A stretch of DNA of 64,000 bases from Thermomicrobium sp. 4228-Ro. GTDB lineage: Bacteria > Chloroflexota > Chloroflexia > Thermomicrobiales > Thermomicrobiaceae. Positions 1-64,000 of the stretch are shown piece by piece. The notes under the pieces are model-generated. The model ran no database searches and had not been told where the DNA came from. It was given only the letters and a program-made list of their open reading frames with translations. Positions within the stretch are counted from its first letter, which is position 1. Each line of letters starts with the position of its first letter. A program made the position numbers and the translations under genes. The stretch is taken from NCBI RefSeq assembly GCF_026241205.1, contig NZ_JAPFQM010000001.1:62001-126000 (forward strand), given 5' to 3'.

Positions 1-252
1 AATCCCTCGAAGGAGTTGATGCCGAGCTGGCGCAGGAGGGCGAAGGCGTCGGGGCCGCGGAGGAAGAGGTCGGTCATGTGGTAGGAGAGGTCGAAGAGGC
101 AGACGGTCTCGCGCCAGGCGTGCTGCTCGTCGCGCCAGTTGGTGAACTCGGGGGGCACGACCGGATAGACCCGTGCACCCGTCTGGTTGTTGTACAGGTA
201 CTCCTGAATGTTTGGTGCCTGATCGAACACCTCTTGGAGATTCCTGGCCATC
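1..252 (-). CDS. Aminomethyltransferase-family protein, THF-dependent O-demethylase-like (partial)
   Basis: Only the N-terminal 84 codons lie in the window; the gene runs off the left edge. The start at 252 has a GGAGG ribosome site 8 bases upstream. The visible part (VYPVVPPEFTNWR, then ETVCLFDLSYHM and DLFLRGPDA) resembles the N terminus of GcvT-fold methyltransferases of the LigM/DesA group, which move an aryl methyl group to tetrahydrofolate. It is the third gene of an operon behind metF-like and formate-THF ligase genes, which fits such a role because both recycle C1-THF units. GcvT-like or dimethylglycine dehydrogenase-like alternatives cannot be excluded from 84 residues. Confidence 0.7.
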
Positions 253-308
253 CCTCATTCCTCCATTCAGGCAAACCACTGACCGCGTCGCAGCCTGTCA
301 CGACCCAC

Positions 309-1964
309 TCATGAGACACCGAGGATGTTGCCGTGCTCGTCGATATCGATCTGCGCTGCCCGCGGCTTGCGTCCCAGCCCCGGCATCGTCTGGATGTCGT
401 TGAGGAGCACGACGACATACCCCGCTCCTGCGAAGAGCCGAAGCTCTCGCACCTCGACGGTGAAACCTTCCGGGCGTCCGAGCAGATTAGGATCGGCACT
501 GAGCGATATCGGTGTCTTCGCCATGCAGACTGGCAACTTGTCGTAGCCATGGCGGGCCAGTTCCTCGAGTTGCCGGCGCGCAGCTGCGCTGAAGTGCACC
601 CCAGCTGCACCGTAGATCGTTCGGGCGATCGCTTCGACCTTCTGCTCGAGGGGCCAGTCGAGCTCATAGACCGGCTTGAATGCTGGTTCACTGGCAGCTG
701 CTCGCAGCACGGCCTGGGCTAGATCGATCCCGCCTTCACCGCCACGGCTGTAGACCTCGACGACAGCCGCGTCGCTCGCGCCCGCATCGATCGCAGCCTT
801 ACCGACCAGCTCGAGTTCACGAGAAGTGTCGCTGGGGAACCGATTGATCGCGACGACTGCCGGGACACCGAAGGTCTTCAGGTTCTCGATGTGCTTGATG
901 AGGTTGGGTAAACCAGCTTCGAGCGCCGCAAGATCTTCGCCTCCCTGCTCGACCTCGCGGACACTCTTGCCACCCTGTACCTTGAGCGCACGTACCGAGG
1001 CGACGAGCACCGCGGCATGCGGGGCGAGGCCGCTCGAGCGACACTTGAGGTGGAAGAACTTCTCTGCACCGAGATCAGTACCGAAACCGGCCTCGGTAAT
1101 CACGACGTCGCCGAGTCGGGTGGCCAGCATGTCGGCGACGACCGACGAGGTTCCCGTTGCGATATTCCCGAAGGGGCCCGCGTGGACGAGGGCAGCGGTT
1201 CCCTCGCTCGTTTGCACGAGGTTCGGCTTGAGTGCGTCGACCAAGAGTGCTGCCATAGCTCCAGCTGCTCCTAAGTCATCCGCGGTTACCGGTTTCCCGT
1301 CCCAGGTGAAGCCGACGACGATCCGCCCGAGACGCTGGCGGAGATCGCGGTAGTCGCGAGCCAGCGCCAGGATGGCCATGACCTCCGAGGCTGGTGTGAT
1401 ATCGAACCGTGTCAAGCGGACGGTACGGGCCGACTCCCCCAGACCCAGGACGAGCTGGCGCAGCGCCCGGTCATTCAGATCGATCACGCGGGGCCACGTG
1501 ACCGTACGGGGATCGAGTGTGGTCGTTCCCTGGTAGAGTGCGTTGTCGAGGACGGCAGCGAGAAGGTTGTGTGCGACCGTGACGGCATGGTTGTCGCCGG
1601 TGAAGTGGAGCGCGAGATCGGGGAAGGGGTGCAGCTGCGCCGCACCGCCACCGGCGCCCGCACCTTTAGTCCCGAAGACGGGTCCCATCGACGACTGCCG
1701 TACCGTGATGATCGAGCGGAGGCCGAGACGTCCGAATGCCTGGCCGAGCCCAACCGAGACGGTCGTCTTGCCCTCGCCGAAGGGGGTCGGCGTGATACCC
1801 GTAACCAGAACGTACCGAGCGCGGGGAGGCCCGAGACGCTCGATGGCCTCGAGACGGACCTTTGCTTTGTAGGGGCCGTAGAGTTCGAGTTCCTCGGGGT
1901 GCAGGCCGAGTTCACTCGCGATGTCACTGACCGGTCGCAGCTTAGCGAGCTGCGTTCCGCCCAT
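309..1964 (-). CDS. fhs: Formate-tetrahydrofolate ligase
   Basis: Catalyses ATP-dependent formation of 10-formyl-THF from formate and THF in the cytoplasm, or the reverse. The 551-residue length is typical of the family. The N terminus (KLRPVSDIASELGL, PYKAKV) and the nucleotide loop at about residues 58-68 (TPTPFGEGKTT) are diagnostic. Start chosen at 1964 rather than an ATG 7 codons upstream because GGAAAGGAGCC sits just before it. It begins 21 bases after the metF-like stop and is followed after 56 bases by the methyltransferase gene, so the three are probably one transcript. In SYK-6-type O-demethylation the same enzyme (ligH) regenerates THF, which supports that reading of the operon. 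Confidence 0.93.
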   Translation of the reverse strand: MGGTQLAKLRPVSDIASELGLHPEELELYGPYKAKVRLEAIERLGPPRARYVLVTGITPTPFGEGKTTVSVGLGQAFGRLGLRSIITVRQSSMGPVFGTKGAGAGGGAAQLHPFPDLALHFTGDNHAVTVAHNLLAAVLDNALYQGTTTLDPRTVTWPRVIDLNDRALRQLVLGLGESARTVRLTRFDITPASEVMAILALARDYRDLRQRLGRIVVGFTWDGKPVTADDLGAAGAMAALLVDALKPNLVQTSEGTAALVHAGPFGNIATGTSSVVADMLATRLGDVVITEAGFGTDLGAEKFFHLKCRSSGLAPHAAVLVASVRALKVQGGKSVREVEQGGEDLAALEAGLPNLIKHIENLKTFGVPAVVAINRFPSDTSRELELVGKAAIDAGASDAAVVEVYSRGGEGGIDLAQAVLRAAASEPAFKPVYELDWPLEQKVEAIARTIYGAAGVHFSAAARRQLEELARHGYDKLPVCMAKTPISLSADPNLLGRPEGFTVEVRELRLFAGAGYVVVLLNDIQTMPGLGRKPRAAQIDIDEHGNILGVS

Positions 1965-1985
1965 CAATCGGCTCCTTTCCCTCAC

Positions 1986-2864
1986 TCAGCAACCGAGCCG
2001 CTGCTGGCGCTCCGAGACCCAGGTCACCACACTGCTGACGGCATTGAAGCTGTACCAGTGCACACCGATGATACCGGTGCGGGCTTCGGCTGGCTGGCGA
2101 GCGACTTCGTCGAGGAAATCGCCCGGGTCGTACCGCAGTCCGCCACCGGTCAGGAGCCGGCCGACCAGTCCGCGCTGCTTCTCGAGATAGCGGAGCGACG
2201 AACCGAGTCCGAGCCGCATGCCGATCCGGATGAGCCGATCGAGCCGCAACGTGCCCGGGAGACCGATGTAGATCGGAAGGGTGAATCCGCGCGCGCGCAT
2301 CGTGCTGAGCCAGCGGACGAACACCTCTGGATCGAAGACCAGGTTGGTTACCGCATACTGTGCGCACGGCTGTTTGGCCAAGAGGTCGCGTTCCAGGACG
2401 TCGGCCGGGATATGCGGGTGTCCCTCAGGGTACGAGGTAATGCCGATCCGGTGCGGTCGTGGATCGAGTTCGACGACGGCCTTGACGAGGTCGAGCGAGG
2501 CGGCGAACTCACCAGCCGGCTGTTCCTGGTCGCCACCGACGATGAAGACCTCATCGACCCCTTCAGCCGAGTACTGCCGCCAGAGGTCAGCCAGTTGCGC
2601 GCGGTCGCGGATCGCGCGCGCGGCGAGATGCGGAACGACGCGATATCCGGCCCGCCGGAGTGCTATGGCCGTGTGCAGCGTTCCTTCGACGCCGCGCTGT
2701 GGGGAACTCGTCACCGCCAAGGTGGCATGCTTCGGAACCGCTTCGATGACCTTGTCGAGGTCGACATTGGGAAGAACCTCGATGCGCAAGTCGCTTAAGA
2801 GCGTACACAGGAACTGCGTATCGGCGGTAGCAGCGTTTGTCGCGGGCCTGTGCGAGTCGGTCAT
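1986..2864 (-). CDS. metF: Methylenetetrahydrofolate reductase-like protein
   Basis: A 292-residue TIM-barrel protein of the MetF family, which interconverts 5,10-methylene-THF and 5-methyl-THF. Family hallmarks are the early PHLAARA segment and the later VFIVGGDQEQPAGEF segment, where MetF proteins have a conserved G-D motif. It is diverged from biosynthetic MetF, as expected for the catabolic versions linked to O-demethylases. Start at 2864 (MTDSH) is chosen over the longer reading because GGAGCGAAGGGAAG precedes it. First gene of the C1 operon; its upstream region abuts the tRNA-Sec gene. Confidence 0.8.
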   Translation of the reverse strand: MTDSHRPATNAATADTQFLCTLLSDLRIEVLPNVDLDKVIEAVPKHATLAVTSSPQRGVEGTLHTAIALRRAGYRVVPHLAARAIRDRAQLADLWRQYSAEGVDEVFIVGGDQEQPAGEFAASLDLVKAVVELDPRPHRIGITSYPEGHPHIPADVLERDLLAKQPCAQYAVTNLVFDPEVFVRWLSTMRARGFTLPIYIGLPGTLRLDRLIRIGMRLGLGSSLRYLEKQRGLVGRLLTGGGLRYDPGDFLDEVARQPAEARTGIIGVHWYSFNAVSSVVTWVSERQQRLGC

Positions 2865-3286
2865 CGGCGCTTCCCTTCGCTCCTTCACACGCCTATTCGC
2901 TCTCGCTCTGCCTACAACTGCGACTCGGTTGTGTGGTTCGCCGTGCATCCGGGGCCCAGGGGAAGGTCGAGATGGATGCGACCACCGGGTGCGTTAGTTC
3001 AATCCTATAGTAAACGCTCGTCACCATTCCCGCAACCAGCGAGTAGCGTTCGCATGCCAGGAATCTCTGGCGAGTGCCCTACTCTGGTGAGAAAGCCGTG
3101 GGTAGTCAGGAGGTCATCCCCAGGCGCGACAACGATACGAGCACGCTGGGCGGCGACACGGACGTCTCTCGCTCCGCTGGCACGAAGGTGGTCGTGCATC
3201 GTTCGGTCGAGGAGTTCCGTGGGAAAAGAGCGTACCGGACATCTCTTTGAGATTGGCGAAGTGCGCGGGTCTCGGCGATACTTATC
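2865..3286. other. Intergenic region upstream of the C1 operon and tRNA-Sec
   Basis: Divergent spacer between the metF-like start and the tRNA-Sec gene. Open frames across it, some running through the tRNA, show no recognisable protein. It should hold promoters in both directions; a GATACT hexamer at 3277-3282 is a weak candidate -10 for the tRNA. I see no other structure. Confidence 0.6.
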
Positions 3287-3386
3287 GGCGAGGGCGGATC
3301 GGGCCCGGTGGCCTGCACGGTCTTCAAAACCGGTGGGCGGGGTGACGAGCCTCGCCGGTGGGTTCGACTCCCATGCGCCCTCGCCA
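3287..3386 (+). tRNA. selC: tRNA-Sec (anticodon TCA)
   Basis: Selenocysteine tRNA with the bacterial 8+5 architecture. The acceptor stem is GGCGAGGG/CCCTCGCC (8 bp) and the T stem is 5 bp around TTCGACT. There is an extended D stem (GGGCC/GGCCT) with a 4-base loop, a loop containing TCA in the order CTTCAAA, a long variable arm (3330-3355), and an encoded CCA end. The host therefore probably makes selenoproteins. The last 73 bp are shared with attR, so the 3' two-thirds now present were brought in by the phage and restore a functional gene. Confidence 0.95.
3314..3386 (+). repeat. attL: 73-bp core within tRNA-Sec
   Basis: Exact copy of 58152-58224. It begins two bases before the anticodon arm (TGCACGG) and ends with the encoded CCA. 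Identity stops on both sides (CC versus AG before, GGG versus AGA after), which defines the core edges. The integrase gene starts 70 bp further right. Confidence 0.95.
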
Positions 3387-3412
3387 GGGTTTCCCCATCC
3401 CCATGCGGAAAC
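3387..3412. repeat. Inverted repeat between attL and int
   Basis: GGTTTCC (3389-3395) and GGAAACC (3407-3413 region) form an inverted repeat with an 11-base spacer immediately inside the core. It lies on the int arm of the attachment site and may be a protein-binding arm site. Function is not shown by sequence alone. Confidence 0.45.
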
Positions 3413-3456
3413 CGTGAGCGGAATCCCTTCCCTGCTCCCCGATACGAGGGGGCTCC

Positions 3457-4632
3457 ATGGGCACAAACCAGCAGGAGCAGGCGGCCTCAACGGTGTCCAT
3501 CACTGGTGGGAGCAGGCAGCACCTCCCTCCTGGGGTGCGGCAGAAGGGGAACCGGTACGAGGGGCGCGTCAAGGTCAATGGTAAGCAGTACACAGTTTCC
3601 GGGGCGACACCTGAGGAGGCGTACCTTGCCCTCCAGCAGTTGAAGGCGAGGTTGAACCAACGATTCCGAAAAGAATCGGCAACTGATCACCGGTTCTGTG
3701 AGGAACCGGTGCATGGTCGAGGTTGGCAGCCGTGTGAGCCACTCACCCTGGAGCAGCTGCTGGAGCAGTGGATGCGCACTCATACCGAGTGGAAGCCACG
3801 CACCCGCCACGATTACCAGGAACTCGCGGAGCGCTGGGTGTTGCCCCTCCTGGGTAGCCGCTCCCTCTCGGATCTGCAGCCGAGACAGATCGAGGAGCTG
3901 CTTGCGTACATGCCCACGCGGCAGGCAGCCAAGGTTTATGCCATGCTGAAGGCAGCTCTCAATGCAGGTTACCGCTGGGGCTTGATCGAGGAGAACCTCA
4001 TGGAGCGTGTATCTCCGCCGCGCTACAGGACCCCGAGGAAAGCCCTGCCGCCATTGGAGCAGGTGGCGCGGGCACTCGCAGAGAACCGCCACCACCCCTG
4101 GTGGCCCTGGTTCGCCCTCGCTGTCTCCACCGGTATGCGGCCTGGGGAGCAAGCTGCCCTCAGATGGGAGGACTGGTCGCCGGAGGAGAACGTGCTCTGG
4201 GTGCGGCGCAGTGGACAGTACATCGATGGTACCTGGGTCGAGACGCCACCCAAGACGTATGCCGGAGACCGGCGGATCACCCTGCCCACGCCAGCGCAGG
4301 TAGCCCTCCAGGCCCAGCGAGAACGGGTACCAGAGGGTATCTCCCTCGTGTTCCCCAGCCGCACCGGGAAGCCCTACTCGGCTTGGGGCATCAATGATGG
4401 CCTCAAACGGTTCTGCCGCGAGTCCGGGCTTCCTCCCCTCACCCCGCACCAGCTCCGCCACTACCATGCATCCATCCTCGTCCAGCAAGGACTCCCGCTC
4501 ACCCTTATCTCCCGCCGCCTGGGGCACGCCTCGCCAGAGGTCACGGCACGCATCTACGCCCACTGGCTCGGAGCCGATGACCGCGCCGCCGCTCAGGCTA
4601 TCGATGCCACCTTTCCCCCGCTCCCGACATAG
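3457..4632 (+). CDS. int: Prophage tyrosine integrase
   Basis: A 391-residue site-specific recombinase that would catalyse integration and excision at the tRNA-Sec core. There is an N-terminal arm-binding (AP2-like) segment at about 25-60 (RYEGRVKVNGKQY), a core-binding SAM-like domain at about 94-180, and a catalytic domain with R228 (TGMRPGE), K266, H331 and R334 (HQLRHYH), H357 (LGHAS) and Y367. All active-site residues are present. Start at 3457 follows GAGGGGG. Residues about 68-88 are encoded by two perfect DNA hairpins (3661-3678 and 3688-3711), an unusual feature described in the findings. The location beside attL matches its job. Confidence 0.95.
   Translation: MGTNQQEQAASTVSITGGSRQHLPPGVRQKGNRYEGRVKVNGKQYTVSGATPEEAYLALQQLKARLNQRFRKESATDHRFCEEPVHGRGWQPCEPLTLEQLLEQWMRTHTEWKPRTRHDYQELAERWVLPLLGSRSLSDLQPRQIEELLAYMPTRQAAKVYAMLKAALNAGYRWGLIEENLMERVSPPRYRTPRKALPPLEQVARALAENRHHPWWPWFALAVSTGMRPGEQAALRWEDWSPEENVLWVRRSGQYIDGTWVETPPKTYAGDRRITLPTPAQVALQAQRERVPEGISLVFPSRTGKPYSAWGINDGLKRFCRESGLPPLTPHQLRHYHASILVQQGLPLTLISRRLGHASPEVTARIYAHWLGADDRAAAQAIDATFPPLPT
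3661..3711 (+). repeat. Two adjacent hairpins inside the int coding sequence
   Basis: CGATTC/GAATCG (3661-3666 with 3673-3678) and CACCGGTTC/GAACCGGTG (3688-3696 with 3703-3711) are perfect inverted repeats spaced by GCAACTGAT. The second starts TCACCGG, like the hairpin repeats at the right end of the prophage (57775-58149). They encode a charged linker between the arm-binding and core-binding domains, a place tolerant of insertion. Confidence 0.55.
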
Positions 4633-5043
4633 GGATACCCCCTATCGCAGCGGCAGACCTGCTGCAGGGTAGCTCCATAAACACGAGGATTCTTGATGGT
4701 GGTTTGGGGATACCCCCGGGGGTACCGGCACAGTCCCTTACCTCCCTCACTCCCTCCTCACTCGCTCCTCCCCTGCCCCATGCCCTCACCAGCACTGCCC
4801 ACGTAGGCAACACCCGCGTCGCCTCGCGGCCACCATCGAAAACCCTCGTCACCATGCGAAAACCACGGCTGCTTCCCTCGAGTAGGACCCGCGTACCCTT
4901 CTCCCCTCACCATTGCCTCCCTGTCACCCACCGAATTCGTACCACCTGCACACTAGCCACCCTCCGCGCCTCCAGAAAATCCGCATCGTGGTGCTGATTT
5001 TTGCACCACTGGAACCACTGGAAAAACTCTGGTGCGAAACCCC
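4633..5043. other. Non-coding region between int and the left operon
   Basis: No credible gene. It opens with a hairpin ATAGGG-ATA-CCCCCTAT (about 4628-4645) just after the int stop that could act as a terminator, then a palindrome around CCCCCGGGGG (about 4713-4722). A CT-rich stretch follows (4740-4960). The inverted repeat GTGGTGC/GCACCAC (4988-4994 with 5003-5009) and a doubled CCACTGGAA come just before the promoter. The last two may be regulator sites or integrase arm sites. Confidence 0.5.
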
Positions 5044-5072
5044 TTGACAACCGGTACCGACTGTGCTATAAC
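5044..5072 (+). promoter_or_regulatory. Sigma-70 promoter of the left prophage operon
   Basis: TTGACA (5044-5049), a 17-bp spacer, then TATAAC (5067-5072): a near-perfect consensus. The promoter overlaps two CGGTACC sites (5052-5058 inside the spacer and 5072-5078 at the -10 edge), so a bound repressor would block RNA polymerase. The same CGGTACCAG string recurs at 5198-5206 and upstream of the XRE regulator at 39509-39517. Confidence 0.85.
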
Positions 5073-5223
5073 GGTACCAGAAGGCAAGAGCGACCCGACG
5101 GGGCCGCCAGGAACCTTAACAAGCGAGACAGAAACCTCCGGGTGCTGCGACAGCATCCGGAGACCCTGGAACCGCCGCTGGCTCGCGTGGTACCACACGG
5201 TACCAGCAGCCAGCGACGTGGGA

Positions 5224-5295
5224 GCGGTAGGGCCGCCGGGGTGCGACTCCCCGGGCTCCCAGCAGTGCCGGTTTCAGGGTCCAGAAGGGAGGACC
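5224..5295 (+). promoter_or_regulatory. Structured leader element A, copy 1
   Basis: Upstream of the first cistron. A GC-rich hairpin built on GGGAGC ... CCCCGGGCTCCC is followed by GGTCC-AGAAGGGA-GGACC, which can pair and hold the ribosome site in a loop. The same layout and wording recur at 6262-6320, so this is a repeated leader rather than chance. Translational control is inferred. Confidence 0.5.
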
Positions 5296-5298
5296 ACC

Positions 5299-5622
5299 AT
5301 GGTGAACCTCATGCAGCAGGCCGAGGCCATCCGCGAGCTGCGCAAGAACCGCGCCATCCAACTCTTCTACGAGCAGGTGGCCACCACCATCCTCGCCGAC
5401 GTCATCACGACCACCTGGAAGCGCATCTCCGGTGAGCGCCTCGACGAGACCGACGCAGTCCACCTCGCCCAGGTCGCGATGGAGCAGCTTCCCGACCCGG
5501 CCTGGATCGCCATCGGCAGCTGGTTCCGCAGCCGCGACGGCGATCCCCGCGACGAGGAGATCCACGAGGCCGATGCAGAGATCCTCGTCTACCGCCTGGT
5601 CGATATGGGCTACCTCCAGTAA
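5299..5622 (+). CDS. Unrecognised small prophage protein, paralogue family member
   Basis: A 107-residue soluble, helical, acidic protein. Start at 5299 has GGGAGG upstream; the longer frame reading into the leader is not used. The C-terminal end (EILVYRLVDMGYLQ) matches the end of the repeated unit in the proteins at 6823 and 7282 (…ASSMGYI, …AAAMGYL), so it is probably a distant paralogue. First gene of the operon behind the 5044 promoter, hence likely expressed early or in the lysogen. No function recognised. Confidence 0.75.
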   Translation: MVNLMQQAEAIRELRKNRAIQLFYEQVATTILADVITTTWKRISGERLDETDAVHLAQVAMEQLPDPAWIAIGSWFRSRDGDPRDEEIHEADAEILVYRLVDMGYLQ

Positions 5623-5626
5623 CCCC

Positions 5627-5710
5627 TTCCCCAGCGGTGGCAGGTGCGAGTGGGCACCTGCCACGTCGAATGGCACCGAGCCGTTTCGGTGCCAGGGAGA
5701 CTGGAAGGAG
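5627..5710 (+). promoter_or_regulatory. Structured leader element B, copy 1
   Basis: CTTCCCCAGCGG, then a perfect 11-bp hairpin (5637-5647 with 5654-5664), the linker CGTCGAAT, a second hairpin TGGCACCGA/TCGGTGCCA (5671-5679 with 5686-5694), then AGGGAGACTGGA and the ribosome site. A second copy at 6143-6229 keeps the linkers but has a different first stem that still pairs, which indicates selection on RNA structure. Confidence 0.6.
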
Positions 5711-5718
5711 GATCCACG

Positions 5719-6123
5719 ATGGCACGCCTTCGCTCTCTCGAGCTGGAGCTGGCCAAGCTCCTCGACCTCAAGCCCCGCCGCCCACGCCGCAAGCCCCCGA
5801 CCCGCTCAGCAGTCGAGGCAGCTGCCGTCCAGGGCATCTTCGAGTACCTCTACGATCTGACGCACCGCCGCGAGGCTGCTGCCGCCCAGCGCCTCATTGA
5901 GGAACTCGAGGCTATCCCGGAACCCCGCCTCGCTGAAGCGGCTCTCGACTCGATGGAACGGATGCTCATCGAGAAGCACCCTCGCGGCGAGACCATCTTC
6001 CGCACCCTCCGCTCCAAGGCACCGGAGCGCCTGGGCCGCGGCTACGCGATGTATCGGATCTTTCAGGACCCAGCGATGGTCGTCGAGGAACTCTTCTACG
6101 ACTACCTCGATTATCGCCGCTAA
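5719..6123 (+). CDS. Unrecognised small prophage protein
   Basis: 134 residues, predicted helical, with a basic N-terminal segment at about 19-28 (KPRRPRRKPP). Start at 5719 is fixed by GGAAGGAGG 8 bases upstream; the preceding 96 bp are a structured leader, not coding. No domain recognised. It lies in a run of small unknown genes in the same orientation. Confidence 0.75.
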   Translation: MARLRSLELELAKLLDLKPRRPRRKPPTRSAVEAAAVQGIFEYLYDLTHRREAAAAQRLIEELEAIPEPRLAEAALDSMERMLIEKHPRGETIFRTLRSKAPERLGRGYAMYRIFQDPAMVVEELFYDYLDYRR

Positions 6124-6142
6124 CCCATACCCAAACCCTCCT

Positions 6143-6229
6143 CTTCCCCAGCGGCTGCGGGTGCGTAGTACGCACCCGCGGCGTCGAATGGCACCGGAGC
6201 GGCCAGGTGCCAGGGAGACTGGAAAGGGG
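6143..6229 (+). promoter_or_regulatory. Structured leader element B, copy 2
   Basis: Second copy of the 5627-5710 element. It has CTTCCCCAGCGG, hairpin GCGGGTGCGT/ACGCACCCGC (6157-6166 with 6170-6179), the same linker CGTCGAAT, hairpin TGGCACC/GGTGCCA (6189-6195 with 6206-6212) and AGGGAGACTGGAAA. The first stem differs from copy 1 on both strands, so pairing is preserved. Confidence 0.6.
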
Positions 6230-6261
6230 GTGAGAGCAACCGCGACGAGCGGAAGGAAGCG

Positions 6262-6320
6262 CGAGGAGCCCAGGGATGGGCCGTATCCCCGGGCTCCTCG
6301 GTCCAGAAGGAAGGAGGACC
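6262..6320 (+). promoter_or_regulatory. Structured leader element A, copy 2
   Basis: GAGGAGCCC ... GGGCTCCTC forms a long stem enclosing GATGGGCCGTATCCCC. It is followed by GGTCC-AGAAGGAAGGA-GGACC, in which the strong ribosome site of the gene at 6325 lies between pairing arms. It matches element A copy 1 in both parts. Confidence 0.5.
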
Positions 6321-6324
6321 AACC

Positions 6325-6756
6325 GTGATTGTACACGGAATCACTACGCTGCAGCCAACATACTGGGTGCCTCAGCTTAGGGTTTATACGACGACGCAGC
6401 TGCCCTTCGTCGAGGATCTCAACCCCACCTGGGTCGGTTGCACCGTCATCGACGGAAACCGCATTCGAGTCTTCCTCTCCGGTCCGCAACCGAACCCAGT
6501 GTGGGAACCGTCCTCACCACCGAAAAACCTGCCCACCCACTATCCATGGCCGACGGAACAGTGGTGGACACGGCTCATCCCCATGCCGGACATCCCGCTC
6601 CCCGAGACCCCGGACATCCGGGACCAGGTAGCCATCCGCGAGATGGCGCTGGATCGGCTGCTGGAGCTAGGGCGACACGGACAGGTCCTCATCTTCCGGC
6701 GCTGGGCGCATATCGGCCCGGCATGGGACGAGGGCAGCTGGATCCTGATCGGGTAG
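6325..6756 (+). CDS. Unrecognised small prophage protein
   Basis: 143 residues starting at a GTG placed 8 bases after AAGGAAGGAGG. Rich in proline and tryptophan (repeated W-T/W-P contexts, PMPDIPLPETPD at about 91-102), and probably beta-rich in its first half. No domain recognised. Preceded by both leader elements (B then A), which makes it the most heavily structured leader in the operon. Confidence 0.75.
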   Translation: MIVHGITTLQPTYWVPQLRVYTTTQLPFVEDLNPTWVGCTVIDGNRIRVFLSGPQPNPVWEPSSPPKNLPTHYPWPTEQWWTRLIPMPDIPLPETPDIRDQVAIREMALDRLLELGRHGQVLIFRRWAHIGPAWDEGSWILIG

Positions 6757-6769
6757 TCGCTGGACGGCA

Positions 6770-6800
6770 GAGACAGCGGGGAGGGACACCCACTCCCCGC
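6770..6800 (+). promoter_or_regulatory. Intercistronic hairpin
   Basis: GCGGGGAG and CTCCCCGC enclose GGACACCCA just upstream of AAGAAGGAAGGAG and the start at 6823. It could limit read-through or stabilise the downstream message. Same architecture as the leaders of the neighbouring genes. Confidence 0.45.
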
Positions 6801-6822
6801 AGCAAGAAGGAAGGAGCCGATC

Positions 6823-7200
6823 ATGGCCATTCGCAACTGGTACCAGAACCTCCAGTCTCACCTCATCCGGGAGTTCCGCCGCCATCGGCGGGAACTCGCC
6901 CTCGGAGTGGAACCACGATCCCTCGTCGTCGATGCCCTCGCCGTCATCGAGGACCTCCTCTCCGAGGCTGCACGCGACCTGGGCATCGAGGCCGATGTCC
7001 ACCAGACCCACTTCCTCACCCTACTTTACCCCGACCTGGCCGCCGAGGCCTGGGCAGCCCTGGCCATCCTCGATGACGAGGAGCTGGCGCGGGAGCGGGC
7101 CCGCGAGATCCTCCGGCACGCCAGCTCCATGGGCTACATCGGCAACGTCACCGCCGAGGACCTGGAAACCTATGACCCCGTCCCCAGCCACGCGATGTAA
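6823..7200 (+). CDS. Unrecognised small prophage protein, paralogue of the next gene
   Basis: 125 residues, all-helical in appearance. It aligns over most of its length with the protein at 7282: NWYQNLQ versus HWYDKFE near the N terminus, then LLYPDLAAEAWAA versus LVYPSTAAEVWAA, then ARERAREIL versus AREKARAIV, then MGYI versus MGYL. The pair therefore arose by tandem duplication. Start follows AAGGAAGGAG. No known domain. Confidence 0.8.
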   Translation: MAIRNWYQNLQSHLIREFRRHRRELALGVEPRSLVVDALAVIEDLLSEAARDLGIEADVHQTHFLTLLYPDLAAEAWAALAILDDEELARERAREILRHASSMGYIGNVTAEDLETYDPVPSHAM

Positions 7201-7281
7201 CGCGGTATCGGAGGGGGGGGGATCACACCCCTCCCCATAGTCGGCAAGACACGAACAGCAACGGAAGGAAGGAGCAGGACA

Positions 7282-7704
7282 ATGAACCTCCAGCACTGGT
7301 ACGACAAGTTCGAGTACAACCTTCGAAAGACCTACGACTTCCATCGCCACGTCATGAAGCCACTCGAGGTGCCTGCACCCCCCAGTGTCCACGAAGCCCT
7401 TCCCCTCATCGAGGGCTATCTCCAAATAGCCGGAGCCTACTTCGACATCCCCATCACCAACGCGTTGGAGCTAGCTCTCGTATACCCCTCGACGGCGGCA
7501 GAGGTGTGGGCTGCTGCCGTCATGCACAAGAACCCCCATGTGGCGCGGGAGAAGGCCCGCGCCATCGTCGCCGACGCCGCCGCCATGGGTTACCTCAACT
7601 CCCTCTCCCTCGATGACATCATCAAGTACACCTACGAAGAGTTCCGCGAGAAGCAACTGGAAGAGTACGAAGCGATGCTGGCAGCACGGGGAGGGGCACG
7701 ATGA
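7282..7704 (+). CDS. Unrecognised small prophage protein, paralogue of the previous gene
   Basis: 140 residues, with the same plan as the 6823 protein plus a charged C-terminal extension (EEFREKQLEEYEAML). Start follows GGAAGGAAGGAG. The 80-base leader carries GGAGGGG and CCCCTCC arms with a 9-G run (7211-7219) between the genes. The stop overlaps the next start (ATGA). Confidence 0.8.
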   Translation: MNLQHWYDKFEYNLRKTYDFHRHVMKPLEVPAPPSVHEALPLIEGYLQIAGAYFDIPITNALELALVYPSTAAEVWAAAVMHKNPHVAREKARAIVADAAAMGYLNSLSLDDIIKYTYEEFREKQLEEYEAMLAARGGAR

Positions 7705-7943
7705 ACGCCCCTCTCCAAATCCTCGCCGAGTTCCTCGAAGATGCGATGAAGGGCATCCGCGAGGAGTCAGCTCGCCACTGGATCCGCTCCGCCATCCGGC
7801 ACCTGGACGAGGGGGATCACCCTCGGCACCTGGCAGCTGCCTCGTGTTGCCTCCGCGAGGCGGCGCGGTACACCCGGAGACAAGACCTCCGGAACTGGTT
7901 GCAGTCTCTGGCAAGCCATCTGGAACGCGAAGCGTGGAGGTGA
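7701..7943 (+). CDS. Unrecognised small prophage protein
   Basis: 80 residues, helical, histidine/arginine-rich. It starts inside the previous stop (4-base overlap), so it is translationally coupled, with GGGGAGGGG upstream. No domain recognised. Confidence 0.7.
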   Translation: MNAPLQILAEFLEDAMKGIREESARHWIRSAIRHLDEGDHPRHLAAASCCLREAARYTRRQDLRNWLQSLASHLEREAWR

Positions 7944-7946
7944 GTC

Positions 7947-8366
7947 ATGGATCTGCGAGACCGCATCTACCACCTCCAGCGCAATGACACTGTCGTGGCG
8001 CAGGGGCTCGAGCCCCTGCGCCGACACCTCGACGCAATCGAAGCGTTGTTTCAGGAACTCGCGCCTGCTTTGCGCGAGGAGTACGGGCCATCAGCGCAGG
8101 TGTGGCTGGCCTCGCTCCGCATCTCCCTCCAAGCCGAGGCCACCGCAGCCCGTCTTCTTGCCGACGCCACCTCAGCTGTCGACACACCCGCCACCCGCAT
8201 CGCCCTCGAGGCCATCCGGAGGTGCTCCGAGGCCATCCGAATTCTCTCCTACCGTCGTTTCGAGTGCTTGTGGGAGGTGCTGGCCCTGCGCGAGGGAACC
8301 CGGGACCGTGCCGACCTCGCTCAGCAGCTCCTGGATGAGTTGCACCGTTGTGCCGCCATTCATTGA
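7947..8366 (+). CDS. Unrecognised small prophage protein
   Basis: 139 residues, long amphipathic helices (about 20-60 and 80-135) suggesting a helical bundle or coiled coil. It starts 4 bases after the previous stop with GGAGGTGAG upstream. No domain recognised. Confidence 0.7.
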   Translation: MDLRDRIYHLQRNDTVVAQGLEPLRRHLDAIEALFQELAPALREEYGPSAQVWLASLRISLQAEATAARLLADATSAVDTPATRIALEAIRRCSEAIRILSYRRFECLWEVLALREGTRDRADLAQQLLDELHRCAAIH

Positions 8367-8379
8367 TGGGAGGAACACC

Positions 8380-8694
8380 GTGAATCCCTGGGATGTCCTC
8401 GAGACCGCGCTCCGTATCGTCCAGCGCTACCTCGATACCGATGATGCTCATTTTATCGCTGCTCAACTCGTTGCTGATTACGGAGCTGCAGTCCTAGATG
8501 GGAACCGTGATTGGCGAGAGGAGGTGCGAGAGGCACAGTGGGAGGTGGAGCGATACGCCAAACGCCATGCGTACTACGCACCGTGGAACCCCTGGGACGA
8601 AGAGGACTGGGCTTACCTCGAGAACCGCATCCTCGAGACACTGCAGGAAAGGGGCGAGCATGCGGATCCGGTGTCGCATCCGTCTGGGCCGTAA
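8380..8694 (+). CDS. Unrecognised small prophage protein
   Basis: 104 residues from a GTG preceded by GGGAGGAACACC. The C-terminal part is rich in aromatic residues (YYAPWNPWDEEDW). Its last 35 bases overlap the next gene in another frame, consistent with tight operon packing. No domain recognised. Confidence 0.65.
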   Translation: MNPWDVLETALRIVQRYLDTDDAHFIAAQLVADYGAAVLDGNRDWREEVREAQWEVERYAKRHAYYAPWNPWDEEDWAYLENRILETLQERGEHADPVSHPSGP

Positions 8695-8821
8695 CCGCTG
8701 GTTCGCACTCCTCTACCTGGATCCCGACAGGGCAAAGGTCCTGTCGGGACCTACGCTGGGAGAACTCATGCAGCGAGTACTGGACTACCTGCTGACGATC
8801 AACGAGGAGGTTCCCTCATGA
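8660..8821 (+). CDS. Unrecognised very small basic protein
   Basis: 53 residues starting at 8660 after GGAAAGGGGCG. Basic beta-like N terminus (MRIRCRIRLGRNRWF), then a helix. Overlaps the previous gene by 35 bp and the next start by ATGA. Short enough that expression is only inferred from the ribosome site and the coupling. Confidence 0.6.
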   Translation: MRIRCRIRLGRNRWFALLYLDPDRAKVLSGPTLGELMQRVLDYLLTINEEVPS

Positions 8822-9300
8822 CCGGACTAGAGCTGCTGAACTGGATCCGCGAACTGCATCGGATATCACCAGAGGTGATATCCGGAGACAAGGACCTCCA
8901 GGACTTCTGGAGCCAGGTTGAATCCTGGTTCCAGACTGTCACCGAGGCAGTTTCCTCCCTCGACTCTCTGCTGCCTGGCCAGGACACCGTGTTCCGTGTC
9001 CTCGAGGCGCTGCGCGAGAGCCTCCGCTGGGAACTGAAGCTGAATCGGTTCCTGCTCCCAGCTATCCAAAACCGTCAACCTAGCGATACCACGGCGCACC
9101 ACGTGGCATCCGTCTTCGGGATGATGTCCGGGGATCTTTTGGACCGCATTTTCACCCGCCTCGCCGTTCTCGCCGAAATCCTCGGTGTCCTCGATGGCAC
9201 CGTCGAGTTTCCCGAGGAGGCCTACCTCACCTACCAGGAGCTGTGGGGCATGGCCCAGGTAACCGATGCTCTCCATGCGGCACAAGACCTGGACGCATAA
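8818..9300 (+). CDS. Unrecognised small prophage protein
   Basis: 160 residues, acidic and helical, start coupled to the previous stop (ATGA). A short DNA palindrome, GGATATCACCAGAGGTGATATCC (8861-8883), lies inside the coding sequence and could be a regulatory site. No domain recognised. Confidence 0.7.
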   Translation: MTGLELLNWIRELHRISPEVISGDKDLQDFWSQVESWFQTVTEAVSSLDSLLPGQDTVFRVLEALRESLRWELKLNRFLLPAIQNRQPSDTTAHHVASVFGMMSGDLLDRIFTRLAVLAEILGVLDGTVEFPEEAYLTYQELWGMAQVTDALHAAQDLDA

Positions 9301-9323
9301 GGAAGAGAGAAAGGAAGGAAGCC

Positions 9324-9701
9324 GTGCAGGATCCGAGATCCGTGTCGTTCCTCGAGAGCCTGGACATCGCGTTCCGTGCTGAACCCCTGGCCGTCACCAC
9401 CTATGGTGACGGTGAGCACACCACGGCCCGCTACCGCTACCTGGTGGAGGCTTACCCGACGGAGCACCGAGAGGGAGGAATCCGCGGAGTCCTCGCCATG
9501 GTGGCCCGGCGAAGCCTGGGCGTCTCCTTCGCCTGGGAGGAGGTGCGTTGGGCCGACGGCGCACCGCTCTCGGAGGCTGAGGCCTGGGTCGCAATGGAGC
9601 TTTTGCTCCGCCACATCGCGGCACAACTGCTTTACCAGCACGCCTACGTCGCCGTGAAGGCAGGCGAGGTTCCCGTCAGGGAGGAGCAGCTCGATGCCTG
9701 A
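9324..9701 (+). CDS. Unrecognised small prophage protein
   Basis: 125 residues from a GTG 6 bases after AAGGAAGGAA. Beta-strand-rich first half (ARYRYLVEAYPTE), then a helix and a short acidic tail. The stop overlaps the start of the next gene (GATGCCTGA). No domain recognised. Confidence 0.7.
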   Translation: MQDPRSVSFLESLDIAFRAEPLAVTTYGDGEHTTARYRYLVEAYPTEHREGGIRGVLAMVARRSLGVSFAWEEVRWADGAPLSEAEAWVAMELLLRHIAAQLLYQHAYVAVKAGEVPVREEQLDA

Positions 9702-10164
9702 CCCAGCACTCTTCCGGAAACACATCCCCGTCTGGCTCGATGCCACCGTCGCGGAGCAGCTGGAGCGTATCCTCCTCCCCGGCACCCACCCCGCAACCAT
9801 GCTCCGTCTCATCCTCCGTGCTGCCCTCCGCGAGGTGACCGAGACCCAGCTCTCCGAGGGGGTGCGACAGGTCGCCACCCTCGCCTGGGCCGCTGTCGCT
9901 CCGCGCCGCCGGAGACCCGCCATCGTCGAGGTGCTGCCGCGCCTCGTCGACGAGCACCTCGAGGCCCTGGGTGCGAGCTACGCCACCCGGGCCAAGGTTT
10001 ATGCACTGCTGCTCCCTCTCTCCCCGCTCCAGCGCCTCGCACTCCTCGTCGAGGGGGCGAGGCAGGCCCGCCAGGCACTCGGGGGTGGAGCGCCCACCGA
10101 GGATGCCGGTGCGGAAGCGGCAGACGAGGAGAGAGTAGAAGATTGGGAGGTGGACGATGCCTGA
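9694..10164 (+). CDS. Small prophage protein with ribbon-helix-helix-like N terminus
   Basis: 156 residues. The N terminus (IPVWLDATVAEQLERIL, then a helix TMLRLILRAALREV) follows the strand-helix-helix plan of MetJ/Arc-type DNA-binding proteins, but this is a weak match by eye. The C-terminal 30 residues are acidic and probably disordered. It overlaps both neighbours by 8 bp. Confidence 0.55.
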   Translation: MPDPALFRKHIPVWLDATVAEQLERILLPGTHPATMLRLILRAALREVTETQLSEGVRQVATLAWAAVAPRRRRPAIVEVLPRLVDEHLEALGASYATRAKVYALLLPLSPLQRLALLVEGARQARQALGGGAPTEDAGAEAADEERVEDWEVDDA

Positions 10165-10714
10165 CCGCAACCGACGAGAGGAGAAGAGGATGACGACACT
10201 CGGGAAGCTCGCGAGACTGCATGAGCATGGACTCCCGGATCGTGTCCGCTGGGGGGCGGTAGCCGACACCGTCCTCCAGTGCCTGGAACAGCCACCATAC
10301 CCACCGGAGCGCTTCTGGGCCATCGACCCGCGAGGACCGCTCCGCGGTGCCTGGGTCGGGGATGAGCATTCCGTCACGGTACCCTTCCGCGAACTCGGCA
10401 AGCTCTACCAGGCGGTCTTCTTGCACTCCCACCCACCCGGTATGCCACCCACCGTCCATGATGCCTACCATGCCGTCATCGCCGCTTCCCCGCTGCTGGT
10501 CGTCGTCGAGGGAGAGACTGCCCACCTGGTCATGGTGTGGCATGACCGCTCCCCTGGCCTCGTCGGCACGCTCCTCTGGGAGGCACCGGACCTCCGGGCC
10601 GGGCTGCGCCGAGCCAGGGGTAGCTGGAGGCGCGTACCGCTCCACGAGGTGGGCGAAGCGATACGGGAACTCGAGGAACGCTGGCAGCAGTTCCTCCTCG
10701 CGCTGGAGGAATGA
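10157..10714 (+). CDS. Putative JAB/MPN-like metalloprotein
   Basis: 185 residues (or 174 if the start at 10190, after GAGGAGAAGAGG, is used). The centre has strand-loop VFLHSHPPGMPPTVHDA with H90, H92 and D102. This is close to the JAMM zinc motif (H-x-H-x7-S-x2-D), except that the spacer is one residue short and threonine replaces serine. JAB proteins cleave isopeptide or cysteine-adduct bonds, and phage versions act in tail assembly or against ubiquitin-like defences. Activity is uncertain. Position in the accessory operon rather than the tail block argues against a tail role. Confidence 0.5.
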   Translation: MPDRNRREEKRMTTLGKLARLHEHGLPDRVRWGAVADTVLQCLEQPPYPPERFWAIDPRGPLRGAWVGDEHSVTVPFRELGKLYQAVFLHSHPPGMPPTVHDAYHAVIAASPLLVVVEGETAHLVMVWHDRSPGLVGTLLWEAPDLRAGLRRARGSWRRVPLHEVGEAIRELEERWQQFLLALEE

Positions 10715-10715
10715 C

Positions 10716-11204
10716 ATGTACCTGTGTGGACGATGTCACGGTACGGGTACCCATCAGGGCAGCCGCTGCCCAGTCTGCGGTGGCTGGGGAGTTCTGCCGG
10801 GTATCCACTCCACCTGCAGCCGTTGCGGTGGCAAGGGTGCGGATAGCCGTGGCTACACTTGCCACCTCTGCTACGGGAAGGGCTGGGTAGCCTCCACGGT
10901 CCAGTACGAGGACCCACGCGTCACCCGTATCCCGGTTGCCACCCTCGCAGCGGTGTGGATCTCGGCGCGAGCCGGTGAACCCTCCCCAGTAGGGGAGCGG
11001 ACCACTGGTCTCGCGGCGGGTATCCTTCTCGCGCTGCAACGACATCGTGAGGAAACCGGACTCGAACCCGGGGAGCAGATCCGCCACCTCCTGCGCGAGG
11101 GTGGCTGGATCCTCATCGCACCAGATGGGATCTGGCACCTGGTGGAGGGCAAAACGCCTACGAGGATCGTGATGTTCCCGGCTCTCGGTTCCCAGGGATC
11201 ATGA
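10716..11204 (+). CDS. Protein with DnaJ-type four-repeat zinc finger
   Basis: 162 residues. Residues 4-56 contain four CxxCxGxG-like repeats (CGRCHGTG, CPVCGGWG, CSRCGGKG, CHLCYGKG), the pattern of the DnaJ central cysteine-rich domain that binds two zinc ions. There is no J domain. The C-terminal 100 residues are unrecognised. Start overlaps the previous stop region (GGAGGAATGACATG). It may bind unfolded protein or simply be a metal-stabilised adaptor. Confidence 0.75.
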   Translation: MYLCGRCHGTGTHQGSRCPVCGGWGVLPGIHSTCSRCGGKGADSRGYTCHLCYGKGWVASTVQYEDPRVTRIPVATLAAVWISARAGEPSPVGERTTGLAAGILLALQRHREETGLEPGEQIRHLLREGGWILIAPDGIWHLVEGKTPTRIVMFPALGSQGS

Positions 11205-11213
11205 GAAGGGAGA

Positions 11214-11486
11214 ATGCAAATGGCAGCACAGGAAATCACGTTATCTCGGATCCTCCGCGAACTCCGTGAGAAGCACGACATGAGCCAGTACCGTCTCGCC
11301 AAGTTGATCAACGTCGACCACTCCTACATCTCGCGGTTGGAGTCTGGTCAACGACGACCTAGCTATGACATCCTCCTCGCCATCGCGAGTGCCCTCGGCC
11401 TCGAGACCGAGGAGCGGAAGATCCTCTTTGCCAGCGCCGGTTACCTGCTCCCGGAGGAGATCGAGGCTATTCTCCGCAAGCGCTAG
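11214..11486 (+). CDS. XRE-family helix-turn-helix regulator
   Basis: 90 residues with a Cro/CI-type HTH at about 10-64 (LREKHDMSQYRLAKLINVDHS, then YISRLESGQRRPSY), which would bind DNA as a dimer. It sits near the end of the operon of unknown small genes, the position taken by Aca-type autorepressors in anti-defence operons. This is suggestive only. A 125-bp gap follows. Confidence 0.85.
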   Translation: MQMAAQEITLSRILRELREKHDMSQYRLAKLINVDHSYISRLESGQRRPSYDILLAIASALGLETEERKILFASAGYLLPEEIEAILRKR

Positions 11487-11620
11487 GCGAGGGAAGCACG
11501 ATGAGTCCTGGTGCGAGAGCCGACGCGAGAGTCGCCGACCTCTCTCCCGTGAGTCACCGCCTGCTCACGCAACCGGAGAGGAGGCATGAACGTTGAAAAC
11601 GAGAGAAAGGGGTGACGGCG

Positions 11621-12157
11621 ATGGTATCACACATGTCGATGCTGGAAGAGATCTTGCGCGAAGCCGTCTGCTACGACGAGGGAGAGGAGGGCTGGCTCTG
11701 CGAGATCCCCGGGGAGGAGGATCTCTGGGCACGCGGGAGGACAAAGGAGGAGGCCCTCGAGGAACTCGCCACCCTCCTCGAGGAGAAGGAAGCCGACGGA
11801 GACGAGGGTATCCAGCTCCTCCGACATCCCGGTCCACCGGGTCTCTTCGGGATTCCCTGGCGCTGGATACTGATCCCCTCGCTCCTCCTGGTCTCCCTCC
11901 TGGTCACCCTCGTGGTCCTCGCGGACCACCCGGACCAGGTGCAGCCCGTGTCACCCACGGCGAACCTCTGGTCAGCACCGATACCTTCGGCACCGAGTAT
12001 CCAGAGGGAGCCAGCGGCGAGCCCCAGGGGAGACTGGTACTCGGAGTTCTTCCGCGAGTGGAAGCAGGAGCAGCGCCTCCGCGAACTCGAGACCCGCCTG
12101 GCCCTCTGCTCCGACCCGGATACCGGCCTCTACACCCGGGCCACCCTCTGCCGCTGA
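11621..12157 (+). CDS. Membrane-anchored protein with HicB-like N terminus
   Basis: 178 residues from an ATG 8 bases after AAAGGGG. The first 50 residues resemble a HicB-like fold (GWLCEIPGEEDLWARGRT, then EEALEELATLL). There is one hydrophobic membrane segment at about 83-105 (ILIPSLLLVSLLVTLVVLA), then a proline-rich linker and a charged helix. No HicA partner is next to it, so it is not an obvious toxin-antitoxin pair. Last gene of the left operon. Confidence 0.65.
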   Translation: MVSHMSMLEEILREAVCYDEGEEGWLCEIPGEEDLWARGRTKEEALEELATLLEEKEADGDEGIQLLRHPGPPGLFGIPWRWILIPSLLLVSLLVTLVVLADHPDQVQPVSPTANLWSAPIPSAPSIQREPAASPRGDWYSEFFREWKQEQRLRELETRLALCSDPDTGLYTRATLCR

Positions 12158-12174
12158 CTCCGGCGACCAAAGAA

Positions 12175-12213
12175 AAAGGGGATCAGGCCACGTGGCCTGA
12201 TCCCCTTTCGTTT
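12175..12213. terminator. Bidirectional terminator between left operon and late operon
   Basis: A perfect 34-base palindrome (12175-12208) centred on CACGTG, with A-rich sequence on its left and T-rich on its right, so it works in both directions. It separates the + strand left operon from the convergent - strand late operon. Confidence 0.9.
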
Positions 12214-12248
12214 TCCCGTCGCAATGGAACCAGCAGCACCCTGGGATG

Positions 12249-12596
12249 TCACCGAGCCGGTCCGCTCCCCTCATCCAGCGGCGGGAACTCGATGACGCCG
12301 AAACTCGCCGGTGGCCCTGCCACTGCAGTTGGCCCCTCGTCGCCACCACGCTTCACGTAACGCACCGTGAGGCTGGCAGCTGCCGCGAGGGCGAGTCCTG
12401 CACCCAACGCCTCCTGCAGGCTGGCGGGTGCGAACCGGGCTACCGCTGCCACCGCGACACCCACGACCAGTGCTACCAGCGGGGTGAAGCGCCCACGGAG
12501 AGAGGGTACTGCCTCGATGATCGTCTGCACCAGGAACACCACGAGCATGATGGCTTGGAAGCCACCGAGGAGGATCCCGCTGACGTCGACCTCCAT
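12249..12596 (-). CDS. Putative holin
   Basis: 115 residues with a short N terminus, hydrophobic segments at about 8-27 and 37-56 and a third at about 62-78, then a charged hydrophilic tail. That topology and the position directly after the endolysin gene fit a holin that permeabilises the membrane for lysis. Last gene of the late operon. The stop of the endolysin is one base from this ATG. Confidence 0.7.
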   Translation of the reverse strand: MEVDVSGILLGGFQAIMLVVFLVQTIIEAVPSLRGRFTPLVALVVGVAVAAVARFAPASLQEALGAGLALAAAASLTVRYVKRGGDEGPTAVAGPPASFGVIEFPPLDEGSGPAR

Positions 12597-12597
12597 C

Positions 12598-14067
12598 TCA
12601 CGCTCCCTCCTTCCGCTGCTCGAGCTGCGCGACCAGGCGAGAGCCAGCCTCCACGACGGCGCGGAGATCCGCGGCTGCCTGCTCGAGGAGAGCGACGAAG
12701 CCGCTCAGCTCGTGAGCCAGCTGCTCCCGCTCTTGTTCACGCGCCTCCTCCCGCGCCGCCTGCAGCCGCTGCAGCTCCTCGCGCAGCTCCAGCAACTCCG
12801 CGCCGACGCGCCCTAGCACCACGTGGTAGTCCTCCGCTTTCCCGATATCGGGTCGGTGCTCGAATCGCGCCCTCTCGAAATATTGCACCGTCACCCCGTT
12901 CTCCCGGAACTCCTCCGTCAGGGGCCAGCCGAACAGCGCGACACCACCCCGTTCCTCCCAGAAGCGGCGGAAGCCTCCGCCGAGGTGAGCACCGAAGGGA
13001 CCGACCTGGATGACCGCTCCCTTGTCTTCCACCGGGAGACCACCCGCACCCACCAGCGAGAGGAAACGATCCCAGGGGAAATACGGCCCCGGGTCCGTGT
13101 GGCGACCCGAGCCGCCGCCATACTGGGGCTGGTCCGGATCCGGCACGTCGACGTGACCAGCGATCCCAGGAATGCCAGCGAGGAGAGCGGATCTATCGAC
13201 TCGCCGCACCGGAATCCCGTGCCGCTGGCAGATCTGTCCCACCAGGGCCGCTGCCACCCGCAGCGTCTCCTCCTCCACCGGAGGATTCTGCCTCGCGTAT
13301 CCCACCATCTCCACGTTCACGGAGGCCTGGTTCACCGCGAAGTTCCCGGCAGTCCACGCCGTGTCGCCTTCGGACACCAGCTGGGCGATCCGGACCGGTT
13401 CCGATGGGTCATCTCGCCCCACGACATAATGTGCCGACGCTTGGGAGCGTGGGTTCCGGAGCCAGTTCACCGACGACGTGAAACCGCCCTCCGTCGTGTG
13501 GAGGATGACCCAGAGAACGCGCTTGCCGCCGCGCCCACGCGTGAAATTGGTCTCCGGTGCGGGCAGCCACTGCGCCGCGGGATCCAGCATAGCTGTCACC
13601 TCCTCGTGCCGAGACATGAAGTCCAGGACCGAAGCGATGTACCCTTCGGGGTCATTGCCGTCTCCGCGTGGAGCCCAGAGAGGGATGATGGCCTCCACGC
13701 TGACCGCGCCGCTTCGTGCATAGGGGTAGCGCGTATCGACGAGACGATGCGCGGCATCGCGGAAACCCTCGGTCCAGGAGGGGTAGCGGATGAATCGCCC
13801 CTTCTCCGTCTCTATCGGTTCCCCCACACCCGTCGAGCTGCTCCTGGTGCTCCCGGGGTTCTTCGTGTCGTACTTCGCCACGATGCCACGAGTACCGAAA
13901 CGAGACTCGTGCCAGAAGACGGCCAGGAGGAACGAGGGATCAACTCCCTCGGAGGCGATGGCATCGTAGCTCTGCTCCGCCTCCCCTGCTGCCGGTGACC
14001 CGAAGGAGACGAGGATATCTCGGAAGCGCCCCCTGGATATCCTGGGAGAGACACCGACGACTCTCAC
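12598..14067 (-). CDS. Endolysin: glucosaminidase plus N-acetylmuramoyl-L-alanine amidase
   Basis: 489 residues from a GTG that overlaps the previous stop (GTGA). An N-terminal glucosaminidase-like domain (about 25-160) has catalytic E54 in HESRFGT. A central amidase_2/PGRP domain (about 180-335) has likely zinc ligands H190, H305 and D325 (HTDPGP). Then comes a G-x-P-L-T ... QYFER module (about 372-405), also present in the two secreted proteins at 42725 and 44117, and a long C-terminal coiled coil (about 420-480). It degrades host peptidoglycan at lysis. Confidence 0.9.
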   Translation of the reverse strand: MRVVGVSPRISRGRFRDILVSFGSPAAGEAEQSYDAIASEGVDPSFLLAVFWHESRFGTRGIVAKYDTKNPGSTRSSSTGVGEPIETEKGRFIRYPSWTEGFRDAAHRLVDTRYPYARSGAVSVEAIIPLWAPRGDGNDPEGYIASVLDFMSRHEEVTAMLDPAAQWLPAPETNFTRGRGGKRVLWVILHTTEGGFTSSVNWLRNPRSQASAHYVVGRDDPSEPVRIAQLVSEGDTAWTAGNFAVNQASVNVEMVGYARQNPPVEEETLRVAAALVGQICQRHGIPVRRVDRSALLAGIPGIAGHVDVPDPDQPQYGGGSGRHTDPGPYFPWDRFLSLVGAGGLPVEDKGAVIQVGPFGAHLGGGFRRFWEERGGVALFGWPLTEEFRENGVTVQYFERARFEHRPDIGKAEDYHVVLGRVGAELLELREELQRLQAAREEAREQEREQLAHELSGFVALLEQAAADLRAVVEAGSRLVAQLEQRKEGA

Positions 14068-14273
14068 GACTCCGCGTCCTCCCTGGCGAAGCGCGCTACC
14101 CTCGCACCGGGCAGCAACGGGGAGCGGAGGTAGTAGCGGCGTTGCTCGTTCAGTCGCATCCGGCGCTCCAGTTCCTGCACCTTCCGTTGCGCCATGGTGA
14201 TCTCCTGCCACTGCCGGTCATGCGTCTCCTTCGGGCTACCGATGGAGAAGAGGCCGCGCAAGATCCCCATCAT
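14064..14273 (-). CDS. Small lysis-region protein
   Basis: 69 residues, coiled-coil centre (QWQEITMAQRKVQELERRM). Overlaps both neighbours by 4 bp, so it is translationally coupled between the membrane protein and the endolysin. Unrecognised; a lysis accessory role is inferred from position only. Confidence 0.65.
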   Translation of the reverse strand: MMGILRGLFSIGSPKETHDRQWQEITMAQRKVQELERRMRLNEQRRYYLRSPLLPGARVARFAREDAES

Positions 14274-14494
14274 GGCGACCTCCTCTCCAACTTCTCGATA
14301 GCCCTCTCAGCCAGGTTGGTGGTGGAGAGCGCGATCTCTCGCCAGGCATCGCGCTCCTTGGCCACCTCCTGGTAGTGCCATCCGAAAACCCACCAACCCC
14401 GGGCACCCGCGATCAGGATCAGGAGCAGCAGCGCCACGCTTCCCAGATCCGACAGTGCCGCGAGGAGTTCAGGGTTCAGGATCTCCACACCCAC
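14270..14494 (-). CDS. Small membrane protein of the lysis region
   Basis: 74 residues with one membrane segment at about 14-36 (DLGSVALLLLILIAGARGWW) followed by a charged helix. Either a second holin or antiholin, or an i-spanin-like protein. The stop-start overlap with the next gene indicates coupling. Confidence 0.6.
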   Translation of the reverse strand: MGVEILNPELLAALSDLGSVALLLLILIAGARGWWVFGWHYQEVAKERDAWREIALSTTNLAERAIEKLERRSP

Positions 14495-14512
14495 CCCCTT
14501 CCACCAGTCTCG

Positions 14513-16085
14513 TTACCCGAGGAAGACGATTTGCAAGCGGTTGAAGGTTCCGGCAGTCGCCTCGCCGTAAGTGGAGCGCGAGGTGCTGCACCAGATCACG
14601 ACGTCGATGGTGTCGTTGACGGCGCAGGGCAGGAGGATCTGCCCCGCAGCCTGGACATAGTCAGCCGTGTTGATGTTCTGGTCATAGATAAAGTGCTCGA
14701 CGCCATTCTTCCGCACTCGGAGCGAGACTCTGCCGCCACCGCTAGCACCATTGAGGAAGACCGCTACGACCACGAGGTAGAGCCCCCCCGAGGCCGACGG
14801 TATACACGTTGGTCGTCGCGTTCCAGCTCCCAGCTCCCGTCAAGCTCACGGCATCCGGGAAGCTCACCACCGTCGTCGTGGAGGCTGCGATGCTCTGCGA
14901 TGTCTTCTTCCCGCGGATCAAGAGGGGGCGGTTCCCGATGGTCACGTACCCCGAGACGGAGAGGTTTCCGTTGATGGAACCACCGCTGGTGAGCAGGAAG
15001 CTGGATGCGTGATAGCCGTCCACGAGGTCAGCATTGAGGTTGGTGCAGGGCGTACCGTTGGACACCGGGATCTGGCTCGCGGCGTTCCCCGCATGGTATC
15101 CATCCAGGAGATCCGCGTGGAGACTGGACCCCGATCCCTGTGGCGAGACCGCTACCGTGACCGTCTTGGTGGTGGTGTCCGCCGAGAGGCTGATATTGCT
15201 CCCGGAAGCCAGCGTCAGCGTATCCGTCGTCGCCGAGGCAGCGATGGTGGTGGTGCCGACCTTCACGTTGGAGAAGGCGTTCTGGTTCTGGAGAGCCGAC
15301 GCGTGGAGGCCATCCACCATGTCCGCGTTGAGGTTGGTACAGACGGTCCCGTTGGATACCGGGATCTGACCCGAAGCATTGCCAGCGTGATAGCTGTCGA
15401 GAAGGTCTGCATGCAGGCCAGAGCCGGAACCCTGCGGGCTCACCGCCACTGTCACCTGCTTATTCGTCGCATCCGGTGTCAGGGTAACGTTACTCCCCGC
15501 CGCCAGCTTTACCGTATCCCCGGGAGCCGTCGCGGCCACGTTGGTGCTCCCTACCTGCACCACGCCGAAGCTATTCGCGCTGCTCCCACCCGATGCCGCA
15601 ATCGTGACGCGCTTGTTGGTGGCATCGGGAGTCAACGTCACGTTGGACCCAGCGACCAGCTCGACGGTATCCGTCTTCGTCGTCGCGACGATGGTCGTAG
15701 TCCCGACCTTCACGTTGGAGAAGGCATTCTGGTTGACCTCGGCACCGGCTTGGATCCCGTCCAGCTTACTCTTGTCCGCTGCGCTCATGAAGCCAGCGGC
15801 AGTCGTGGTCGCATCGGGATGGCTATGGAATGCCGATGCGAAAGCACTGGCATGTTGCCCATCCAGGAGATCCGCGTCCAGCCCCGAACCGGCCCCTTGC
15901 GGGGAGATCTCCGCCGGTACGTGGGTATGTGCGGGAACGGTGAGCTGACGCGCTACCCAGCGCCCCTGTGCTGCATCCCAGAGCAACAGCGACCCATCCG
16001 ATGGGTTACCGGGGATCTCGACGTCCAGGAGCTGGCGAAGGCGCGTGCCGCGAGGGATCACCCGCTGAAACGTCTCCTCGGCCAT
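14513..16085 (-). CDS. Tail fibre protein with a frame break at a G7 run
   Basis: Reading from 16085 gives repeated fibre units: DLLDGYHA/DLVDGYHA, AFSNVKVGTTTI, GSNVTLTPDATNK and QIPVSNGT. It then hits a run of seven G (coding strand, about 14786-14792). With six G the frame continues as GLGGLYLVVVAVFLNG to a stop at 14513, giving about 523 residues; as written it stops at 14742 after 447. The continuation is a plausible globular fibre tip (receptor-binding domain). Either a sequencing error or a length-variable tract that switches the tip on and off. Confidence 0.8.
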
Positions 16086-16127
16086 GGACCTCTCCCGTTC
16101 AGGATTCAGCAGCTCCTCGCGGAGCCG

Positions 16128-16708
16128 TCAATGGGTCACCCACCGGGTTCCATCCCAGCGCTTGACGGGGTGCCAAACCCAACGTGTCCCGTCCCAGCGC
16201 TTCACGGGGTGCTTGACCCAGTTGGTACCATCCCATCGCTTGACGCCGCTGCCGCGGTTGTAGACCAGGTAAGCTCCGATCTTCCCCGCATGGGCAGAGC
16301 CACCCGTCGCGGTACTGACACCCCCCGTGGCAGTCTTGTGGTAGTGGGTTCCACCGCTCCCGTAACTCCAGACCGCCTGACTGTTGGGATCACGCCACCA
16401 GCCGACGTAGTACTCCCAGCCCGCCTGCGTGACCAAGGGATCGAAGCTGATCTCCGTCCAGGCCTGCCCCCGGTACTGTCGCTGCCCGTCGGGAAGGCGA
16501 CGGAGACGGAGCGCAACAGGTTCCCCGCGTAATCCCAGACGCAAATGTTCCCCGTGACGGGGCCGCCGCGGCCACCGACATACACACCCGCTCCGGTGAT
16601 GACACCCGCCTCCGGCATGACGATCTTTTCTGACCAGATCTGGTTCTCGAAGTTGAGCCCAGTCCACTCCCAGGATGACCAGGGTCCGGTGTAGCCAGCT
16701 TGCGGCAT
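16128..16708 (-). CDS. Tail fibre-associated protein with C-terminal WDG repeats, frame broken
   Basis: The first part (MPQAGYTGPWSS ... VAFPTG) and second part (YRGQAWTEISFDP ... to 16128) lie in different frames joined near 16488-16492, in ACGGGC on the coding strand. One extra G would fuse them into about 193 residues. The C terminus has three tandem units of V-K-R-W-D-G-T-x-W-V-x-H-P, common at the ends of phage fibre proteins. It lies between the two long fibre genes. Confidence 0.65.
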
Positions 16709-16717
16709 GGCCCCCTC

Positions 16718-18460
16718 CTATCCGAGAACAGTGCCGGTGTCGATCCAGAGGTCACCTGCGCGTGCATCCGTGGGAGCAGTGCTCTGCACGTAGATCCGGC
16801 CACCGGTATAGTTATTCGCACTCCGGTAGAGGACGAGATCGTCTCCGCTACCGGTGGAACCGACCCGTCCCAGGAGGCGTCCCCCACCGGGTGGAACCCA
16901 GATACGACCCATCTCGTTCCCCGAGGAGTCCAGAAAGATGAGGTCCCCCGGGTCCGTCGCGGCACTGCTCCCGGCGCGGAGGTACAAGTTCTTCCCCTCG
17001 CCGATGGTGAGGTCACCGGTCAACGTCCCACCACCGGTATCGAGGTAGTTGGGATGCGTGTGCGCCGCGGAAGCGAAGCTGCTCGCATGGTAGCCGTCCA
17101 GGAGGTCGGCGTTCAGGCTGGTGCAGACGGTCCCGTTGGATACCGCGACCTGGTTGCTCGCGTTCCCCGCGTGGTATCCATCCACGAGGTCCGCATTGAG
17201 ACCTGACGCATTCACGGCAATCGTGACCGTCTTGGTGCTGGTGTTGGCCGAGAGGTTGATATTGGTTCCAGCCGAGAGCTGCAGCGTATCCGTCTTGCTG
17301 CTAGCAGCGATGGTCGTAGCCCCCACGGCCACGTTAGAGAAGGCGTTCTGGTTGACCTCCGCCCCCGCCTGGATTCCGTCCAGCTTGCTCTTGTCGGAGG
17401 CACTCATGAAGCCAGCGGCAGTCGTCGTCGCGTTGGCGTGGGTATGAGTCGCCGAGGCGAAGGCGCTGGCATGCTGACCATCCAGGAGGTCCGCATCGAG
17501 ACCGGAGCTGGACCCCTGTCTCAGTGCGAGGGTGACGCTCTTGGCAGTGGCGTCGGGAGTGAGCGTGAGCTGCGTCGTGGAACTCGAGAGCGTCAGCGTA
17601 TCGTTCCCCGTCGTCGCTGCGACGTCAGTGGTCCCGATTCTGACCTTGCCGTAGTTGATGAGGCCAGACGACGACGAGAGCGAGTCCAGCTTGCTCTTGT
17701 CCTGGGCGCTCATGAAACCGGCACTCGAGGCCGTGGCCACGGGGTGCGTATGGTCAGCTGTCGCTGCCCCGATAGCCGCCGGCGTGAGGGGGTCAGGACC
17801 TCCCGACGCATGACGGCTGGCGTGGTTGGCCAGAGCGGACAGGGTGATGGGAACTGCATCGGACCAGTTGGTGGTACCCAGGATCTCCTTGAGGCGCTTG
17901 GCGATCCAGGAGAGGATCTGGGTCAGGCTCCCGCTGTTCGCGTAGGCAGCCGCGGTCCCTTGATCCAGAGTACGGTTCCCGATCTTGGCGTCGCTGACTG
18001 CACCATCAGCGATCTTCGCAGTTCCCACTGCTCCGTCAGCGATCTTGGCAGCGACGACGGTTCCGTCGGCAATCTTGGCAGCCGTGACTGCACCATCGGC
18101 GATCTTGGCAGTGGTCACCCCGCTGTCGGCAATCTTGGACGTCGTCACTGATCCGTCGGCGAGGGGCGAAGCTCCACCGGGGCCGAAGAGCGAGAGGACC
18201 TGGAAGCGTATCCCGCTCTTGATCCAGCGGACCTTACTGGTAGCGGGGTCCAGGAGTTCGATATCGTAGCGACCCGTCGGAGAGGGCAGCGTCGCGGTAT
18301 CTACCGACAACTCCCAGTAACCCGTACCGGAGGCGCTGCTGGTCTCGACGAAACTCGCACCCAAGCTCCCATCCGCATTCACGGGATAGGCACGGACACG
18401 TACCCCTCCGAGAGGTGCACCCTCTCGGAAGGCATATCCGCTGAAGACCAGAACCGCCAT
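16718..18460 (-). CDS. Tail fibre protein
   Basis: 580 residues. An N-terminal beta domain (about 1-90, probable particle-attachment part) is followed by at least six units of the type DGAVTAAKIADG (about 100-160). Then come fibre units shared with the 14513-16085 protein (DLLDGYHA, AFSNVAVGATTIAAS, GNASNQVAVSNGT) and a C-terminal domain with GDLWIDTG. It forms the shaft and tip of the host-recognition fibre. The sharing between two fibre genes implies internal duplication and room for recombination. Confidence 0.88.
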   Translation of the reverse strand: MAVLVFSGYAFREGAPLGGVRVRAYPVNADGSLGASFVETSSASGTGYWELSVDTATLPSPTGRYDIELLDPATSKVRWIKSGIRFQVLSLFGPGGASPLADGSVTTSKIADSGVTTAKIADGAVTAAKIADGTVVAAKIADGAVGTAKIADGAVSDAKIGNRTLDQGTAAAYANSGSLTQILSWIAKRLKEILGTTNWSDAVPITLSALANHASRHASGGPDPLTPAAIGAATADHTHPVATASSAGFMSAQDKSKLDSLSSSSGLINYGKVRIGTTDVAATTGNDTLTLSSSTTQLTLTPDATAKSVTLALRQGSSSGLDADLLDGQHASAFASATHTHANATTTAAGFMSASDKSKLDGIQAGAEVNQNAFSNVAVGATTIAASSKTDTLQLSAGTNINLSANTSTKTVTIAVNASGLNADLVDGYHAGNASNQVAVSNGTVCTSLNADLLDGYHASSFASAAHTHPNYLDTGGGTLTGDLTIGEGKNLYLRAGSSAATDPGDLIFLDSSGNEMGRIWVPPGGGRLLGRVGSTGSGDDLVLYRSANNYTGGRIYVQSTAPTDARAGDLWIDTGTVLG

Positions 18461-18484
18461 CGTCCCTCCTCCCGACAGCAGGCA

Positions 18485-19027
18485 TCACACCGCTGCACGT
18501 AACTTCGAATGGTCGTGCCCTTGCAGTGCTTCCTTGACGTAGTAGAGTGGGTCGCGGAGCGCATCATCCTCGTCGATGAAGATGACCCTTATCCCACGCT
18601 CCGCGAAGTAGAGGAGACGGAAGAGGTCCCGCTCTTGCCTCTCCGACCCCAGCGTGTAGTGCCAGTAAATGCCGCTGACCTCGATGGCGATGCCGAGGTC
18701 AGGCAAGAGGAAATCGACCTGGGAGTAGAAGCTACGCCCCACCCCCGGGAGCTGCGCGTGAACGAAGAAATCCACTTCCGGCTGGTACCCCAGCCGGAGC
18801 AGGGCCCAAAAGACTGCCCACTCGGGCTTGGTACCACCCGGGTACTGCTCGCGCCACCAGAGCGGCGGTTCTCCCGCTGGCTCCTGAATGCGGAACTCTT
18901 CCAGACCACGCATCCCTCGCGGGATGAGAGACGCCTCGCTCCTCCCGAAGCCACGCGGCTCCCGTGGTATCCCAGGGAGGCGCGGGATCTTGCCGCGACG
19001 AGGGAGTTTCGAGGAGATCTTCGCCAT
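18485..19027 (-). CDS. PD-(D/E)XK endonuclease-like protein in the tail block
   Basis: 180 residues. SQVDFLLPDLGIAIEVSG (about 102-119) has the D and E-x-V/S pattern of Vsr/DUF559/very-short-patch-type nucleases, followed by a histidine and an arginine helix (ERQERDLFRLLYFAERGI) and a strand VIFIDED. The likely role is DNA cleavage. Placement between fibre and tail genes is unusual, so it may be a free-standing (homing-type) nuclease or a virion-delivered enzyme. Confidence 0.65.
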   Translation of the reverse strand: MAKISSKLPRRGKIPRLPGIPREPRGFGRSEASLIPRGMRGLEEFRIQEPAGEPPLWWREQYPGGTKPEWAVFWALLRLGYQPEVDFFVHAQLPGVGRSFYSQVDFLLPDLGIAIEVSGIYWHYTLGSERQERDLFRLLYFAERGIRVIFIDEDDALRDPLYYVKEALQGHDHSKLRAAV

Positions 19028-19029
19028 CT

Positions 19030-20856
19030 TCAGGACTCCAGCTCGATGAGGGAAACCGAATACCGACCCTCGCGCCGCGGTCCCTGGACCTCGCTGGCCA
19101 CCAGTTCCGTGATGAAGACGCGCCTCTCGATGGTCCCGCCCTCGTCATGGTACCGGAAGGTTCCGGCTCCTCGCGACGTCGCCGCCTCCTCGAGACGCCG
19201 GATCAGTTCATGCGCTGGCACCCCCACCGTTTCCCGACAGAGGGGATCGGTCAGCTGGAGGGATACCTCCCACCCCCAGAGGAGACGCGGTACGCGGAGG
19301 TAGGTCAGGACACAACTCCGGAGCAGCGGTGCTACCGAGGGGTCAGTACCGCGACGCATCGCGATGAGGAGACGGGCAGCACGGAAGTGGTGACCCTGGA
19401 TGCCACCGATCCGGAAACGCCGCTTCCCGGTAGCGGTGACGCTCCCCACGTAATCCCAATCCTCGCGATAATCCCAGCCCACGTAGACGGAGACCTCGCA
19501 TCCCTCGGGCACCACGGCATCCACATCGATCCCGAGGGCCAGCTTGTCCAGCTCCGACCACCCCATATCCCACCAGGCGGTGATGAGCGCTCCCTCGGCT
19601 GCGTATCGTTGCGTCGGATTCTGGAGTGGGTTGTGGAGACCGACAGGGAGGTCAACGGACCAGACACCCAGCGAGTCGCTGCCCCAGAGGCGATAGGTGC
19701 CGTTCCCCGAGAGCGCTGCCACATCCCCCATCTCCGCGATCCCGATCCGCTGTGTCAAGAGGTGGAAGGCGATACCCGGGCTCATGAGGACCGCTCCCGT
19801 CACCGAGACTCCTGGGAAGAGCGCCGCCTCTATCGGGAGACCGGTCTCCGGGGCCGGTGCACCTCCCGCCTCCCGCGCTACTGCGATGACGGCGAACCAG
19901 AGACCATGCCCCGCCACGACCTGCTGCACTCTTCCCGAGAGATGCGCCGGGAGGCCGTCATCCCTGTCTGGCCCCACCACGGTCACGGCATTCGTGTTGT
20001 ACTTGTAGATGGACAATCCAACCGGAACGTACAGCTCGCCGCGCCAGACTGCCGCCCTCCCCACTTGATCCGTCTCGGGATACTGGAGACCGGTGGGATA
20101 GAAGCGGCGGGAGGCGAAGTCGTAGGCATAGAGACCATCCCTCGCTACCGCGTGCAGCACGATATCGCCAGCGGCATCGAAGTAGGAGATGATCTGCCGC
20201 GTGTACCCCGGCGGAGCCGGGAACTTCCCCCCAGGCTGCCAGGAGGAGCCATCCGTCGGATCGATGGTCCACCACATCCGGTTCTGCATGTCGATCCGGA
20301 AGAGCTTGTCGTCCCAGACACCGAGAGCGAAGCCACCGGCACCCGGTACGTGGGTCCAGCTCGCGAGGTCCACATCGTAGACCGAGGTGCCAGTCGTCGT
20401 CAGGATGACGATCTTCCCATCGTAGATGGCGACGTCGCTGAAGGCACCCGAGACCGCTCCCAGGTTGCTCCAGGATTGCGTCCCCTCCTCCCAGCGGTAC
20501 AGCGTCTCGGCTGCGATGGCATAGATCCGGTCCGCGAAGCTGAAGAACCGTTGCACCACGGGGAGCGTACCGCGGTTCTCCACCAGGGGCGGGAGCGTCA
20601 GGTACCGATAACGCCCATCGAGGCTCCCGAACCAGTAGCGGTCCAGGTGTCGCGTCGGGTCCGCGAAGAGTACCCCCAGACCACCGGTAAAATCGCTGGA
20701 GACCCACTCCGATTCCACCACGTGGTCGCTGCGACGGTAGTCTCCGGTCACCACTTTTTGGGGAAACGGTGTGATGCCCCGGCGAATCAAGGGGCGCTGC
20801 GCGAGTGGGTAGTTGACGCCGTAGAGGGAGATCACACCCTCGCGGGTCTGGCCCAT
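19030..20856 (-). CDS. Beta-propeller tail protein
   Basis: 608 residues, with repeated blade-like segments about 45-50 residues apart (RIYAIAAETLYRWEEGTQSW, DGKIVILTTTGTSVYDVD, DIVLHAVARDGLYAYDFASR, RGELYVPVGLSIYKY). This is typical of phage tail or tail-tip propeller proteins. It lies between the connector-like gene and the fibres, fitting a tail hub or tubular tail component of a short-tailed phage. Confidence 0.7.
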   Translation of the reverse strand: MGQTREGVISLYGVNYPLAQRPLIRRGITPFPQKVVTGDYRRSDHVVESEWVSSDFTGGLGVLFADPTRHLDRYWFGSLDGRYRYLTLPPLVENRGTLPVVQRFFSFADRIYAIAAETLYRWEEGTQSWSNLGAVSGAFSDVAIYDGKIVILTTTGTSVYDVDLASWTHVPGAGGFALGVWDDKLFRIDMQNRMWWTIDPTDGSSWQPGGKFPAPPGYTRQIISYFDAAGDIVLHAVARDGLYAYDFASRRFYPTGLQYPETDQVGRAAVWRGELYVPVGLSIYKYNTNAVTVVGPDRDDGLPAHLSGRVQQVVAGHGLWFAVIAVAREAGGAPAPETGLPIEAALFPGVSVTGAVLMSPGIAFHLLTQRIGIAEMGDVAALSGNGTYRLWGSDSLGVWSVDLPVGLHNPLQNPTQRYAAEGALITAWWDMGWSELDKLALGIDVDAVVPEGCEVSVYVGWDYREDWDYVGSVTATGKRRFRIGGIQGHHFRAARLLIAMRRGTDPSVAPLLRSCVLTYLRVPRLLWGWEVSLQLTDPLCRETVGVPAHELIRRLEEAATSRGAGTFRYHDEGGTIERRVFITELVASEVQGPRREGRYSVSLIELES

Positions 20857-20874
20857 CTCTCCCTCCTCCCCTGC

Positions 20875-21906
20875 TTACGGCAGAACCGCGACGGCACCGT
20901 GTGGGACCCGGCCCACCAGGCGGTGGAGCGATCCATCCGCTACCTGGAGCGCGACCATGAGGCGACGCAGGTGCTCCTCGACGTCGATGCCAGGGCCGCG
21001 GCTCCGGGCTGCATGCAAGAAGACCGAGGCGAGGCTCACCAGCGAGAGCGGCTCGACAGGGAGACGCGAGTGCGGCTGCACCGGTGGCGTCAGTGGGCCG
21101 AGGCCGCGCAGGAGAACCTCGCTGAGTTCAGAGGGAACCAACAGCTTCCGCCCCGGTGCCGGTGACCAGGCATCGTCGGGTAGGAGACCCTCCTCGGTAT
21201 GCACCTCGTAGATATGCGTGAAGCCGGAAGGGATGCTTGCCACCCCTCTCTCTGACCCCGAGGAAACGCTCACCGGTATCCTCGGAGCATCCAGGCGAAC
21301 CCGTGCCAGGTTGGCGTACTCGGCAACAGCGGACCGGATGGCACGCAGGACCTCGGAGGGAGCGATCTCCAGCAAGAGGTACCGCGTTCCCGGTACCACC
21401 GGAGCCGGGAAGGGAGAGACCAGGGTCAGCGCTCCCCCACTCGAAGAGGCGACGACGCGGCTCAGGAGACCATTCGCCATGTCGTCTTCCGGGTGGATGA
21501 CGACACGGTGCTGCACCCAGGTATCGCTCCCGCCAGGGAGCGTCTCATCGACGAGAACGGTTCCATCCGGAGACACGTCGCGGATCTCCCCCTCGATCAC
21601 CGGGGCATGTTGCGAGGCCACCTGGGCGAGGAGGTCATAGAGGGAGACCATCGGAACCGGACTCGGGTTGCCGACGAAGGCAGGGATGACCCGCTGGATG
21701 CTTCCTCGCGTGAACGTCACCTCCCAGAGCCCGGGAACCGTCACGCGACTCGCCGGGACCGTTACCGCGAAACGGTTCCCTCCGAGAGGGAGGGCCGACA
21801 GCCCCGATACCACCTCCCCGAGGGAGTCTCTCGCCGTCACCACGACGCTCCCGGTCCCCGGAAGGTCCGCGACTACCGTGAGGTCGCTCCCGATGAATCC
21901 CTCCAT
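20875..21906 (-). CDS. Putative head-tail connector or adaptor
   Basis: 343 residues from the ATG at 21906 (upstream GGAGGGGTC); the longer frame reading is basic and unlikely. N-terminal Ig-like beta segment (about 1-90), then mixed alpha/beta with a helical middle (about 195-215). No firm family match. The position after capsid and the 164-residue gene, before the tail propeller, suggests a connector. Confidence 0.55.
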   Translation of the reverse strand: MEGFIGSDLTVVADLPGTGSVVVTARDSLGEVVSGLSALPLGGNRFAVTVPASRVTVPGLWEVTFTRGSIQRVIPAFVGNPSPVPMVSLYDLLAQVASQHAPVIEGEIRDVSPDGTVLVDETLPGGSDTWVQHRVVIHPEDDMANGLLSRVVASSSGGALTLVSPFPAPVVPGTRYLLLEIAPSEVLRAIRSAVAEYANLARVRLDAPRIPVSVSSGSERGVASIPSGFTHIYEVHTEEGLLPDDAWSPAPGRKLLVPSELSEVLLRGLGPLTPPVQPHSRLPVEPLSLVSLASVFLHAARSRGPGIDVEEHLRRLMVALQVADGSLHRLVGRVPHGAVAVLP

Positions 21907-21919
21907 GACCCCTCCTCCG

Positions 21920-22414
21920 CTAGCTCGCCTTCTTGCTCTTCTCCTGCTGCACCTCTCCGGAGTCCTCCGCCTCCACGACATGGGTCAGGTAGTCGTCGAA
22001 GAAGACGATCTGCGACTCGTCGTAGAGTGCACGCACCTCCGGCTTGAGCGTGGTCCACTGCAGCCGCGTGAAACCGGTGGCCTGGTCCCGTCCACGATAG
22101 AGACCCTGCTCCCCGAAGTTCAGCAGCAGATCGATGGCCACGCGACGCGGTATCCGGCGTCCCTCGGGACCGAAGATCCACTCCCGTCCCTGCCAGCGGA
22201 TGGTGAGCGGCTTGCCCGAGGCGGGTGCGACGCGCACCCTGCCGTCGCCCAGGTGATCTGCGTCCACCCAAGCGCGGAGGAGCTGGGTCCGCACCGGCTC
22301 CTCGGTGCGGAACAGGATGTCGTCGAGACGCAGGTTGCCGACCTTGGAGGGGTCCGGAACCGTGACCCCTTGCGAGACGAGAACCGGCGCTTGCTCCTGG
22401 ATGCGGATGCTCAT
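21920..22414 (-). CDS. Unrecognised virion protein downstream of capsid
   Basis: 164 residues from ATG at 22414 behind GAAGGAGGAAAC. Contains a central PLTIRWQGREWIFGPEGRRIPRRVA segment and a Lys-rich tail. Overlaps the zinc-ribbon gene by 4 bp. Possibly a head-completion or capsid-decoration protein by position. Confidence 0.55.
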   Translation of the reverse strand: MSIRIQEQAPVLVSQGVTVPDPSKVGNLRLDDILFRTEEPVRTQLLRAWVDADHLGDGRVRVAPASGKPLTIRWQGREWIFGPEGRRIPRRVAIDLLLNFGEQGLYRGRDQATGFTRLQWTTLKPEVRALYDESQIVFFDDYLTHVVEAEDSGEVQQEKSKKAS

Positions 22415-22713
22415 GTTTCCTCCTTCGCCGAGCTGCACAACTCCCGCAGCTCCGTTTCCGTGACGACCTCTTCGTCCCGCGTCGGTGCGATCTGGCAGGA
22501 TAGGTACTGCGGGTCTTCATGAATCCCCTGCCAGTAGGCAGGATCCGTCGGTGAGGCCGAATAATTGGAAGGGCGCATCACGATGACTGGACTCGTGAAG
22601 ACCCGCTGCGCTTCCTTCCCGCACACGCAGCGCTGCGGCTTGCCCGCCTCCGACATGGGACGCTTCACGAGGAAGCGATAGCCACCAGCACAACGAAACA
22701 CGTAGACCGGCAT
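22411..22713 (-). CDS. Small FmdB-like zinc-ribbon protein
   Basis: 100 residues. The N terminus (MPVYVFRC, then RPMSEAGKPQRCVCGKEAQRVFTSP) follows the FmdB/CxxC regulatory-protein plan, but the first CxxC is reduced to a single cysteine, so metal binding may be lost. Start at 22713 is preferred to 22725 because GGGGGTGA precedes it. Such proteins often lie beside phage capsid genes. Confidence 0.65.
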   Translation of the reverse strand: MPVYVFRCAGGYRFLVKRPMSEAGKPQRCVCGKEAQRVFTSPVIVMRPSNYSASPTDPAYWQGIHEDPQYLSCQIAPTRDEEVVTETELRELCSSAKEET

Positions 22714-22736
22714 GGTCACCCCCATGGAGGTGGAGA

Positions 22737-22764
22737 GGGGAGCGGGGAATCACCCCCGCTCCCC
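22737..22764 (-). terminator. Stable hairpin just after the capsid gene
   Basis: An 11-bp perfect stem (22737-22747 with 22754-22764, 6-base loop) immediately downstream of the capsid stop on the - strand, with no T-run. Likely a leaky attenuator or mRNA-stabilising hairpin that lets capsid be made in excess of the following genes. Confidence 0.6.
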
Positions 22765-22770
22765 GCGAGA

Positions 22771-23733
22771 TCACGTCGTCTGGAGATCGCGGATGGCACC
22801 CTGCCGACCCGGGTGACGGCAGATCAGGTTGGCGTAGGTCTTGATCACGTACTCCTCGCGGTCCGTGTTCACCGGAACCTGATCCGTCTCGAAGGGCAGG
22901 AGCACCTCGTAGCTCCAGTCACGCTTGTCGATCCAGAACATGGCACCGGGTGCCATGCGCGGGATCACCATGACCGGGATCGAGTCGTACTCCAGCGCCT
23001 CGAAGCCACCGTCAGCCTTGGTCACGTTCACCCAGCGCCGCCGGTCCTCCAGGAGGTTCCCGTACTGGTCGAAGTGGACCCGGCTGGTCAGGATGAACGA
23101 GATCTCCGCCTCGCGGGGCGGTGCCTCGAGCTGGGCCCGCATCTGCTGGAAGAGCCCCATGGTGAGAGCACGCGCCGTGCCACCGTTGGCCAGGACCACG
23201 CTCCGCCACCAGGTAGCAGTGGTCCGGTCAATGGTGGCGTAGACCCCGGTGTCGCGGATGATGTCGCCCAGCGAGTCCATCTCGACGCGGGCATACTCGT
23301 CGGCAACCGCGTTGGGGTTGATGTTCAAGAGATGCCCGTCGATCTTGTACAGGAGGTCCAGCGAGGCTCGTCGCGCCTCCTCGGCCAGGACGCGCACCAG
23401 CGCGGCCTCATCCGACTTGGTGGCAGCGATGGCGAGACCCGAAGCCCCGTAGGTGATCCGCGCCATCTTGTAGGGCTTGCGCGCCCTCTCGTAGGCCTGC
23501 TTCCCCGCATCCGCGATGGCGTCGTCTTCCTTGTAGAAGACGGCGCTGTTGTTGCGGTCATAGTGGACGATCCACTGCGCCTCGTGACCGGTGCCGCTCT
23601 TCGTCCCGAAGAGCTTGACCAGCGTCACCTTCTCCCCGAGAGCGCGGATGAACGGCTTCTCGAAGTGCTCCCGGAAGACCTTGGCGAGATCGGTGAGTGC
23701 ACCCGTCGTGGTGTACACTCGCGGACTCGGCAT
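22771..23733 (-). CDS. Major capsid protein
   Basis: 320 residues. The layout fits an HK97-fold capsid protein of the type often annotated beside coiled-coil scaffolds: N-terminal helix (VFREHFEKPFIRALGEK), a DEAALVRVLAEEARRASLDLLYKID spine-like helix, then FILTSRVHFDQYGN and a C-terminal strand-rich part with IVTK-like IKTYANLICRHPG. It follows the scaffold gene by 33 bp and is flanked by strong hairpins, as expected for the most abundant virion protein. Confidence 0.8.
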   Translation of the reverse strand: MPSPRVYTTTGALTDLAKVFREHFEKPFIRALGEKVTLVKLFGTKSGTGHEAQWIVHYDRNNSAVFYKEDDAIADAGKQAYERARKPYKMARITYGASGLAIAATKSDEAALVRVLAEEARRASLDLLYKIDGHLLNINPNAVADEYARVEMDSLGDIIRDTGVYATIDRTTATWWRSVVLANGGTARALTMGLFQQMRAQLEAPPREAEISFILTSRVHFDQYGNLLEDRRRWVNVTKADGGFEALEYDSIPVMVIPRMAPGAMFWIDKRDWSYEVLLPFETDQVPVNTDREEYVIKTYANLICRHPGRQGAIRDLQTT

Positions 23734-23766
23734 CGTTCCCCTCCCGATGCATCATGGGCACAGCGA

Positions 23767-24447
23767 TCAGCGTCCCTGGAGCGACCTCACGATAGCTTCC
23801 ACCGCTTCATCGAAGGTTTCCGGCTGGCGTGGACCGGCCCCGCCAGCAGTCCCCTCGAACCTGTCGGCCTGGGTCATTTTCCGCTGGGATTTGGCAGCCT
23901 GCCGCCGGATCTGCGACAGCTCACGCGCTACCATCTCCATGGCGTAGGGATCGTTGATCTGGTAGAGGCGCTCAGCTGGCACGCCGTACCGCTGCGCTAG
24001 CGTCATGACGACCAGATGTTTGGCGAGTTCCTGCAGCTGTTGCTCCGCATACGAGAGCTGCGCAGCCTTCTGCTGCATCATGAGATCCGCGTACATCTGC
24101 TGCGCCACCTGAGGACGTTCCTCCTCAGGGACCTGCTCCAGCTGCTGCTGCAGGATGAATTGCTGGAGCTGCGCCTCCAGGCGCGCTCTCTCCAGTTCTA
24201 GGGCTCGGCGCGCCTCCACCTCGCGCTGGATCCGCGCCTGCAGCCCCTTGAAGCGTCGTTCCCACTCCTCGGCACGCTTCCGGTACGCCTCGGGGTCCGC
24301 TGCCTCCTGCTCTCCCAGGGCAGCCTCCTGCTCCTCCGGCGTATCGGGAGCACCCGTTCCAGCGAGACCCGCATCCTCGAGGGGAAGCTGCGCGCTTTCC
24401 TCGGGCTCCTGGCCCCCGGTGACGGTGGGGAACGTCATCTCGTCCAT
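23767..24447 (-). CDS. Capsid scaffolding protein
   Basis: 226 residues, very acidic N terminus, then a long coiled coil (about 50-150: EEWERRFKGLQARIQREVEARRALE and following) and a basic C terminus (RRQAAKSQRKMTQ). Composition and place directly before the capsid gene are characteristic of scaffolds. Confidence 0.8.
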   Translation of the reverse strand: MDEMTFPTVTGGQEPEESAQLPLEDAGLAGTGAPDTPEEQEAALGEQEAADPEAYRKRAEEWERRFKGLQARIQREVEARRALELERARLEAQLQQFILQQQLEQVPEEERPQVAQQMYADLMMQQKAAQLSYAEQQLQELAKHLVVMTLAQRYGVPAERLYQINDPYAMEMVARELSQIRRQAAKSQRKMTQADRFEGTAGGAGPRQPETFDEAVEAIVRSLQGR

Positions 24448-24487
24448 GTTTCCCTCCTCGGTTCATCGCGTTTCCGCTACGGTGAGC

Positions 24488-24513
24488 GGGAGGGAGGACA
24501 TCGCCTCCCTCCC
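24488..24513 (-). terminator. Hairpin between the polyvalent protein and scaffold genes
   Basis: GGGAGGGAGG and CCTCCCTCCC (24488-24497 with 24504-24513) form a 10-bp stem with a 6-base loop and no T-run. A partial terminator or processing barrier that separates expression of the 6.65-kb gene from scaffold and capsid. Confidence 0.55.
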
Positions 24514-24523
24514 CTTCCGCTTC

Positions 24524-27500
24524 CTAACGCTGCGTCGCGTACCAGTAGGACTCCGGGCTCCGGCTCACTCCGAGAGGTCGCTGCCGCACCCACTCGAAGT
24601 AGCGCCGCAACTCGGGGTCACTCTCGATGACCTGCTCCTGCACTCCCGGCGGCAGGAGCAGCAACGCTTGTACCTTGGCCACCAGCTGCTCCGGCCCCGG
24701 CTTCCAGGAGAGCGGCGCATAGGCGGCACCGACCCACCCCTGCCGAGCCAGCTCGCTCAGGGTGCCCCGCGGTAGCTCTCCGGTCTCCGGGAGCTGTGCC
24801 CGCTCCTCCCGGATGCGTCGCTCCGTCTCGGGGAGGAACTTCACCGGTACCGGGAGCGTCATCCCCACCAGCTCCTGCCCCAGCAACTGCCGACGGACAT
24901 CGTTCCAGGCGCGCTGGAAGATGGGGTTGGTCGGATCGTTCAGGGCCGCCAGGTAGGCTGGATCGGCAGCTCTGCCGGTATCCTCCACCGACAGTTCCAG
25001 GACCCGCTTCTTGACGAGATAGTCCGTGTAGGCAGAACCGGTGAGCGTCTCCGGCTGGCCGCGGAGCCTCCGGATCCCCTCGCGGATCGGTTGCTCCACG
25101 TCCAGACCCGTGGTCTGCGCCACCAGGCCCGAGTGTCGCAGCATCCGCATCGGCTCCCAGTCCTCGCCCAGCGCTCCCGAGACCCCTAGCGGAATCTCCG
25201 CCCAGGGCGCGAGACCCAAGCCGATCCGCGAGGCTTGCGCCTGCAAGCGCGCCAGGAGCGGCGCGTCGTCGGGAACGTACCGGTACTTGAGCTGGTCGGC
25301 GATGGAGAGCGCGACCATGGGATTGGCATACGCGGTTCCCGGCCCGAAGAGCCAGCCCAGCAGCGGTACCGGCATGGTATCGGTGAACCGTCCCGGCAAT
25401 CCCAGGCGCTTCCGCTCATCCTCGGCGATCTGGTGGTAGCTCTCCCAGGCCCGCAGAAGCCAGGGGTGCTGCCCCAGGGTCTCGAGATAGAACGGAATGT
25501 TGCGGGTGGCCCAGAAGTGGAACGGTGCCCAGGCGCGAACTCCCAACCACCTCTCGATGTTCCTCTCGTCGCCGTAGTCGAAGAAGAGGCGTCGCGCTAG
25601 CTCCTCGCCGCGGCTGGAGGCCTGCGCCTGCACCCGGCTCCAGGCCGCTGCCAGCTCCGCGGCCTGCTCCGGGGTACCGCCGACCCGCCGCACCGCTTCC
25701 TCGAGCTGCCGCACCGAGAAGGTCACCCCGTGCTCGGTGGCATCGAGCATCCGGAGGAGACGGTTGCCGCGCTGGTTCCCCAGCGTCTGGCGCACCAGTC
25801 CATCGAAAGCTGGTCTCGCCTCCCGGAGGTTGCGCAGGGTTTCGGTGAGCCAGGCAGCGCTGCGGAAGCTCGACTCCACCGCCTGCGCCATACGCCGGTT
25901 GAACTGCACCAGCTTCTCGGCACCGGCACCGAGCCGCCGCGAGAACCGCCCCAGCATCGTCCCCAGCGCCGTCTCCGCTTCCGGAGAGGCGAACTCCTCC
26001 CAGACGGTGGTCTGCGGCCTCCAGAGCACCGAATCCGGGACCGGGATGCCCAGTCGCTCCGCGACGGTGAACGCGCTGCGCCCTACCGCCGGGTTGATCC
26101 CGTACAGCGCTGCCTTCACCGTCGAGTCGAGGATATTCTGCAGGTGGTACCGCGGGGTGAGCAGCGCCTGCTCGCGCCAGGCCCGCAGCGGGAGCATCTG
26201 CGCGATCCGGTTGAGAGCGCGCACTACCGCTGGGTCCTTGCCGACCCCGAGCTTGCGCGCCATCTCGTCGGCGTAGCTCTCGATGAGCGCCTCCCGGCGC
26301 GTCTCGCGGAGAGTGCGCTCCAGCGTGCCCTCGGCGACCTCGTCGGGATCCACGCCCACCATCTCGAGGAAGTTGTCGATAGCTCGGCGCTGGTTCTCGT
26401 CGGCGAACCGTCTCGCCTCGACGACGTCGCGGAGCGTCGCTGTCGGAGCGGTGAGATCCGGTGCCAGTGGCTCCCGTTCCCGCAGGCGTTGTGCGATGTC
26501 TTCCAGCGCCCTCCGGGCCTCCTGGAAGCTCTGCTCCAGCTTTTGGACGCGGGGCAGTGCACCGGCCTCGCGCAGCACCCGCACCAGCTCGTCGGGCAAG
26601 CTGCTCCCGTACCAGCTGCGCGCTAGCTCCCCCTGCACGTTGCCGCGGAAACGCCGGGTGCGTGGGAGCAAGCGGTCCAGGAGTCGCTGCGCTACCGGGA
26701 AGCGGACTCCGAAGGCTGCCCAGGTATCGCCGACCTCGCGGAGCAGGGCTGCTGCCTGGTTGCGTGCCTCCCCCGGTGTCCGGGCCCGGAGCGCCTGCAC
26801 GACGCGAGGACGCAGGTGCGGCAGCCAGAGCGCTGCTGCCGCCAGCGGCTGGTTCTCGTTCCCGAAGGTCCTGCCCAGTACTTCCGCCAGCGTCTCGAGG
26901 TGCGTATCCGGCACTCGCTCCTCGGCAGCGATCTGCGAGAGGACCTCGCGGAGGTCCTCCACCTGGAGTGGACGGACCGTCGGACCGGGCTTCTTCGCTA
27001 CTAGACGGGCCACCTCGCCGGTAGTCTCGTCGGTGACCTCCTGCGCCAGCTGGTTGCGGAAGCGGGCTTTGACGACGAGACCCGTGTCGGGGCCGAGGAC
27101 GCCAGCCTTCTGGAGCAGCCACTCGAGGTGCCCGAGTTCGCGCTGGGAGAGGCTCCGCAACTTCCCGTCTGGCCCTACCCGCCCCAGGATCTGCTCGATA
27201 CCCGGGCCCCACTCGTTGCCGGAGAGGACGTAACGCACCGCCTTGTCGAAGAGTGCACCCTTCATGCGTGGATTGAAGTCGAGGGGACCCTTCCCCTGCG
27301 CGTCGAAGAGGCGGCGTCCACCCACCACGGGATTCGGATCACCAGTCTCGTAGACGAGGCGGCGCGTCTTGCGGATCTCCCGCAGCGTATTCCGGATCTC
27401 CTCCTCGCTGCGAGGACGGACCTCCTCCCAGATCTCCTGTCGCTGCCGCTGCTGCTCCAGCTCCCGCTGAGCGCGCTGGATGGACTCGCGGGCCGCTGTC

Positions 27501-30500
27501 TCCGCTCCCTCGAGCTGCTCCGGCGTCGCCGGGACCGCCGTTCCCGGCTCTACCGTGAAATCCTTGGGCCAGGTCCCGTCGTCCAGCCGCACCGAGAATT
27601 TGACGACACCCTCGGGAGTGTCGACCTCGGTGAAGTACAACCGCTCCGGTCCCTGGATCGAGGTCTCCCCGGTAGCCTGCACCACGTGCCCTCGATAGGG
27701 TCCGCTGGTGTAGACCAGCCCCTTGCGCCCTACCAGCACCGACTCCTGGTCGTACTTGGCACCCAGTTCCAGCGCATCCCGTTCCCGCATCCCCGGGACC
27801 AGGAACGAGTGCTCGACGACGCCCTCCTCCGAGTAGCGCCCTCGCACCGGGATCGGCTCGTAACCCCGGCTCCGCAGGTCCTCGAGGAGCTGCTGGCGAC
27901 GCTCTAGGAGTGCCTCCTCCGGCAGCCCCGTCTTGTCGGAGGTCAGGACCACGTAGTCTCCGCTCTGCAAGAGTTCGCGGAGCCGCTTCGGTACGGGAGC
28001 AGCGGGGAGCGAGAGGTCCTGCAACAGCTCCCGCGCCACCTCCGGCGTCAGCGACTCGCGGGGGAGACCGCGCCGGTAGGCGACCTCGGCGACGCGCCGG
28101 TAGCGCTCCAGTGTCCCGCGCAGCGGCTCCGGGACCTCGCCGGTAGCCAGGAGCTTCTCGAACCCTCGCGCAAACGCCTCCTCCTGCGGTGCGACGTTCT
28201 CGGCGAAGATACCCGCTCCTCGCGAGGCGTACCGGAGCAAGTGCGCCAGCTCATGCGGCAACGTCGTGATATCGGCTCGCGGAGCCAGGTAGACCACCGG
28301 TCCCTCCGGCGTCAGCTCCAGGTACCCACGCACCCGCTGGAGCGCCTGGTAGAGTCGCGGGTAGAGGGCATCGATGATGGCCGCTGCATCGTCGTTCCGG
28401 AGGACCCCGCGTTGCGCGACGCGAGCTAGCGTCTCGCGGATCTGCGAATCCCGCGTGGCGATGTCGCTGGGCATCCAGAGGTCCCATCTCGACAGGACCT
28501 TCTGGATCCCGCTGCGGTCACCCTGGAGCAGTGCCCGCACCACCTCGCCCAGACCCCGTTTCACCCCCTCTCCCTCGATGCGGATGATCTGCCACAACCC
28601 CGCTTGCAGCGCCGCCAGGTTCGGGTAGAGCTTGGACAGCACCGGGTCGCGCTTGACGTGCCGCCAGAGTTCGCGCAGGATGACCCGCTCCGAGACGGCC
28701 CGGATGGGAGAGGCTGCCTTCTCGGCCTCGGCGACTGCCTCCTCGTAGGGGACACCGGAGAGGAGCGCGATGTCGCGACGGACCCAGCGGTCCAGCGCTG
28801 CCGCCTCGATCTCCTGCTCGGCGCGCTTGATGTAGTCGAGGACCTCCTCCTCCGGCACCCCGGCTCGCCGCATCGCTACCGCGTTGTCGAAGATGTCCGC
28901 GTAGCGGTCCACGACCCAGGTGTAGTTCATGAGCTTGTCGAGGTAGGGCGACGGTTGCCCGGGCTTGGGGACCAGTCGCCCCAGGTCCGGTGCCCTCCTG
29001 CCCAGCGGATCGGCGAAATTCGTGACATCCGCGAAGGCGCTGTCCGGCAAGAGGCCCGGGAAACCCAGCAAGAGGAAACGCCGGAACTCGTCGAAACCGG
29101 TCTGCAGCATCCCTGCCGGGTGACGTCCCTCGGAGAGCTGGTCCAGCCAGCCCGCGACGGCACGGAGATTGAGGAGCGGGTTCGCGCCCTTGCCACCGGC
29201 TGCCCACGCCGCCAGCGCGAAGTCGCGGACATCGCGGCTCTCCAGGAGATGCCGCACTAGCTTCGAGGCCTCCTCGGGAACCAGGTAGCCGTCCTGGTCC
29301 ACGCGGGTGAGGTCGATACCTAGCCGCTGCGCCAGCCCTGGATCCACCCGGTCTACCCGCGTGATCCCCAGCACCCGCGCCGCATCCAGGAGCGGGTTCA
29401 CCGGTTGCTCCGGGATGACGAACTTGGTCACCCCGGTCAGACGGTTGACGGAACGCTTCTTCGGTGGGCGGTAGGGCACCTCCCCGATGCGCGCCATCGC
29501 CTCGCGGAAGACGGGTTCCGGTATCGCCTCGGTAGACCGGAACCGGTATCCCATCTCCTTGAGGACCTCGTTGAGGCGCTTGGCTTCAGCCTCGGAGAGG
29601 TAGACGGCCCGACGGTAAGCGGGATCCACGTTGCTCGGGTCCGCCAACCGCTGGATCGCTTCCTCGGGCAGGCCCTCTCCTCGCGGGAAGAGCCGCGAAA
29701 ACCAGGCACCCGCATCCCGATACCAGGCACCGGCCTCCTTGGCGAGCTTCTCGCCCATCGCTGCAGAACCGGCCCGGAGACGCTCCAGCCAGCGCTCCAC
29801 CGCATCGGGTGGGTGACTGAGGTGCTGCAGCGCTGTCGCCACCAGCTCCTCGTCGGGATGTTCCGGGACGTAGTTCGGATCCTCCAGCATCTTCCGCGTG
29901 ACCTCTTCCACTGTCTGGAAGAGCTTAGAGGCACCGCGCTGCGTCTCCTCGAAGGTAGGGCGCACCTTCATCATCGCGTAGACCTCGTCGAGGTCTTTGA
30001 ACTTCTCGGGATTCTGCGCGAAGATGCCCACCGCTACCGAGTCGAGGATGCGGTGCAGCGCCTCGCGAGCCGGAGCCGGGAACTCCCGCGTGAGCAAGGT
30101 GTCGTCCAGCTCCAGGTGCACGCGCATCCGCTCCGATGGACGCAGTGTGATGCGGTTCCCCTCGCGCACCTCTTGGAGCAACCCGCGTTCCAGGAGTTCC
30201 CGCTTCACCTCGATGAGCGGTTCCCTTGCCTCGGGGCGCAGCGGGGCCTCCCGCGAGAGCGCATCCCAAGCCCGCGTCAGGCTCACGCTGTCGACGTTGC
30301 GGATGAGATCGCGCACCCGTTCCCTCGGTTGGCCGATGAGGCGAGTCGCCCACTCCTCCCGCGCTAGACGCGCCACGTCTCCTTCCGGTGCCAGGAGGTC
30401 GGGTACGCCACGCTGCTCCGCCTCCTCCAGTGCGCGCCGGAACAGGTTCACGCTCTCGCGGAGCTTAGCTGCAGCCGACTTCTGGAACAGCGGCTTCCCG

Positions 30501-31174
30501 GTGATCCGTTCCAGGACCCGAGCCCCGCGGCGGAGACCAGCCAAGGGAACCGTCACCGGCAGCACCTGCACGCGTCCCAGCAACTCGTCGGTAGCCGTGG
30601 CGACGTCGAAAGCCTTGGCGAGGGCCGGTGAGGACTCCAAGAGACGCGCCACCTTCGGCACCTTGCCGAGCTTACCGACCAGTCCCACGCCCACCAGGTT
30701 CATCGGGTCGAGGAGGATCTCCGAGGCGAGTTTGAGCCAGGGGTGCCCCTCCATGGCGATGTTCCAGGCCTGGGTGTAGCTCTCGGCCTCGCGCACCCGC
30801 GGATCCGCCGAGATCTGCTTGACGTACCAACCGAGAGCGGGGCGCGTGACGAACTTGTTGCCGACGTCGAGGATCCAGCCCGCCGCCGAGAGCGCAGCCT
30901 CCAGGGGATTCTTTCCAGACTGCTCCGCTTGCACGCTGGCCGCGGAAGCTGCTGGTGGCGTTCCTAGCGGTAAAACCGGGTTTACCGGAGCGCTACCGGC
31001 ACCCATCGGCGAGACCGGTGCAGCGGGTCTCGGCGCGACGAAGCTCGGCAGCCTCGGTGCCGACGGTTGCAGGCGCGTCACCGGCGGAGCTGGCTCTTCC
31101 CCACCTGGCTCGCTGGCCCCACCGCGCACCTGCGAGAGAGCCTCCTGGAAGAGGCGACGTTCCAGTTCCCCCAT
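24524..31174 (-). CDS. Giant (2,216-residue) polyvalent virion protein with metallopeptidase motif
   Basis: Start at 31174 (MGELERRLFQEAL, GGAGG upstream). Proline-rich N terminus (about 20-90), then long helical regions. A zincin-type HELAH motif at about residues 974-978 (TTLPHELAHLLRYAS) has a downstream glutamate-rich helix. A KFSVRLDDGTW strand domain and another very long helical region run to the C terminus. Size, multidomain make-up and an embedded protease match phage polyvalent proteins, which are packaged and injected. In podoviruses such proteins sit between portal and capsid genes, as here. Which domains are active on entry cannot be told by eye. Confidence 0.75.
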   Translation of the reverse strand: MGELERRLFQEALSQVRGGASEPGGEEPAPPVTRLQPSAPRLPSFVAPRPAAPVSPMGAGSAPVNPVLPLGTPPAASAASVQAEQSGKNPLEAALSAAGWILDVGNKFVTRPALGWYVKQISADPRVREAESYTQAWNIAMEGHPWLKLASEILLDPMNLVGVGLVGKLGKVPKVARLLESSPALAKAFDVATATDELLGRVQVLPVTVPLAGLRRGARVLERITGKPLFQKSAAAKLRESVNLFRRALEEAEQRGVPDLLAPEGDVARLAREEWATRLIGQPRERVRDLIRNVDSVSLTRAWDALSREAPLRPEAREPLIEVKRELLERGLLQEVREGNRITLRPSERMRVHLELDDTLLTREFPAPAREALHRILDSVAVGIFAQNPEKFKDLDEVYAMMKVRPTFEETQRGASKLFQTVEEVTRKMLEDPNYVPEHPDEELVATALQHLSHPPDAVERWLERLRAGSAAMGEKLAKEAGAWYRDAGAWFSRLFPRGEGLPEEAIQRLADPSNVDPAYRRAVYLSEAEAKRLNEVLKEMGYRFRSTEAIPEPVFREAMARIGEVPYRPPKKRSVNRLTGVTKFVIPEQPVNPLLDAARVLGITRVDRVDPGLAQRLGIDLTRVDQDGYLVPEEASKLVRHLLESRDVRDFALAAWAAGGKGANPLLNLRAVAGWLDQLSEGRHPAGMLQTGFDEFRRFLLLGFPGLLPDSAFADVTNFADPLGRRAPDLGRLVPKPGQPSPYLDKLMNYTWVVDRYADIFDNAVAMRRAGVPEEEVLDYIKRAEQEIEAAALDRWVRRDIALLSGVPYEEAVAEAEKAASPIRAVSERVILRELWRHVKRDPVLSKLYPNLAALQAGLWQIIRIEGEGVKRGLGEVVRALLQGDRSGIQKVLSRWDLWMPSDIATRDSQIRETLARVAQRGVLRNDDAAAIIDALYPRLYQALQRVRGYLELTPEGPVVYLAPRADITTLPHELAHLLRYASRGAGIFAENVAPQEEAFARGFEKLLATGEVPEPLRGTLERYRRVAEVAYRRGLPRESLTPEVARELLQDLSLPAAPVPKRLRELLQSGDYVVLTSDKTGLPEEALLERRQQLLEDLRSRGYEPIPVRGRYSEEGVVEHSFLVPGMRERDALELGAKYDQESVLVGRKGLVYTSGPYRGHVVQATGETSIQGPERLYFTEVDTPEGVVKFSVRLDDGTWPKDFTVEPGTAVPATPEQLEGAETAARESIQRAQRELEQQRQRQEIWEEVRPRSEEEIRNTLREIRKTRRLVYETGDPNPVVGGRRLFDAQGKGPLDFNPRMKGALFDKAVRYVLSGNEWGPGIEQILGRVGPDGKLRSLSQRELGHLEWLLQKAGVLGPDTGLVVKARFRNQLAQEVTDETTGEVARLVAKKPGPTVRPLQVEDLREVLSQIAAEERVPDTHLETLAEVLGRTFGNENQPLAAAALWLPHLRPRVVQALRARTPGEARNQAAALLREVGDTWAAFGVRFPVAQRLLDRLLPRTRRFRGNVQGELARSWYGSSLPDELVRVLREAGALPRVQKLEQSFQEARRALEDIAQRLREREPLAPDLTAPTATLRDVVEARRFADENQRRAIDNFLEMVGVDPDEVAEGTLERTLRETRREALIESYADEMARKLGVGKDPAVVRALNRIAQMLPLRAWREQALLTPRYHLQNILDSTVKAALYGINPAVGRSAFTVAERLGIPVPDSVLWRPQTTVWEEFASPEAETALGTMLGRFSRRLGAGAEKLVQFNRRMAQAVESSFRSAAWLTETLRNLREARPAFDGLVRQTLGNQRGNRLLRMLDATEHGVTFSVRQLEEAVRRVGGTPEQAAELAAAWSRVQAQASSRGEELARRLFFDYGDERNIERWLGVRAWAPFHFWATRNIPFYLETLGQHPWLLRAWESYHQIAEDERKRLGLPGRFTDTMPVPLLGWLFGPGTAYANPMVALSIADQLKYRYVPDDAPLLARLQAQASRIGLGLAPWAEIPLGVSGALGEDWEPMRMLRHSGLVAQTTGLDVEQPIREGIRRLRGQPETLTGSAYTDYLVKKRVLELSVEDTGRAADPAYLAALNDPTNPIFQRAWNDVRRQLLGQELVGMTLPVPVKFLPETERRIREERAQLPETGELPRGTLSELARQGWVGAAYAPLSWKPGPEQLVAKVQALLLLPPGVQEQVIESDPELRRYFEWVRQRPLGVSRSPESYWYATQR

Positions 31175-31205
31175 CGCCCCTCCTTCCGTTTTCGTTAGCG
31201 TCGGA

Positions 31206-32369
31206 TCAGAACATGAGGTAGTTCCGCGGGTCGATGATCTTCCCGCTCTGGTCCCGCATCTCCACGTGGACATGCGGACCCGTCGAGTATCCGGTGCTGC
31301 CCGAGAGACCGAGGAAGGCTCCGGCATCCACGCGCTGCCCGGGGCGAACCGCTACCGAGGAGAGGTGCCCGAGGATCAGCACCTTGCCGTCATCCAGCTT
31401 GATGGTCACGGAGTTGCCGTAGCCACCGTTCCAGCCCGCTTGCACCACGGTCCCCCGGAAGGGGCTGTACAGGCGCGTGCCGCTGGGCGCTCCGATATCG
31501 ATGCCGGTGTGGTACCCGGAGCTGTACATCGACGGGTTGTAGTTCGCGTATTCCTGCGTGATGGGGAACCGTGCACCACCGAAGATCGACCACCCGCTGC
31601 CCGGTACCACCTTGCCACCGGCTTGCTCGAGCTGCTGGAGTTTCGCCAGCGTGTTGCGGAACTTGTCGACGTAGTCGTAACCCGAGGTCCCGATGGCGTC
31701 GCGGGCACCCGTGACATTCCCGCTGGCGTCGATGGCCCCGAAGTAGGCCGCGGCGGCTTTATCCCAGGATCCGTAGCGCCGGTACAGCTCCGAGAGGAGA
31801 TCCGCTGCCGTGAAGATGTTGACCTTCGGGTCCCACAGGTCACCGCCGTACTTGGCCGCTCTCCCGGCATGATAGTTCGGCATGATCTGCATGAGGCCCA
31901 CGGCTCCCTGAGGCGACCTCGCCTTGGCGTTGCCGCCGCTCTCGATGGCCATGATGGCACCCAGGACCTGCCAGGGTACCCCGAACTGCCGCTCCGCCTC
32001 CTGGAGGAGCGGTTTCCACTGCAGGACACCGCCGATATCGGCACCGTACTCGGCAGCACCCGACGGAAGCTTGTTCAGGGCGGGATTCTTCTCGGCTGCA
32101 GCCGTCAGCAGCGCTTGCCGGAGCTGATCGTCTGGCCGCTTCCGGATCCCGTAGGCGAGGTCGTAGGTGATCGCGGACCGCGACACCGGTGCCAGGAAAC
32201 TGCGGATCCCGTATGCCGCATCGTACCGCATGAGTGGGATCCGCGAGAGCGGTAGCAACGGCAACACGTGGATGCGATGAGGAACTCCCGAAGGACCCAT
32301 CGGAAACAGGGAGTTCGCACCCTCTTCCCTGGTCAGGAGGACCGGACCAGCGAGGTCCTGGAACAACAT
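31206..32369 (-). CDS. Virion-associated lysin: lytic transglycosylase plus M23 endopeptidase
   Basis: 387 residues. An SLT transglycosylase domain (about 115-240) has catalytic E143 in AIESGGN and GLMQIMP at 159-165. An M23 zinc endopeptidase domain (about 270-385) has H287, D291, H335 and HVH (366-368). The N terminus holds two short repeats of Y-D-x-A-Y-G-I-R. It probably opens peptidoglycan during genome entry rather than at lysis, since it lies among virion genes and a separate endolysin exists. Confidence 0.9.
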   Translation of the reverse strand: MLFQDLAGPVLLTREEGANSLFPMGPSGVPHRIHVLPLLPLSRIPLMRYDAAYGIRSFLAPVSRSAITYDLAYGIRKRPDDQLRQALLTAAAEKNPALNKLPSGAAEYGADIGGVLQWKPLLQEAERQFGVPWQVLGAIMAIESGGNAKARSPQGAVGLMQIMPNYHAGRAAKYGGDLWDPKVNIFTAADLLSELYRRYGSWDKAAAAYFGAIDASGNVTGARDAIGTSGYDYVDKFRNTLAKLQQLEQAGGKVVPGSGWSIFGGARFPITQEYANYNPSMYSSGYHTGIDIGAPSGTRLYSPFRGTVVQAGWNGGYGNSVTIKLDDGKVLILGHLSSVAVRPGQRVDAGAFLGLSGSTGYSTGPHVHVEMRDQSGKIIDPRNYLMF

Positions 32370-32387
32370 GGTGACACCCCGTCAGGA

Positions 32388-33104
32388 TCAGCCGAAGTAG
32401 CGGTCAACGAAGCCGGTACCGACGAGAAACTCCAGGAAGCTCATACCCTGTCCGTTGGTACTGGCCATGTAGCGGTGGTAGTCATCGAGCTTCTGTTGCA
32501 GGTCCTGGCGAGCAATCCGCTGCCAGGTCGGCGTCATCCACAGCGACCCGATGTACTGGAGGATGTCGTCGACGAGCTGGTACTGCTCCGTGAAATCCCC
32601 GAACTGCTCGCCGGGTGCGAAGTTTCGCAATGCCTGCCCGACTGCCCGGCGCGAGAATTGCGTACCTGCGAGATTACCAGCAGGTCCCAGCAGAAGCTGC
32701 GGAACCTGTTGTGCAAACGCCAGGAAACCAGCGAGCTGCGACTCCTGATCCCCCGTCGGCGGGTTCAGGATGTCGTACAACTTGCGTAGCCCGGGTGCGA
32801 TGCCGACGGCGTACTGTGTGAAGGGATTCGTCACATGCGTCGAGAACCCCATCTCGGCCAGGCGCTGGGTCACCGCCGCCGTCGGGTAATCGTAGAAGAA
32901 ACCCTGCTGGAACAAGTTTCCCGTGATCGGCCCGAAGAGCGGCGCACCACGCGGGTTGACCTGGAACTGGCTCCCGTACACCGGCCTCCCCGCGCCGGTG
33001 ATCTCCTGGTACATCTGTTGCTTCTGTTGCTGCGCCTGGGCTCCGGCCTGGAGAGCACGCGGGTCGTATGGGTTGTACCACGACGAACCGAAGAATCCCG
33101 GCAT
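32388..33104 (-). CDS. Unrecognised virion protein
   Basis: 238 residues, Gln-rich N terminus (AQAQQQKQQMYQ) then Gly/Pro/aromatic-rich sequence and a helical C terminus. Probably a minor internal or tail protein by position between portal and lysin genes. No domain recognised. Confidence 0.65.
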   Translation of the reverse strand: MPGFFGSSWYNPYDPRALQAGAQAQQQKQQMYQEITGAGRPVYGSQFQVNPRGAPLFGPITGNLFQQGFFYDYPTAAVTQRLAEMGFSTHVTNPFTQYAVGIAPGLRKLYDILNPPTGDQESQLAGFLAFAQQVPQLLLGPAGNLAGTQFSRRAVGQALRNFAPGEQFGDFTEQYQLVDDILQYIGSLWMTPTWQRIARQDLQQKLDDYHRYMASTNGQGMSFLEFLVGTGFVDRYFG

Positions 33105-33117
33105 CTGCTCCTCCTGT

Positions 33118-33477
33118 TTACGTGAACGCGAACCACCGCAGTGGTCGCTGGTAGCGCGTCAAGTCGACTCCCCGCATCTGCGGCGTGAGACTGGCCAGGA
33201 ACCGGTTCGGATCCAGCGTGCTCAGGTACTCCACCCAGTCGGGTGCATACGGTCCCTCGAGAGCGCTGCGGGCCTGGTAACCGCGGTAGATCGTCTCGAA
33301 GAGACGTTCCAGACCGTAGCGCTCCGCGAGGCTCGGAGCCAGCTGCTGGAACCAGAGTTCGTAGGCCGCTTGCGGCTCTTGCTCGAGGTACCCTCGCGTG
33401 TAGATGGAGTAGAGCGGTACCTGGCCTGCCCACTCTACCGCGGAGAGGCGGGGGAGCCGTACCGCGTAGTTGGCCAC
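33118..33477 (-). CDS. Unrecognised virion protein
   Basis: 119 residues with a helix centred on LWFQQLAPSLAERYGLERLF. Reads with its neighbours at 13-22 bp spacings. No domain recognised. Confidence 0.6.
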   Translation of the reverse strand: MANYAVRLPRLSAVEWAGQVPLYSIYTRGYLEQEPQAAYELWFQQLAPSLAERYGLERLFETIYRGYQARSALEGPYAPDWVEYLSTLDPNRFLASLTPQMRGVDLTRYQRPLRWFAFT

Positions 33478-33499
33478 GGCCCCTCACCTCCTCGCGAGA

Positions 33500-33949
33500 T
33501 CAGTACGGTTTCCCCGGCACCATCGGGGACGGCGGGATCATCCGCGTCTCGGGTGGCCACACCCGATCCCGGATCTCGGGTGGTAACATGTACGGCTGTA
33601 GCCGTCGCGCATTGGCGAGCATCGTCTGCAGCTGCTTCGTCAGGTTCCGGAAGTAGTCGGCACTCGCCTGCTCCATCGAGATGCCGGGGGCTCCAGCCAT
33701 CGTCGTCGTGGCCAGAGCCGGAGTACCGGTGGGAGAGGGAGTGGCGAGACCGGCTTGCGCGCCCTGCTCCAGCATCCCCTGCAGGATGGTGGCGAAGCGG
33801 TTGAACGTCCCCTCCGCGTTCAGCATCCGCTGGTTCTCGAGCAGCCAGCGGATGAAGGGAGAGGAGAGCAGTTGGTTCTGCAACCCCGGCGTCATGTTGA
33901 TCAGGTAGGGATTCGCGCCGGAAGTGGGACCCACGGGTACCAGTGCCAC
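33500..33949 (-). CDS. Unrecognised virion protein
   Basis: 149 residues, alanine/threonine/proline-rich middle (about 70-90) between two helices and a proline-rich C terminus (RMIPPSPMVPGKPY). No domain recognised; inferred minor virion protein. Confidence 0.6.
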   Translation of the reverse strand: MALVPVGPTSGANPYLINMTPGLQNQLLSSPFIRWLLENQRMLNAEGTFNRFATILQGMLEQGAQAGLATPSPTGTPALATTTMAGAPGISMEQASADYFRNLTKQLQTMLANARRLQPYMLPPEIRDRVWPPETRMIPPSPMVPGKPY

Positions 33950-33971
33950 AGTTACGCCTCCTCTCGGCTAT

Positions 33972-35123
33972 CTAGGCTAACGGGTCGTAACCGACGTCCC
34001 ACAGGAACTCGGCGAAGTCCTGGAGTTGCCCGTAACTCCGCCATTCTCGCTCCAGCTCCTGCAGCTCCTTCCGCTTGCGCTGCATCTCCTCCGCGCTCAC
34101 CCCGTACCGGCGGAGCAAGGGCTCGATCCCCTGCTCCCAGTACAGCTCCGCCACCGATGCCCCCGGCGTCTCGGCAGCGCGCCGGGCTGCCAGTCGCAGC
34201 GCTTGCCCCCTCTCGGTGGTGACGCCCAGGACGTCGAGCACGTCCTGCTGCCGACGGTAGACGTCGAACCAGCTGGGCAGAGGACGGGTCGCTGCTGTCG
34301 AGGGAGTGGTAGCCGTACCCGCGCTACCGCGGTCCTGGTAGAGCTTCCAGAGCGCGTAGGTCGGTTGCGCGCCCACGGCCTGCATCGCCTCCAGGCTCGG
34401 GTAATACCCCAGCAGGACCTGGTCCGGTATCGGCTGCCCGGCTGCCAGGGCCTCGGTAGCCTTGCCCACATTCGGCGGCGAGCTGCCGATGAGTGGTCGG
34501 TCCGCGTTGGCTACCACCTCGGCAGGAGCGAAGAAGTAGGTCGGCTCCAGACCCATCTTGCGGAGGTCCGCGATGGTGGGTGCCATACCCGCCACGATCT
34601 GGTCCGGAACCGGCGTCACCGGAATCCGCTCCTGATAGAGCAGCGCTTGGCTACCCTGGACACCGGTGGGGACGCGCCGGGTCGGAGGAGGCTCGCTTTG
34701 CTTGGCGTAGGTGGGGCGGATGCCCCGTTGCTGGAGATCCGCGAGTGACGCAGCTTGACCGGTCAACACTTGATCCGGCACCGGCTGCGCCGCGAAGGGC
34801 TCCGTCGGCGAGGCCCGCGGCGGGGAGGGAGCGGTCTGGACCGCCGGGAGACGACCCATGGTCCGCTGAGCAGCGACGAAGGTGGGGTCGCTCCAGGGAT
34901 CGTAAGGACGGAACTCCGGTACCTCGGCAGGCTCGCCGGTGAGGAACGAGGTCAGCCAGGCCCCGGGGTAGCTGAGACCGACGTTCAGTCCCTGCAGCGC
35001 AGCCGATGCTCCCTGGTGCACGCGCCCCGCCAACGACACCGCGCCAGCGCCCATCTGCTCGGCGAGCCAGCGCAACCAGTTCCCCGTCTCTCTCGCCGTG
35101 ATCGGTGCCATCGTCGTCGGCAT
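33972..35123 (-). CDS. Virion protein with three PxPDQ repeats
   Basis: 383 residues. Three imperfect copies of a unit of about 25 residues (PVPDQVLTGQ ... LADLQQRGIRPTYA; PVPDQIVAGM ... ADLRKMGLEPTYF; PIPDQVLLGY ... EAMQAVGAQPTYA) lie at about 112-255, separated by variable proline-rich linkers. A coiled coil follows at about 340-365. First gene after portal, so a minor head or internal protein is likely. The repeated unit is not one I recognise. Confidence 0.65.
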   Translation of the reverse strand: MPTTMAPITARETGNWLRWLAEQMGAGAVSLAGRVHQGASAALQGLNVGLSYPGAWLTSFLTGEPAEVPEFRPYDPWSDPTFVAAQRTMGRLPAVQTAPSPPRASPTEPFAAQPVPDQVLTGQAASLADLQQRGIRPTYAKQSEPPPTRRVPTGVQGSQALLYQERIPVTPVPDQIVAGMAPTIADLRKMGLEPTYFFAPAEVVANADRPLIGSSPPNVGKATEALAAGQPIPDQVLLGYYPSLEAMQAVGAQPTYALWKLYQDRGSAGTATTPSTAATRPLPSWFDVYRRQQDVLDVLGVTTERGQALRLAARRAAETPGASVAELYWEQGIEPLLRRYGVSAEEMQRKRKELQELEREWRSYGQLQDFAEFLWDVGYDPLA

Positions 35124-35134
35124 GCATTACCTCC

Positions 35135-37060
35135 TCACACCAGTCCCGGGATCTCCCCCGCTCCCGGCAGCGGCTCCACTCCTGCGACACCCGGCGGCGC
35201 TTCCTCACCTTGCCCGCCAGCTACCGAGGCCTGCGAGTGCCGCAAGAGGTTCATCAGCGTCGCCAGCTGCGGCGGCAGGACCTGCGGAGGCGGAACGTTC
35301 CCCGCCGCATTCGGTGCCGGTGCGGGTGCCTCGGAACCAGGAGGCGGACCCGTTTGCTGCTTCTGCTGTTCCCGCATCTCCTTCTGCAGCTTGGCCTGTC
35401 GCCACAGTTCGTAGAGGACCGGATCGGTGCGAGCCAGCGCCCAGGGAACCAGGACCTCACGCGTGACCTCGGGATCGAGGTAGGCCAGATCCGCCAGCAC
35501 CCTCTCGTTCTCGCGCTGGGGATTCTCGATACCCAGGAACTCGTCGCGTGCCGTCTCGAGAGAGATCAACTTCTTGTCGGTGAGCAGCGCTGCCAGTTGC
35601 GCCATCTGCACCCGGTCACGCGGTGCCACCTTGCGGAACCGTGCCACGGTCCGGGTTCCCACCGCCGCGACCAGGTCCGGCGTGATCGCGTTCCCGGCGA
35701 CCAGGCGACCCGTCAAGGGATCGCGCACCAGGTAGCCGACAGGGCCGTCGTGGAGGTCGCGGATCAGCTCCAGGGCGCGCTGGTTCACCTGCTCGATGAC
35801 CTGCTCCAGCACCCGCGTGAGCGGGTGCAAGGTATCCATCGCTGCGTCGGTCTGGAGCGTCAGCGCGAAACCCGACCCCTGACCGACACCCCATAGAACA
35901 CCCGGCAAGCCACCCTTCTCCACGTCGTCCAGGAGCGCCTGCATCACCGGGGCCGCATTCGCCGGGCTCGGCGTCACCTGCAGGACCTCGACCCGCTCCC
36001 TGTCGAAGTAGAGGAAATTCGTCGCTCCCGCCGAGAGTTTGATGGGCTGCGGGTTGTCGGGACGCGCCGGATCGTAGTAGTACACCGTCGGCGGGTTGGC
36101 GACTCGCGCCACCTCCGTCGCCAGCTGGGAGACCAAGCGGTTCAGCTGTCGGTAGGCTCGCTTGATCCCGTGGAAGATGCTGACGCCGACCTCTTGCGTC
36201 CAGTGCTGCTGGTCACGGGTGGTAGCCCGGATGGGGGCTCCGAGACCCGTGGCCACGATCCAGGGAACGAAGCCGTAGCCGTGCTCCGTCGGCGGCTTGA
36301 TCTCGATCCCGTCCACCTCCAGCGTGTGCCACCAGTCGTCGTAGTAGGCCACGACCTCGACGATATCTTCCTCGTCTCGCCCCTTGAGCGCCTTCTCGGC
36401 CTCCGGCCACTCGTCCAGGATCTCCCCCACCGTCGCCCAGTAGCGGTGCACGACGTAGCGCAACCCGTTGGTGCCCAGCTGCGGGTAGACCTGACGGGGA
36501 TCGCAGACGTGCAGATCCACCGGCAGTTCCCCCGCTGGAGCGTCAGCGTTGTAGGAGATCCGGATGGTCACCCAGCCGCGCAGGCAGAGGAAGTGGGCGA
36601 TATCGCGGAGCAGAGGACCGTGCAACGCTTGCATCCAGCGCCGGTCCCAGATCTCCCAGGCATAGCGCAGGAAGTCCTCGATGGCCTGCGCGGCTTCCCG
36701 GAGTCGATTCTGTGGCGGAATCGCATCGATGGATGGCAACTGCTTGGACAGAATCGAGGAGGCCTTCTCCACCATTACCCAGGGGATGTTGCGGATGACG
36801 ACCTCCCCCTCCCCCTGGGGAACCTCGCTCATGCGGTAGAGGGCGAGGTCCTCGTCCATACGCTGGTCCCGGAGCGCCCAGAACTCGGTGGTCCGCTGGA
36901 CCAGCGTCTGGATCTGCTCCCGATTCGGCTTGCGGCGACGGGGACGTTTTTCCTCCTCCGCTGTCGAGGGCTCCAGCAGCTCCTGGACCTCGGCCATACC
37001 CTCGGCGATGCGCCAGAGACCCTCCGGATTCTCGTCCTGTCGGTGCGGGGGCAGAACCAT
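35135..37060 (-). CDS. Portal protein
   Basis: 641 residues. Basic N terminus, helical entry region, a central mixed domain with YYDDWWHTLEVDG, and a wing/stem-like helical part (IKRAYRQLNRLVSQLATEVARVANPP). The C-terminal tail is Gln/Pro-rich (KEMREQQKQQTGPPPGSE) and disordered. Length, order after terminase and a proline-rich tail fit podovirus-type portals. It forms the dodecameric DNA gate of the head. Confidence 0.8.
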   Translation of the reverse strand: MVLPPHRQDENPEGLWRIAEGMAEVQELLEPSTAEEEKRPRRRKPNREQIQTLVQRTTEFWALRDQRMDEDLALYRMSEVPQGEGEVVIRNIPWVMVEKASSILSKQLPSIDAIPPQNRLREAAQAIEDFLRYAWEIWDRRWMQALHGPLLRDIAHFLCLRGWVTIRISYNADAPAGELPVDLHVCDPRQVYPQLGTNGLRYVVHRYWATVGEILDEWPEAEKALKGRDEEDIVEVVAYYDDWWHTLEVDGIEIKPPTEHGYGFVPWIVATGLGAPIRATTRDQQHWTQEVGVSIFHGIKRAYRQLNRLVSQLATEVARVANPPTVYYYDPARPDNPQPIKLSAGATNFLYFDRERVEVLQVTPSPANAAPVMQALLDDVEKGGLPGVLWGVGQGSGFALTLQTDAAMDTLHPLTRVLEQVIEQVNQRALELIRDLHDGPVGYLVRDPLTGRLVAGNAITPDLVAAVGTRTVARFRKVAPRDRVQMAQLAALLTDKKLISLETARDEFLGIENPQRENERVLADLAYLDPEVTREVLVPWALARTDPVLYELWRQAKLQKEMREQQKQQTGPPPGSEAPAPAPNAAGNVPPPQVLPPQLATLMNLLRHSQASVAGGQGEEAPPGVAGVEPLPGAGEIPGLV

Positions 37061-37073
37061 GTGCCCTCCTTCC

Positions 37074-38627
37074 TCACCAGGAATCGTAGGCCATGCGCTG
37101 GATCACCGGTTCGGGACGCTCCAGACGCCGGAACGGTGGGAGATTGACGAAAAAGTATTCGACAGCGCTCCGGAGATGGGAGGTCCCGTCGTGGATGGGC
37201 CTTCCCCTGTCGTCTCTCCGTGCACGGCTCATCGCCTCGTCGACGAGGGAGGCATCCACCGCTCCACCGGGGTTGACGTTGACCACGACGCGGCGGATCC
37301 CGATCTCGGTCATCTGCTTGCGCGTCAGGTAATCCCGCGCCCTCTGATTGGTGAAGACGTAGATCCCGTGCTGCTTCAGGATGTCGAGGACCGAGAGCCC
37401 GGTTCCGGCATGGCGGTTGCCACCCGCGGGATCACCGAAGTGGATCGGCCTCGCCCAGCGCTGGTGGGCCCGGATCTTGGCCTTTTCGTCCTCCGTGTAG
37501 AGGTGCTCGCGCTCCGGATCCAGCTCCCCAGTGACGAAGGGAATGAACCAGTCCACCGGCGTGTCGCGCCGCTGGATCGCATCCAAACAGATCACCTCGT
37601 CGCGTTCTCGATCCACCTGCCACCAGATGATGCAGGTGGTGTCCAATCCGAAGTCCCAGCTGCAGTAGAGCAGCGCATTCGGGTCGTAGTCGCGGCGCTC
37701 CCGGCGAACCCCCTGCCACCCCGGGTAGACCAGATCGCCCTGGTCCACGTAGGGATCCATCTCGAGTTCCTGGAGGATCTCCTCGCGGGTCTTCCGCTCC
37801 AGCTGCCGCTGGTACCAGTTCTCGTCCTTGCGCGGGTGCAACCGCCAGTGCAACTGGACCCGCGGGATCTGCCCGGATTCCCAGAGACGCCAGAACAGGT
37901 TGTCCGCACCGTTGACCGTCGACACCGCGATCCGGCACCTCGTGGCCTCCGAAGCGGAGCGCCAGGCTCGCTCCTGGGTATTCTTCTCCCAGTGCGCCAG
38001 CTCGTCGATGAAGATGACGGAAAACCGCCCCTGGCGTCCAAAATTCCCCTGCGAGGACTCCCCCTTGATGGCCGACCCGTTCTCGGGGTTCAGGAGCTTC
38101 ATGTGGAAACGGTGCTTCCGCGGCAGGAAACCCTGAGGCTTGAGCCAGGTCGGCAGGCGCTCCAGCATGTAGTCGATCCTGCCGAAGTGGGAGTCGACCA
38201 GCCGGTTGTCCACCAGATCCTCGGTGCGGGACCCGATGAGCGCCTGGAAGCCCTCGTCGAAGAGCCAGTGCCAGAGGAGCCAGGCCATCGCCACCCAGCT
38301 CGCGCCCATGTCGCGGCTCTTGAGGACGATCCCGTCCTCCTGGTTGCGATAGCGCTGCTCGTACCAGTGGATGAGATCGACCTGGTAGTCCCAGAGGATG
38401 AACGGGATGTGCGGGCTCGTCCCGCTCTCCAGCTCGCGGGGATCGAAGGTCCACAGCGCGAAGTTGCAGAACCACGCCGGGTCCTCGCGGCAACGCCGCC
38501 GTATCTCCTCGCGCAGCATCGGATCCCGTTGCGCCTGGACGGTCAAGAGGGCGCGCTCCTTGAGCGTCGGCGGGTGGTCCGGGATCAGGACCCGGCCTCG
38601 TGGAGACGAGCTAGCCACCGTGCCCAC
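37074..38627 (-). CDS. terL: Terminase large subunit
   Basis: 517 residues. ATPase domain with Walker A-like KSRDMGAS (about 103-110) and Walker B VIFIDE (about 204-209, catalytic E209). C-terminal RNase H-like nuclease has acidic strands SWDFGLD (about 312) and HFGDPAG (about 385), with a last motif DEAMSRARRDD. It cuts and pumps phage DNA. Overlaps the small-subunit gene by 43 bp. Confidence 0.92.
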   Translation of the reverse strand: MGTVASSSPRGRVLIPDHPPTLKERALLTVQAQRDPMLREEIRRRCREDPAWFCNFALWTFDPRELESGTSPHIPFILWDYQVDLIHWYEQRYRNQEDGIVLKSRDMGASWVAMAWLLWHWLFDEGFQALIGSRTEDLVDNRLVDSHFGRIDYMLERLPTWLKPQGFLPRKHRFHMKLLNPENGSAIKGESSQGNFGRQGRFSVIFIDELAHWEKNTQERAWRSASEATRCRIAVSTVNGADNLFWRLWESGQIPRVQLHWRLHPRKDENWYQRQLERKTREEILQELEMDPYVDQGDLVYPGWQGVRRERRDYDPNALLYCSWDFGLDTTCIIWWQVDRERDEVICLDAIQRRDTPVDWFIPFVTGELDPEREHLYTEDEKAKIRAHQRWARPIHFGDPAGGNRHAGTGLSVLDILKQHGIYVFTNQRARDYLTRKQMTEIGIRRVVVNVNPGGAVDASLVDEAMSRARRDDRGRPIHDGTSHLRSAVEYFFVNLPPFRRLERPEPVIQRMAYDSW

Positions 38628-39169
38628 TCCTCCTCCGACGCGTCATCCGGCGGGATCGCTCCCAGGATCTCGGCTTCCTGCTGCTGGCGTTGCTCCGTCT
38701 GCTGCAAGATCTCTCGCGTCATCGTGGTGGTGGAGAGCCTCACGATGCCGACCCGGTCCAGCCAGGTCTCGATGGCCTTGAGCTTGATCTCCTGTCTCCC
38801 CTCACGGAGCAACGACGCGAACTCCTCCAGGACCAGCGGTGCCAGGACCGCCAGGTCCTCCAGTACCCTCCCGCGCAGGGTCGAGAGGTTGCGGAGTTCC
38901 CGCTCCTGCTGCTCGGCATCATACGCCTGGGCCTGCTCGTACCACCGGTCCTCCTTGGACCAGCGGTAGAGCAGCTCCTTGTTCGTCGTCGGGATGTCTC
39001 GCCGGAGACCGAGGCTCCCATCGGGGTCGCGGCGACGCCGAGAGACGTATTCCCGCCAGAGTCCCTCGACGCTGCGCCGCGGACCCATGGCGAGGAAATC
39101 GGTCAGCGCCTTCTGCCGCCGCAGGTACTCCTTGGTCCCCGGGTTGGCTCCGTAGATCTGTACCGTCAT
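38585..39169 (-). CDS. terS: Putative terminase small subunit
   Basis: 194 residues. N-terminal HTH-like region (EGLWREYVSRRRRD, then TNKELLYRWSKEDRWYEQAQAYD, the phrase typical of phage terminase small subunits) and a long C-terminal coiled coil. Directly upstream of terL and overlapping it. It would recognise the packaging site and bring in TerL. Confidence 0.8.
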   Translation of the reverse strand: MTVQIYGANPGTKEYLRRQKALTDFLAMGPRRSVEGLWREYVSRRRRDPDGSLGLRRDIPTTNKELLYRWSKEDRWYEQAQAYDAEQQERELRNLSTLRGRVLEDLAVLAPLVLEEFASLLREGRQEIKLKAIETWLDRVGIVRLSTTTMTREILQQTEQRQQQEAEILGAIPPDDASEEEWARWLARLHEAGS

Positions 39170-39480
39170 ACCGTCTCCTCCCGGCTAGTCGCTATCTTGG
39201 CTCCCTGCACCAGCGCCTCCTCGACCAGTTGCTGGATCTGGCTCTTCGGCGTGAACTCCTGGTGGTAGTAACCGAGCAGGAGCGCACCCGGTACCGCGTC
39301 GCCCCAGATCAGGGCAGGACCTGGGGCATCCGCTCCCTCGGGAGCCACCGGTTCCCGCGGCACGATGCTCCGCAGGGTGTCACCATCGAGAGCCCAGAAG
39401 GTCAGAGGGAGGATCAGTCGGTACGGCTGGCGCGGTAACGCGTAGACCGCGAACCATCCCGCAGCCGGAAACAGCTTCAC
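39166..39480 (-). CDS. Unrecognised protein upstream of terminase
   Basis: 104 residues, hydrophobic N terminus (LFPAAGWFAVYAL) without a clear membrane anchor. Stop overlaps the terS start by 4 bp. Its start lies 93 bp from the divergent XRE gene, so the operator there may control it too. Confidence 0.6.
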   Translation of the reverse strand: MKLFPAAGWFAVYALPRQPYRLILPLTFWALDGDTLRSIVPREPVAPEGADAPGPALIWGDAVPGALLLGYYHQEFTPKSQIQQLVEEALVQGAKIATSREETV

Positions 39481-39504
39481 AGCACACCTCGCACAATCCT
39501 GTTA

Positions 39505-39544
39505 CAATCGGTACCAGGGAAGGGAAGGACTCTCGTACCGATTG
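39505..39544. promoter_or_regulatory. Operator-like inverted repeat upstream of the XRE gene
   Basis: CAATCGGTAC (39505-39514) and GTACCGATTG (39535-39544) are a perfect 10-bp inverted repeat with a 20-bp spacer, centres 30 bp apart (about three helical turns). A -10-like TACAAT at 39503-39508 overlaps the left arm. The left arm contains CGGTACCAG, also present twice near the left-operon promoter, so one repressor may control both. Confidence 0.7.
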
Positions 39545-39572
39545 CGGGAAACTCAGGAAAAGGGGGAGCCCG

Positions 39573-40028
39573 ATGGCGAAAGAGCAGCGGGGGAAGCGCG
39601 TACCACCGGAACTCGTCGAATTCGGAAAGGTGCTCCGCCAGCTCCGGGAGCACTATGGACTGTCCCAGCACGAGCTGGCTCGCCGCTCCGGTGTCCCCTA
39701 CCACACGATCCACCGCCTGGAAGCAGGCCAGATCCCCAAACCCGCCTTCGACGACCTCGCCAGGCTGGCTCGCTTTTTCGGTATCGACCTCGTCGCCATG
39801 GGTGTCCTGCTCGGTCTCTGGGAACCGGAGGAGGTCCCAGCTGGTCTCGATCCGGAGCTGCACCAGCACCTGGAGCAACTGCGCAACCTGGCCCGCCAGT
39901 TGTCTCCGGAGGACCAGCATACCCTGGCGATCCAGTTGCGCCCCATCGTCTCGTACTGGTCACCGGAGAAGAGCGCGCTTCCCGACTGGTTCCTCGAGCT
40001 GATCTCCCCGCGCAAGGAGCGGCGATGA
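39573..40028 (+). CDS. XRE-family repressor-like regulator
   Basis: 151 residues. HTH at about 17-72 (LREHYGLSQHELARRSGVP, HTIHRLEAGQ, then a fourth helix) and a helical C-terminal part without the S24 peptidase catalytic residues, so it would not self-cleave like lambda CI. The only + strand gene within the terminase-side late block. Lysogeny repressor is the likeliest role, inferred from the shared operator sequences. Confidence 0.8.
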   Translation: MAKEQRGKRVPPELVEFGKVLRQLREHYGLSQHELARRSGVPYHTIHRLEAGQIPKPAFDDLARLARFFGIDLVAMGVLLGLWEPEEVPAGLDPELHQHLEQLRNLARQLSPEDQHTLAIQLRPIVSYWSPEKSALPDWFLELISPRKERR

Positions 40029-40041
40029 GGAGCGAGGCGCA

Positions 40042-40497
40042 TCACACCGATCCCTCGGCGTCCTGCTCCGCTTCTCGCAGGAGGTCGAGGACCAGCGCCA
40101 TCTGGCTCCGGAGCAGGCGCCAGATCTCGCGGAGCGCCTCGTCTCCGTCGAGGACGCCATCCAGGACCTCGCGCCGGATTCCCCAGCACTCGTCCTCGAG
40201 GTCCTCGCAGATCTGCAGGGCTACCCCGCTGAGTCGTCGGCTCGAGTCGTTTTCGCGGTCATCTGCCCTTCTGGTACCGGGATCGTCAGCAGCCAGTGCC
40301 CGCACAGCCTCCTCGTCCACCGGTTCATAAGTTGCGACGAAGATGTCGTGGCGGCAGGGATAGCGCTCCCCGGCGATACCGGTGATGATCCAGTCGCCAG
40401 CTCGCGCCTGCATCACCCCCTCCGGCGTCGCTATCGCCATCGGCTCGGTGATCCTGGTGGCCTCGACGACGATGGGTCGCTTGCGGAATCGTGGCAC
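40042..40497 (-). CDS. PGDYG-type phage protein
   Basis: 151 residues. The first 60 residues (KRPIVVEATRI, then GVMQARAGDWIITG and GERYPCRHDIFVATYEPV) match a small beta-barrel family common in phages, named after its PGD-Y-G motif and of unknown function. The C-terminal 70 residues are helical. Converges with the XRE gene 13 bp away. Confidence 0.7.
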   Translation of the reverse strand: MPRFRKRPIVVEATRITEPMAIATPEGVMQARAGDWIITGIAGERYPCRHDIFVATYEPVDEEAVRALAADDPGTRRADDRENDSSRRLSGVALQICEDLEDECWGIRREVLDGVLDGDEALREIWRLLRSQMALVLDLLREAEQDAEGSV

Positions 40498-40534
40498 CAG
40501 CTCCCTCCGTTCCCGTATCGTCGCCTACGAGAGG

Positions 40535-40606
40535 CAGCCGGGGCAGGATTCGAACCTGCGTCGCAGGGGGCAACAGCCCCTCGCTCTACCCTCGAGCTAC
40601 CCGGCT
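40535..40606 (-). tRNA. Phage-encoded tRNA-Asn (anticodon GTT)
   Basis: 72 nt on the - strand. Acceptor AGCCGGG/CCCGGCT, T8-A9, D stem GCTC/GAGC, anticodon stem AGGGG/CCCCT with loop CTGTTGC (anticodon GTT), T arm GCAGG-TTCGAAT-CCTGC, discriminator G, CCA not encoded. All stems are perfect, so probably functional. It lies between virion genes and would be transcribed with them or from its own promoter. Confidence 0.93.
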
Positions 40607-40614
40607 GCGATGAC

Positions 40615-40765
40615 TCACTTCTTCACGCGACGTTTCGGCTTCGGCTTAGGCTTCGGCTTCGGCTCCTCGCGCTGGAGCGGCTGACCCGTCTTCTTGGCGT
40701 ACTCCTGCTCCTCGCGGATCCACCTGCTCCGTGTAGGGGAACCGGCGCTTTCCGACCTTCGGCAT
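40615..40765 (-). CDS. Small basic virion protein, frame broken
   Basis: MPKVGKRRFPYT in one frame and REEQEYAKKTGQPLQREE plus a KPKPKPK tail in another, ending at 40615. One base too many near 40715-40720 (GTGGATCC on the coding strand) separates them. Corrected length is about 49 residues. The MPKVGK-FPYT start is a recurrent phage protein beginning. Either a sequencing error or a decayed gene. The rival frame here (Arg/Ser-rich) is not credible. Confidence 0.6.
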
Positions 40766-40767
40766 CA

Positions 40768-40985
40768 TCAGTCTCCCTTCCCCGCTTCGGGTACTTGACA
40801 TTGACCAGCTTGGTACGACCACCCTCCGGACCCTTGCCCCGCAGCACCGCGAAGGTCAGGACGCTGCCGTCCTCCAGCTTCTTGCTCCGGTAGCGGAGCA
40901 CCTGCTTCTTCGGCGGATCCTTGTAGTCCTCGACGATGAAGTTCTTCGTTTTCTCTATCTTGATCGGCTTCCTGGCCACGTTCAC
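40768..40985 (-). CDS. Small basic phage protein, probable missing base near its end
   Basis: KPIKIEKTKNFIVEDYKDPPKK then RYRSKKLEDGSVLTFAVLRGKG and KLVNVKYPKRG: a credible beta-rich basic protein. The frame as written runs on to 40623 through implausible Arg/Ser-rich sequence. One extra G in the GGGGAAGGG run (about 40778-40786) would end it at a TGA overlapping the next start, giving about 72 residues. Confidence 0.6.
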
Positions 40986-41001
40986 CCCCTGCTCTCCGCC
41001 A

Positions 41002-41379
41002 CTAGCGGATCGCCCTCGTCACCAGCTGGAGTGTCCTGTTCGCGGTCTGGTTCACGGGAGTAGCAGCAGTTCCGCTCCGGATCCGGAGATACCGGATTCC
41101 GAGGATGCGCTGGGGATCGATCTGGATGTAGCGAGCTGGACCGACGGTCAGCGTGACTTCGTTTCCCGCTGCGTCGTAGAGGTCGTACCAGCCGGTCCCG
41201 TTGAGCGAAGCCTGGAAGGTGATGCTCGTTCCGTCCCAGGTGTCCGGCATCAGGATGCCGACCAGCGTGAGACCATCCAGATCCACCCCGGGGCTGATGC
41301 TGGATCCCGATGAGATCGTCACGGAGTCGATTTCTGGATAGAACGCGGTGTACTCGAGATCCACACGAGGTCGTCCCAT
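41002..41379 (-). CDS. Beta-rich virion protein
   Basis: 125 residues from 41379 (MGRPRVDLEY), coupled to the previous stop. The pattern D-T-W-D-G-T-S-I-T-F-Q-A-S followed by GTGWYDLYDAAGNE and PARYIQIDPQRILGIRYLRIRSG is the jelly-roll/discoidin-like fold seen in many phage decoration or tail proteins. Specific role unknown. Confidence 0.65.
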   Translation of the reverse strand: MGRPRVDLEYTAFYPEIDSVTISSGSSISPGVDLDGLTLVGILMPDTWDGTSITFQASLNGTGWYDLYDAAGNEVTLTVGPARYIQIDPQRILGIRYLRIRSGTAATPVNQTANRTLQLVTRAIR

Positions 41380-41606
41380 CAGTCCCTCCTCTCGGATCCA
41401 GCACTGGACCGGTAGCCCCACCAGGTCGGAGCCAGACGCTCCCACTCGCGACGGCACTCCTCGGGATCCACGCCCATGACCCAGACACCTCGCTCCGGCT
41501 CGGGTGTGCCGATGATATAGGGCGTCCCAGGAACTGCCTCGAAAAGCCAGCCGTCGGGTTCCACCCAGGAGACAGCTATCTCTCTCGTCGACTCGATTCC
41601 ATCCAC
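41379..41606 (-). CDS. Unrecognised small protein
   Basis: 75 residues, Trp-rich (SWVEPDGWLFEAVPGTPYIIG). Reads between coupled genes (1-base overlap with the next start). No domain recognised. Confidence 0.6.
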   Translation of the reverse strand: MDGIESTREIAVSWVEPDGWLFEAVPGTPYIIGTPEPERGVWVMGVDPEECRREWERLAPTWWGYRSSAGSERRD

Positions 41607-41621
41607 GTTAGTTCACCGCCC

Positions 41622-42275
41622 TCAGTAACCGAGTTCACGCCTCTGGGTGAGCACCTCGGCAGCGGAGACCTGGAGAAAGTGCTCGAGCCAGCGCCACCCC
41701 TGCTCCGTCGTCATCTGACGACGCTTCAATCCAGACTGGAGAGCGAGCATCTCGTCCAGAATTCTCTGGGTCGCCTCGAGGAGACGCTGCTCCTTCTCGT
41801 CCTCACTCGCCTCGAAATGCGTCGTCGCGAGGACCCACACGGGGCTGGCGCTGAGGACCTGGTCGGCATCGTCAAGGGCCACCGCGAGGCGACGGACCAG
41901 CTCCGTGTCGTCGTAGGAGGGAAGGCGAGCCACCAGGACCGGGTGCTCATCTCCCGAGACCTCGGGATCCACATACCAGCGCAGCAGCAGCGTCACCACC
42001 GGCACGCGATGGGTCATCAGCGCCGCGACCCCGCGCAGGAGCGTGACCAGTTCCTGGTGTTCCGCGAGAACGCGCCGAAGCGCCGGGTTCTCCTCCACCG
42101 CGATGCCAGCCTCCCGGAGATCCTGCACCGGGTCCGGAGGGATGGTGCCTACGGCGTGAGTCCCGGCAGTGCCTGCTGCTGCCGTTTGCCCCACCGCGCC
42201 AGTAGCGTCGTGACGACATGGCGGTGGCGTGAACCCATGCCAGAGCTGACCAGTACAGCAACACTGGCGGGTCAT
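41622..42275 (-). CDS. Unrecognised protein with N-terminal cysteine cluster
   Basis: 217 residues. Starts MTRQCCCTGQLWHG with four Cys/His candidates that could bind zinc, then a low-complexity linker (about 20-50) and a helical C-terminal domain of about 160 residues. Start overlaps the previous stop (ATGA). No domain recognised. Confidence 0.6.
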   Translation of the reverse strand: MTRQCCCTGQLWHGFTPPPCRHDATGAVGQTAAAGTAGTHAVGTIPPDPVQDLREAGIAVEENPALRRVLAEHQELVTLLRGVAALMTHRVPVVTLLLRWYVDPEVSGDEHPVLVARLPSYDDTELVRRLAVALDDADQVLSASPVWVLATTHFEASEDEKEQRLLEATQRILDEMLALQSGLKRRQMTTEQGWRWLEHFLQVSAAEVLTQRRELGY

Positions 42276-42439
42276 TTCTTCCGCCCCTTTGTGGCCAGCT
42301 CCTGGAACCGCTGTTTGCCGTACTTCTGCCTCCCGATCCAGGCGGCCAGGGCCTCGGGATCCTTGACGCCCTTGCGCTTGAGTTTCTGCGTCAGCTGCTT
42401 GAAGCGCTCACCGGTTCCCAGGGGTGGCTTCTTGGCCAT
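42272..42439 (-). CDS. Small very basic protein
   Basis: 55 residues: MAKKPPLGTGERFKQL, then LAAWIGRQKYGKQRF and a KGRKK tail. Typical of small basic phage proteins often encoded near packaging genes. Start at 42439 has GAGGTGAG upstream, and the stop overlaps the next start. Confidence 0.65.
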   Translation of the reverse strand: MAKKPPLGTGERFKQLTQKLKRKGVKDPEALAAWIGRQKYGKQRFQELATKGRKK

Positions 42440-42644
42440 TGCTCACCTCCTCGCAATCTGCGATTGCGCTACTCGCGAGACGACGCAAGTCTTCCAGCGT
42501 TATCACCAAACAGCGCAGAACCAGAGCGCGCTCCTCTCGGGACACCTGCCGCGCCCTCGCGACGAGGATCTGGATCTCGCGAACTCGGTCCTGCATCGCC
42601 GAGAGCTGACCATCTGTCTCCATGCGCGCACCACCCTTGCTCAC
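42408..42644 (-). CDS. Unrecognised small protein, first gene of the late block
   Basis: 78 residues (or 71 from 42623). Helical (MQDRVREIQILVARARQVSREERA). Its 3' end overlaps the next start by 32 bp. Divergent from the secreted-protein gene at 42725, so the 80-bp gap should hold opposing promoters, though no consensus is obvious. Confidence 0.55.
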   Translation of the reverse strand: MSKGGARMETDGQLSAMQDRVREIQILVARARQVSREERALVLRCLVITLEDLRRLASSAIADCEEVSNGQEATPGNR

Positions 42645-42724
42645 GCCGTCATCCGCGGCTACACTCCTGCTGGTCGGTAGACGTGGGAAGGGGTGTTTTC
42701 TTCAGGAGAAGGGACTGTGCCGTC

Positions 42725-44035
42725 ATGCGATTCCAGTCTCTCCGCTGGTACCACCGTCCTGCGAGAGCCACGGTAGCCTCGCGACGGTGCCGCAGAATGA
42801 TCGTGGTCGCCCTCGCCCTCGCACTGCTCCTGCCCTCCATCCCAGCACCAGCTGCGGCAGAGCCGTACATCCTGCCGTCCCCACCACAACCCGATGGAGT
42901 GCGCATCGACATCGGACTCGGGATCGAACCCTTCGTGGTCTGTGAGTCATGGTGGCGACCCTATGGGAGGCTCTCGGCCTTCTCCCTGAGTCCAGAACTT
43001 GCTGTCCCGCTGCTCTCCTACGATCTTCCTACTGCCCTCGGCTTGGAGCGCCAGCCAGTCTTCGGGGCAGGGCCCCTCATGCTGGAGCCTTATCGGGAAG
43101 GACTTGCATTCAATGACGCTCCGGTCTGTGACGCCTTCGTTAGCAGTCTCACCATCGTCGGAGCCCGCTGGGTCCGCTACTCTCCCAAGGGGCGTGTCGA
43201 GATCACCAACGCCCCACCGGCAGCCACACGCAAGCAGTCCGTGGTGGCCACCGAGATCTCGGGACCCTCTGGCCCCATTGTGTACCCTGGGTTTCTTGAA
43301 ACACGCGTCACCTGGGATCCCCTCGATCCAGCCTGGTGGTTGACCGCGGGGAGGCTCCCCTGGGAACTCCTCTCCGGTCTCATCCAGGTCGGTGATTCCT
43401 CCTTCATCCAGCGTGATCCACCTGCGATCCCTATCGTCGGAGACCCCGACGGCGGCGGCGTCACCTATGCCGCACTCGCCAAGGCAGCCAAGACCCAGAG
43501 CGACTTATCCGGAATTCTCGTCATCGATGCGCAGGGCAATGTCTCCTACGACCCTGCGACTCCAGACATATACGTCGTCAGTGCCCCTGATTTCGCCGCC
43601 ATCGAGGGAGGCAACCCGCCCCACAGCATCCCCACCGTCTTCTGGGACTTCCTGCAGCAGCCCGGCTGGGTGGCGACGGACCTCTCTTGGGTCTGCGTGC
43701 CTGAGGGGAAGTACTGCCAACGCCTCTTTCACTACACGCTGATCCAGGCACCCCAGCGCATACCCTGGCTCTGGCTGGTCGGACTGCCGATCACTGAGCC
43801 CTACTGGACTCGCGCTAAGGTCGGCGGAGTGGAGCGCTGGATCCTGGTCCAGTGCTTCGAGAGGCGCTGCCTGAGCTATACGCCGGATAACCCCGACCCC
43901 TGGAAGGTCGAGTTCACCAATACCGGACTGCACTACTACCAGTGGCGCTACGGAGAGCCATGGAATCCGGATCAGTACAGGTGGACAGAAGCCGATTTCG
44001 CTCCTCGTGACACCTACCGCCGTGTTCCGCAGTGA
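42725..44035 (+). CDS. Secreted cargo protein with Chloroflexota-type C-terminal module
   Basis: 436 residues from 42725 (GAAGGGACTG upstream). Twin basic N terminus, hydrophobic core at about 25-38 and a cleavage-like A-x-A near 43-45 give a clear signal peptide. The middle is unrecognised, with three cysteine pairs. The C-terminal module (about 345-425: GLPITEPYW, ILVQCFERRCLSYTPDNP, GLHYYQWRYG) is one I associate with secreted Thermomicrobia proteins. Not needed for phage growth, so lysogenic cargo (moron) is inferred. Confidence 0.7.
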   Translation: MRFQSLRWYHRPARATVASRRCRRMIVVALALALLLPSIPAPAAAEPYILPSPPQPDGVRIDIGLGIEPFVVCESWWRPYGRLSAFSLSPELAVPLLSYDLPTALGLERQPVFGAGPLMLEPYREGLAFNDAPVCDAFVSSLTIVGARWVRYSPKGRVEITNAPPAATRKQSVVATEISGPSGPIVYPGFLETRVTWDPLDPAWWLTAGRLPWELLSGLIQVGDSSFIQRDPPAIPIVGDPDGGGVTYAALAKAAKTQSDLSGILVIDAQGNVSYDPATPDIYVVSAPDFAAIEGGNPPHSIPTVFWDFLQQPGWVATDLSWVCVPEGKYCQRLFHYTLIQAPQRIPWLWLVGLPITEPYWTRAKVGGVERWILVQCFERRCLSYTPDNPDPWKVEFTNTGLHYYQWRYGEPWNPDQYRWTEADFAPRDTYRRVPQ

Positions 44036-44075
44036 GACGATTCGGACCGCAGCGAAGACCAACGGCGCGAGACGA

Positions 44076-44112
44076 GGGCCGGAGGAACGGAATCCTCCGG
44101 CCCCTTTGCCCC
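44076..44112. terminator. Terminator between convergent cargo genes
   Basis: Perfect 11-bp stem GGGCCGGAGGA/TCCTCCGGCCC (44076-44086 with 44093-44103), 6-base loop, followed by CTTTGCCCC. It lies 40 bp after one stop and just before the stop of the opposing gene, so it probably serves both. Confidence 0.8.
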
Positions 44113-44116
44113 TCCC

Positions 44117-46174
44117 TCAGCAGCGGTAGCGGAGACCGCACTGGACAGTGTTGACCGTCGGGTACGGTCTGTTGGTGGCTCCATCGTGATTGACGCCAGC
44201 AAGACGACTCGAAAGAGTCGAAACCGACATCGTCGTCGAGTCCACAGCATTGACGAGATTGATCAGGTTGACCGTCGTCTGATTGTTGACGGTTCGGATG
44301 ATCATCATGCCCCTCTCGAAGTACTGGACGTAGTCGCAGACTCCGTCCTGGCACTCCTGGAAGTGCCCGGAGAGAGGTCGACCTATCAGCATCACGGTCT
44401 CCCAGAAGTCGATGCCAGAGACGCCGCGCTCCCTGCCGATCTTGGACCAGTACTGGCTGTACAGATCGCCGCAGATCTGGTGGTGCGTCGTGTCGTCGAA
44501 GTAGGTGCAACTCGCTGCATCGCGGATCACCGCGTTGGGGTCGAAGGGATTCGCCTGCCCGTTGCTCAGCACACAGTAGTCGACGCCGTTGTAGTACTTC
44601 ACGACGGGGCAGTAGACGTAGATCGGCGTCCCACCAGAACCCAGCGTGTAGCGGAAGCGATACCCAGGATTGGCGGTGGTACTGATGAGACCTGTCGCTT
44701 GGGCCCGAAGAATGCCGATCTCGTAATTGAACTGCCGGTTCTTGTCGGAGGCCAAGCCCTTCTGGGTCACCAGGTACCAGCGACCATCACTCGGGTTCTT
44801 CCACCAGCCGCGAATGGATCCGTAGATGTAGCCGCTGCCCCCGAGAGACGAGGACTGCGCGCCATCCCGATAGTACGAGAAGATGTACTGGTTCTGCGAA
44901 TCCACGTATTTCCCCGAGTTGCCCAGGGCGACGGCATCCACTTCACCAGCGAGTGCAGCGAGATGGTACTGGTCCAGGAAGTACGGGATCAAAGCATTGC
45001 CCGAGCTGTCTTTGTAGTTCGTAGCATTACCAGTGCAACCGTTCCCGGTCACGCCATCCTGATGCCAGATGCCAGTCGTGTAGATCAGGACCGCGAGAAT
45101 ATTGCTGGTCCCAAAGCGCTGCGCGTAGGCCTGGATAGCCCGGCGGTTGTGCGAACCCTTCACCAGTCCAGGACGCCTGATGGCGGGATCGCTGCCCTCT
45201 TCCAGATACCCGAAGCACTGATTGATGTTCTGCTCGCCGATGATGATGGGGACGCCTGGGATAGCAGACCTCAGGGCAGCAATCGTCTGTACACTGTAAC
45301 TCTCCGTGGACGCGTTGATCGGCCAGGCGTTCACGTTGATGAGCACGCCGTCATAGACATGGGTATCGATAGCATTGATCTGGCCACGATCAGGATTGCT
45401 ATTGAATGCCGACGTGAACGCATTCAACAACGAGCTATCGTAGTTCTGCGAGAACGAGGGGCCAGCCAGGACCATCTTGATCTGGCTCGACGGCATGCCC
45501 TGATTGATGAGCCAGCTACGGAGACCCTTGGCGATGGCGATGCCATCGTTCACGTAGGCCGTCATCTCCGCCGTCGAGAGTGTCCCATCGCAGTTCTGGT
45601 CAGCCTCGGGGGTCGAGCCACCGTTGACAATGTTGGGCTCATTGCCGATCTCGAACCAGATGGTAGCCCCGCTGTTCGCTACCGAGATCAGGCTCGGGAG
45701 CAGTGCACCGTAGCTGCCCCGGCTCATGGTCAAACGGTTCTGCGCGTTGGACAGCGTCATGGCAGCCTTGGCAGTTTCCGTAGAGCAGGTCACGTACTGG
45801 TTGCCGCTCTGGTGCACCTGATGGGACACCGTGAGAACCAAGAAGTTGCGGATCCCCGCGTTGTAGAGATCCACGATATCCTGCCCCACGAGGAGGTTCT
45901 GGTCGAAGGTCGCCCACACGCGTACCCAGCGCGACCCCGCATTCTGGTGCACCTGGATCTGGTACGAGAGCGTGCCCTCCGTCGGCGGTTTGGTGGATTG
46001 CAAGCCGCGAGCATACTCGCCCAGGTTCGGCGAGGTGAAGCCGTAGGGAATCGTCGTCTGCGCAGCCTGGGCCTCGTGCACGCGGGGTACCGGTGCCACC
46101 ATCGCGAGCAGCGGAACCAGAAGAAGCACGAAACTCAGGGACGCGAGAAACCATGACGGGAACCGGCGCCGCAT
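44117..46174 (-). CDS. Secreted glycoside hydrolase-like cargo protein
   Basis: 685 residues from 46174. Signal peptide at 1-38 (hydrophobic core SFVLLLVPLLAMVAP, cleavage near AQA-AQ). A TIM-barrel clan-A glycosidase pattern: WFEIGNEP with E179 as candidate acid/base, and IIIGEQN with E314 as candidate nucleophile. The C-terminal part carries GRPLSGHF ... YVQYFERGMMI, the same module as in the endolysin. It may act on surface polysaccharide. Low in phage-like features, so cargo acquired from a Chloroflexota genome is inferred. Substrate unknown. Confidence 0.7.
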   Translation of the reverse strand: MRRRFPSWFLASLSFVLLLVPLLAMVAPVPRVHEAQAAQTTIPYGFTSPNLGEYARGLQSTKPPTEGTLSYQIQVHQNAGSRWVRVWATFDQNLLVGQDIVDLYNAGIRNFLVLTVSHQVHQSGNQYVTCSTETAKAAMTLSNAQNRLTMSRGSYGALLPSLISVANSGATIWFEIGNEPNIVNGGSTPEADQNCDGTLSTAEMTAYVNDGIAIAKGLRSWLINQGMPSSQIKMVLAGPSFSQNYDSSLLNAFTSAFNSNPDRGQINAIDTHVYDGVLINVNAWPINASTESYSVQTIAALRSAIPGVPIIIGEQNINQCFGYLEEGSDPAIRRPGLVKGSHNRRAIQAYAQRFGTSNILAVLIYTTGIWHQDGVTGNGCTGNATNYKDSSGNALIPYFLDQYHLAALAGEVDAVALGNSGKYVDSQNQYIFSYYRDGAQSSSLGGSGYIYGSIRGWWKNPSDGRWYLVTQKGLASDKNRQFNYEIGILRAQATGLISTTANPGYRFRYTLGSGGTPIYVYCPVVKYYNGVDYCVLSNGQANPFDPNAVIRDAASCTYFDDTTHHQICGDLYSQYWSKIGRERGVSGIDFWETVMLIGRPLSGHFQECQDGVCDYVQYFERGMMIIRTVNNQTTVNLINLVNAVDSTTMSVSTLSSRLAGVNHDGATNRPYPTVNTVQCGLRYRC

Positions 46175-46780
46175 AGTGTCGACACCCCTTCTCCTCGACA
46201 CGAAGCCGACAAACGGGAACACCTTGTGGCCGGAACCGCTTGCCCTCGGAGTCGACGGAAACAGGCACGGGCACCCTCAGGAGGCGCGAGCAGCGCCAGG
46301 GGGTCGACGACACCGGACCCGGAAACAGGTGAGGGTGCTGATCCGACCTGCCTCGAATCGGGAGCGAGGAATCCCGGCACCAGGAGGAAGCGCTGACGGC
46401 TCCTAGCGGAACCGGCAGCGACCAACGCTTGCAGGCGAAAGCAGTGGCATCAGCGCGGTGACAGTGCCACGGTAGTGGAGCGGCTCCGGAGCGGGGGAGA
46501 GTGGTGCCGGGATTTTCGGCTCCCATAAGATAAGCGCCAGACCCGGGTTCCCGGAGACCCTCGGGGCTCGGGTTTCGTGGTCAGAATTCCGCACCGGGAC
46601 GCCAAAAATGGGACCTTGCCAGTCGCGTTCCCGATAAGATCCGCATCGGGACGCGGAAGTCACCTCAGCGCCGACGGTGCCGGGAGACCTCGAGGGGTGT
46701 AATTTTGATTACACCTGGCAACGGGGTCATCGCTACCGCTCCGAGGTGAGCAGAAGTTACCTCAGTTTCGACATCGTAAA
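46175..46780. other. Divergent non-coding region, low-repeat part
   Basis: No credible gene. Contains a perfect hairpin GGTGTAAT-TTTG-ATTACACC (46696-46715) and an imperfect one GAGGT ... ACCTC (46743-46763). Promoter for the glycosidase-like gene must lie near 46180-46260 but no consensus stands out. Confidence 0.5.
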
Positions 46781-47760
46781 CGCTGTCGATGCCCAGGGCT
46801 CCTGCCGGAGCCCTGGTGGGGGAGAGGGGGAATACTGCCGGGAATCCTGGTGCTACCTCGGTAGCCTGGATACCAGTGGCTACCGTGGTGGGCTCCTCGG
46901 TAACCGGAGGATACCGGAGAAGCGCTTTAGCGCTTCGGGAAAAGAGAAACGGTTGCTTCCTGCTGCTGGCCCCTATAAGGAACAGGATCCCTAGGTACCA
47001 GGATTCCTGGTAGCAGCTACAGGATACCTGGGAGCTACCATGGATCCTGGATCCCAGAGATTCCATGGGATCCCTGGTAGCAGCTGCAGGATACCTGGGA
47101 GCTACCAGGAACCCAGGATTCCAGGTGGCAGCTTCAGGAAACCTGGTAACTGATGATTCTCCGGTTACCTGGTAGCTCCCAGGTATCCAGGATCCCTGGT
47201 AGCTCCTCTGGGATCCGGGATTCCTAGGAGCTACCTGGTAACCACCGTTTCCTCGAGGAGCTTAAAGCTCCCTTAGGCAGCTACCAGGAATCCTGGATCC
47301 CTGGTAGCCTCTCTGGGATCCAGGTACCTGGTAACCCTGGTTTCCTGGAGGAGCTTAAAGCTCCCCCAGGTAGCTACCAGGCAGCTCCAGGGTACCTGGT
47401 AGCTACCTGGTAACCCTGGTTCCCTTTAGGGGCTTAAAGCCCCGTTAGGCGGCTTCCAGGTTCCCGGTGCTACCTGGTAGCCTCAGTTTCCTACGGGAGC
47501 TGGAGACTCTCTGGTGCAGCTACCAGGTAGCGAGCAGCTACCTGGATACCTGAAGGCGCTTCTCGCGCCTCGAGATAACTTCCAGGATGCTTCCAGGGTG
47601 TGCCTCGGAGATACCCAGGAGCCATCAGGTAGACAACCAAAGTGTAGCCAGGTATTTCCGGTTCGGGTCCAGGATTCCTGCAGCTACCAGAGTACCCAGG
47701 TAGCGAGCAGCTACCTGGTAGCTGCTGGTTCCCTGAGAGATTCGACACCCCTCGAGGTGG
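46781..47760. repeat. Tandem hairpin-repeat array
   Basis: About 1 kb made of CCAGG/CCTGG, GGATCC, GGTACC and GGTAGCTACC words. At least four imperfect tandem units of about 58 bp, each TACCTGG ... hairpin ... CTACCAGG, start at about 47231, 47324, 47403 and 47471, with a fifth at about 47537. Unit hairpins are GGAGCTTAAAGCTCC (two copies), GGGGCTTAAAGCCCC, and AGGCGC-TTCTC-GCGCCT, i.e. both arms change together. GGGCTCC-TGCC-GGAGCCC (46797-46814) and AAGCGCT/AGCGCTT (46920-46935) are further hairpins. A long + frame through it is repeat-derived and not a protein. Replication origin or large structured RNA are the main options. Confidence 0.85.
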
Positions 47761-47891
47761 TCCTGGGTAGCTTCCAGGAGGATCCCGAGAGCGAGCTCGG
47801 TTGCAGCTGGAAGCATCCGGAGGAACTCGAGGCACCGCTGCTTCCTCCCCGCGGCATCCGTTGGTTCCCATGGTTGACCATTTGGCACCTC

Positions 47892-47920
47892 TTGACGGTG
47901 GTTCCGTTTGGTGCTACACT
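47892..47920 (+). promoter_or_regulatory. Sigma-70 promoter of the replication module
   Basis: TTGACG (47892-47897), 17-bp spacer, TACACT (47915-47920), start about 47927 and first gene at 47969. GGCACC (47884-47889) and GGTGCC (47921-47926) flank it as an inverted repeat and resemble the GGTACC operator words elsewhere, so it may be repressed in the lysogen. Confidence 0.75.
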
Positions 47921-47968
47921 GGTGCCAGCGGAACCGGAGCGATGCAAGCGGAACCGAGGAGGGTGCCG

Positions 47969-48574
47969 ATGGAAGAGCGAACCAAGCGGGAGAACCGGCA
48001 GCTCCCGAGTATCCAGATCCGGACCCGCGGGCAGGTGCAGCAGGTCTACCGCTACCGCGACGTGCTCAACCTCGCCTACCAACACGGTCTGGTGGCATTC
48101 GAGCAGGCGGCTCCCATCCAGGTCGTGATGGTTCCCTCGCAGCGCGACCCGGAGCGGATGACCCCCCTCTTCATCAGCGAGGTCTACGCGGTCTTCCGCA
48201 ACAGCGACGGATCGCTGGTGCGTTTCCACGGCGTCGGCGACTGCAGTTACGAGAACGCGCAACCCAACGTGGCGGCAGCAGGACCCCGGATGGCGCACAC
48301 CCGCGCCAAAGCGCGTGCCCTGGCGGATGCGCTGAACCTGGATGCCAATCTCAGCGAGGAGTTCGACCTCAGCGACGACACCACGGGGTCGCAAACGGTT
48401 GCAGCTGCGGGAGCCTCGAGTGGACGGGAACCTCGCTCCCCACGCGATGGTGTCCAGGTTCCGTCGGACCCCCATTGCTCCCGGTGTGGCGGCTCGATGA
48501 GCCAGCGGAGCGCCGAGTATTCCCTGCGGATTCGGGGTGATTTGGTCTGCTACCGCTGCGCGAAGGGTTCCTGA
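47969..48574 (+). CDS. Putative single-strand annealing protein with zinc ribbon
   Basis: 201 residues from 47969 (GAGGAGGG upstream). The core FISEVYAVFRNSDGSLVRFHGVGD, then AAGPRMAHTRAKARALADALNL is the pattern of phage Rad52/Sak-like and related annealases (strand, then a conserved R-M-A-x-T-R-A-x-A-R-A-L helix). The C terminus is a zinc ribbon (CSRCGG ... CYRCAKGS). First gene of the replication module, as is usual for phage recombinases. Confidence 0.6.
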   Translation: MEERTKRENRQLPSIQIRTRGQVQQVYRYRDVLNLAYQHGLVAFEQAAPIQVVMVPSQRDPERMTPLFISEVYAVFRNSDGSLVRFHGVGDCSYENAQPNVAAAGPRMAHTRAKARALADALNLDANLSEEFDLSDDTTGSQTVAAAGASSGREPRSPRDGVQVPSDPHCSRCGGSMSQRSAEYSLRIRGDLVCYRCAKGS

Positions 48575-48575
48575 C

Positions 48576-49424
48576 GTGGGCGATCCCGTGCTCCGGGTAC
48601 TGGAAATCGTCGAGGCGCTCCATGCCCATGAGGACGGCATCCGTGTTCTGGACAGTCGAAGCTATCGGCGTCTGGTGGTGGAGTTGGAGCGGGGATTGCG
48701 GGAGGCATTCCCGAGTTACGGTGAGCGGATTCCGGAGATCGTCGCCGCCCTGCGTGGAGAGCGGGCTCCGTTTCCTCCGCGCTGGTGGCAGGGAGGTTGG
48801 GAGATGGTCTCGCCGTCACCGGAGGAGATCCTGCTCTCGGTGATCTTGGGACAGCGGGATCCCCGGTATCTCCCCGAGGATTCGCGGGATCCGCTGGGCG
48901 ATGCCTACCGGGAGCACCTCGCGGGGAGTGAGCTTCCTTCGCCGGAGTCACCGGCGCTCTTCGGTCTCGCCTTCCTGGTGGAGGCGCTGTTGTGGGGCTT
49001 CTACCGGTTCCGCCTGGTGCGCGATGGTGCGCTCCGAGGGCTGCGCGAGGTGCTGCGGGAGCGTTTCGGTGCCGATGAGGCGCTGCTGGATGGACTGGCG
49101 CTGCTCTCGCGGCGGCACGAGGGGATGAGCTGGGACCAGCGTCTGGGAGCGTTTCTGTCGCTTCCTGGCGCTCCACAGCTCCTGGATCGGATGCTGACGC
49201 TCTACGGCGATCTCTTGGTCGCGAAGGGGGTGGAGCAGCCGTTCATCTTTCCCGCTCCCGTGCCGGAGCGCGAGACTGGGTGGTTCCGCCGGAGGCTGCT
49301 CCACGTCTACCAGGCAGTGGGAAACGTGGGGCTGGCTGCGAAAGCGATGCGGATGAGGAAAGCAGAGGCCACGGCATTGATACGGGAAATGGAGGGCAAG
49401 GATGAGCAAGCGAAAGCCAGCTGA
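48576..49424 (+). CDS. Unrecognised replication-module protein with C-terminal HTH
   Basis: 282 residues from a GTG 1 base after the previous stop. Helical throughout. The last 40 residues include VGNVGLAAKAMRMRKAEATA, a Fis-like helix-turn-helix pattern. Could be the replisome organiser or a helicase loader because it lies before the DnaB gene. No family recognised. Confidence 0.6.
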   Translation: MGDPVLRVLEIVEALHAHEDGIRVLDSRSYRRLVVELERGLREAFPSYGERIPEIVAALRGERAPFPPRWWQGGWEMVSPSPEEILLSVILGQRDPRYLPEDSRDPLGDAYREHLAGSELPSPESPALFGLAFLVEALLWGFYRFRLVRDGALRGLREVLRERFGADEALLDGLALLSRRHEGMSWDQRLGAFLSLPGAPQLLDRMLTLYGDLLVAKGVEQPFIFPAPVPERETGWFRRRLLHVYQAVGNVGLAAKAMRMRKAEATALIREMEGKDEQAKAS

Positions 49425-49959
49425 GGAGGCGGTGGTCGAGGAGGTAGCGGCGGAGAGTCCGAAGCGGGACCTCCTGGAAGCATTCCTCCCGGACATCTTC
49501 ACGTCTGACCACGTGGACTGGCTCTGGGATTCCCTGAGCATCCTGGGTCAGTTCTCTCCGGAGGAGCTGCAGCGCCTGCAGGTGGCAACGCTCCTCCTGA
49601 TCCTGGAGCGGCAATACCTCATCCTGGAGGAGTTCAAGCGCCTGCGCTGGGAGAGCAAGTCATCCCGCAGCGAGGGTGGTGTGGCGGGATACCGCGAGAC
49701 GATGCGGCGCAACGGCAGCGTCGACGGCTTCGATGCGACCTATTTCCGCGAACTGATCGCACAGGAGCTGGGCGAGGAGCCAGACGAGGAGACGCTGGGC
49801 ACGCTGGCAGCGCTGGCGGGAGAGCCGGGACGGCTGGAGCGAGCCATCGCCTCCACTCGGCGGTACCTGGACCAGCACGCGGTGGAGAAGCCGCTGGGGT
49901 TCCTGGTCGCCAAGCTGCGCAGCTGGCGGGAGGAGGACGGCAAGCGGTATCGCCGCTGA
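49402..49959 (+). CDS. Unrecognised replication-module protein
   Basis: 185 residues, acidic N terminus, helical core (FSPEELQRLQVATLLLILERQY). Overlaps the previous gene by 23 bp and precedes the helicase by 31 bp. Candidate helicase loader by position only. Confidence 0.6.
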   Translation: MSKRKPAEEAVVEEVAAESPKRDLLEAFLPDIFTSDHVDWLWDSLSILGQFSPEELQRLQVATLLLILERQYLILEEFKRLRWESKSSRSEGGVAGYRETMRRNGSVDGFDATYFRELIAQELGEEPDEETLGTLAALAGEPGRLERAIASTRRYLDQHAVEKPLGFLVAKLRSWREEDGKRYRR

Positions 49960-49990
49960 GCGGTAGTGGCTCCACAGCGAGGGGGTCAGC

Positions 49991-51712
49991 GTGGGCATCT
50001 GGCGCATCGCGACGGGGATCCTGCAACAGGAGGAGCGGTGGGTGCAAGCACCGCGGCAGCCACGCGGTGTCCCGACGGGCCTAGCTGCTCTCGATGCGCT
50101 GACGCATGGGTTGCGCCCTCGGGAGGTGACGCTCCTGGCGGCGAGGACCAGTCACGGCAAATCCGCACTGGCGCTCACCATCGCCGTGAACGTCGTCAAG
50201 TGGGAGGTCCTGCGCAGCTTGCGGGAGCGCCGGGTACCAGGGCGTGTCCTCTACCTGTCGCCGGAGATGCATCCGGAGCAGCTCCTCATGCGTCTCGCCT
50301 CCGCCGAGAGCCGGGTAGACCTGGAAGTGATTCAGGACGGGATCGCGCTTCCGGAGCAGCGACGTCGCTGGCGGGAAGCGCTGGAGTCCCTCGAGCCCCT
50401 GGATCCCTTCCTGGTCATCGAGGGTGGTCAGGGGATGGACATCAACGACGTGGAGTCGGCGATCCGCAGCCATCATGCCGAGCATCCCCTGGTTTTGGTC
50501 GTCATCGATTACCTCCAGCGTCTGAGCTACGGTGTCGTCGACGACGATTACCGCCGCCTCTCGCTGATCTCCCAGACCATCAAGGACCTCGCCAACGAGA
50601 CCGGGGTACCGTTCTTGGTCGTCTCGCAGCTCAACCGGCAGATCGAGAGGGACCGGCACCAGGTGGACCGTCTCCCGGACCTGTCGGATCTGCGTGGGTC
50701 CGGCAGGCTGGAGGAGGATGCCGATAACGTCTGGATCCTCTGGCGTCCACCCAAGCTCTCGACGGAAAGCGCCTCGGCACCGCAGAGCGCCAAGCTCCTG
50801 GTCGCCAAGGCACGGAGCGGCAAGGTCGGCGAGGTGGATCTCTGGTTCTACCCGCGCATCGTCTCCTTCGTCGACTCGGGATCCGGGAGAGTACGCGCTG
50901 ACGGTGGTCTCGCGCTCCACTCCGTTGCCGGTGAACCGCTGCCCAATCTCGTGGAGCTGGGGCGGATGCTGGGCGAGGGGCGGGAGCGGGGTAGTGGTTC
51001 TCCCGTCTCGTCGGATGGTCCGGAGCAGGCGGACTATCCCGAGGACCCCGACGATGGCCCCACCGGTTCCGCGTCGGAGCTTGCCGGTGCAGGAGAGAGC
51101 GGCGGTCTCCGGTTCGGTGGTGTCGAGGGCAGCGTACTGGACCGTCTGGAGGACCTGGCGGAGGCGTTTCGCTCCTGGCTGGAATCCGGTGCCCCGGCGG
51201 GGAGCAGGCTACCGGTTGCCAGGGCAACCGGTGGCGAGGCAGGGCAGGCTGGTGGAGACCAGCAGGTCAGCAGCGGCGGCCTGGTGTTCTGGTGCCGGGA
51301 ACCGGGGACCCGGAGGGGATCCGGGAAGAGTCGAAAGGACTCGGGGGAGGGGGACTGCGAGGATGCTGGTGACCCAGCCTCGAAGCGGGCACCTCCCAAG
51401 GGGCGCAGGCGCGGTGCCGAGTTCGAGAAGCGGCTCGCCAGACGCCTCGGAGCCTACCGCTGGCCAGGGCTGGACGGCGATATCGAGACACCGCAGGGGT
51501 GGAGGCTCGAGTGCAAGTACCGGGAGGGCTTGGTGCTTGACCGCCGGGATGAATTGAGGTATTGGTTAGAACAGGTGTACGACTACGCGGCACGCTGGCA
51601 ACCCGGGAAACGCTGGGCACTGGCTCTCACCGGTGGGCGGAGGTACCGCAAGGGGCAGGTTTACGTCCTCATGCCGCTGGAGTTCTGGTGGGAGCTGGTA
51701 TGCGCTACGTGA
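49991..51712 (+). CDS. DnaB-type replicative helicase fused to a PD-(D/E)XK nuclease
   Basis: 573 residues. It lacks the DnaB N-terminal domain and starts directly with the RecA-like motor: Walker A ARTSHGKS (51-58), Walker B VLVVIDY (168-174), SQLNR (212-216) and LSDLRGSG with EEDAD (231-245). After a low-complexity linker (about 340-470) there is a C-terminal domain with E477/E479, D495/D497 and LECK (E507, K509) followed by a conserved helix. This is the pattern of Holliday-junction-resolvase-like nucleases. A single open frame with no break joins both. Confidence 0.85.
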   Translation: MGIWRIATGILQQEERWVQAPRQPRGVPTGLAALDALTHGLRPREVTLLAARTSHGKSALALTIAVNVVKWEVLRSLRERRVPGRVLYLSPEMHPEQLLMRLASAESRVDLEVIQDGIALPEQRRRWREALESLEPLDPFLVIEGGQGMDINDVESAIRSHHAEHPLVLVVIDYLQRLSYGVVDDDYRRLSLISQTIKDLANETGVPFLVVSQLNRQIERDRHQVDRLPDLSDLRGSGRLEEDADNVWILWRPPKLSTESASAPQSAKLLVAKARSGKVGEVDLWFYPRIVSFVDSGSGRVRADGGLALHSVAGEPLPNLVELGRMLGEGRERGSGSPVSSDGPEQADYPEDPDDGPTGSASELAGAGESGGLRFGGVEGSVLDRLEDLAEAFRSWLESGAPAGSRLPVARATGGEAGQAGGDQQVSSGGLVFWCREPGTRRGSGKSRKDSGEGDCEDAGDPASKRAPPKGRRRGAEFEKRLARRLGAYRWPGLDGDIETPQGWRLECKYREGLVLDRRDELRYWLEQVYDYAARWQPGKRWALALTGGRRYRKGQVYVLMPLEFWWELVCAT

Positions 51713-52319
51713 GACTGGGGGACGATGAACTCGCGGAACTGCGCCGCCTCGCCGGGGCCATCGAGGAGTCGAAGGAACGGTTTCCGGCCTCGGACTGGGG
51801 AGTCGACAGCCTCGAGTCGCGGTTCCTGGCGCTCTGTGCGGAGCGGTGCGTCGCGCAGCTCCTCGGATGCGAGCACGAGGTGCAGGTGTTGCCGGGGGGT
51901 GACGGTGGGATCGACCTGGTTCTGCCGCGGGAGACGGCTTACGGGAGAACCGTCGAAGTCAAGTTCCGGCGCTCACGGAAGTCGGATCTGGCGACGGCAT
52001 CTCTCCGGTTCTGGGAGGAGCTGGTGGCGGACATCTACGTCCTGGTGTGGCCAGCGGCGGAGCAGGGGGGTCCGCCGAGCAGGGATTCACCGTGGTCGGT
52101 TTCGCGACGCGGCGGCAGTTCCACGAGAGGATCCTCGCCAGGCCGCCGGTGCGCATGAAGGGCGAGAAGTGGGAGCTACCCTGGCAGGATCTCCAGCCGA
52201 TTGAGGTTTTAGTTTCGGAGGTGCGGGGTGAAGCAGCTCATCGCGATAGCGGGGAAGTCGGGTGCGGGGAAGTCGACGCTGGCGGAGGCGCTGGCGGTCC
52301 TCTACGACCTGCCGCGTGA
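51700..52319 (+). CDS. PD-(D/E)XK nuclease-like protein, frame broken at a G6 run
   Basis: Starts at 51700 inside the helicase gene's end. Residues about 60-95 hold GGDGGIDLVLPRET and RTVEVKFRRS, a D ... E-x-K nuclease core. At 52065-52070 (six G) the frame as written goes wrong. With one more G it continues as EQGFTVVGFATRRQFHERI to at least KWELPWQDLQPIEVL. The corrected end is unclear (a stop at 52319 overlaps the next gene by 92 bp). Sequencing error or slippage is likelier than decay, because the downstream frame is well kept. Confidence 0.65.
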
Positions 52320-52731
52320 CAGTTTCGCGACACCGATCCGCTGGGCGCTGCAGGAGCTGGGCGTCGCCGCTCCCTATCCGCGACGACTCATGCAGCGGTT
52401 AGGCCGGTGCCTGCGAGACGAGGACCCGGACCACTTCGTCAAGCTCCTCGCGTTGCGGAACCCAGCGTTTTCCCAGACGGGCCTGGTCATCGACGATGTG
52501 CGATACGAGAACGAATACCGCTGGTTGCGCGACCACGGTTTTGTCCTCATCTACCTCAAGGGGAGCTTCCGACCTCTCGAGGGTGAGGAGGCGGAGGACG
52601 AGAGCGAGACTGCGCTCTCGCCGGAGCGGGTGCGTTTCGACCTGGTACTCCCAGCGGGTAGCTCGGTGGTGCAGCGGGTAGCGGCGGTCTCCCGACTGCT
52701 GCGCGACCCGGCCCTCTCTCCTGTCGCGTGA
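52228..52731 (+). CDS. Deoxynucleoside monophosphate kinase-like protein
   Basis: 167 residues from a GTG after GGAGGTGCG. Walker A GKSGAGKST (9-17), an Asp-Arg-type lid region (VIDDVRYENEYRWLRDHG at about 91-108) and overall plan like T4 gp1-type dNMP kinases. It would phosphorylate dNMPs for phage DNA synthesis. The stop overlaps the polymerase start region. Confidence 0.75.
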   Translation: MKQLIAIAGKSGAGKSTLAEALAVLYDLPRDSFATPIRWALQELGVAAPYPRRLMQRLGRCLRDEDPDHFVKLLALRNPAFSQTGLVIDDVRYENEYRWLRDHGFVLIYLKGSFRPLEGEEAEDESETALSPERVRFDLVLPAGSSVVQRVAAVSRLLRDPALSPVA

Positions 52732-52739
52732 GGTGCGCG

Positions 52740-54773
52740 ATGTGGAGCTACGCGCTGGTGCGTGATGTTCCGGATCTGCCTCCTGGACCGGTAGCGCTGG
52801 ACATCGAGACTACGGGTCTCCGTACCGGGGTGGACGAGGTCGTCGTGATCACCGTGGCGACACCGGACCAGGCTTGGGTCATCGACTGCCGGGCTTTGAA
52901 CCGTGAGTCGGTGGCGGAGTGGTTGCGACGACTCTTCGCGAGGCACGCCATCCTGGTCCACAACGCGATCTTCGACGTGGTGTTCCTCCAGGTCGCCTAC
53001 GGGATCCCCGCTCCGCGGGTGGGATCCCTGTGGGACACCAAGCTGGTGGAGGGAATCCTGCGGGGAGGAGCGGCTGACGCCTCGCTGCAGGAACTCGCTC
53101 AGGACTACCTGGGTCTGGCTCTCGACAAATCCTGGCAGACGAGCTTCGCTGACGGAGGTGACCTCAGCGAGGAGCAGGTGCGCTACGCCGCTTACGATGC
53201 GCTGGTCCTCCATGGTATCCAGGCAGCGCAGCACCGGCGGTTGCGGGACCGAGAGCACCTGTTCCGGGTGGTGGCTCTGGAGCATCGGGTAGCTCCGGCC
53301 TTCTGGGAGATGCAGCGCCGCGGGGTGGCAGTGGACCTCGCGGTGCTGGAGGAGGCAGCGGAGAGCTGGCGCTCCGAGTCCGAGGCCCTCCGGGTGCGGT
53401 TGGAGGGACGGCTCACCCGACGGGTCATCGCCATGCGGGAGTCGAGGGTAGCGCGTTCCGAGGAGGATCTCCGGCGCTGGAACGAGGAGCTGGAGGCGGT
53501 CCTCGCCGAGTGCGAGGCGGAGTGGCGCGAGCACCGCGAGGACCCGAGCTGGCAAGCGGTGCTGCGGGAGACCTGGCTCGGCTACCCGGTGACCGAGAGG
53601 ACGACGGTGACGGAGGAGGAGATCCAGCGCTGGCTGGACCCCGAGAAGGGACTCCGCCGGTACCTGGATCGGGTGCGCCAACGTTTCCGGCGGGAGCATC
53701 CGAGACCATCGGTTCCGCGAGTAGACGTCTGGGCACCGATCAACCTGCTGTCGTCGCAGCAGCTCCTGGAGGCGCTGAACGGCGAGCTGCGGGAGGCAGG
53801 GTTGGCGGAGGTCTCGACGACGGAGTCGAAGGTTCTGCGGAGTCTCTTGGGCGCGAGTGAGGATCTGGACCGCGAGGTGCTGCGCCCACTCCTGCGCTAC
53901 CGGGAGCTGGAGAAACTCCTCGACTTCGTGGAGCAGATACGGGAACACACGCGGGGTGGGGTGCTCTATCCGGACTGGCAGCAGATCGGTGCCGCGACGG
54001 GGAGAGCCTCCTGCCGCAACCCGAACCTCATGGCGCAACCCAAATTCGCAGGGTTCCGGCGCGCCTTCGTAGCTCGGGAGGGGCATGTCCTGGTTACCGC
54101 CGACTACTCCCAAATCGAACTCCGCATCATGGCGGCGCTGTCGGGTGATCCGGAGATGACGCGAGCCTTCGTGGAGGGGCAGGACCTGCACCGTTTGACG
54201 GCTTCCCGGATCTTCGGGGTACCGGAGGATACGGTCACGGAGCGACAGCGCAAGATCGGGAAGCAGGTGAACTTCGGCACCTTGTACGGCATGGGTGCGC
54301 GACGGCTGGTGGCTGAACTCGCTGCGCAGGGGATCCGCATCAGCGTCGAGGAGGCACAGGAGGCGCTGGATGGCTGGAGGCGGACCTACCGGCGGGCAGC
54401 GGGGTGGATCCGGGAGCGGGGCGAGGAAGCGGTTCGAGAGGGCTCCGTGGAGACGGCGCTGGGGAGGATCCGCAGCTTTCCGCCGCCCCGCGATGCTGCC
54501 GAGGCAGCCTCGATAGCGAGACGGGGTGGCAATCTCCCGATCCAGGGAACCGCTGCCGACATCATGAAGCTAGCCATGAGCGAGCTGGTCGGCATGGGGA
54601 TAGTTCTGCAGGTGCATGACGAGCTGGTGCTCGAGGTTCCGGAGCAGCAGGCGGAGGTCGCGGCAGCGGTGATCGGGGAGACGATGCGGCGGTGCGCCGA
54701 AGAGGTTCTGGACGGCTTCCCGGTGGAGGTGGACGTCACGGTGGGACGGAGCTGGGCGGAGGCAGCGGAATGA
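52740..54773 (+). CDS. polA: Family A DNA polymerase with 3'-5' exonuclease domain
   Basis: 677 residues from ATG 52740 (GAGGTG upstream); a GTG at 52728 is an alternative. Exonuclease motifs: DIETTGL at 21-27, HNAIFD at about 76, and YAAYD at about 151. Polymerase motifs: A DYSQIELR at about 454, B RQRKIGKQVNFGTLYG at about 502 and C QVHDELV at about 623. No 5' nuclease domain, as usual for phage enzymes. It replicates the phage genome together with the DnaB-like helicase and the primase. Confidence 0.95.
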   Translation: MWSYALVRDVPDLPPGPVALDIETTGLRTGVDEVVVITVATPDQAWVIDCRALNRESVAEWLRRLFARHAILVHNAIFDVVFLQVAYGIPAPRVGSLWDTKLVEGILRGGAADASLQELAQDYLGLALDKSWQTSFADGGDLSEEQVRYAAYDALVLHGIQAAQHRRLRDREHLFRVVALEHRVAPAFWEMQRRGVAVDLAVLEEAAESWRSESEALRVRLEGRLTRRVIAMRESRVARSEEDLRRWNEELEAVLAECEAEWREHREDPSWQAVLRETWLGYPVTERTTVTEEEIQRWLDPEKGLRRYLDRVRQRFRREHPRPSVPRVDVWAPINLLSSQQLLEALNGELREAGLAEVSTTESKVLRSLLGASEDLDREVLRPLLRYRELEKLLDFVEQIREHTRGGVLYPDWQQIGAATGRASCRNPNLMAQPKFAGFRRAFVAREGHVLVTADYSQIELRIMAALSGDPEMTRAFVEGQDLHRLTASRIFGVPEDTVTERQRKIGKQVNFGTLYGMGARRLVAELAAQGIRISVEEAQEALDGWRRTYRRAAGWIRERGEEAVREGSVETALGRIRSFPPPRDAAEAASIARRGGNLPIQGTAADIMKLAMSELVGMGIVLQVHDELVLEVPEQQAEVAAAVIGETMRRCAEEVLDGFPVEVDVTVGRSWAEAAE

Positions 54774-55162
54774 GCGGGAAGCGGCAGGAGGGGATACCCG
54801 GGAGTGTGCGGATCGGTGGGGTGCGGTACCGGGTGGTGGTGGAGGATGAGCTGGTCAGCGAGGAGGGAGTGGAGCTTCTCGGTCAGCACGACTACGGGAG
54901 GTTGCTCTTGCGGTTGTCGCTGGCGGCGGATCCGGAGCTGCGCCCCTTCGTGCTCCTACACGAGATACTGCACGCCTGCGTCACGGTGAGCGGTGGGGAT
55001 TCGCATCAGGAGGAGGCGCTGGTGGCGGGGCTCTCGCATGTGCTCTTGCAGGTGCTGCGGGAGAACCCGGACCTGGTCCGCTACCTCCTCGGTTCGGGAA
55101 GGAGAGCAGACGGTGCGGCGGTGTCGAGTCCCGCAGCGGAGGCGTCTGGTGGACCCGCTTGA
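54770..55162 (+). CDS. Zincin-like putative metallopeptidase
   Basis: 130 residues, ATGA overlap with the polymerase gene. LLHEILHACV (H64-E65-x-x-H68) and a downstream EEALVAGLSHVL helix (E82/E83 possible third ligand) form a minimal zincin fold of a kind common in phage replication modules. Substrate unknown. Confidence 0.7.
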   Translation: MSGKRQEGIPGSVRIGGVRYRVVVEDELVSEEGVELLGQHDYGRLLLRLSLAADPELRPFVLLHEILHACVTVSGGDSHQEEALVAGLSHVLLQVLRENPDLVRYLLGSGRRADGAAVSSPAAEASGGPA

Positions 55163-55364
55163 GGTGTTGGAGCGGATCCGTTGGGAGATCCTGGAGGCCA
55201 ACGGAGCTGGCGAGCACCTGTGGGAGCGTCTCTCGCACCTGGGGGAGGCGCTGGAGCTGGTAGCGGTTTTGGAGCAGGCTGTCGAGGATGCGATCCGCGC
55301 CACGGCGATGGATCTCCAAGCGTGGGGTGGGAGCGAGGGTGACGCGCTGCTGGAGGGCTCCTGA
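55113..55364 (+). CDS. Unrecognised small replication-module protein
   Basis: 83 residues from GTG 55113 (AAGGAG upstream), or 71 from GTG 55149. Basic N terminus, then helices (LERIRWEILEANGAGEHLWERL). Overlaps the zincin gene by 50 bp and ends on the next start. Confidence 0.55.
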   Translation: MRRCRVPQRRRLVDPLEVLERIRWEILEANGAGEHLWERLSHLGEALELVAVLEQAVEDAIRATAMDLQAWGGSEGDALLEGS

Positions 55365-56245
55365 TGGTGGTGCTGGTGCGGTGCCCGTATCACGAGGACT
55401 CCACGCCGTCTCTGGCGTTGTACCGGGACCATGCCTTCTGCTTCGGTGGTTGCGGGCTGGTGCCGCTGGAGTGGCTGCCGGAGAACCTACGGGAGCTGTC
55501 AGCGCGGCAGCGGGAGACGCGGGAGCGTGCTGGCGGTGGCTTTACCCGGGAGCAACTGAGGGTCCTGGTGGAGGCCTGGTGCTGGAACCTGCTGGAGGGG
55601 ACGCGCCGACACCGGCTCTCCTGGTTGGAGGACCGCGGTATCGATGCGCAAGCGGCGCGTCGTTTCCGGCTGGGGCACTCGGGTGCCTGGTTCACGATCC
55701 CGGTGCTGCAGGGGAGGGAGGTGGTGGGGGTACGGTTCCGCCGGGATCCCTACTACCTCGACGAGGACGAGGGGCCGAAGTATCGGAACCCCAAGGGGCA
55801 GCCGGTACTGCTGTACCGTCCTAACCCTGGCGGCTGGCCGCTGGTGGTGACCGAGGGGGAATTCGATGCCATGCTGCTGTGCCTGGCGGGGTGCGATGCC
55901 GTGACGGCGACGGCGGGGGCTGGGAGCCTGGTGAGCCTGCTGGAGCGGGAGGGGATACTGGGGCGGTACCGGCGGGCTGGGAGTGTCCTGCACGTGGCGA
56001 CGGACCAGGATGCAGCTGGAGAGCAGGTGGTGGAGCAGCTGGTGAGGCGGGGTTTCCGGGTGTGTCGCTGGCGCTGGGAGGGGGCGAAGGACGTCTCCGA
56101 GGCGCTGGCGCGAGTCCCGCGCAGCCAGTGGTCGTCTCGGGTGCGGCGTTGGATCCGCGAGGGCGAGGTGTGGTCTCCCCGGAGGGAAAGGAAAGGGTTA
56201 GCGGAAGGGGGCCTGGATGCCCGCTGTCGGATGGTGGCTGGGTGA
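55364..56245 (+). CDS. DNA primase: CHC2 zinc finger plus Toprim
   Basis: 293 residues. Zinc-binding C7, H10, C26 and C30 (CPYHEDSTPSL, FCFGGCG), then a linker helix, then Toprim with VVTEGEFDA (E about 163) and ATDQDAAG (D about 213). It lacks a helicase domain, which is supplied by the DnaB-like protein. Makes primers for phage replication. Confidence 0.88.
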   Translation: MVVLVRCPYHEDSTPSLALYRDHAFCFGGCGLVPLEWLPENLRELSARQRETRERAGGGFTREQLRVLVEAWCWNLLEGTRRHRLSWLEDRGIDAQAARRFRLGHSGAWFTIPVLQGREVVGVRFRRDPYYLDEDEGPKYRNPKGQPVLLYRPNPGGWPLVVTEGEFDAMLLCLAGCDAVTATAGAGSLVSLLEREGILGRYRRAGSVLHVATDQDAAGEQVVEQLVRRGFRVCRWRWEGAKDVSEALARVPRSQWSSRVRRWIREGEVWSPRRERKGLAEGGLDARCRMVAG

Positions 56246-56960
56246 AGGGGAGCTGGTCCCCTTCGAGGAGGCGAGGGAGGTGGCAGCGCGGGAGGGGATG
56301 TTCGAGGGGTGGATCCTCCCGGTGCTGGTAGCGATGGAGGAGCAGGCGAAACAGGAGCGTGGTCTGTGGGTCTCGCCATCGCAGGCGCTGGTGTGTCCGC
56401 GTCTCCGCGTGTTGCAGCTCGCGGAGCCCTATTACGTGAAGCCGGAGTGGGTGTGGGCAGCGATGAACGGGAGTGCCATCCACCGGCGGATCGCGGAGGT
56501 GGGTGTGGGTGCTCTCGAGGGGTATCTCCACGAGTTGCCGCTGGCTGCAACGGTGCGAGTTTCCGTCGGCATCGGCGAAGTGGATTTCCCGGTGCAGGGT
56601 ACCGCGGATCTCTACATCCCGGGTGAGGCGAGATTGATCGACGTGAAGACCACCTCGAAGCGGGTGCAGGCTTCGTCGGCGGAGCACGAGTTGCAGGTGA
56701 ACATCTACGCGTGGCTACTGCGGGAGAACGGGTATCCAGTGGAGCGAGCTGAACTCTGGTACGCGCAGCCGGGGCTGCGGAACGGGAGAGTGCAGCGGCA
56801 GCTGGTGCCGGTGGAGCTGCTCCCTCAGGAGGAGGTGACGGAACTCCTGGTGGCGATTGCGGAGCCACTGGCTCGCTACGTCGAGGAGGGGGTGCTGCCG
56901 GATTGCCGGTGCGTGCAGCGGCCCTTCGTGTATCCGGATCTGTGCAACCGGTTTCCGTGA
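56217..56960 (+). CDS. RecB/Cas4-family PD-(D/E)XK exonuclease
   Basis: 247 residues. An early cysteine (VCPRLRVLQL), a helix with HRRIAEVG (H about 88), then GTADLYIPGEARLIDVKTTSK with D about 130, D about 142 and K144, and a QVNIYAWLLRENG helix with Q/Y motif. A C-terminal cysteine pair (CRCVQRPFVYPDLC) may hold an iron-sulphur cluster with the first cysteine. Overlaps the primase by 29 bp. Probable recombination exonuclease partner of the annealase. Confidence 0.8.
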   Translation: MPAVGWWLGEGELVPFEEAREVAAREGMFEGWILPVLVAMEEQAKQERGLWVSPSQALVCPRLRVLQLAEPYYVKPEWVWAAMNGSAIHRRIAEVGVGALEGYLHELPLAATVRVSVGIGEVDFPVQGTADLYIPGEARLIDVKTTSKRVQASSAEHELQVNIYAWLLRENGYPVERAELWYAQPGLRNGRVQRQLVPVELLPQEEVTELLVAIAEPLARYVEEGVLPDCRCVQRPFVYPDLCNRFP

Positions 56961-56997
56961 GGAGACGAGTTCTCGGCGAGAGCGAGGAGGGAAGGAG

Positions 56998-57336
56998 ATG
57001 ACGCGGTCACGGAAGCTGGTCTATCTCGAGGCGGATACTCTTCCAGCGGAGGAGGTCAAGGAGCTGCTCGTCGAGTGGCGGAAACAGCAGAATCTGGTGG
57101 TCAGTGGCCTCCTGGAGTATTGGCGAAAGGCGAGTCCGGCACAGAAACAGAGTCTTCCCTGGTACTGGGAGGCGGAGGACGGGATCAACCCCACGGTGCT
57201 ACGGACCCTGGATGGGCAGGTGCTGCTGCGGATCACCCGGATTCCTTCCGGCGATCCGGTACTGCTGTGGGCGTTATCTGCTGGGACCCTCGCGGAACTC
57301 GAGGAGAGTCTGAGGGGGTTTCGCGGGGTTGGATAG
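56998..57336 (+). CDS. Unrecognised small protein, last gene of the replication module
   Basis: 112 residues from 56998 (GGGAAGGAG upstream). Basic start, helical. No domain recognised. No clear terminator follows. Confidence 0.65.
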   Translation: MTRSRKLVYLEADTLPAEEVKELLVEWRKQQNLVVSGLLEYWRKASPAQKQSLPWYWEAEDGINPTVLRTLDGQVLLRITRIPSGDPVLLWALSAGTLAELEESLRGFRGVG

Positions 57337-57774
57337 GGGAGCGGTGAGATGGTTCCGGTTGGGGAAGAGTGGGGTCGGGCTCAGGAGGCGGGTTCGCTAC
57401 GGTGAGGCGGATCAGGATCAGGTTCGGCTGAAGTGATGCGTCGGCAGACGTGGAGGCGAATCGACGCTAGCGGAGGTATCGGCTGCGGGTGTTCCCCGAT
57501 GAGGGGCCCGGGTCGTGAGTGGTCGCGGGGTAGTGTCAGGATGGCAAAGGTCGGGGGAGTTGATAAATCGGCGGAGTGAGGACTGCCCCCGGCCACGGAG
57601 CCGGCCCAGGAAAGGAGCGGGGGTAGGGGTGGGGGGTCGGAAGCTCAGACGGCGCTGGCCTCGCTTGTGGCGCAGGAAGCGGTGCCTCAAACGGCGGCGG
57701 CCTCGTCCACCTTCACCCATCAGAGGGCAGCGACGCGGTACGCGCTGTCAAAACTCAGGTAAGCAACGACGAGT
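57337..57774. other. Non-coding region after the replication module
   Basis: No credible gene; short frames look random. G-rich on the + strand (GGGGGTAGGGGTGGGGGG around 57610-57640). Leads into the hairpin-repeat cluster. Confidence 0.5.
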
Positions 57775-58149
57775 CCCCGGTTGCGCCAGCAACCGTTGAT
57801 GCAGGGGGAGAGGGAGCTGGGTGGCAAGTCACCGGCTCCTTACGGAGCCGTTGAGGCGAGCAGGCTGGCTGAGCTGGAGCTGGCAGCGAGGCGATAGCAT
57901 GCGTGCTATGGATGGCGCTAGCGAGGGGTTGGAGGGAGAGGCAGCTCGCCAAGTCACCGAATCCTTACGGATTCGTTGAGATGCTGGCAGACCGGTGGCG
58001 GCGCTATACTGTGGGTGCCGGTTGGATGACTGAGCGCTGGGGAGCGAGGGGGAAGGAGACCCGAAGGTGGGAAACCGCGTGGCAGGCACCAAGTCACCGG
58101 CTCCATCAGGAGCCGTTGACGAGTCACCGTCTCCTCCCGGAGACGTTGA
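57772..58149 (+). repeat. Five covarying hairpin repeats at the prophage right end
   Basis: Unit: AGTCACCG-xx-TCC, four-base loop, GGA-xx-CGTTGA. Stems: CGGTTGC/GCAACCG (57778-57795), CGGCTCC/GGAGCCG (57833-57850), CGAATCC/GGATTCG (57958-57975), CGGCTCC/GGAGCCG (58098-58115) and CGTCTCC/GGAGACG (58128-58145). Each stem is a perfect 7 bp while inner pairs vary, so both arms changed together. The last ends 6 bp before the attR core. Spacing is irregular (55, 125, 140, 30 bp). Function unknown: attachment-arm sites or RNA hairpins. Confidence 0.85.
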
Positions 58150-58151
58150 AG

Positions 58152-58224
58152 TGCACGGTCTTCAAAACCGGTGGGCGGGGTGACGAGCCTCGCCGGTGGG
58201 TTCGACTCCCATGCGCCCTCGCCA
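58152..58224 (+). repeat. attR: 73-bp core, 3' fragment of tRNA-Sec
   Basis: Exact copy of 3314-3386 including the TCA anticodon, variable arm, T arm and CCA. The 5' acceptor and D arm are absent, so it is not a functional tRNA. It marks the right boundary with the chromosome. Confidence 0.95.
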
Positions 58225-58485
58225 AGACCGCCTGGTGGGATGAGACTGGGTCAATCCCAGCGACGTGTTGTCGGCTGCCTGGTGGCTCGAGCTGCGACTA
58301 CGGCTGCTCGCGGCAGCTCGTTGACCTGCCGAGACGTTCAGCACGGGTCACACTGCGTGTATCCTGCGCTGTGGCGAGATGACCTTCCGTGAGCTCTGCC
58401 AGCGAGGACGATACCCATGTCACGAGTACGGGATGGCCTGGACGTACCGAGCTGTGCTGGCTGACGACAAAGAGAAGCTTCTCCA
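58225..58485. other. Host sequence right of attR, no firm gene
   Basis: Originally the DNA just downstream of tRNA-Sec. A 47-codon + frame (58379-58522) exists, but its ribosome site is weak and it runs into the 3' end of the opposing gene, so I do not call it. Confidence 0.5.
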
Positions 58486-58752
58486 CTACGGCGCACTCCC
58501 TCCGGTGCCCCGCCGGCGATAGGCTTCTTCCAGGAGCTGCAGGAGATCGTCATCGGTGAAGAGCAGTGTTTCGGGACTGAGCGTAAAGCTCTCGTCGTCC
58601 CGGCCAGGCGTGGCTACATATCCCTTGACCAGAAACCCTTCGGGAGTTTCCACAACGAGGATACGCGTGAACCGCTGCTGGTCCAGGTAATGTCCCAGCG
58701 CTCGCAGTGTGTCTTCGTACCGAGTTCGATACCGTCCGCTCGGATCGCGCAT
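58486..58752 (-). CDS. Conserved-type small protein of unknown function
   Basis: 88 residues: RYEDTLRALGHYLDQQRF, then TRILVVETPEGFLVKGYV and DDDLLQLLEEAYRRRG. Alpha/beta, no known motif. Starts 10 bp after the thiamine-diphosphate enzyme stop, so co-transcribed with it. Confidence 0.7.
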   Translation of the reverse strand: MRDPSGRYRTRYEDTLRALGHYLDQQRFTRILVVETPEGFLVKGYVATPGRDDESFTLSPETLLFTDDDLLQLLEEAYRRRGTGGSAP

Positions 58753-58762
58753 AAGAATCCCC

Positions 58763-60439
58763 TCAACGGAGCCGGTGAAACTCGACGAAACTCGGATGAT
58801 GCTCCTCGCTGTCGACGACGACGTCGATCACGGCCGGTTGACCAGCATCGTTGGCGCGACGAGCCCGTTCGAGCGCTGGCGCCAGTTCCTCTGGCTGCTC
58901 CACGCGCTCGGCGTAGCAACCAGTGCCGCGGGCGACTGCCACGAAGTCGAAGGTGGCAGCGAACTCGGTCGCGATGACCCGACCGCCCAACGCGGTCCGT
59001 TGTGTCCAACGTGGCCAGCCGAGAGCATGGTCGTCGAAGATGACCCAGGTGATCCGCAGCCGCTGCTCCACCGCAGTCGGGAGCTCGTGCATCGCCATCT
59101 GAAATGCACCGTCCCCGGTCGTACAGACGACGTACCAGTCAGGGCGCGCCAGAGCGGCGCCAATCGCCCCAGCGACCCCCAGTCCCATGGCCGTCTGTTC
59201 CGCCGGTGGGACGACCGCACCACGGTCACGCACGCGATAGTACGGCCAGTAATAGGCCCACAAATCCTGAGCACCGTTTTCGAGCACCAGAATCGTACGA
59301 CGGTCGAATACCCGATTGAGCGTGGCCACGATCTGCTTGCCCCGGATGGGGAGAGCGGCGGTGGCAGCATCGGCTTCCGCTGCTGCAATGGCGCGTTGCT
59401 GGCGCTCGGTGAGCGATCGAACCCGGGACTCGTTTCGGGGAAGGCCGACCCGGTCGACAGCGGCGAGCAGCGCTTGGAGGGCGAGCGTCGCGTCGGCTTG
59501 AATCGCGACATCCGGTACCCAATTGCGACCGAGTTCCTCGGCTGCGATGTCGATCTGTATGAGGCGAGCTCCAGACGGGAAATATGTCCAAGCGCCGGAC
59601 TGGAATTCTTCCATCCGGGAACCGACCGTGATGATCAGGTCGCTCTCTTCCCAAACCTCTCGCGAATATTCCGTTCGGTACAGTCCAACGAGGCCCGCGA
59701 ACAGTGGATGCTCTTCTTCGATGATTCCGCGTCCCGCCGGGGTCACCTGGACTGGCATACCGAGACGCTCGATGAACGCCCGGACCGGTTCGAAGGCTCC
59801 GGAAGCGATCGACCCTCCACCGCAGACGAGCAGTGGCCGTCGTGCCTGCGCCAGGAGCTGGACCGCGGCTTCGATCCGCTGCGGATCAGGAGCCGGGCGA
59901 ATGCCACGGAGGGCTGGCTGATACGGCGGCATCTCGACGGGCTGCAGACCCAAATCGGCCGGAACCTCCACATACACCGGTCCAGGCTGACCGCTCGTCG
60001 CGATCGTGATGGCTCGTCGCAGGTACCAGCCGATCCGCTCCGGACGCTCGACGGTGACAGCCCACTTCGTGATCGGGCGAAAGAGGCTGGTCTGCGGTGC
60101 CTCCTGGAACGCTCCCATCCCGTAGGTCCGGGTCGGTGCTCGCACGCCCAGTGCCAGCACAGGCGTGCATCCTGACCAAGCCTCGAGGATGCCAGGAATC
60201 AGGTTCGCGACGCCGGGGCCGGGGCAGCCGAAGCAACAGCCGATCGTCCCGCTCACACGCGCGTAAGCCATGGCCATGAAGGCGCCGGCCGTCTCGTGCC
60301 TCACGAGAATCGGTCGGACACCAGTGGAATCGTAGAGGGCATCGTAGAGGTGCTTCGGCGAACCGGGCATGCCGAAGACGTACTGGATACCTTCACGGTC
60401 GAATGCGTCGACGAGTTCCTGCCAGGCTGTGCGCATCAT
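58763..60439 (-). CDS. Thiamine-diphosphate-dependent enzyme, acetolactate-synthase-like
   Basis: 558 residues with the three-domain IlvB plan: N-terminal PYR domain with RHETAGAFMA (catalytic Glu about residue 49), a central domain with GGGSIASGA, and a C-terminal PP domain with GDGAFQMA and the FDDHALG end of the cofactor motif. The exact reaction (acetolactate synthase, benzoylformate decarboxylase-like, or sulphoacetaldehyde/oxalyl type) cannot be set by eye. No small regulatory subunit gene is adjacent, which argues against biosynthetic acetolactate synthase. Start is 60439 or the adjacent ATG at 60436. Confidence 0.8.
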   Translation of the reverse strand: MMRTAWQELVDAFDREGIQYVFGMPGSPKHLYDALYDSTGVRPILVRHETAGAFMAMAYARVSGTIGCCFGCPGPGVANLIPGILEAWSGCTPVLALGVRAPTRTYGMGAFQEAPQTSLFRPITKWAVTVERPERIGWYLRRAITIATSGQPGPVYVEVPADLGLQPVEMPPYQPALRGIRPAPDPQRIEAAVQLLAQARRPLLVCGGGSIASGAFEPVRAFIERLGMPVQVTPAGRGIIEEEHPLFAGLVGLYRTEYSREVWEESDLIITVGSRMEEFQSGAWTYFPSGARLIQIDIAAEELGRNWVPDVAIQADATLALQALLAAVDRVGLPRNESRVRSLTERQQRAIAAAEADAATAALPIRGKQIVATLNRVFDRRTILVLENGAQDLWAYYWPYYRVRDRGAVVPPAEQTAMGLGVAGAIGAALARPDWYVVCTTGDGAFQMAMHELPTAVEQRLRITWVIFDDHALGWPRWTQRTALGGRVIATEFAATFDFVAVARGTGCYAERVEQPEELAPALERARRANDAGQPAVIDVVVDSEEHHPSFVEFHRLR

Positions 60440-60573
60440 CCTGCTCTGCCCCCTGTATTGCAGAATACGGTAGACGACCGTGATCGGGAAGTTGGGGTTG
60501 GTCGTTCTCAGCCGCGAATTCTAGAATGGAACGGTTGTAGCGAGTCTAGGGGGAGTCGAAGACCGAGCGAACG

Positions 60574-61419
60574 ATGAACCGTCACGATTATCCGGCACCG
60601 TTGTCCGTACTCGAGCGAGTTAGGCTCGAGCTCGATTATCTAACGCGAGGCGAGCGATTGCGAACGTTGCGCCAGAAGGTGACGCTCGTCGAATTGGCGC
60701 ACCAGGAGCTGCGCGCGACGATCGAGCGCCGGCTCGGTTCCTTACACCGTGAAGTCGAGGGACTCCGTAACGAAGTCAAGGTCCTCGAGGGTAGGTTGAC
60801 CCGGCTTCTGAGGGTGTCGCGGCCGCTTTCCGACGAGGAACTCGATGCCACGACTGAAACGGAGTATCGCGACAACGCGACCTGGAACGGATCGAACGGG
60901 CGGCATGAGGAGGAGAGTGGCAACGGACGGTTTCACGATCGCTGGCAGCCCAACGGCGGTGAGCAAGAACTTTTGCGCCGGCTGTATCGGACACTGGCTC
61001 GCCTTCTCCATCCGGATCTCGCGACGGATCAAGCGGAACGAGCCGAGCGCGAACAACTGATGCGACTGGTCAACCAAGCCTGGGAACGGCGGGATTTGGA
61101 ACAGTTGCAACGCTTGGTCGCTGTTTGGGCCCCGAGCGAGGGCGGAACGATCTCCTGTGACTTGGACGGTTTCCGTCAGCGGATCGCGCAGCGCGAACTC
61201 GAGGAGATGCAACTGCACCGGCGTCTGCGCGAGCTGGAACGATCCGAAATCGGGCAGTTGCTGCAGCGGGGCGCAGAGGGTGTCGATCGCTACCTGCGAC
61301 GCCAGGAAGCAGTACTCCGGCACGAAATCGCGGTGCTTCGCCTCCGTCGGCGTCGCCTGATGCGCCTCATCGAGGAACGACGGCGCGAGCTCGCCGTCCG
61401 GGCGAGTGTGCAGAGGTGA
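60574..61419 (+). CDS. Coiled-coil protein with a J domain
   Basis: 281 residues. Helical N-terminal coiled coil (about 25-80) and a polar linker (about 90-125). A J-domain-like segment (about 130-175: LLRRLYRTLARLLHPDLATD) contains the HPD tripeptide that stimulates DnaK, and a long C-terminal coiled coil follows. A co-chaperone adaptor is inferred; partner unknown. Divergent from the enzyme gene at 60439. Confidence 0.75.
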   Translation: MNRHDYPAPLSVLERVRLELDYLTRGERLRTLRQKVTLVELAHQELRATIERRLGSLHREVEGLRNEVKVLEGRLTRLLRVSRPLSDEELDATTETEYRDNATWNGSNGRHEEESGNGRFHDRWQPNGGEQELLRRLYRTLARLLHPDLATDQAERAEREQLMRLVNQAWERRDLEQLQRLVAVWAPSEGGTISCDLDGFRQRIAQRELEEMQLHRRLRELERSEIGQLLQRGAEGVDRYLRRQEAVLRHEIAVLRLRRRRLMRLIEERRRELAVRASVQR

Positions 61420-61512
61420 GTCGTGCTGGAGCGCGACCTCATGCATGCCGCTGTCCAGGGCTTGCGGCGATTCCTGAATTGCCTGACCGCGTCGGGTTGA
61501 TGCCTAAAGGGC

Positions 61513-62220
61513 GTGAACGGTATTGTGTTGGCCCCCGATCACGAGTTGACTCGCGCGATGTTGCGCGTCTGGAACCGCTGGACGCCACTCGCCCCCGCTG
61601 AGCGGGTGCTGCTGATTCCGGCTTCGCGAACGGACGGCTACCGGGCGGATCCTCTGGCCTGGGTGATCGGCACACTCGCACACCCCCACCGGCTGCCGGC
61701 GAGACCGCCCCAGGCACTTGCCTGCTGCCGGCGGTGCTGGTCGGAGCACCACCAGCCGCTGCTCGGCACGGGCGGGGCAGGGGAACCTTCGGTCGCGGTA
61801 CTTCCTCAGGCGATCGCTGAGCGGTCGGACGGGTATACGCGAGCGTTCCAGCTGGTCGAGGATTGGGCCCGCGCAGCCGAACCGATCGGGGCGACCCGGC
61901 GAGCGCTGAAGCCGTTCCTCGATCCGCCGCTCTCAGCGGACGGCGAGCGGGTGACGCACCTCCTCGACGGTGCTGGAAGCGGAGTGCGTCAGTCCGTGTG
62001 GCGCGTTCTTCGTGAGCGCTATCGTCGGAAGCTCCTGGGACGTATGGACGTGGTCATGCCGGAACGTGCGATCCTCGACATGGCAGGGCGGCTCGATCGC
62101 CTGGCGAGCAGGCTGCACTGGTCGAGTCGGTGCGAGAGGAGCTGGGGGCTACTCCATGACGGCCCAGCGGTCGCGTTGGACGATCCCACGCACTGGAAAA
62201 CCCAGTCTACAGGTGAATGA
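61513..62220 (+). CDS. Unrecognised host protein
   Basis: 235 residues from a GTG; ATG at 61558 is an alternative. A C-x-x-C-W-x-E-H-H cluster (about 71-79) may bind metal. No domain recognised. Its 3' end overlaps the opposing DUF503 gene by 14 bp. Confidence 0.5.
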   Translation: MNGIVLAPDHELTRAMLRVWNRWTPLAPAERVLLIPASRTDGYRADPLAWVIGTLAHPHRLPARPPQALACCRRCWSEHHQPLLGTGGAGEPSVAVLPQAIAERSDGYTRAFQLVEDWARAAEPIGATRRALKPFLDPPLSADGERVTHLLDGAGSGVRQSVWRVLRERYRRKLLGRMDVVMPERAILDMAGRLDRLASRLHWSSRCERSWGLLHDGPAVALDDPTHWKTQSTGE

Positions 62221-62497
62221 CTTCAGTTCGGTAATCCAAGAGATATCCCTCGACAAGATGTTCCTCGATGTACTGGAGGACGCGGCGCAACATCTCGTCA
62301 GCGTGTTGCGGTGATGTCGAGACACAGGCGACACCGAGCTCGGCGAACTGCCACTGCGCGTGCCCATCGACCTCCGCGATGGCGACGTTGAATCGATGCT
62401 TCACCTGGTCGATGACCGATTTGACGACCTTGCGCTTTTCCTTCAAAGAATGTGCACTGGGAATCTCGATCGCGATGCGTGTTACACCGATGACCAT
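62207..62497 (-). CDS. DUF503 (YlxP-like) protein
   Basis: 96 residues. MVIGVTRIAIEIPSAHSLKEKRK, then VDQ-like VIDQVKHRFNVAIAEVDG and GVACVST are the diagnostic DUF503 pattern. Family often linked to ribosome maturation loci; function unproven. Follows the FAD oxidoreductase gene by 27 bp on the same strand. Confidence 0.88.
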   Translation of the reverse strand: MVIGVTRIAIEIPSAHSLKEKRKVVKSVIDQVKHRFNVAIAEVDGHAQWQFAELGVACVSTSPQHADEMLRRVLQYIEEHLVEGYLLDYRTEVIHL

Positions 62498-62524
62498 TGT
62501 ATCCGTACCCCGCATGCAGTCGTG

Positions 62525-63670
62525 TCAGATGACGTTCTGTTCGCGAACCAATCGTCCGCGGTGGAAGCGTGAGGGGGCGAACGCGTTGATGTCGACCGAG
62601 CGAGCCTGTCCGTCGAGCAAGAGTTCGGCCATACAGCGACCGACTGCTGGTCCATGCATGAAGCCATGGCCGCTGAAACCGGCGGCGACTGCGAGACCAG
62701 CGATGTCCTCCACCCACCCGATCAAGGGATTGTGATCCGGAGTGACCTCGTAGAAGCCGGCCCAGCCACGACGAATCCGTGCCTGTTCGAAGACAGGTGC
62801 ACGACGGCAGAGCGCTTCGATCGTCACCTCCATCCACTCCGGGTCAACCGTCTTGTTGAAGCCTGGCGGCTCGTCCGGATTCGCCATGCCGAAGAGAACA
62901 CCGTCTCCCTCGGGATGGAAATACAGCGAGGTCTCGAACTCGATCGTCATCGGAACAGTTTTGGGGACCAGGTCGAAGCGATCGGTTACGAAGCTCATCC
63001 GCCGAACAGGTTGCACTGGCAACTCCACGCCCGCCAGCTTGCCGACGATACCAGTGTACGGGCCGGTGCAGAGCACGACTGTGCTACAAGCGATCGGACC
63101 GCCCGGTGTGTGCACAGCGCGTATTCGGCCATCGACGATATCGAACCCGATTGCAGGGCGCTGCTCGTGAAAGATGACCCCCCGCTCTCGCGCGGCCCTG
63201 GCGAAGCCCATTGTTGCCGAGTAAGGGTCACACCAGCCGTCTCGTGGGCAATAGGTACCGCCGAGGAGGTCATCGGTGCGAATGACCGGCTGAAGCCGAG
63301 CGATTTCGTCGGTATCGACCCAACGGGCAGGAACCCCGAGCGACTGCTGGAGAGCGAGCGAGCTACGGAAGCTCTCCACATCGTCGGGGCGCGACAGTAG
63401 GAACAAGTACCCGTACTGGTGCAAGCCGATGTCGACACCAAAGAGATCCGAGAAATGTTCCCAGTACTCGAAGCTGAGGAGCGAGAGGCGAATGTTGGTT
63501 TCGGTCGAAAATTGCAGGCGGATTCCGCCGGCTGCATCGGCCGTCGCGCCGCGACCGATTTCGTCCTTCTCCAGGACGACGATCGTTCCGGCACGGTGTT
63601 CGGCCAGGTGATAGGCGAGGCTGCAGCCGATAATGCCTGCACCGATGATGACGAAGTCGGCAGTTTCCAC
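62525..63670 (-). CDS. DAO-family FAD-dependent oxidoreductase
   Basis: 381 residues. N-terminal dinucleotide-binding motif [18 protein letters not shown] (GxGxxG at about 10-15), ARG-like [12 protein letters not shown] and C-terminal [13 protein letters not shown] with [14 protein letters not shown]. These are typical of sarcosine oxidase beta/glycine oxidase-type amine oxidases. Oxidises a secondary or primary amine such as sarcosine; substrate not defined by sequence. Such demethylations feed C1-THF, which may link it functionally to the C1 operon beyond the prophage. Confidence 0.85.
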
Positions 63671-63799
63671 GGTCTTTCTCCCCGCGTCGACTGTGCTCTG
63701 CTCGGAGTATACGGCGAGTTCGACCGCTCTAGAGGGGGACGGATCGTGTTAGGATGCCTATGCTCGATACAGATCCTGGGTGGGAAGTGGGGGCATGCG

Positions 63800-64000
63800 A
63801 TGACTGACTCGATCGACACCGTCCTGGCGCACGAAATCATGACGCGAGACGTCATCACTGTCCAGCCGAGTACACCGGTCGATGAGATCGCGCGTTTACT
63901 CGTGCAGCACCGGATTACCGGCGTTCCAGTCGTCGATGACGAAGGGCGGGTTCTGGGCATCGTTTCGGAGTTCGACCTGATCGCGAAGCGTGGACGCGTC
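63800..64000 (+). CDS. CBS-domain protein (partial)
   Basis: First 67 codons only, running off the right edge. [20 protein letters not shown], then [23 protein letters not shown] is a classic CBS motif that binds adenosyl ligands. Start at 63800, 5 bases after another ATG in a different frame. Confidence 0.88.

Follow-up and report, generated by a model that had tools for sequence, protein, structure and literature searches.

A patchwork of palindromic words beside the replication operon of a Thermomicrobium prophage, possibly part of its replication control region

Repeats and palindromes near module borders are a usual place of pac/cos or partition sites, and the REP/BIME-type elements of bacterial chromosomes are dispersed palindromes that lie between genes and in clusters. 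In Volvox organelle DNA, selfish short palindromic repeats are dispersed over the whole organelle genome (PMC2670323). The origin of Vibrio PLE consists of three semi-palindromic iterons of about 30 bp in non-coding DNA, with which the DNA-binding domain of RepA covaries (PMC7145576, PMC8263062). GOLLD and ROOL RNAs have covarying conserved structures and are often found near tRNA islands (PMC12286853).

The array described here lies in a stretch of 64,000 nucleotides (the window) that contains a prophage. Like REP/BIME elements, it is palindromic, intergenic and clustered, but its words are not scattered over the host chromosome. With the Volvox repeats it shares nested palindromes that dominate non-coding DNA in the same style with different sequences, the loops being TTTA/TAAA in Volvox and the centres TTAA/TTTA in the array; in contrast to the dispersed Volvox repeats, it is confined to one phage site (PMC2670323). 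Like the PLE origin, it is non-coding, has repeats with inverted sub-repeats and diverges between close relatives. However, its dyad word is shorter and occurs in about 20 near-copies, together with many variants; the array has no known initiator, and its words change while the downstream proteins are conserved (PMC7145576, PMC8263062). GOLLD and ROOL RNAs are likewise phage-borne, large, non-coding and highly structured by prediction, whereas no conserved structure was found for the array, which is not near tRNA genes (PMC12286853).

Prophage and gene map

The window's prophage is intact and integrated at tRNA-SeC. Its 73-bp att repeats (3314-3386 and 58152-58224) are 100% identical, and the first forms the 3' part of the tRNA-SeC gene (3290-3386). 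Two related viral contigs measure 54,058 and 54,025 bp, compared to about 54.9 kb for the prophage. The array occupies a divergent gap, with late genes running leftward from 46222 on one side and the rightward replication operon on the other:

3314-58224, unstranded: prophage hosting the array, about 54.9 kb, with att repeats and integrase
3457-4632: integrase (Phage_integrase match, 5.4e-24)
37074-38627: terminase large subunit, 8-9 kb from the array
44117-46222, leftward: late-side neighbour gene of the array, about 30% identical in sister phages
46838-47786, unstranded: array, in which CC..GG and GG..CC palindromic words alternate as a patchwork over both strands
47892-47920, plus strand: sigma-70-like promoter of the replication operon, TTGACG-17-TACACT
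47969-48574, plus strand: opening gene of the replication operon; 201-aa product with CxxC pairs at the C-terminus and no family match
49991-56245, plus strand: replication genes as a group
49991-51712, plus strand: DnaB helicase
52728-54773, plus strand: PolA-type polymerase, named from match pattern and sequence
55364-56245, plus strand: primase

The replication promoter that the initial annotation had placed close downstream of the array is indeed present (47892-47920). Comparable hexamers occur in sister phage L008 and in HR28 (TTGACA/TATAAT; Bacterium HR28, contig G006:C4, BEIE01000004.1, a genome of the same genus). Array words are also present around this early promoter, in 47801-47968.

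The AlphaFold model of the 201-aa protein is poor (pLDDT 62). Foldseek with this model gave RAD52 among its matches at E 0.4-0.8, VIA-align gave nothing above Z 4.2, and no match to the protein was found among GenBank phage records. A Rad52-type annealing protein is only a guess. On the late side, a 54-kb contig (IMGVR_UViG_3300031776_000001, its two ends being L087 and L088) carries two different copies of the terminase large subunit, one near each end, with 91% and 90% to the window.

Units, words and conserved flank

A tandem array had been proposed for 46781-47760. This kilobase is non-coding as described, but the array itself extends from about 46838 to 47786, since 46781-46816 belongs to the conserved flank, and only 47214-47527 is tandem, the remainder being a patchwork. 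The array words consist of alternating CC and GG separated by short AT spacers. The four related units were recovered, each about 57 bp from TACCTGG to a closing CCAGG (starts at 47232, 47325, 47404 and 47471). They are members of a 75-nt direct-repeat family and 65-79% identical to the first copy. The array contains the following elements:

47232-47288, plus strand: unit 1, TACCTGG ... GGAGCTT-A-AAGCTCC ... CTACCAGG
47325-47381, plus strand: unit 2, hairpin as in unit 1 (GGAGCTT-A-AAGCTCC)
47404-47460, plus strand: unit 3, hairpin GGGGCTT-A-AAGCCCC, closing word CTTCCAGG
47471-47527, plus strand: unit 4, hairpin broken
46919-46936, unstranded: hairpin GAAGCGCT-TT-AGCGCTTC
47554-47570, unstranded: hairpin AGGCGC-TTCTC-GCGCCT
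47537-47550, plus strand: GCTACCTGGATACC, the longest word that all three phage versions share in their arrays
47469-47481, 47519-47531 and 47710-47722, unstranded: perfect copies of GCTACCWGGTAGC, with 15 near-copies elsewhere in the array

A central hairpin and the same ending had been assigned to every unit. The hairpin is found in units 1 to 3, but in unit 4 it has lost two of its seven pairs, and unit 3 closes with CTTCCAGG rather than CTACCAGG. Change on both hairpin arms is limited to one pair (A-T to G-C) among the three unit hairpins, and the AGGCGC/GCGCCT hairpin, earlier counted with the units, lies outside all four. With four copies, one such double-arm change does not speak for selection.

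The array is genuine and lies far outside what chance would give. Its description as being built of GGATCC- and CCAGG-type words is borne out by the counts, with GGATCC found 9 times (1.0 expected), CCWGG 43 times (6.4 expected) and GG[AT]2-3CC 35 times (4.5 expected). Repeated 8-mers, counted on both strands, make up as much as 49% of a 600-bp segment at 47001, compared to a mean of 7% over the 64 kb. The density of inverted 8-mers peaks at 0.31. Over 1.37 Mb of phage DNA, scanned in 13,699 windows of phage loci, the mean is 0.016 (about 19-fold lower) and the 99th percentile 0.07; no other site in the window or among 93 related loci is as strong. Thirteen perfect hairpins with arms of at least 7 were counted in 1.47 kb, versus about 1 in shuffles and about 2.5 in the rest of the prophage. 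An EM de novo motif search on the array converged to a degenerate CC/GG pattern. A known tandem repeat or CRISPR was rejected, with Tandem Repeats Finder giving only short pieces of 16 and 28 bp. A coding function was rejected as well, in agreement with the initial annotation, because the ORFs across the array have no alignable counterpart in relatives, including the sister phages.

The commonest word of the window is GCTACCWGGTAGC, a 13-bp dyad with 18 near-copies in the array and 9 in the other 53 kb of the prophage. As this word was read off the window array, these counts are descriptive, and only the sister arrays provide a test. In the L008 array, the motif occurs 4 times in 601 bp versus once in 21 kb (about 140-fold), while its enrichment in the HR28 array is weak (about 10-fold, only at 3 mismatches). 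A reversed-motif control gave 2 matches versus 2.9 expected. For GCTACCWGGTA, 10 of the 13 copies in the 3.07-Mb genome fall in the array, and BLAST of the array against its own genome found only the array itself, the words not being dispersed in the host chromosome.

Left of the array, about 300 bp of non-coding DNA are far better conserved than the adjacent gene 44117-46222 (about 30% identical), and contain three conserved palindromes:

46502-46815, unstranded: conserved non-coding flank, aligning at 86% (HR28) and 67% (L008)
46696-46715, unstranded: palindrome P1, GGTGTAAT-TTTG-ATTACACC, identical in three phages
46768-46789, unstranded: palindrome P2, TCGACAKCGT-WW-ACGCTGTCGA, centre AA in the window, TT in the two sister versions
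46793-46816, unstranded: palindrome P3, CCAGGGCTCC-TGCC-GGAGCCCTGG

P1 to P3 are probably operators of the late promoter region. RNAalifold gave no covariation support on this flank.

Sister phages and palindrome turnover

An array is present at the same place in three sister phages, which represent two independent versions; three versions were compared in all, two of them independent of the window. In each phage the array measures 570-980 bp and lies between the conserved flank and the gene matching 47969, which is about 85% identical in HR28/L011/L117 and L008. Using blastn, no similarity between the window array and the sister arrays was found. At the level of short words, 39 10-mers are shared between window and HR28, 26 between window and L008, and 15 between HR28 and L008, versus respectively about 2.4, 1.7 and 0.8 in dinucleotide shuffles, which preserve dinucleotides and not the relatedness of the arrays. 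Nineteen 8-mers are common to all three arrays (0.9 in shuffles). The shared words follow no common order, the longest increasing subsequence being what permutations give, and they are split about evenly between the two strands. In the sister phages, the array words extend into the early promoter region and not into the left flank. The sister phages keep a vocabulary of words with order and orientation scrambled, which argues for DNA of a control region or a self-spreading repeat and against a structured RNA.

Outside this place, the fetched DNA of the sister phages is almost without such arrays. The four more distant phages L009, L010, L119 and L120 carry the same set of replication genes (59-61% identity in the gene matching 47969) but lack a comparable array here, their site being occupied by other, partly conserved non-coding DNA. 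A search for a homologous array among 61 relatives returned a flank match only, in G006, and the array region had no match among 50,697 GenBank phage records.

Near-identical phages from different samples illustrate how these palindromes change. L005 and L117 have only three differences in about 1.7 kb around the array. One of them replaces CA by TG in the very middle of a 60-bp palindrome (9617-9676 in L005, 9601-9660 in L117), as inversion of the palindrome would do. In L008, three palindromes of about 48 bp have shared outer arms in unrelated contexts, with changes of the inner stem compensated on the other arm (stems TCAGGGC, TCGAGGC and TTAAGGC) and the loop reversed in one of the three. 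Together with the AA/TT centre of P2, these observations indicate that palindromes of the array region are copied and, most likely, flipped.

A different palindrome patchwork was observed beside the integrase of L010 (IMGVR_UViG_3300009854_000484, 15200-16000). It is made of CCTCGAGG, GCATCGATGC and terminator-like hairpins, some of which lie inside a small ORF (15106-15498). L009, near-identical to L010, has other DNA at this site.

Possible roles of the array

The array is read, weakly and with a probability of roughly 0.4, as a cluster of cis-acting DNA sites of the replication control region, and possibly it is the replication origin itself. In both prophages, the cumulative GC skew reaches its lowest point at 44-46 kb, a position at the array or slightly to its left. 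The 4-fold-site skew of plus-strand genes is negative at 3.4-10 kb and positive at 48.5-57 kb; therefore, gene direction alone does not explain the pattern. The GC skew is still partly confounded with gene direction. Shared words without order, alike on both strands, are expected of a binding-site cluster. The constant position, an orderless vocabulary that reaches into the early promoter, and the skew minimum favour a cis-acting DNA role. The array also has the repeated dyad words, close to the replication genes, that mark iteron-type phage origins. Origin or control DNA is thus possible and slightly favoured.

According to the mechanism proposed, the roughly 20 short dyad-symmetric words, here mainly GCTACCWGGTAGC-like and on both strands, would be putative protein-binding sites placed between the late regulatory flank and the early replication promoter. 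A DNA-binding protein of phage or host might occupy many of them cooperatively and either assist in the opening and loading of an origin at this site or regulate the divergent promoters next to it. The choice, number, order and orientation of the words would be free, allowing fast turnover of the array by duplication, inversion and palindrome flipping while the vocabulary stays. We infer protein binding to the words and a role in replication or promoter control. If so, the region would be a replication module whose cis element keeps words and not order, and would offer a way to study how temperate phages of deep-branching thermophiles replicate.

The origin that the initial annotation had suggested keeps its fixed place beside the replication operon, the skew minimum and the orderless vocabulary on its side; against it stand the lack of an initiator family in the replication operon and the absence of the array from the distant phages with the same replication genes. 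The region has no DnaA boxes and no strongly AT-rich stretch (52.5% AT in the most AT-rich 40-mer). To our knowledge, neither DnaA boxes nor an AT-rich unwinding stretch are obligatory in phages. A cis-acting role is also opposed by the dominant words, which differ although the downstream proteins are about 85% identical, something a conserved binder would not predict; the shared vocabulary could come from common descent of the repeats.

A close rival, almost as probable, is that the array might be self-propagating or mutation-driven palindromic DNA with no function of its own, as in green-algal organelles, with palindromes that copy into each other, become perfect through template switching and fill a tolerant divergent gap. 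This would agree with the L008 arms, which stay perfectly complementary in non-homologous contexts while their sequence changes, with the L005/L117 palindrome differing only by its centre, and with the free variation of array length and content. The other words of the L010 patchwork and the missing array in distant relatives also fit, as do the likewise nested Volvox palindromes with TTTA/TAAA loops (PMC2670323). Nested palindromes with copies in both orientations are indeed present. However, the spread to many genomic sites that marks selfish repeats is not seen, either by BLAST or with GCTACCWGGTA (10/13 in the array), and the three sister phages have the array at one constant place, their fetched DNA being almost free of it elsewhere. 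Moreover, the vocabulary is shared above expectation with no trace of old collinearity, and a useless kilobase is costly for a 55-kb phage. Flips and copies are explained better by such repeats than by a cis element, the single fixed site is not. Simple repeat expansion, the outcome against which the initial annotation had set its proposals, is only half excluded, as the array is absent from distant relatives but the property is conserved in sister phages. The two explanations are not exclusive in nature, as a repeat may be recruited. A selfish array would amount to a palindromic element of organelle style that is restricted to a single phage site, and two near-identical genomes would have captured one of its flips.

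A phage replication or control region that rearranges itself, functioning through its dyad-word vocabulary only while flipping and copying reshuffle order, number and orientation, is unlikely. Such reshuffling would perhaps let the phage evade factors of the host or of satellites directed at fixed origin sequences.

A large structured phage RNA, GOLLD- or ROOL-like in kind, had also been suggested and is very unlikely. The predicted folding is very strong (z of -10 on the plus and -14 on the minus strand; -11.6 and -13.0 for the sister arrays), but the pairing is Watson-Crick and equally strong on both strands. In each of the three arrays and on either strand, G-T pairs amount to 5-8% of pairs (10-13% in shuffles), as exact inverted DNA copies would give. 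Rfam returned no family at gathering level over the array, weaker matches being eukaryotic miRNA models or far below the cut-off, and neither a GOLLD/ROOL covariance-model match nor a covarying conserved structure was found. No promoter reading into the array was detected, the sole consensus promoter reading away from it, and the arrays of relatives are not alignable and have no common structure. A packaging (pac/cos) or partition site, likewise proposed earlier, is highly improbable, with the terminase 8-9 kb away, a phage that integrates at a tRNA-SeC att site, and no ParA/ParB family among the proteins and ORFs scanned.

Host REP elements were rejected as a source of the array because the host repeats use other words and BLAST of the array in its own genome finds only the array. 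In a host background of about 440 kb (18 sampled stretches plus flanks, some DNA of G006 included), only L129 comes near the array density, with quite different, REP-like words. This stretch (1-11000; C1:1000001-1011000) is a phage-like tail/amidase region whose intergenic gaps are full of REP-like palindromes, and its repeat GTGCGGGAGAGGGG has 31 copies in the host genome.

Follow-up and report, generated by a model that had tools for sequence, protein, structure and literature searches.

Our analysis indicates that the five hairpin repeats lying beside the attachment site of a Thermomicrobium prophage are probably copies of a REP-like mobile mini-palindrome of 30 nt, carried by temperate phages that integrate at the tRNA-Sec gene of this heat-loving genus. 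That the repeats are mobile units is very likely, while the further proposal, movement of the folded strand through an enzyme in trans, could equally well be right or wrong. Short mobile palindromes have been described from the chromosomes of bacteria and from mitochondria, and transposase-less kinds are among them. Here a single 30-nt hairpin is the whole of the inserted unit, it resides in a phage of ~55 kb, and close relatives of that phage show both empty and filled sites. A small temperate phage offers a setting for identifying both the moving form and the enzyme.

The prophage and its hairpin repeats

The window, by which we mean the whole 64,000-nt stretch of Thermomicrobium DNA that was analysed, contains a prophage of ~55 kb bounded by an intact tRNA-Sec gene and a partial copy of that gene. 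Its tailed-phage gene set includes a terminase, a major head protein, a tail fibre, a DNA polymerase, a primase and an exonuclease. The five copies lie in register at 57770-58149 and abut attR, as the initial annotation had stated. The relatives compared were those of Bacterium HR28 (g6) and Thermomicrobium sp. SKW109 (g1) together with G061, a related 54-kb phage from viral_contigs that carries units; the comparison rests on four phages, of which g1 is represented by one end only. The features and sites concerned are listed below in window coordinates, except for the last, with the flank bases that match when the two flanks of an empty site are joined.

3290-3386, plus strand: intact tRNA-Sec gene on the attL side; bases 3314-3386 recur at attR
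3457-4632, plus strand: tyrosine integrase gene, downstream of tRNA-Sec; the g6 and G061 versions hold an in-frame unit at about window position 3518
57770-57799, plus strand: unit W1, which starts CGAGTCCCC; precise 30-nt insertion, empty in g6, G061 and g1 (23/24 flank bases each)
57825-57854, plus strand: unit W2; precise 30-nt insertion, empty in g6 (22/24) and in G061 and g1 (23/24)
57897-57898: site S4, empty in the window (23/24); 30-nt unit in g6 (58435), G061 and g1
57939-57940: site S5, empty in the window (22/24); 29-nt unit in G061 (53545) and g1, pair of 29 and 30 nt in g6
57950-57979, plus strand: unit W3; precise 30-nt insertion, empty in g6 (24/24) and in G061 and g1 (23/24)
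58074-58077: site of a second palindrome family, empty in the window; 27-nt palindrome in g6, G061 and g1
58090-58119, plus strand: unit W4, first member of the array adjoining the att core
58120-58149, plus strand: unit W5, second member of the array; ends 2 bases short of the repeated att sequence
58152-58224, plus strand: attR, where 73 bp from the 3′ part of tRNA-Sec are repeated
g6 5140-5169, minus strand: site S9, empty in G061 (24/24)

Fold and covariation of the unit

Each unit of the window is 30 nt long and reads C[A/G]AG, followed by TCA, C, seven paired bases, a 4-nt loop, the seven pairing bases, T and TGA. The hairpin therefore reaches the final base of the unit and is preceded by 5′-CRAG. 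The perfect 7-bp stem and four-base loop originally described are present in all five copies. The limits then given to the unit need revision, since the true 30-nt unit begins two bases before AGTCACC, a motif that is found in four copies and reads AGTCCCC in copy 1. The fold also extends beyond the seven pairs: in four of the five window units an outer 3 bp (TCA/TGA) forms beyond a C.T mismatch, giving a hairpin of 3+7 bp, the exception being W1, where the outer part is TCC. Folding of the five units as single-stranded DNA gives this 3+7 bp hairpin with z values between -2.97 and -6.02. When the relatives are included, units start with CAAG, CGAG or TAAG, finish with TGA or TGG, and are 30 nt long, or 29 nt where the loop is shorter.

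The stem changes among the copies had been called compensatory, and this description holds in a set of 18 distinct units (the five of the window and 13 from relatives, from four related phages in all). The ten pairs form in 96.1% of the 180 cells of this set, and two-sided changes are seen in four of the ten and total 14 cells, a count that the kinship of the units inflates. The covariation score, inflated likewise by the relatedness of the units, stands at 0.237; 500 shuffles had a mean of 0.077 and none of them reached it, and slid structures gave scores of at most 0.066. Even the outermost pair switches on both sides, from T-A to C-G in three units, and the mismatch at the C.T position is retained in 16 of the 18. 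Pairing that is kept together with a mismatch that is mostly kept suggests that the folded single strand is what is recognised. On this view, selection behind the paired changes would act on the hairpin's ability to move and not on a function at each site.

Distribution of the units

A chance origin of the five copies in the window is excluded. A covariance model recovers all of them at E values of 5.8e-11 to 3.5e-07 in a search of 210,025 bases, and when their complete genome is searched the range is 8.6e-10 to 5.1e-6, the units being part of the training set in both cases. A plain pattern search of the same 3.07 Mb genome returned the five units and one stemless chance match. Among 61 genomes searched by pattern, matches occurred in three, all of them Thermomicrobium, and the exact pattern found three stretches in genome_contigs, from two Thermomicrobium assemblies. 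The covariance search of 41 genomes gave a match in seven; the strong ones are confined to G000, G001 and G006 and all lie in prophage regions, so that no additional strong copies beyond the prophages were found in the host genomes searched. The single weak places in G003, G030, G031 and G039 (E 0.017 to 0.03) were taken as chance. The initial annotation had proposed such a covariance model as a check and had counted a lack of further copies and of covariation in homologous phages against its reading; both further copies and covariation were found in related phages.

In viral_contigs, the pattern AGTCACCGN14CGTTGA matched 93 stretches, among which a check of the stem left one related contig (L102, which is the end of G061); the matches in L072 and L090 have 6/7 stem pairs. 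Another pattern search returned five stretches, two of them on the contig of L102 and the others in L297, L298 and L299. The flanks of these last three are alike among themselves and unlike the phage, and they were taken as conserved coding sequence. Other classes of repeat and RNA were also considered. An Rfam scan found only tRNA-Sec and one chance match (E 3.6), and so no known RNA family, while CRISPR repeats are ruled out by the irregular spacing and by the tandem units lacking spacers, both read from the sequence.

Empty and filled sites

The att regions of the window, G061, g6 and g1 were aligned for presence and absence of units. In this alignment W3 is misplaced against S5, and empty sites were settled by joined flanks. 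At six sites (W1, W2, W3, S4, S5 and S9) one phage has a unit that another lacks, and 22-24 of 24 joined flank bases match. The insertions at W2 and W3 permit a single placing, and the ends of the unit are therefore fixed as CAAG...TTGA, with no target duplication at either site. W1, S4 and S9 agree with the same ends within two bases, and their placing is ambiguous by at most two bases. The insertion sites, when compared, have no obvious consensus or core sequence in common. From like ends at unrelated sites it follows that what is cut or copied is a defined molecule. The suggestion of "a copying mechanism that preserves palindromes", made when the repeats were first noticed, comes close to this outcome of the phage comparison.

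Units also occur away from the att region. The phage of g6 has more copies at 4484, 4699 and 18244, the last of which is common to G061, and the integrase of g6 and G061 (400 vs 391 aa) contains a unit in frame near the 5′ end of its gene. Where g6 and G061 align in blocks of at least 85% identity, they are separated by nine gaps of at least 15 nt: three are units, three belong to the second palindrome family and three to neither. That many unrelated sites and both strands are involved makes gain likelier than precise loss, and we infer that the events were insertions, although, with no outgroup for the att region, any single event could be a gain or a loss.

The repeats had also been likened to integrase arm sites. 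Stable hairpins clustered next to attP could indeed be fixed functional sites, either arm sites of an integrase or excisionase or hairpins that form in a phage transcript. However, their number, position and presence vary among phages with the same att site, and copies are found elsewhere too, including within the integrase gene. This variation in position and number means that the units are not integrase arm sites, and we consider any reading as fixed sites extremely improbable. The interpretation in the initial annotation is thus partly supported as a whole.

These phages also harbour insertions of a second palindrome family, ACGGATTG-loop-CAATCCGT, each step being 27 nt. Its places are 6307, 11037 and 58677 in G006 (C4), and others in G061, which is the only carrier of its exact pattern in viral_contigs. 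The 27-nt steps may include target duplications of 5-6 nt.

Turnover of the array beside attP

The tandem array adjoining the att core comprises two units in the window, three in G061 and four each in g6 and g1, always between the same two borders and head to tail on one strand. The series of units differs in every array, even among G061, g6 and g1, for which the identity around the array is 98.2-98.9% (G061/g6 553/563, G061/g1 557/563, g6/g1 557/563). The turnover of units next to attP outpaces base substitution. One unit of the g6 array is doubled exactly, which indicates that tandem duplication contributes to the growth of arrays, and part of this growth may be plain tandem duplication.

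The exact doubling in g6, and likewise some stems in g1 that are broken at one pair, would be expected if copying errors were responsible for the repeats as a whole. According to this explanation, template switching by the replisome at hairpins pastes copies and perfects palindromes, no dedicated enzyme is involved, and the compensatory changes arise without selection. Correction of this kind should, however, erase the mismatch at the C.T position that nearly all distinct units keep, and the constant 30-nt ends at unrelated sites are left unexplained. We therefore regard copying errors as an unlikely origin of the units.

The arrays border on the att core, which is also where turnover is most rapid, and this position draws attention to the phage tyrosine integrase. 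By analogy with integrons, this enzyme might recombine folded single-strand hairpins and leave stray copies by its own core. Integron attC sites are folded hairpins that stand in tandem arrays by the site of a tyrosine recombinase; the phage units differ from them in being only 30 nt long and in having no cassette genes and no recognised attC core-site consensus. The families listed for 88 ORFs of two prophages (25 out of 44 for Pfam, 25 out of 144 for PHROG) include no transposase, and the integrase is the sole recombinase among them. In addition, the related 54-kb phage G062, which has no PF00589 integrase, also has no unit that we could find. On the other side, no unit was found in two more distant relatives that do have an integrase, both of them fragments, and the insertion sites have no obvious common core sequence. 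Together, the pattern in G062 and the integrase-bearing relatives that lack units leave the integrase as a candidate and nothing further, and movement by the integrase in this integron-like manner seems improbable.

A possible mechanism of movement

The explanation that we prefer for these observations is a mobile mini-palindrome. Units would insert whole, on either strand, with no obvious site consensus and with no target duplication, and would accumulate head to tail beside the attP core. The moving form would be a folded single strand, either single-stranded DNA present during phage replication or RNA. Both ends of the unit would presumably be set by a recombinase acting in trans, as is proposed for REP elements with transposases of the IS200/IS605 type, and one candidate for this role is the tyrosine integrase that the phage itself encodes. 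IS200/IS605-type enzymes are thought to process REP hairpins as folded single strands. It is conceivable, if rather doubtful, that the 30-nt phage-borne element is moved as a folded strand by the tyrosine integrase or by some other unrecognised phage or host enzyme, which would make it a hairpin-recombination system outside integrons and IS200/IS605, with attP as its nursery. Like the phage units, the T4-type PeSL cassettes are stem-loops shuffled in phage genomes; the PeSL cassettes carry a promoter. A search of the literature on phage-borne mobile palindromes, with few subscription papers among those covered, found nothing similar.

Comparison with known palindromic elements

In the way it works, the phage hairpin resembles REP elements and the GC clusters of mitochondria. 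In the portions of PMC3733652 available, REPs and REPINs are described as hairpins of 20-40 nt that lie mostly between genes and sometimes within them, and whose stems have alternative complementary letters. The phage units are similar in size, in having a short hairpin with a covarying stem, and in their intergenic and occasional in-frame intragenic sites. According to the same portions, alternative complementary letters in the stem occur among the sub-families of most GTAG families; covarying stems are therefore unsurprising in mobile mini-palindromes. These portions also report a GTAG-23 REP family in Thermomicrobium roseum, whose members sit in small palindromes CCGSSCC(n3,4)GGSSCGG that, likened by description only, somewhat resemble the stem of the phage unit (PMC3733652, in part).

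These similarities raise the question of whether the units are REP elements proper, tagged with GTAG or CGTC and moved by a RAYT. The units, however, have no GTAG or CGTC tag at their end, as that tag is defined in the portions of PMC3733652 available. The Y1 transposase domain (Y1_Tnp, PF01797) was found in 0/7 Thermomicrobium genomes, with the control matched in 5/14 named genomes, and RAYT mobility by way of a host gene is rejected on this ground. There is also no chromosome-wide spread, the strong copies being limited to prophages in the genomes searched. Finally, the inserted unit is single at W1, W2, W3, S4 and S9 and the arrays run head to tail, whereas what is available of PMC3116915 has inverted doublets as the mobile form and singlets as defunct. 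We therefore place the phage hairpin outside the GTAG and CGTC families on account of tag, transposase and spread, and it is not a REPIN; that the units are REP elements proper is highly unlikely.

A REP-like but separate mini-palindrome can also be set beside other short elements. MITEs and other DDE derivatives differ from the phage units, which have no target-site duplication. Rickettsia palindromic elements (RPEs) are alike in inserting in frame in protein genes, as the unit does in the integrase of g6 and G061, and the CGTC-tagged RPE kind has no known transposase according to the portions of PMC3733652 available. In contrast to RPEs, the phage units are without the CGTC tag described there, lie in a phage and not in a chromosome, and have mostly intergenic copies. 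The GC clusters of yeast mitochondria (GC42) are short hairpins with presence/absence polymorphism, constrained pairing and no proven enzyme in the available part of PMC4478555; that part gives GC42 a putative AG target duplication, whereas the phage units show none, and the setting is an organelle instead of a phage. Sponge mitochondria have likewise undergone invasions by hairpin elements (RHE), which are again short, polymorphic in presence and absence and linked to no proven enzyme in the part of PMC2800124 available, and again organellar where the units are phage-borne.

Other features of the prophage

Several further features were noted. Within the integrase gene of the window, before its SAM-like domain, there are two weak, adjacent hairpins shaped like the unit, at 3657 and 3687 (3657-3716); from their sequence, they may be old in-frame insertions. 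The stretch at 57520-57709, upstream of the repeats, is strongly conserved, including in the integrase-less relative G062, and could correspond to an RNA, to an origin or to a small ORF on the minus strand. It was found in 3/7 Thermomicrobium genomes, the same three that have strong unit matches. The prophage also contains a tRNA-Asn gene at 40533-40606, in a stretch that is 86% identical in g6. The region 24524-31327 encodes a protein of 2267 aa with a DUF3293 match and, in the middle of the protein, a sub-threshold match to S-adenosylmethionine lyase; an anti-restriction role is possible. Several copies of a palindrome, CCAGGTAGC-GAGCA-GCTACCTGG, are present at 47166-47730 and resemble repressor operators.
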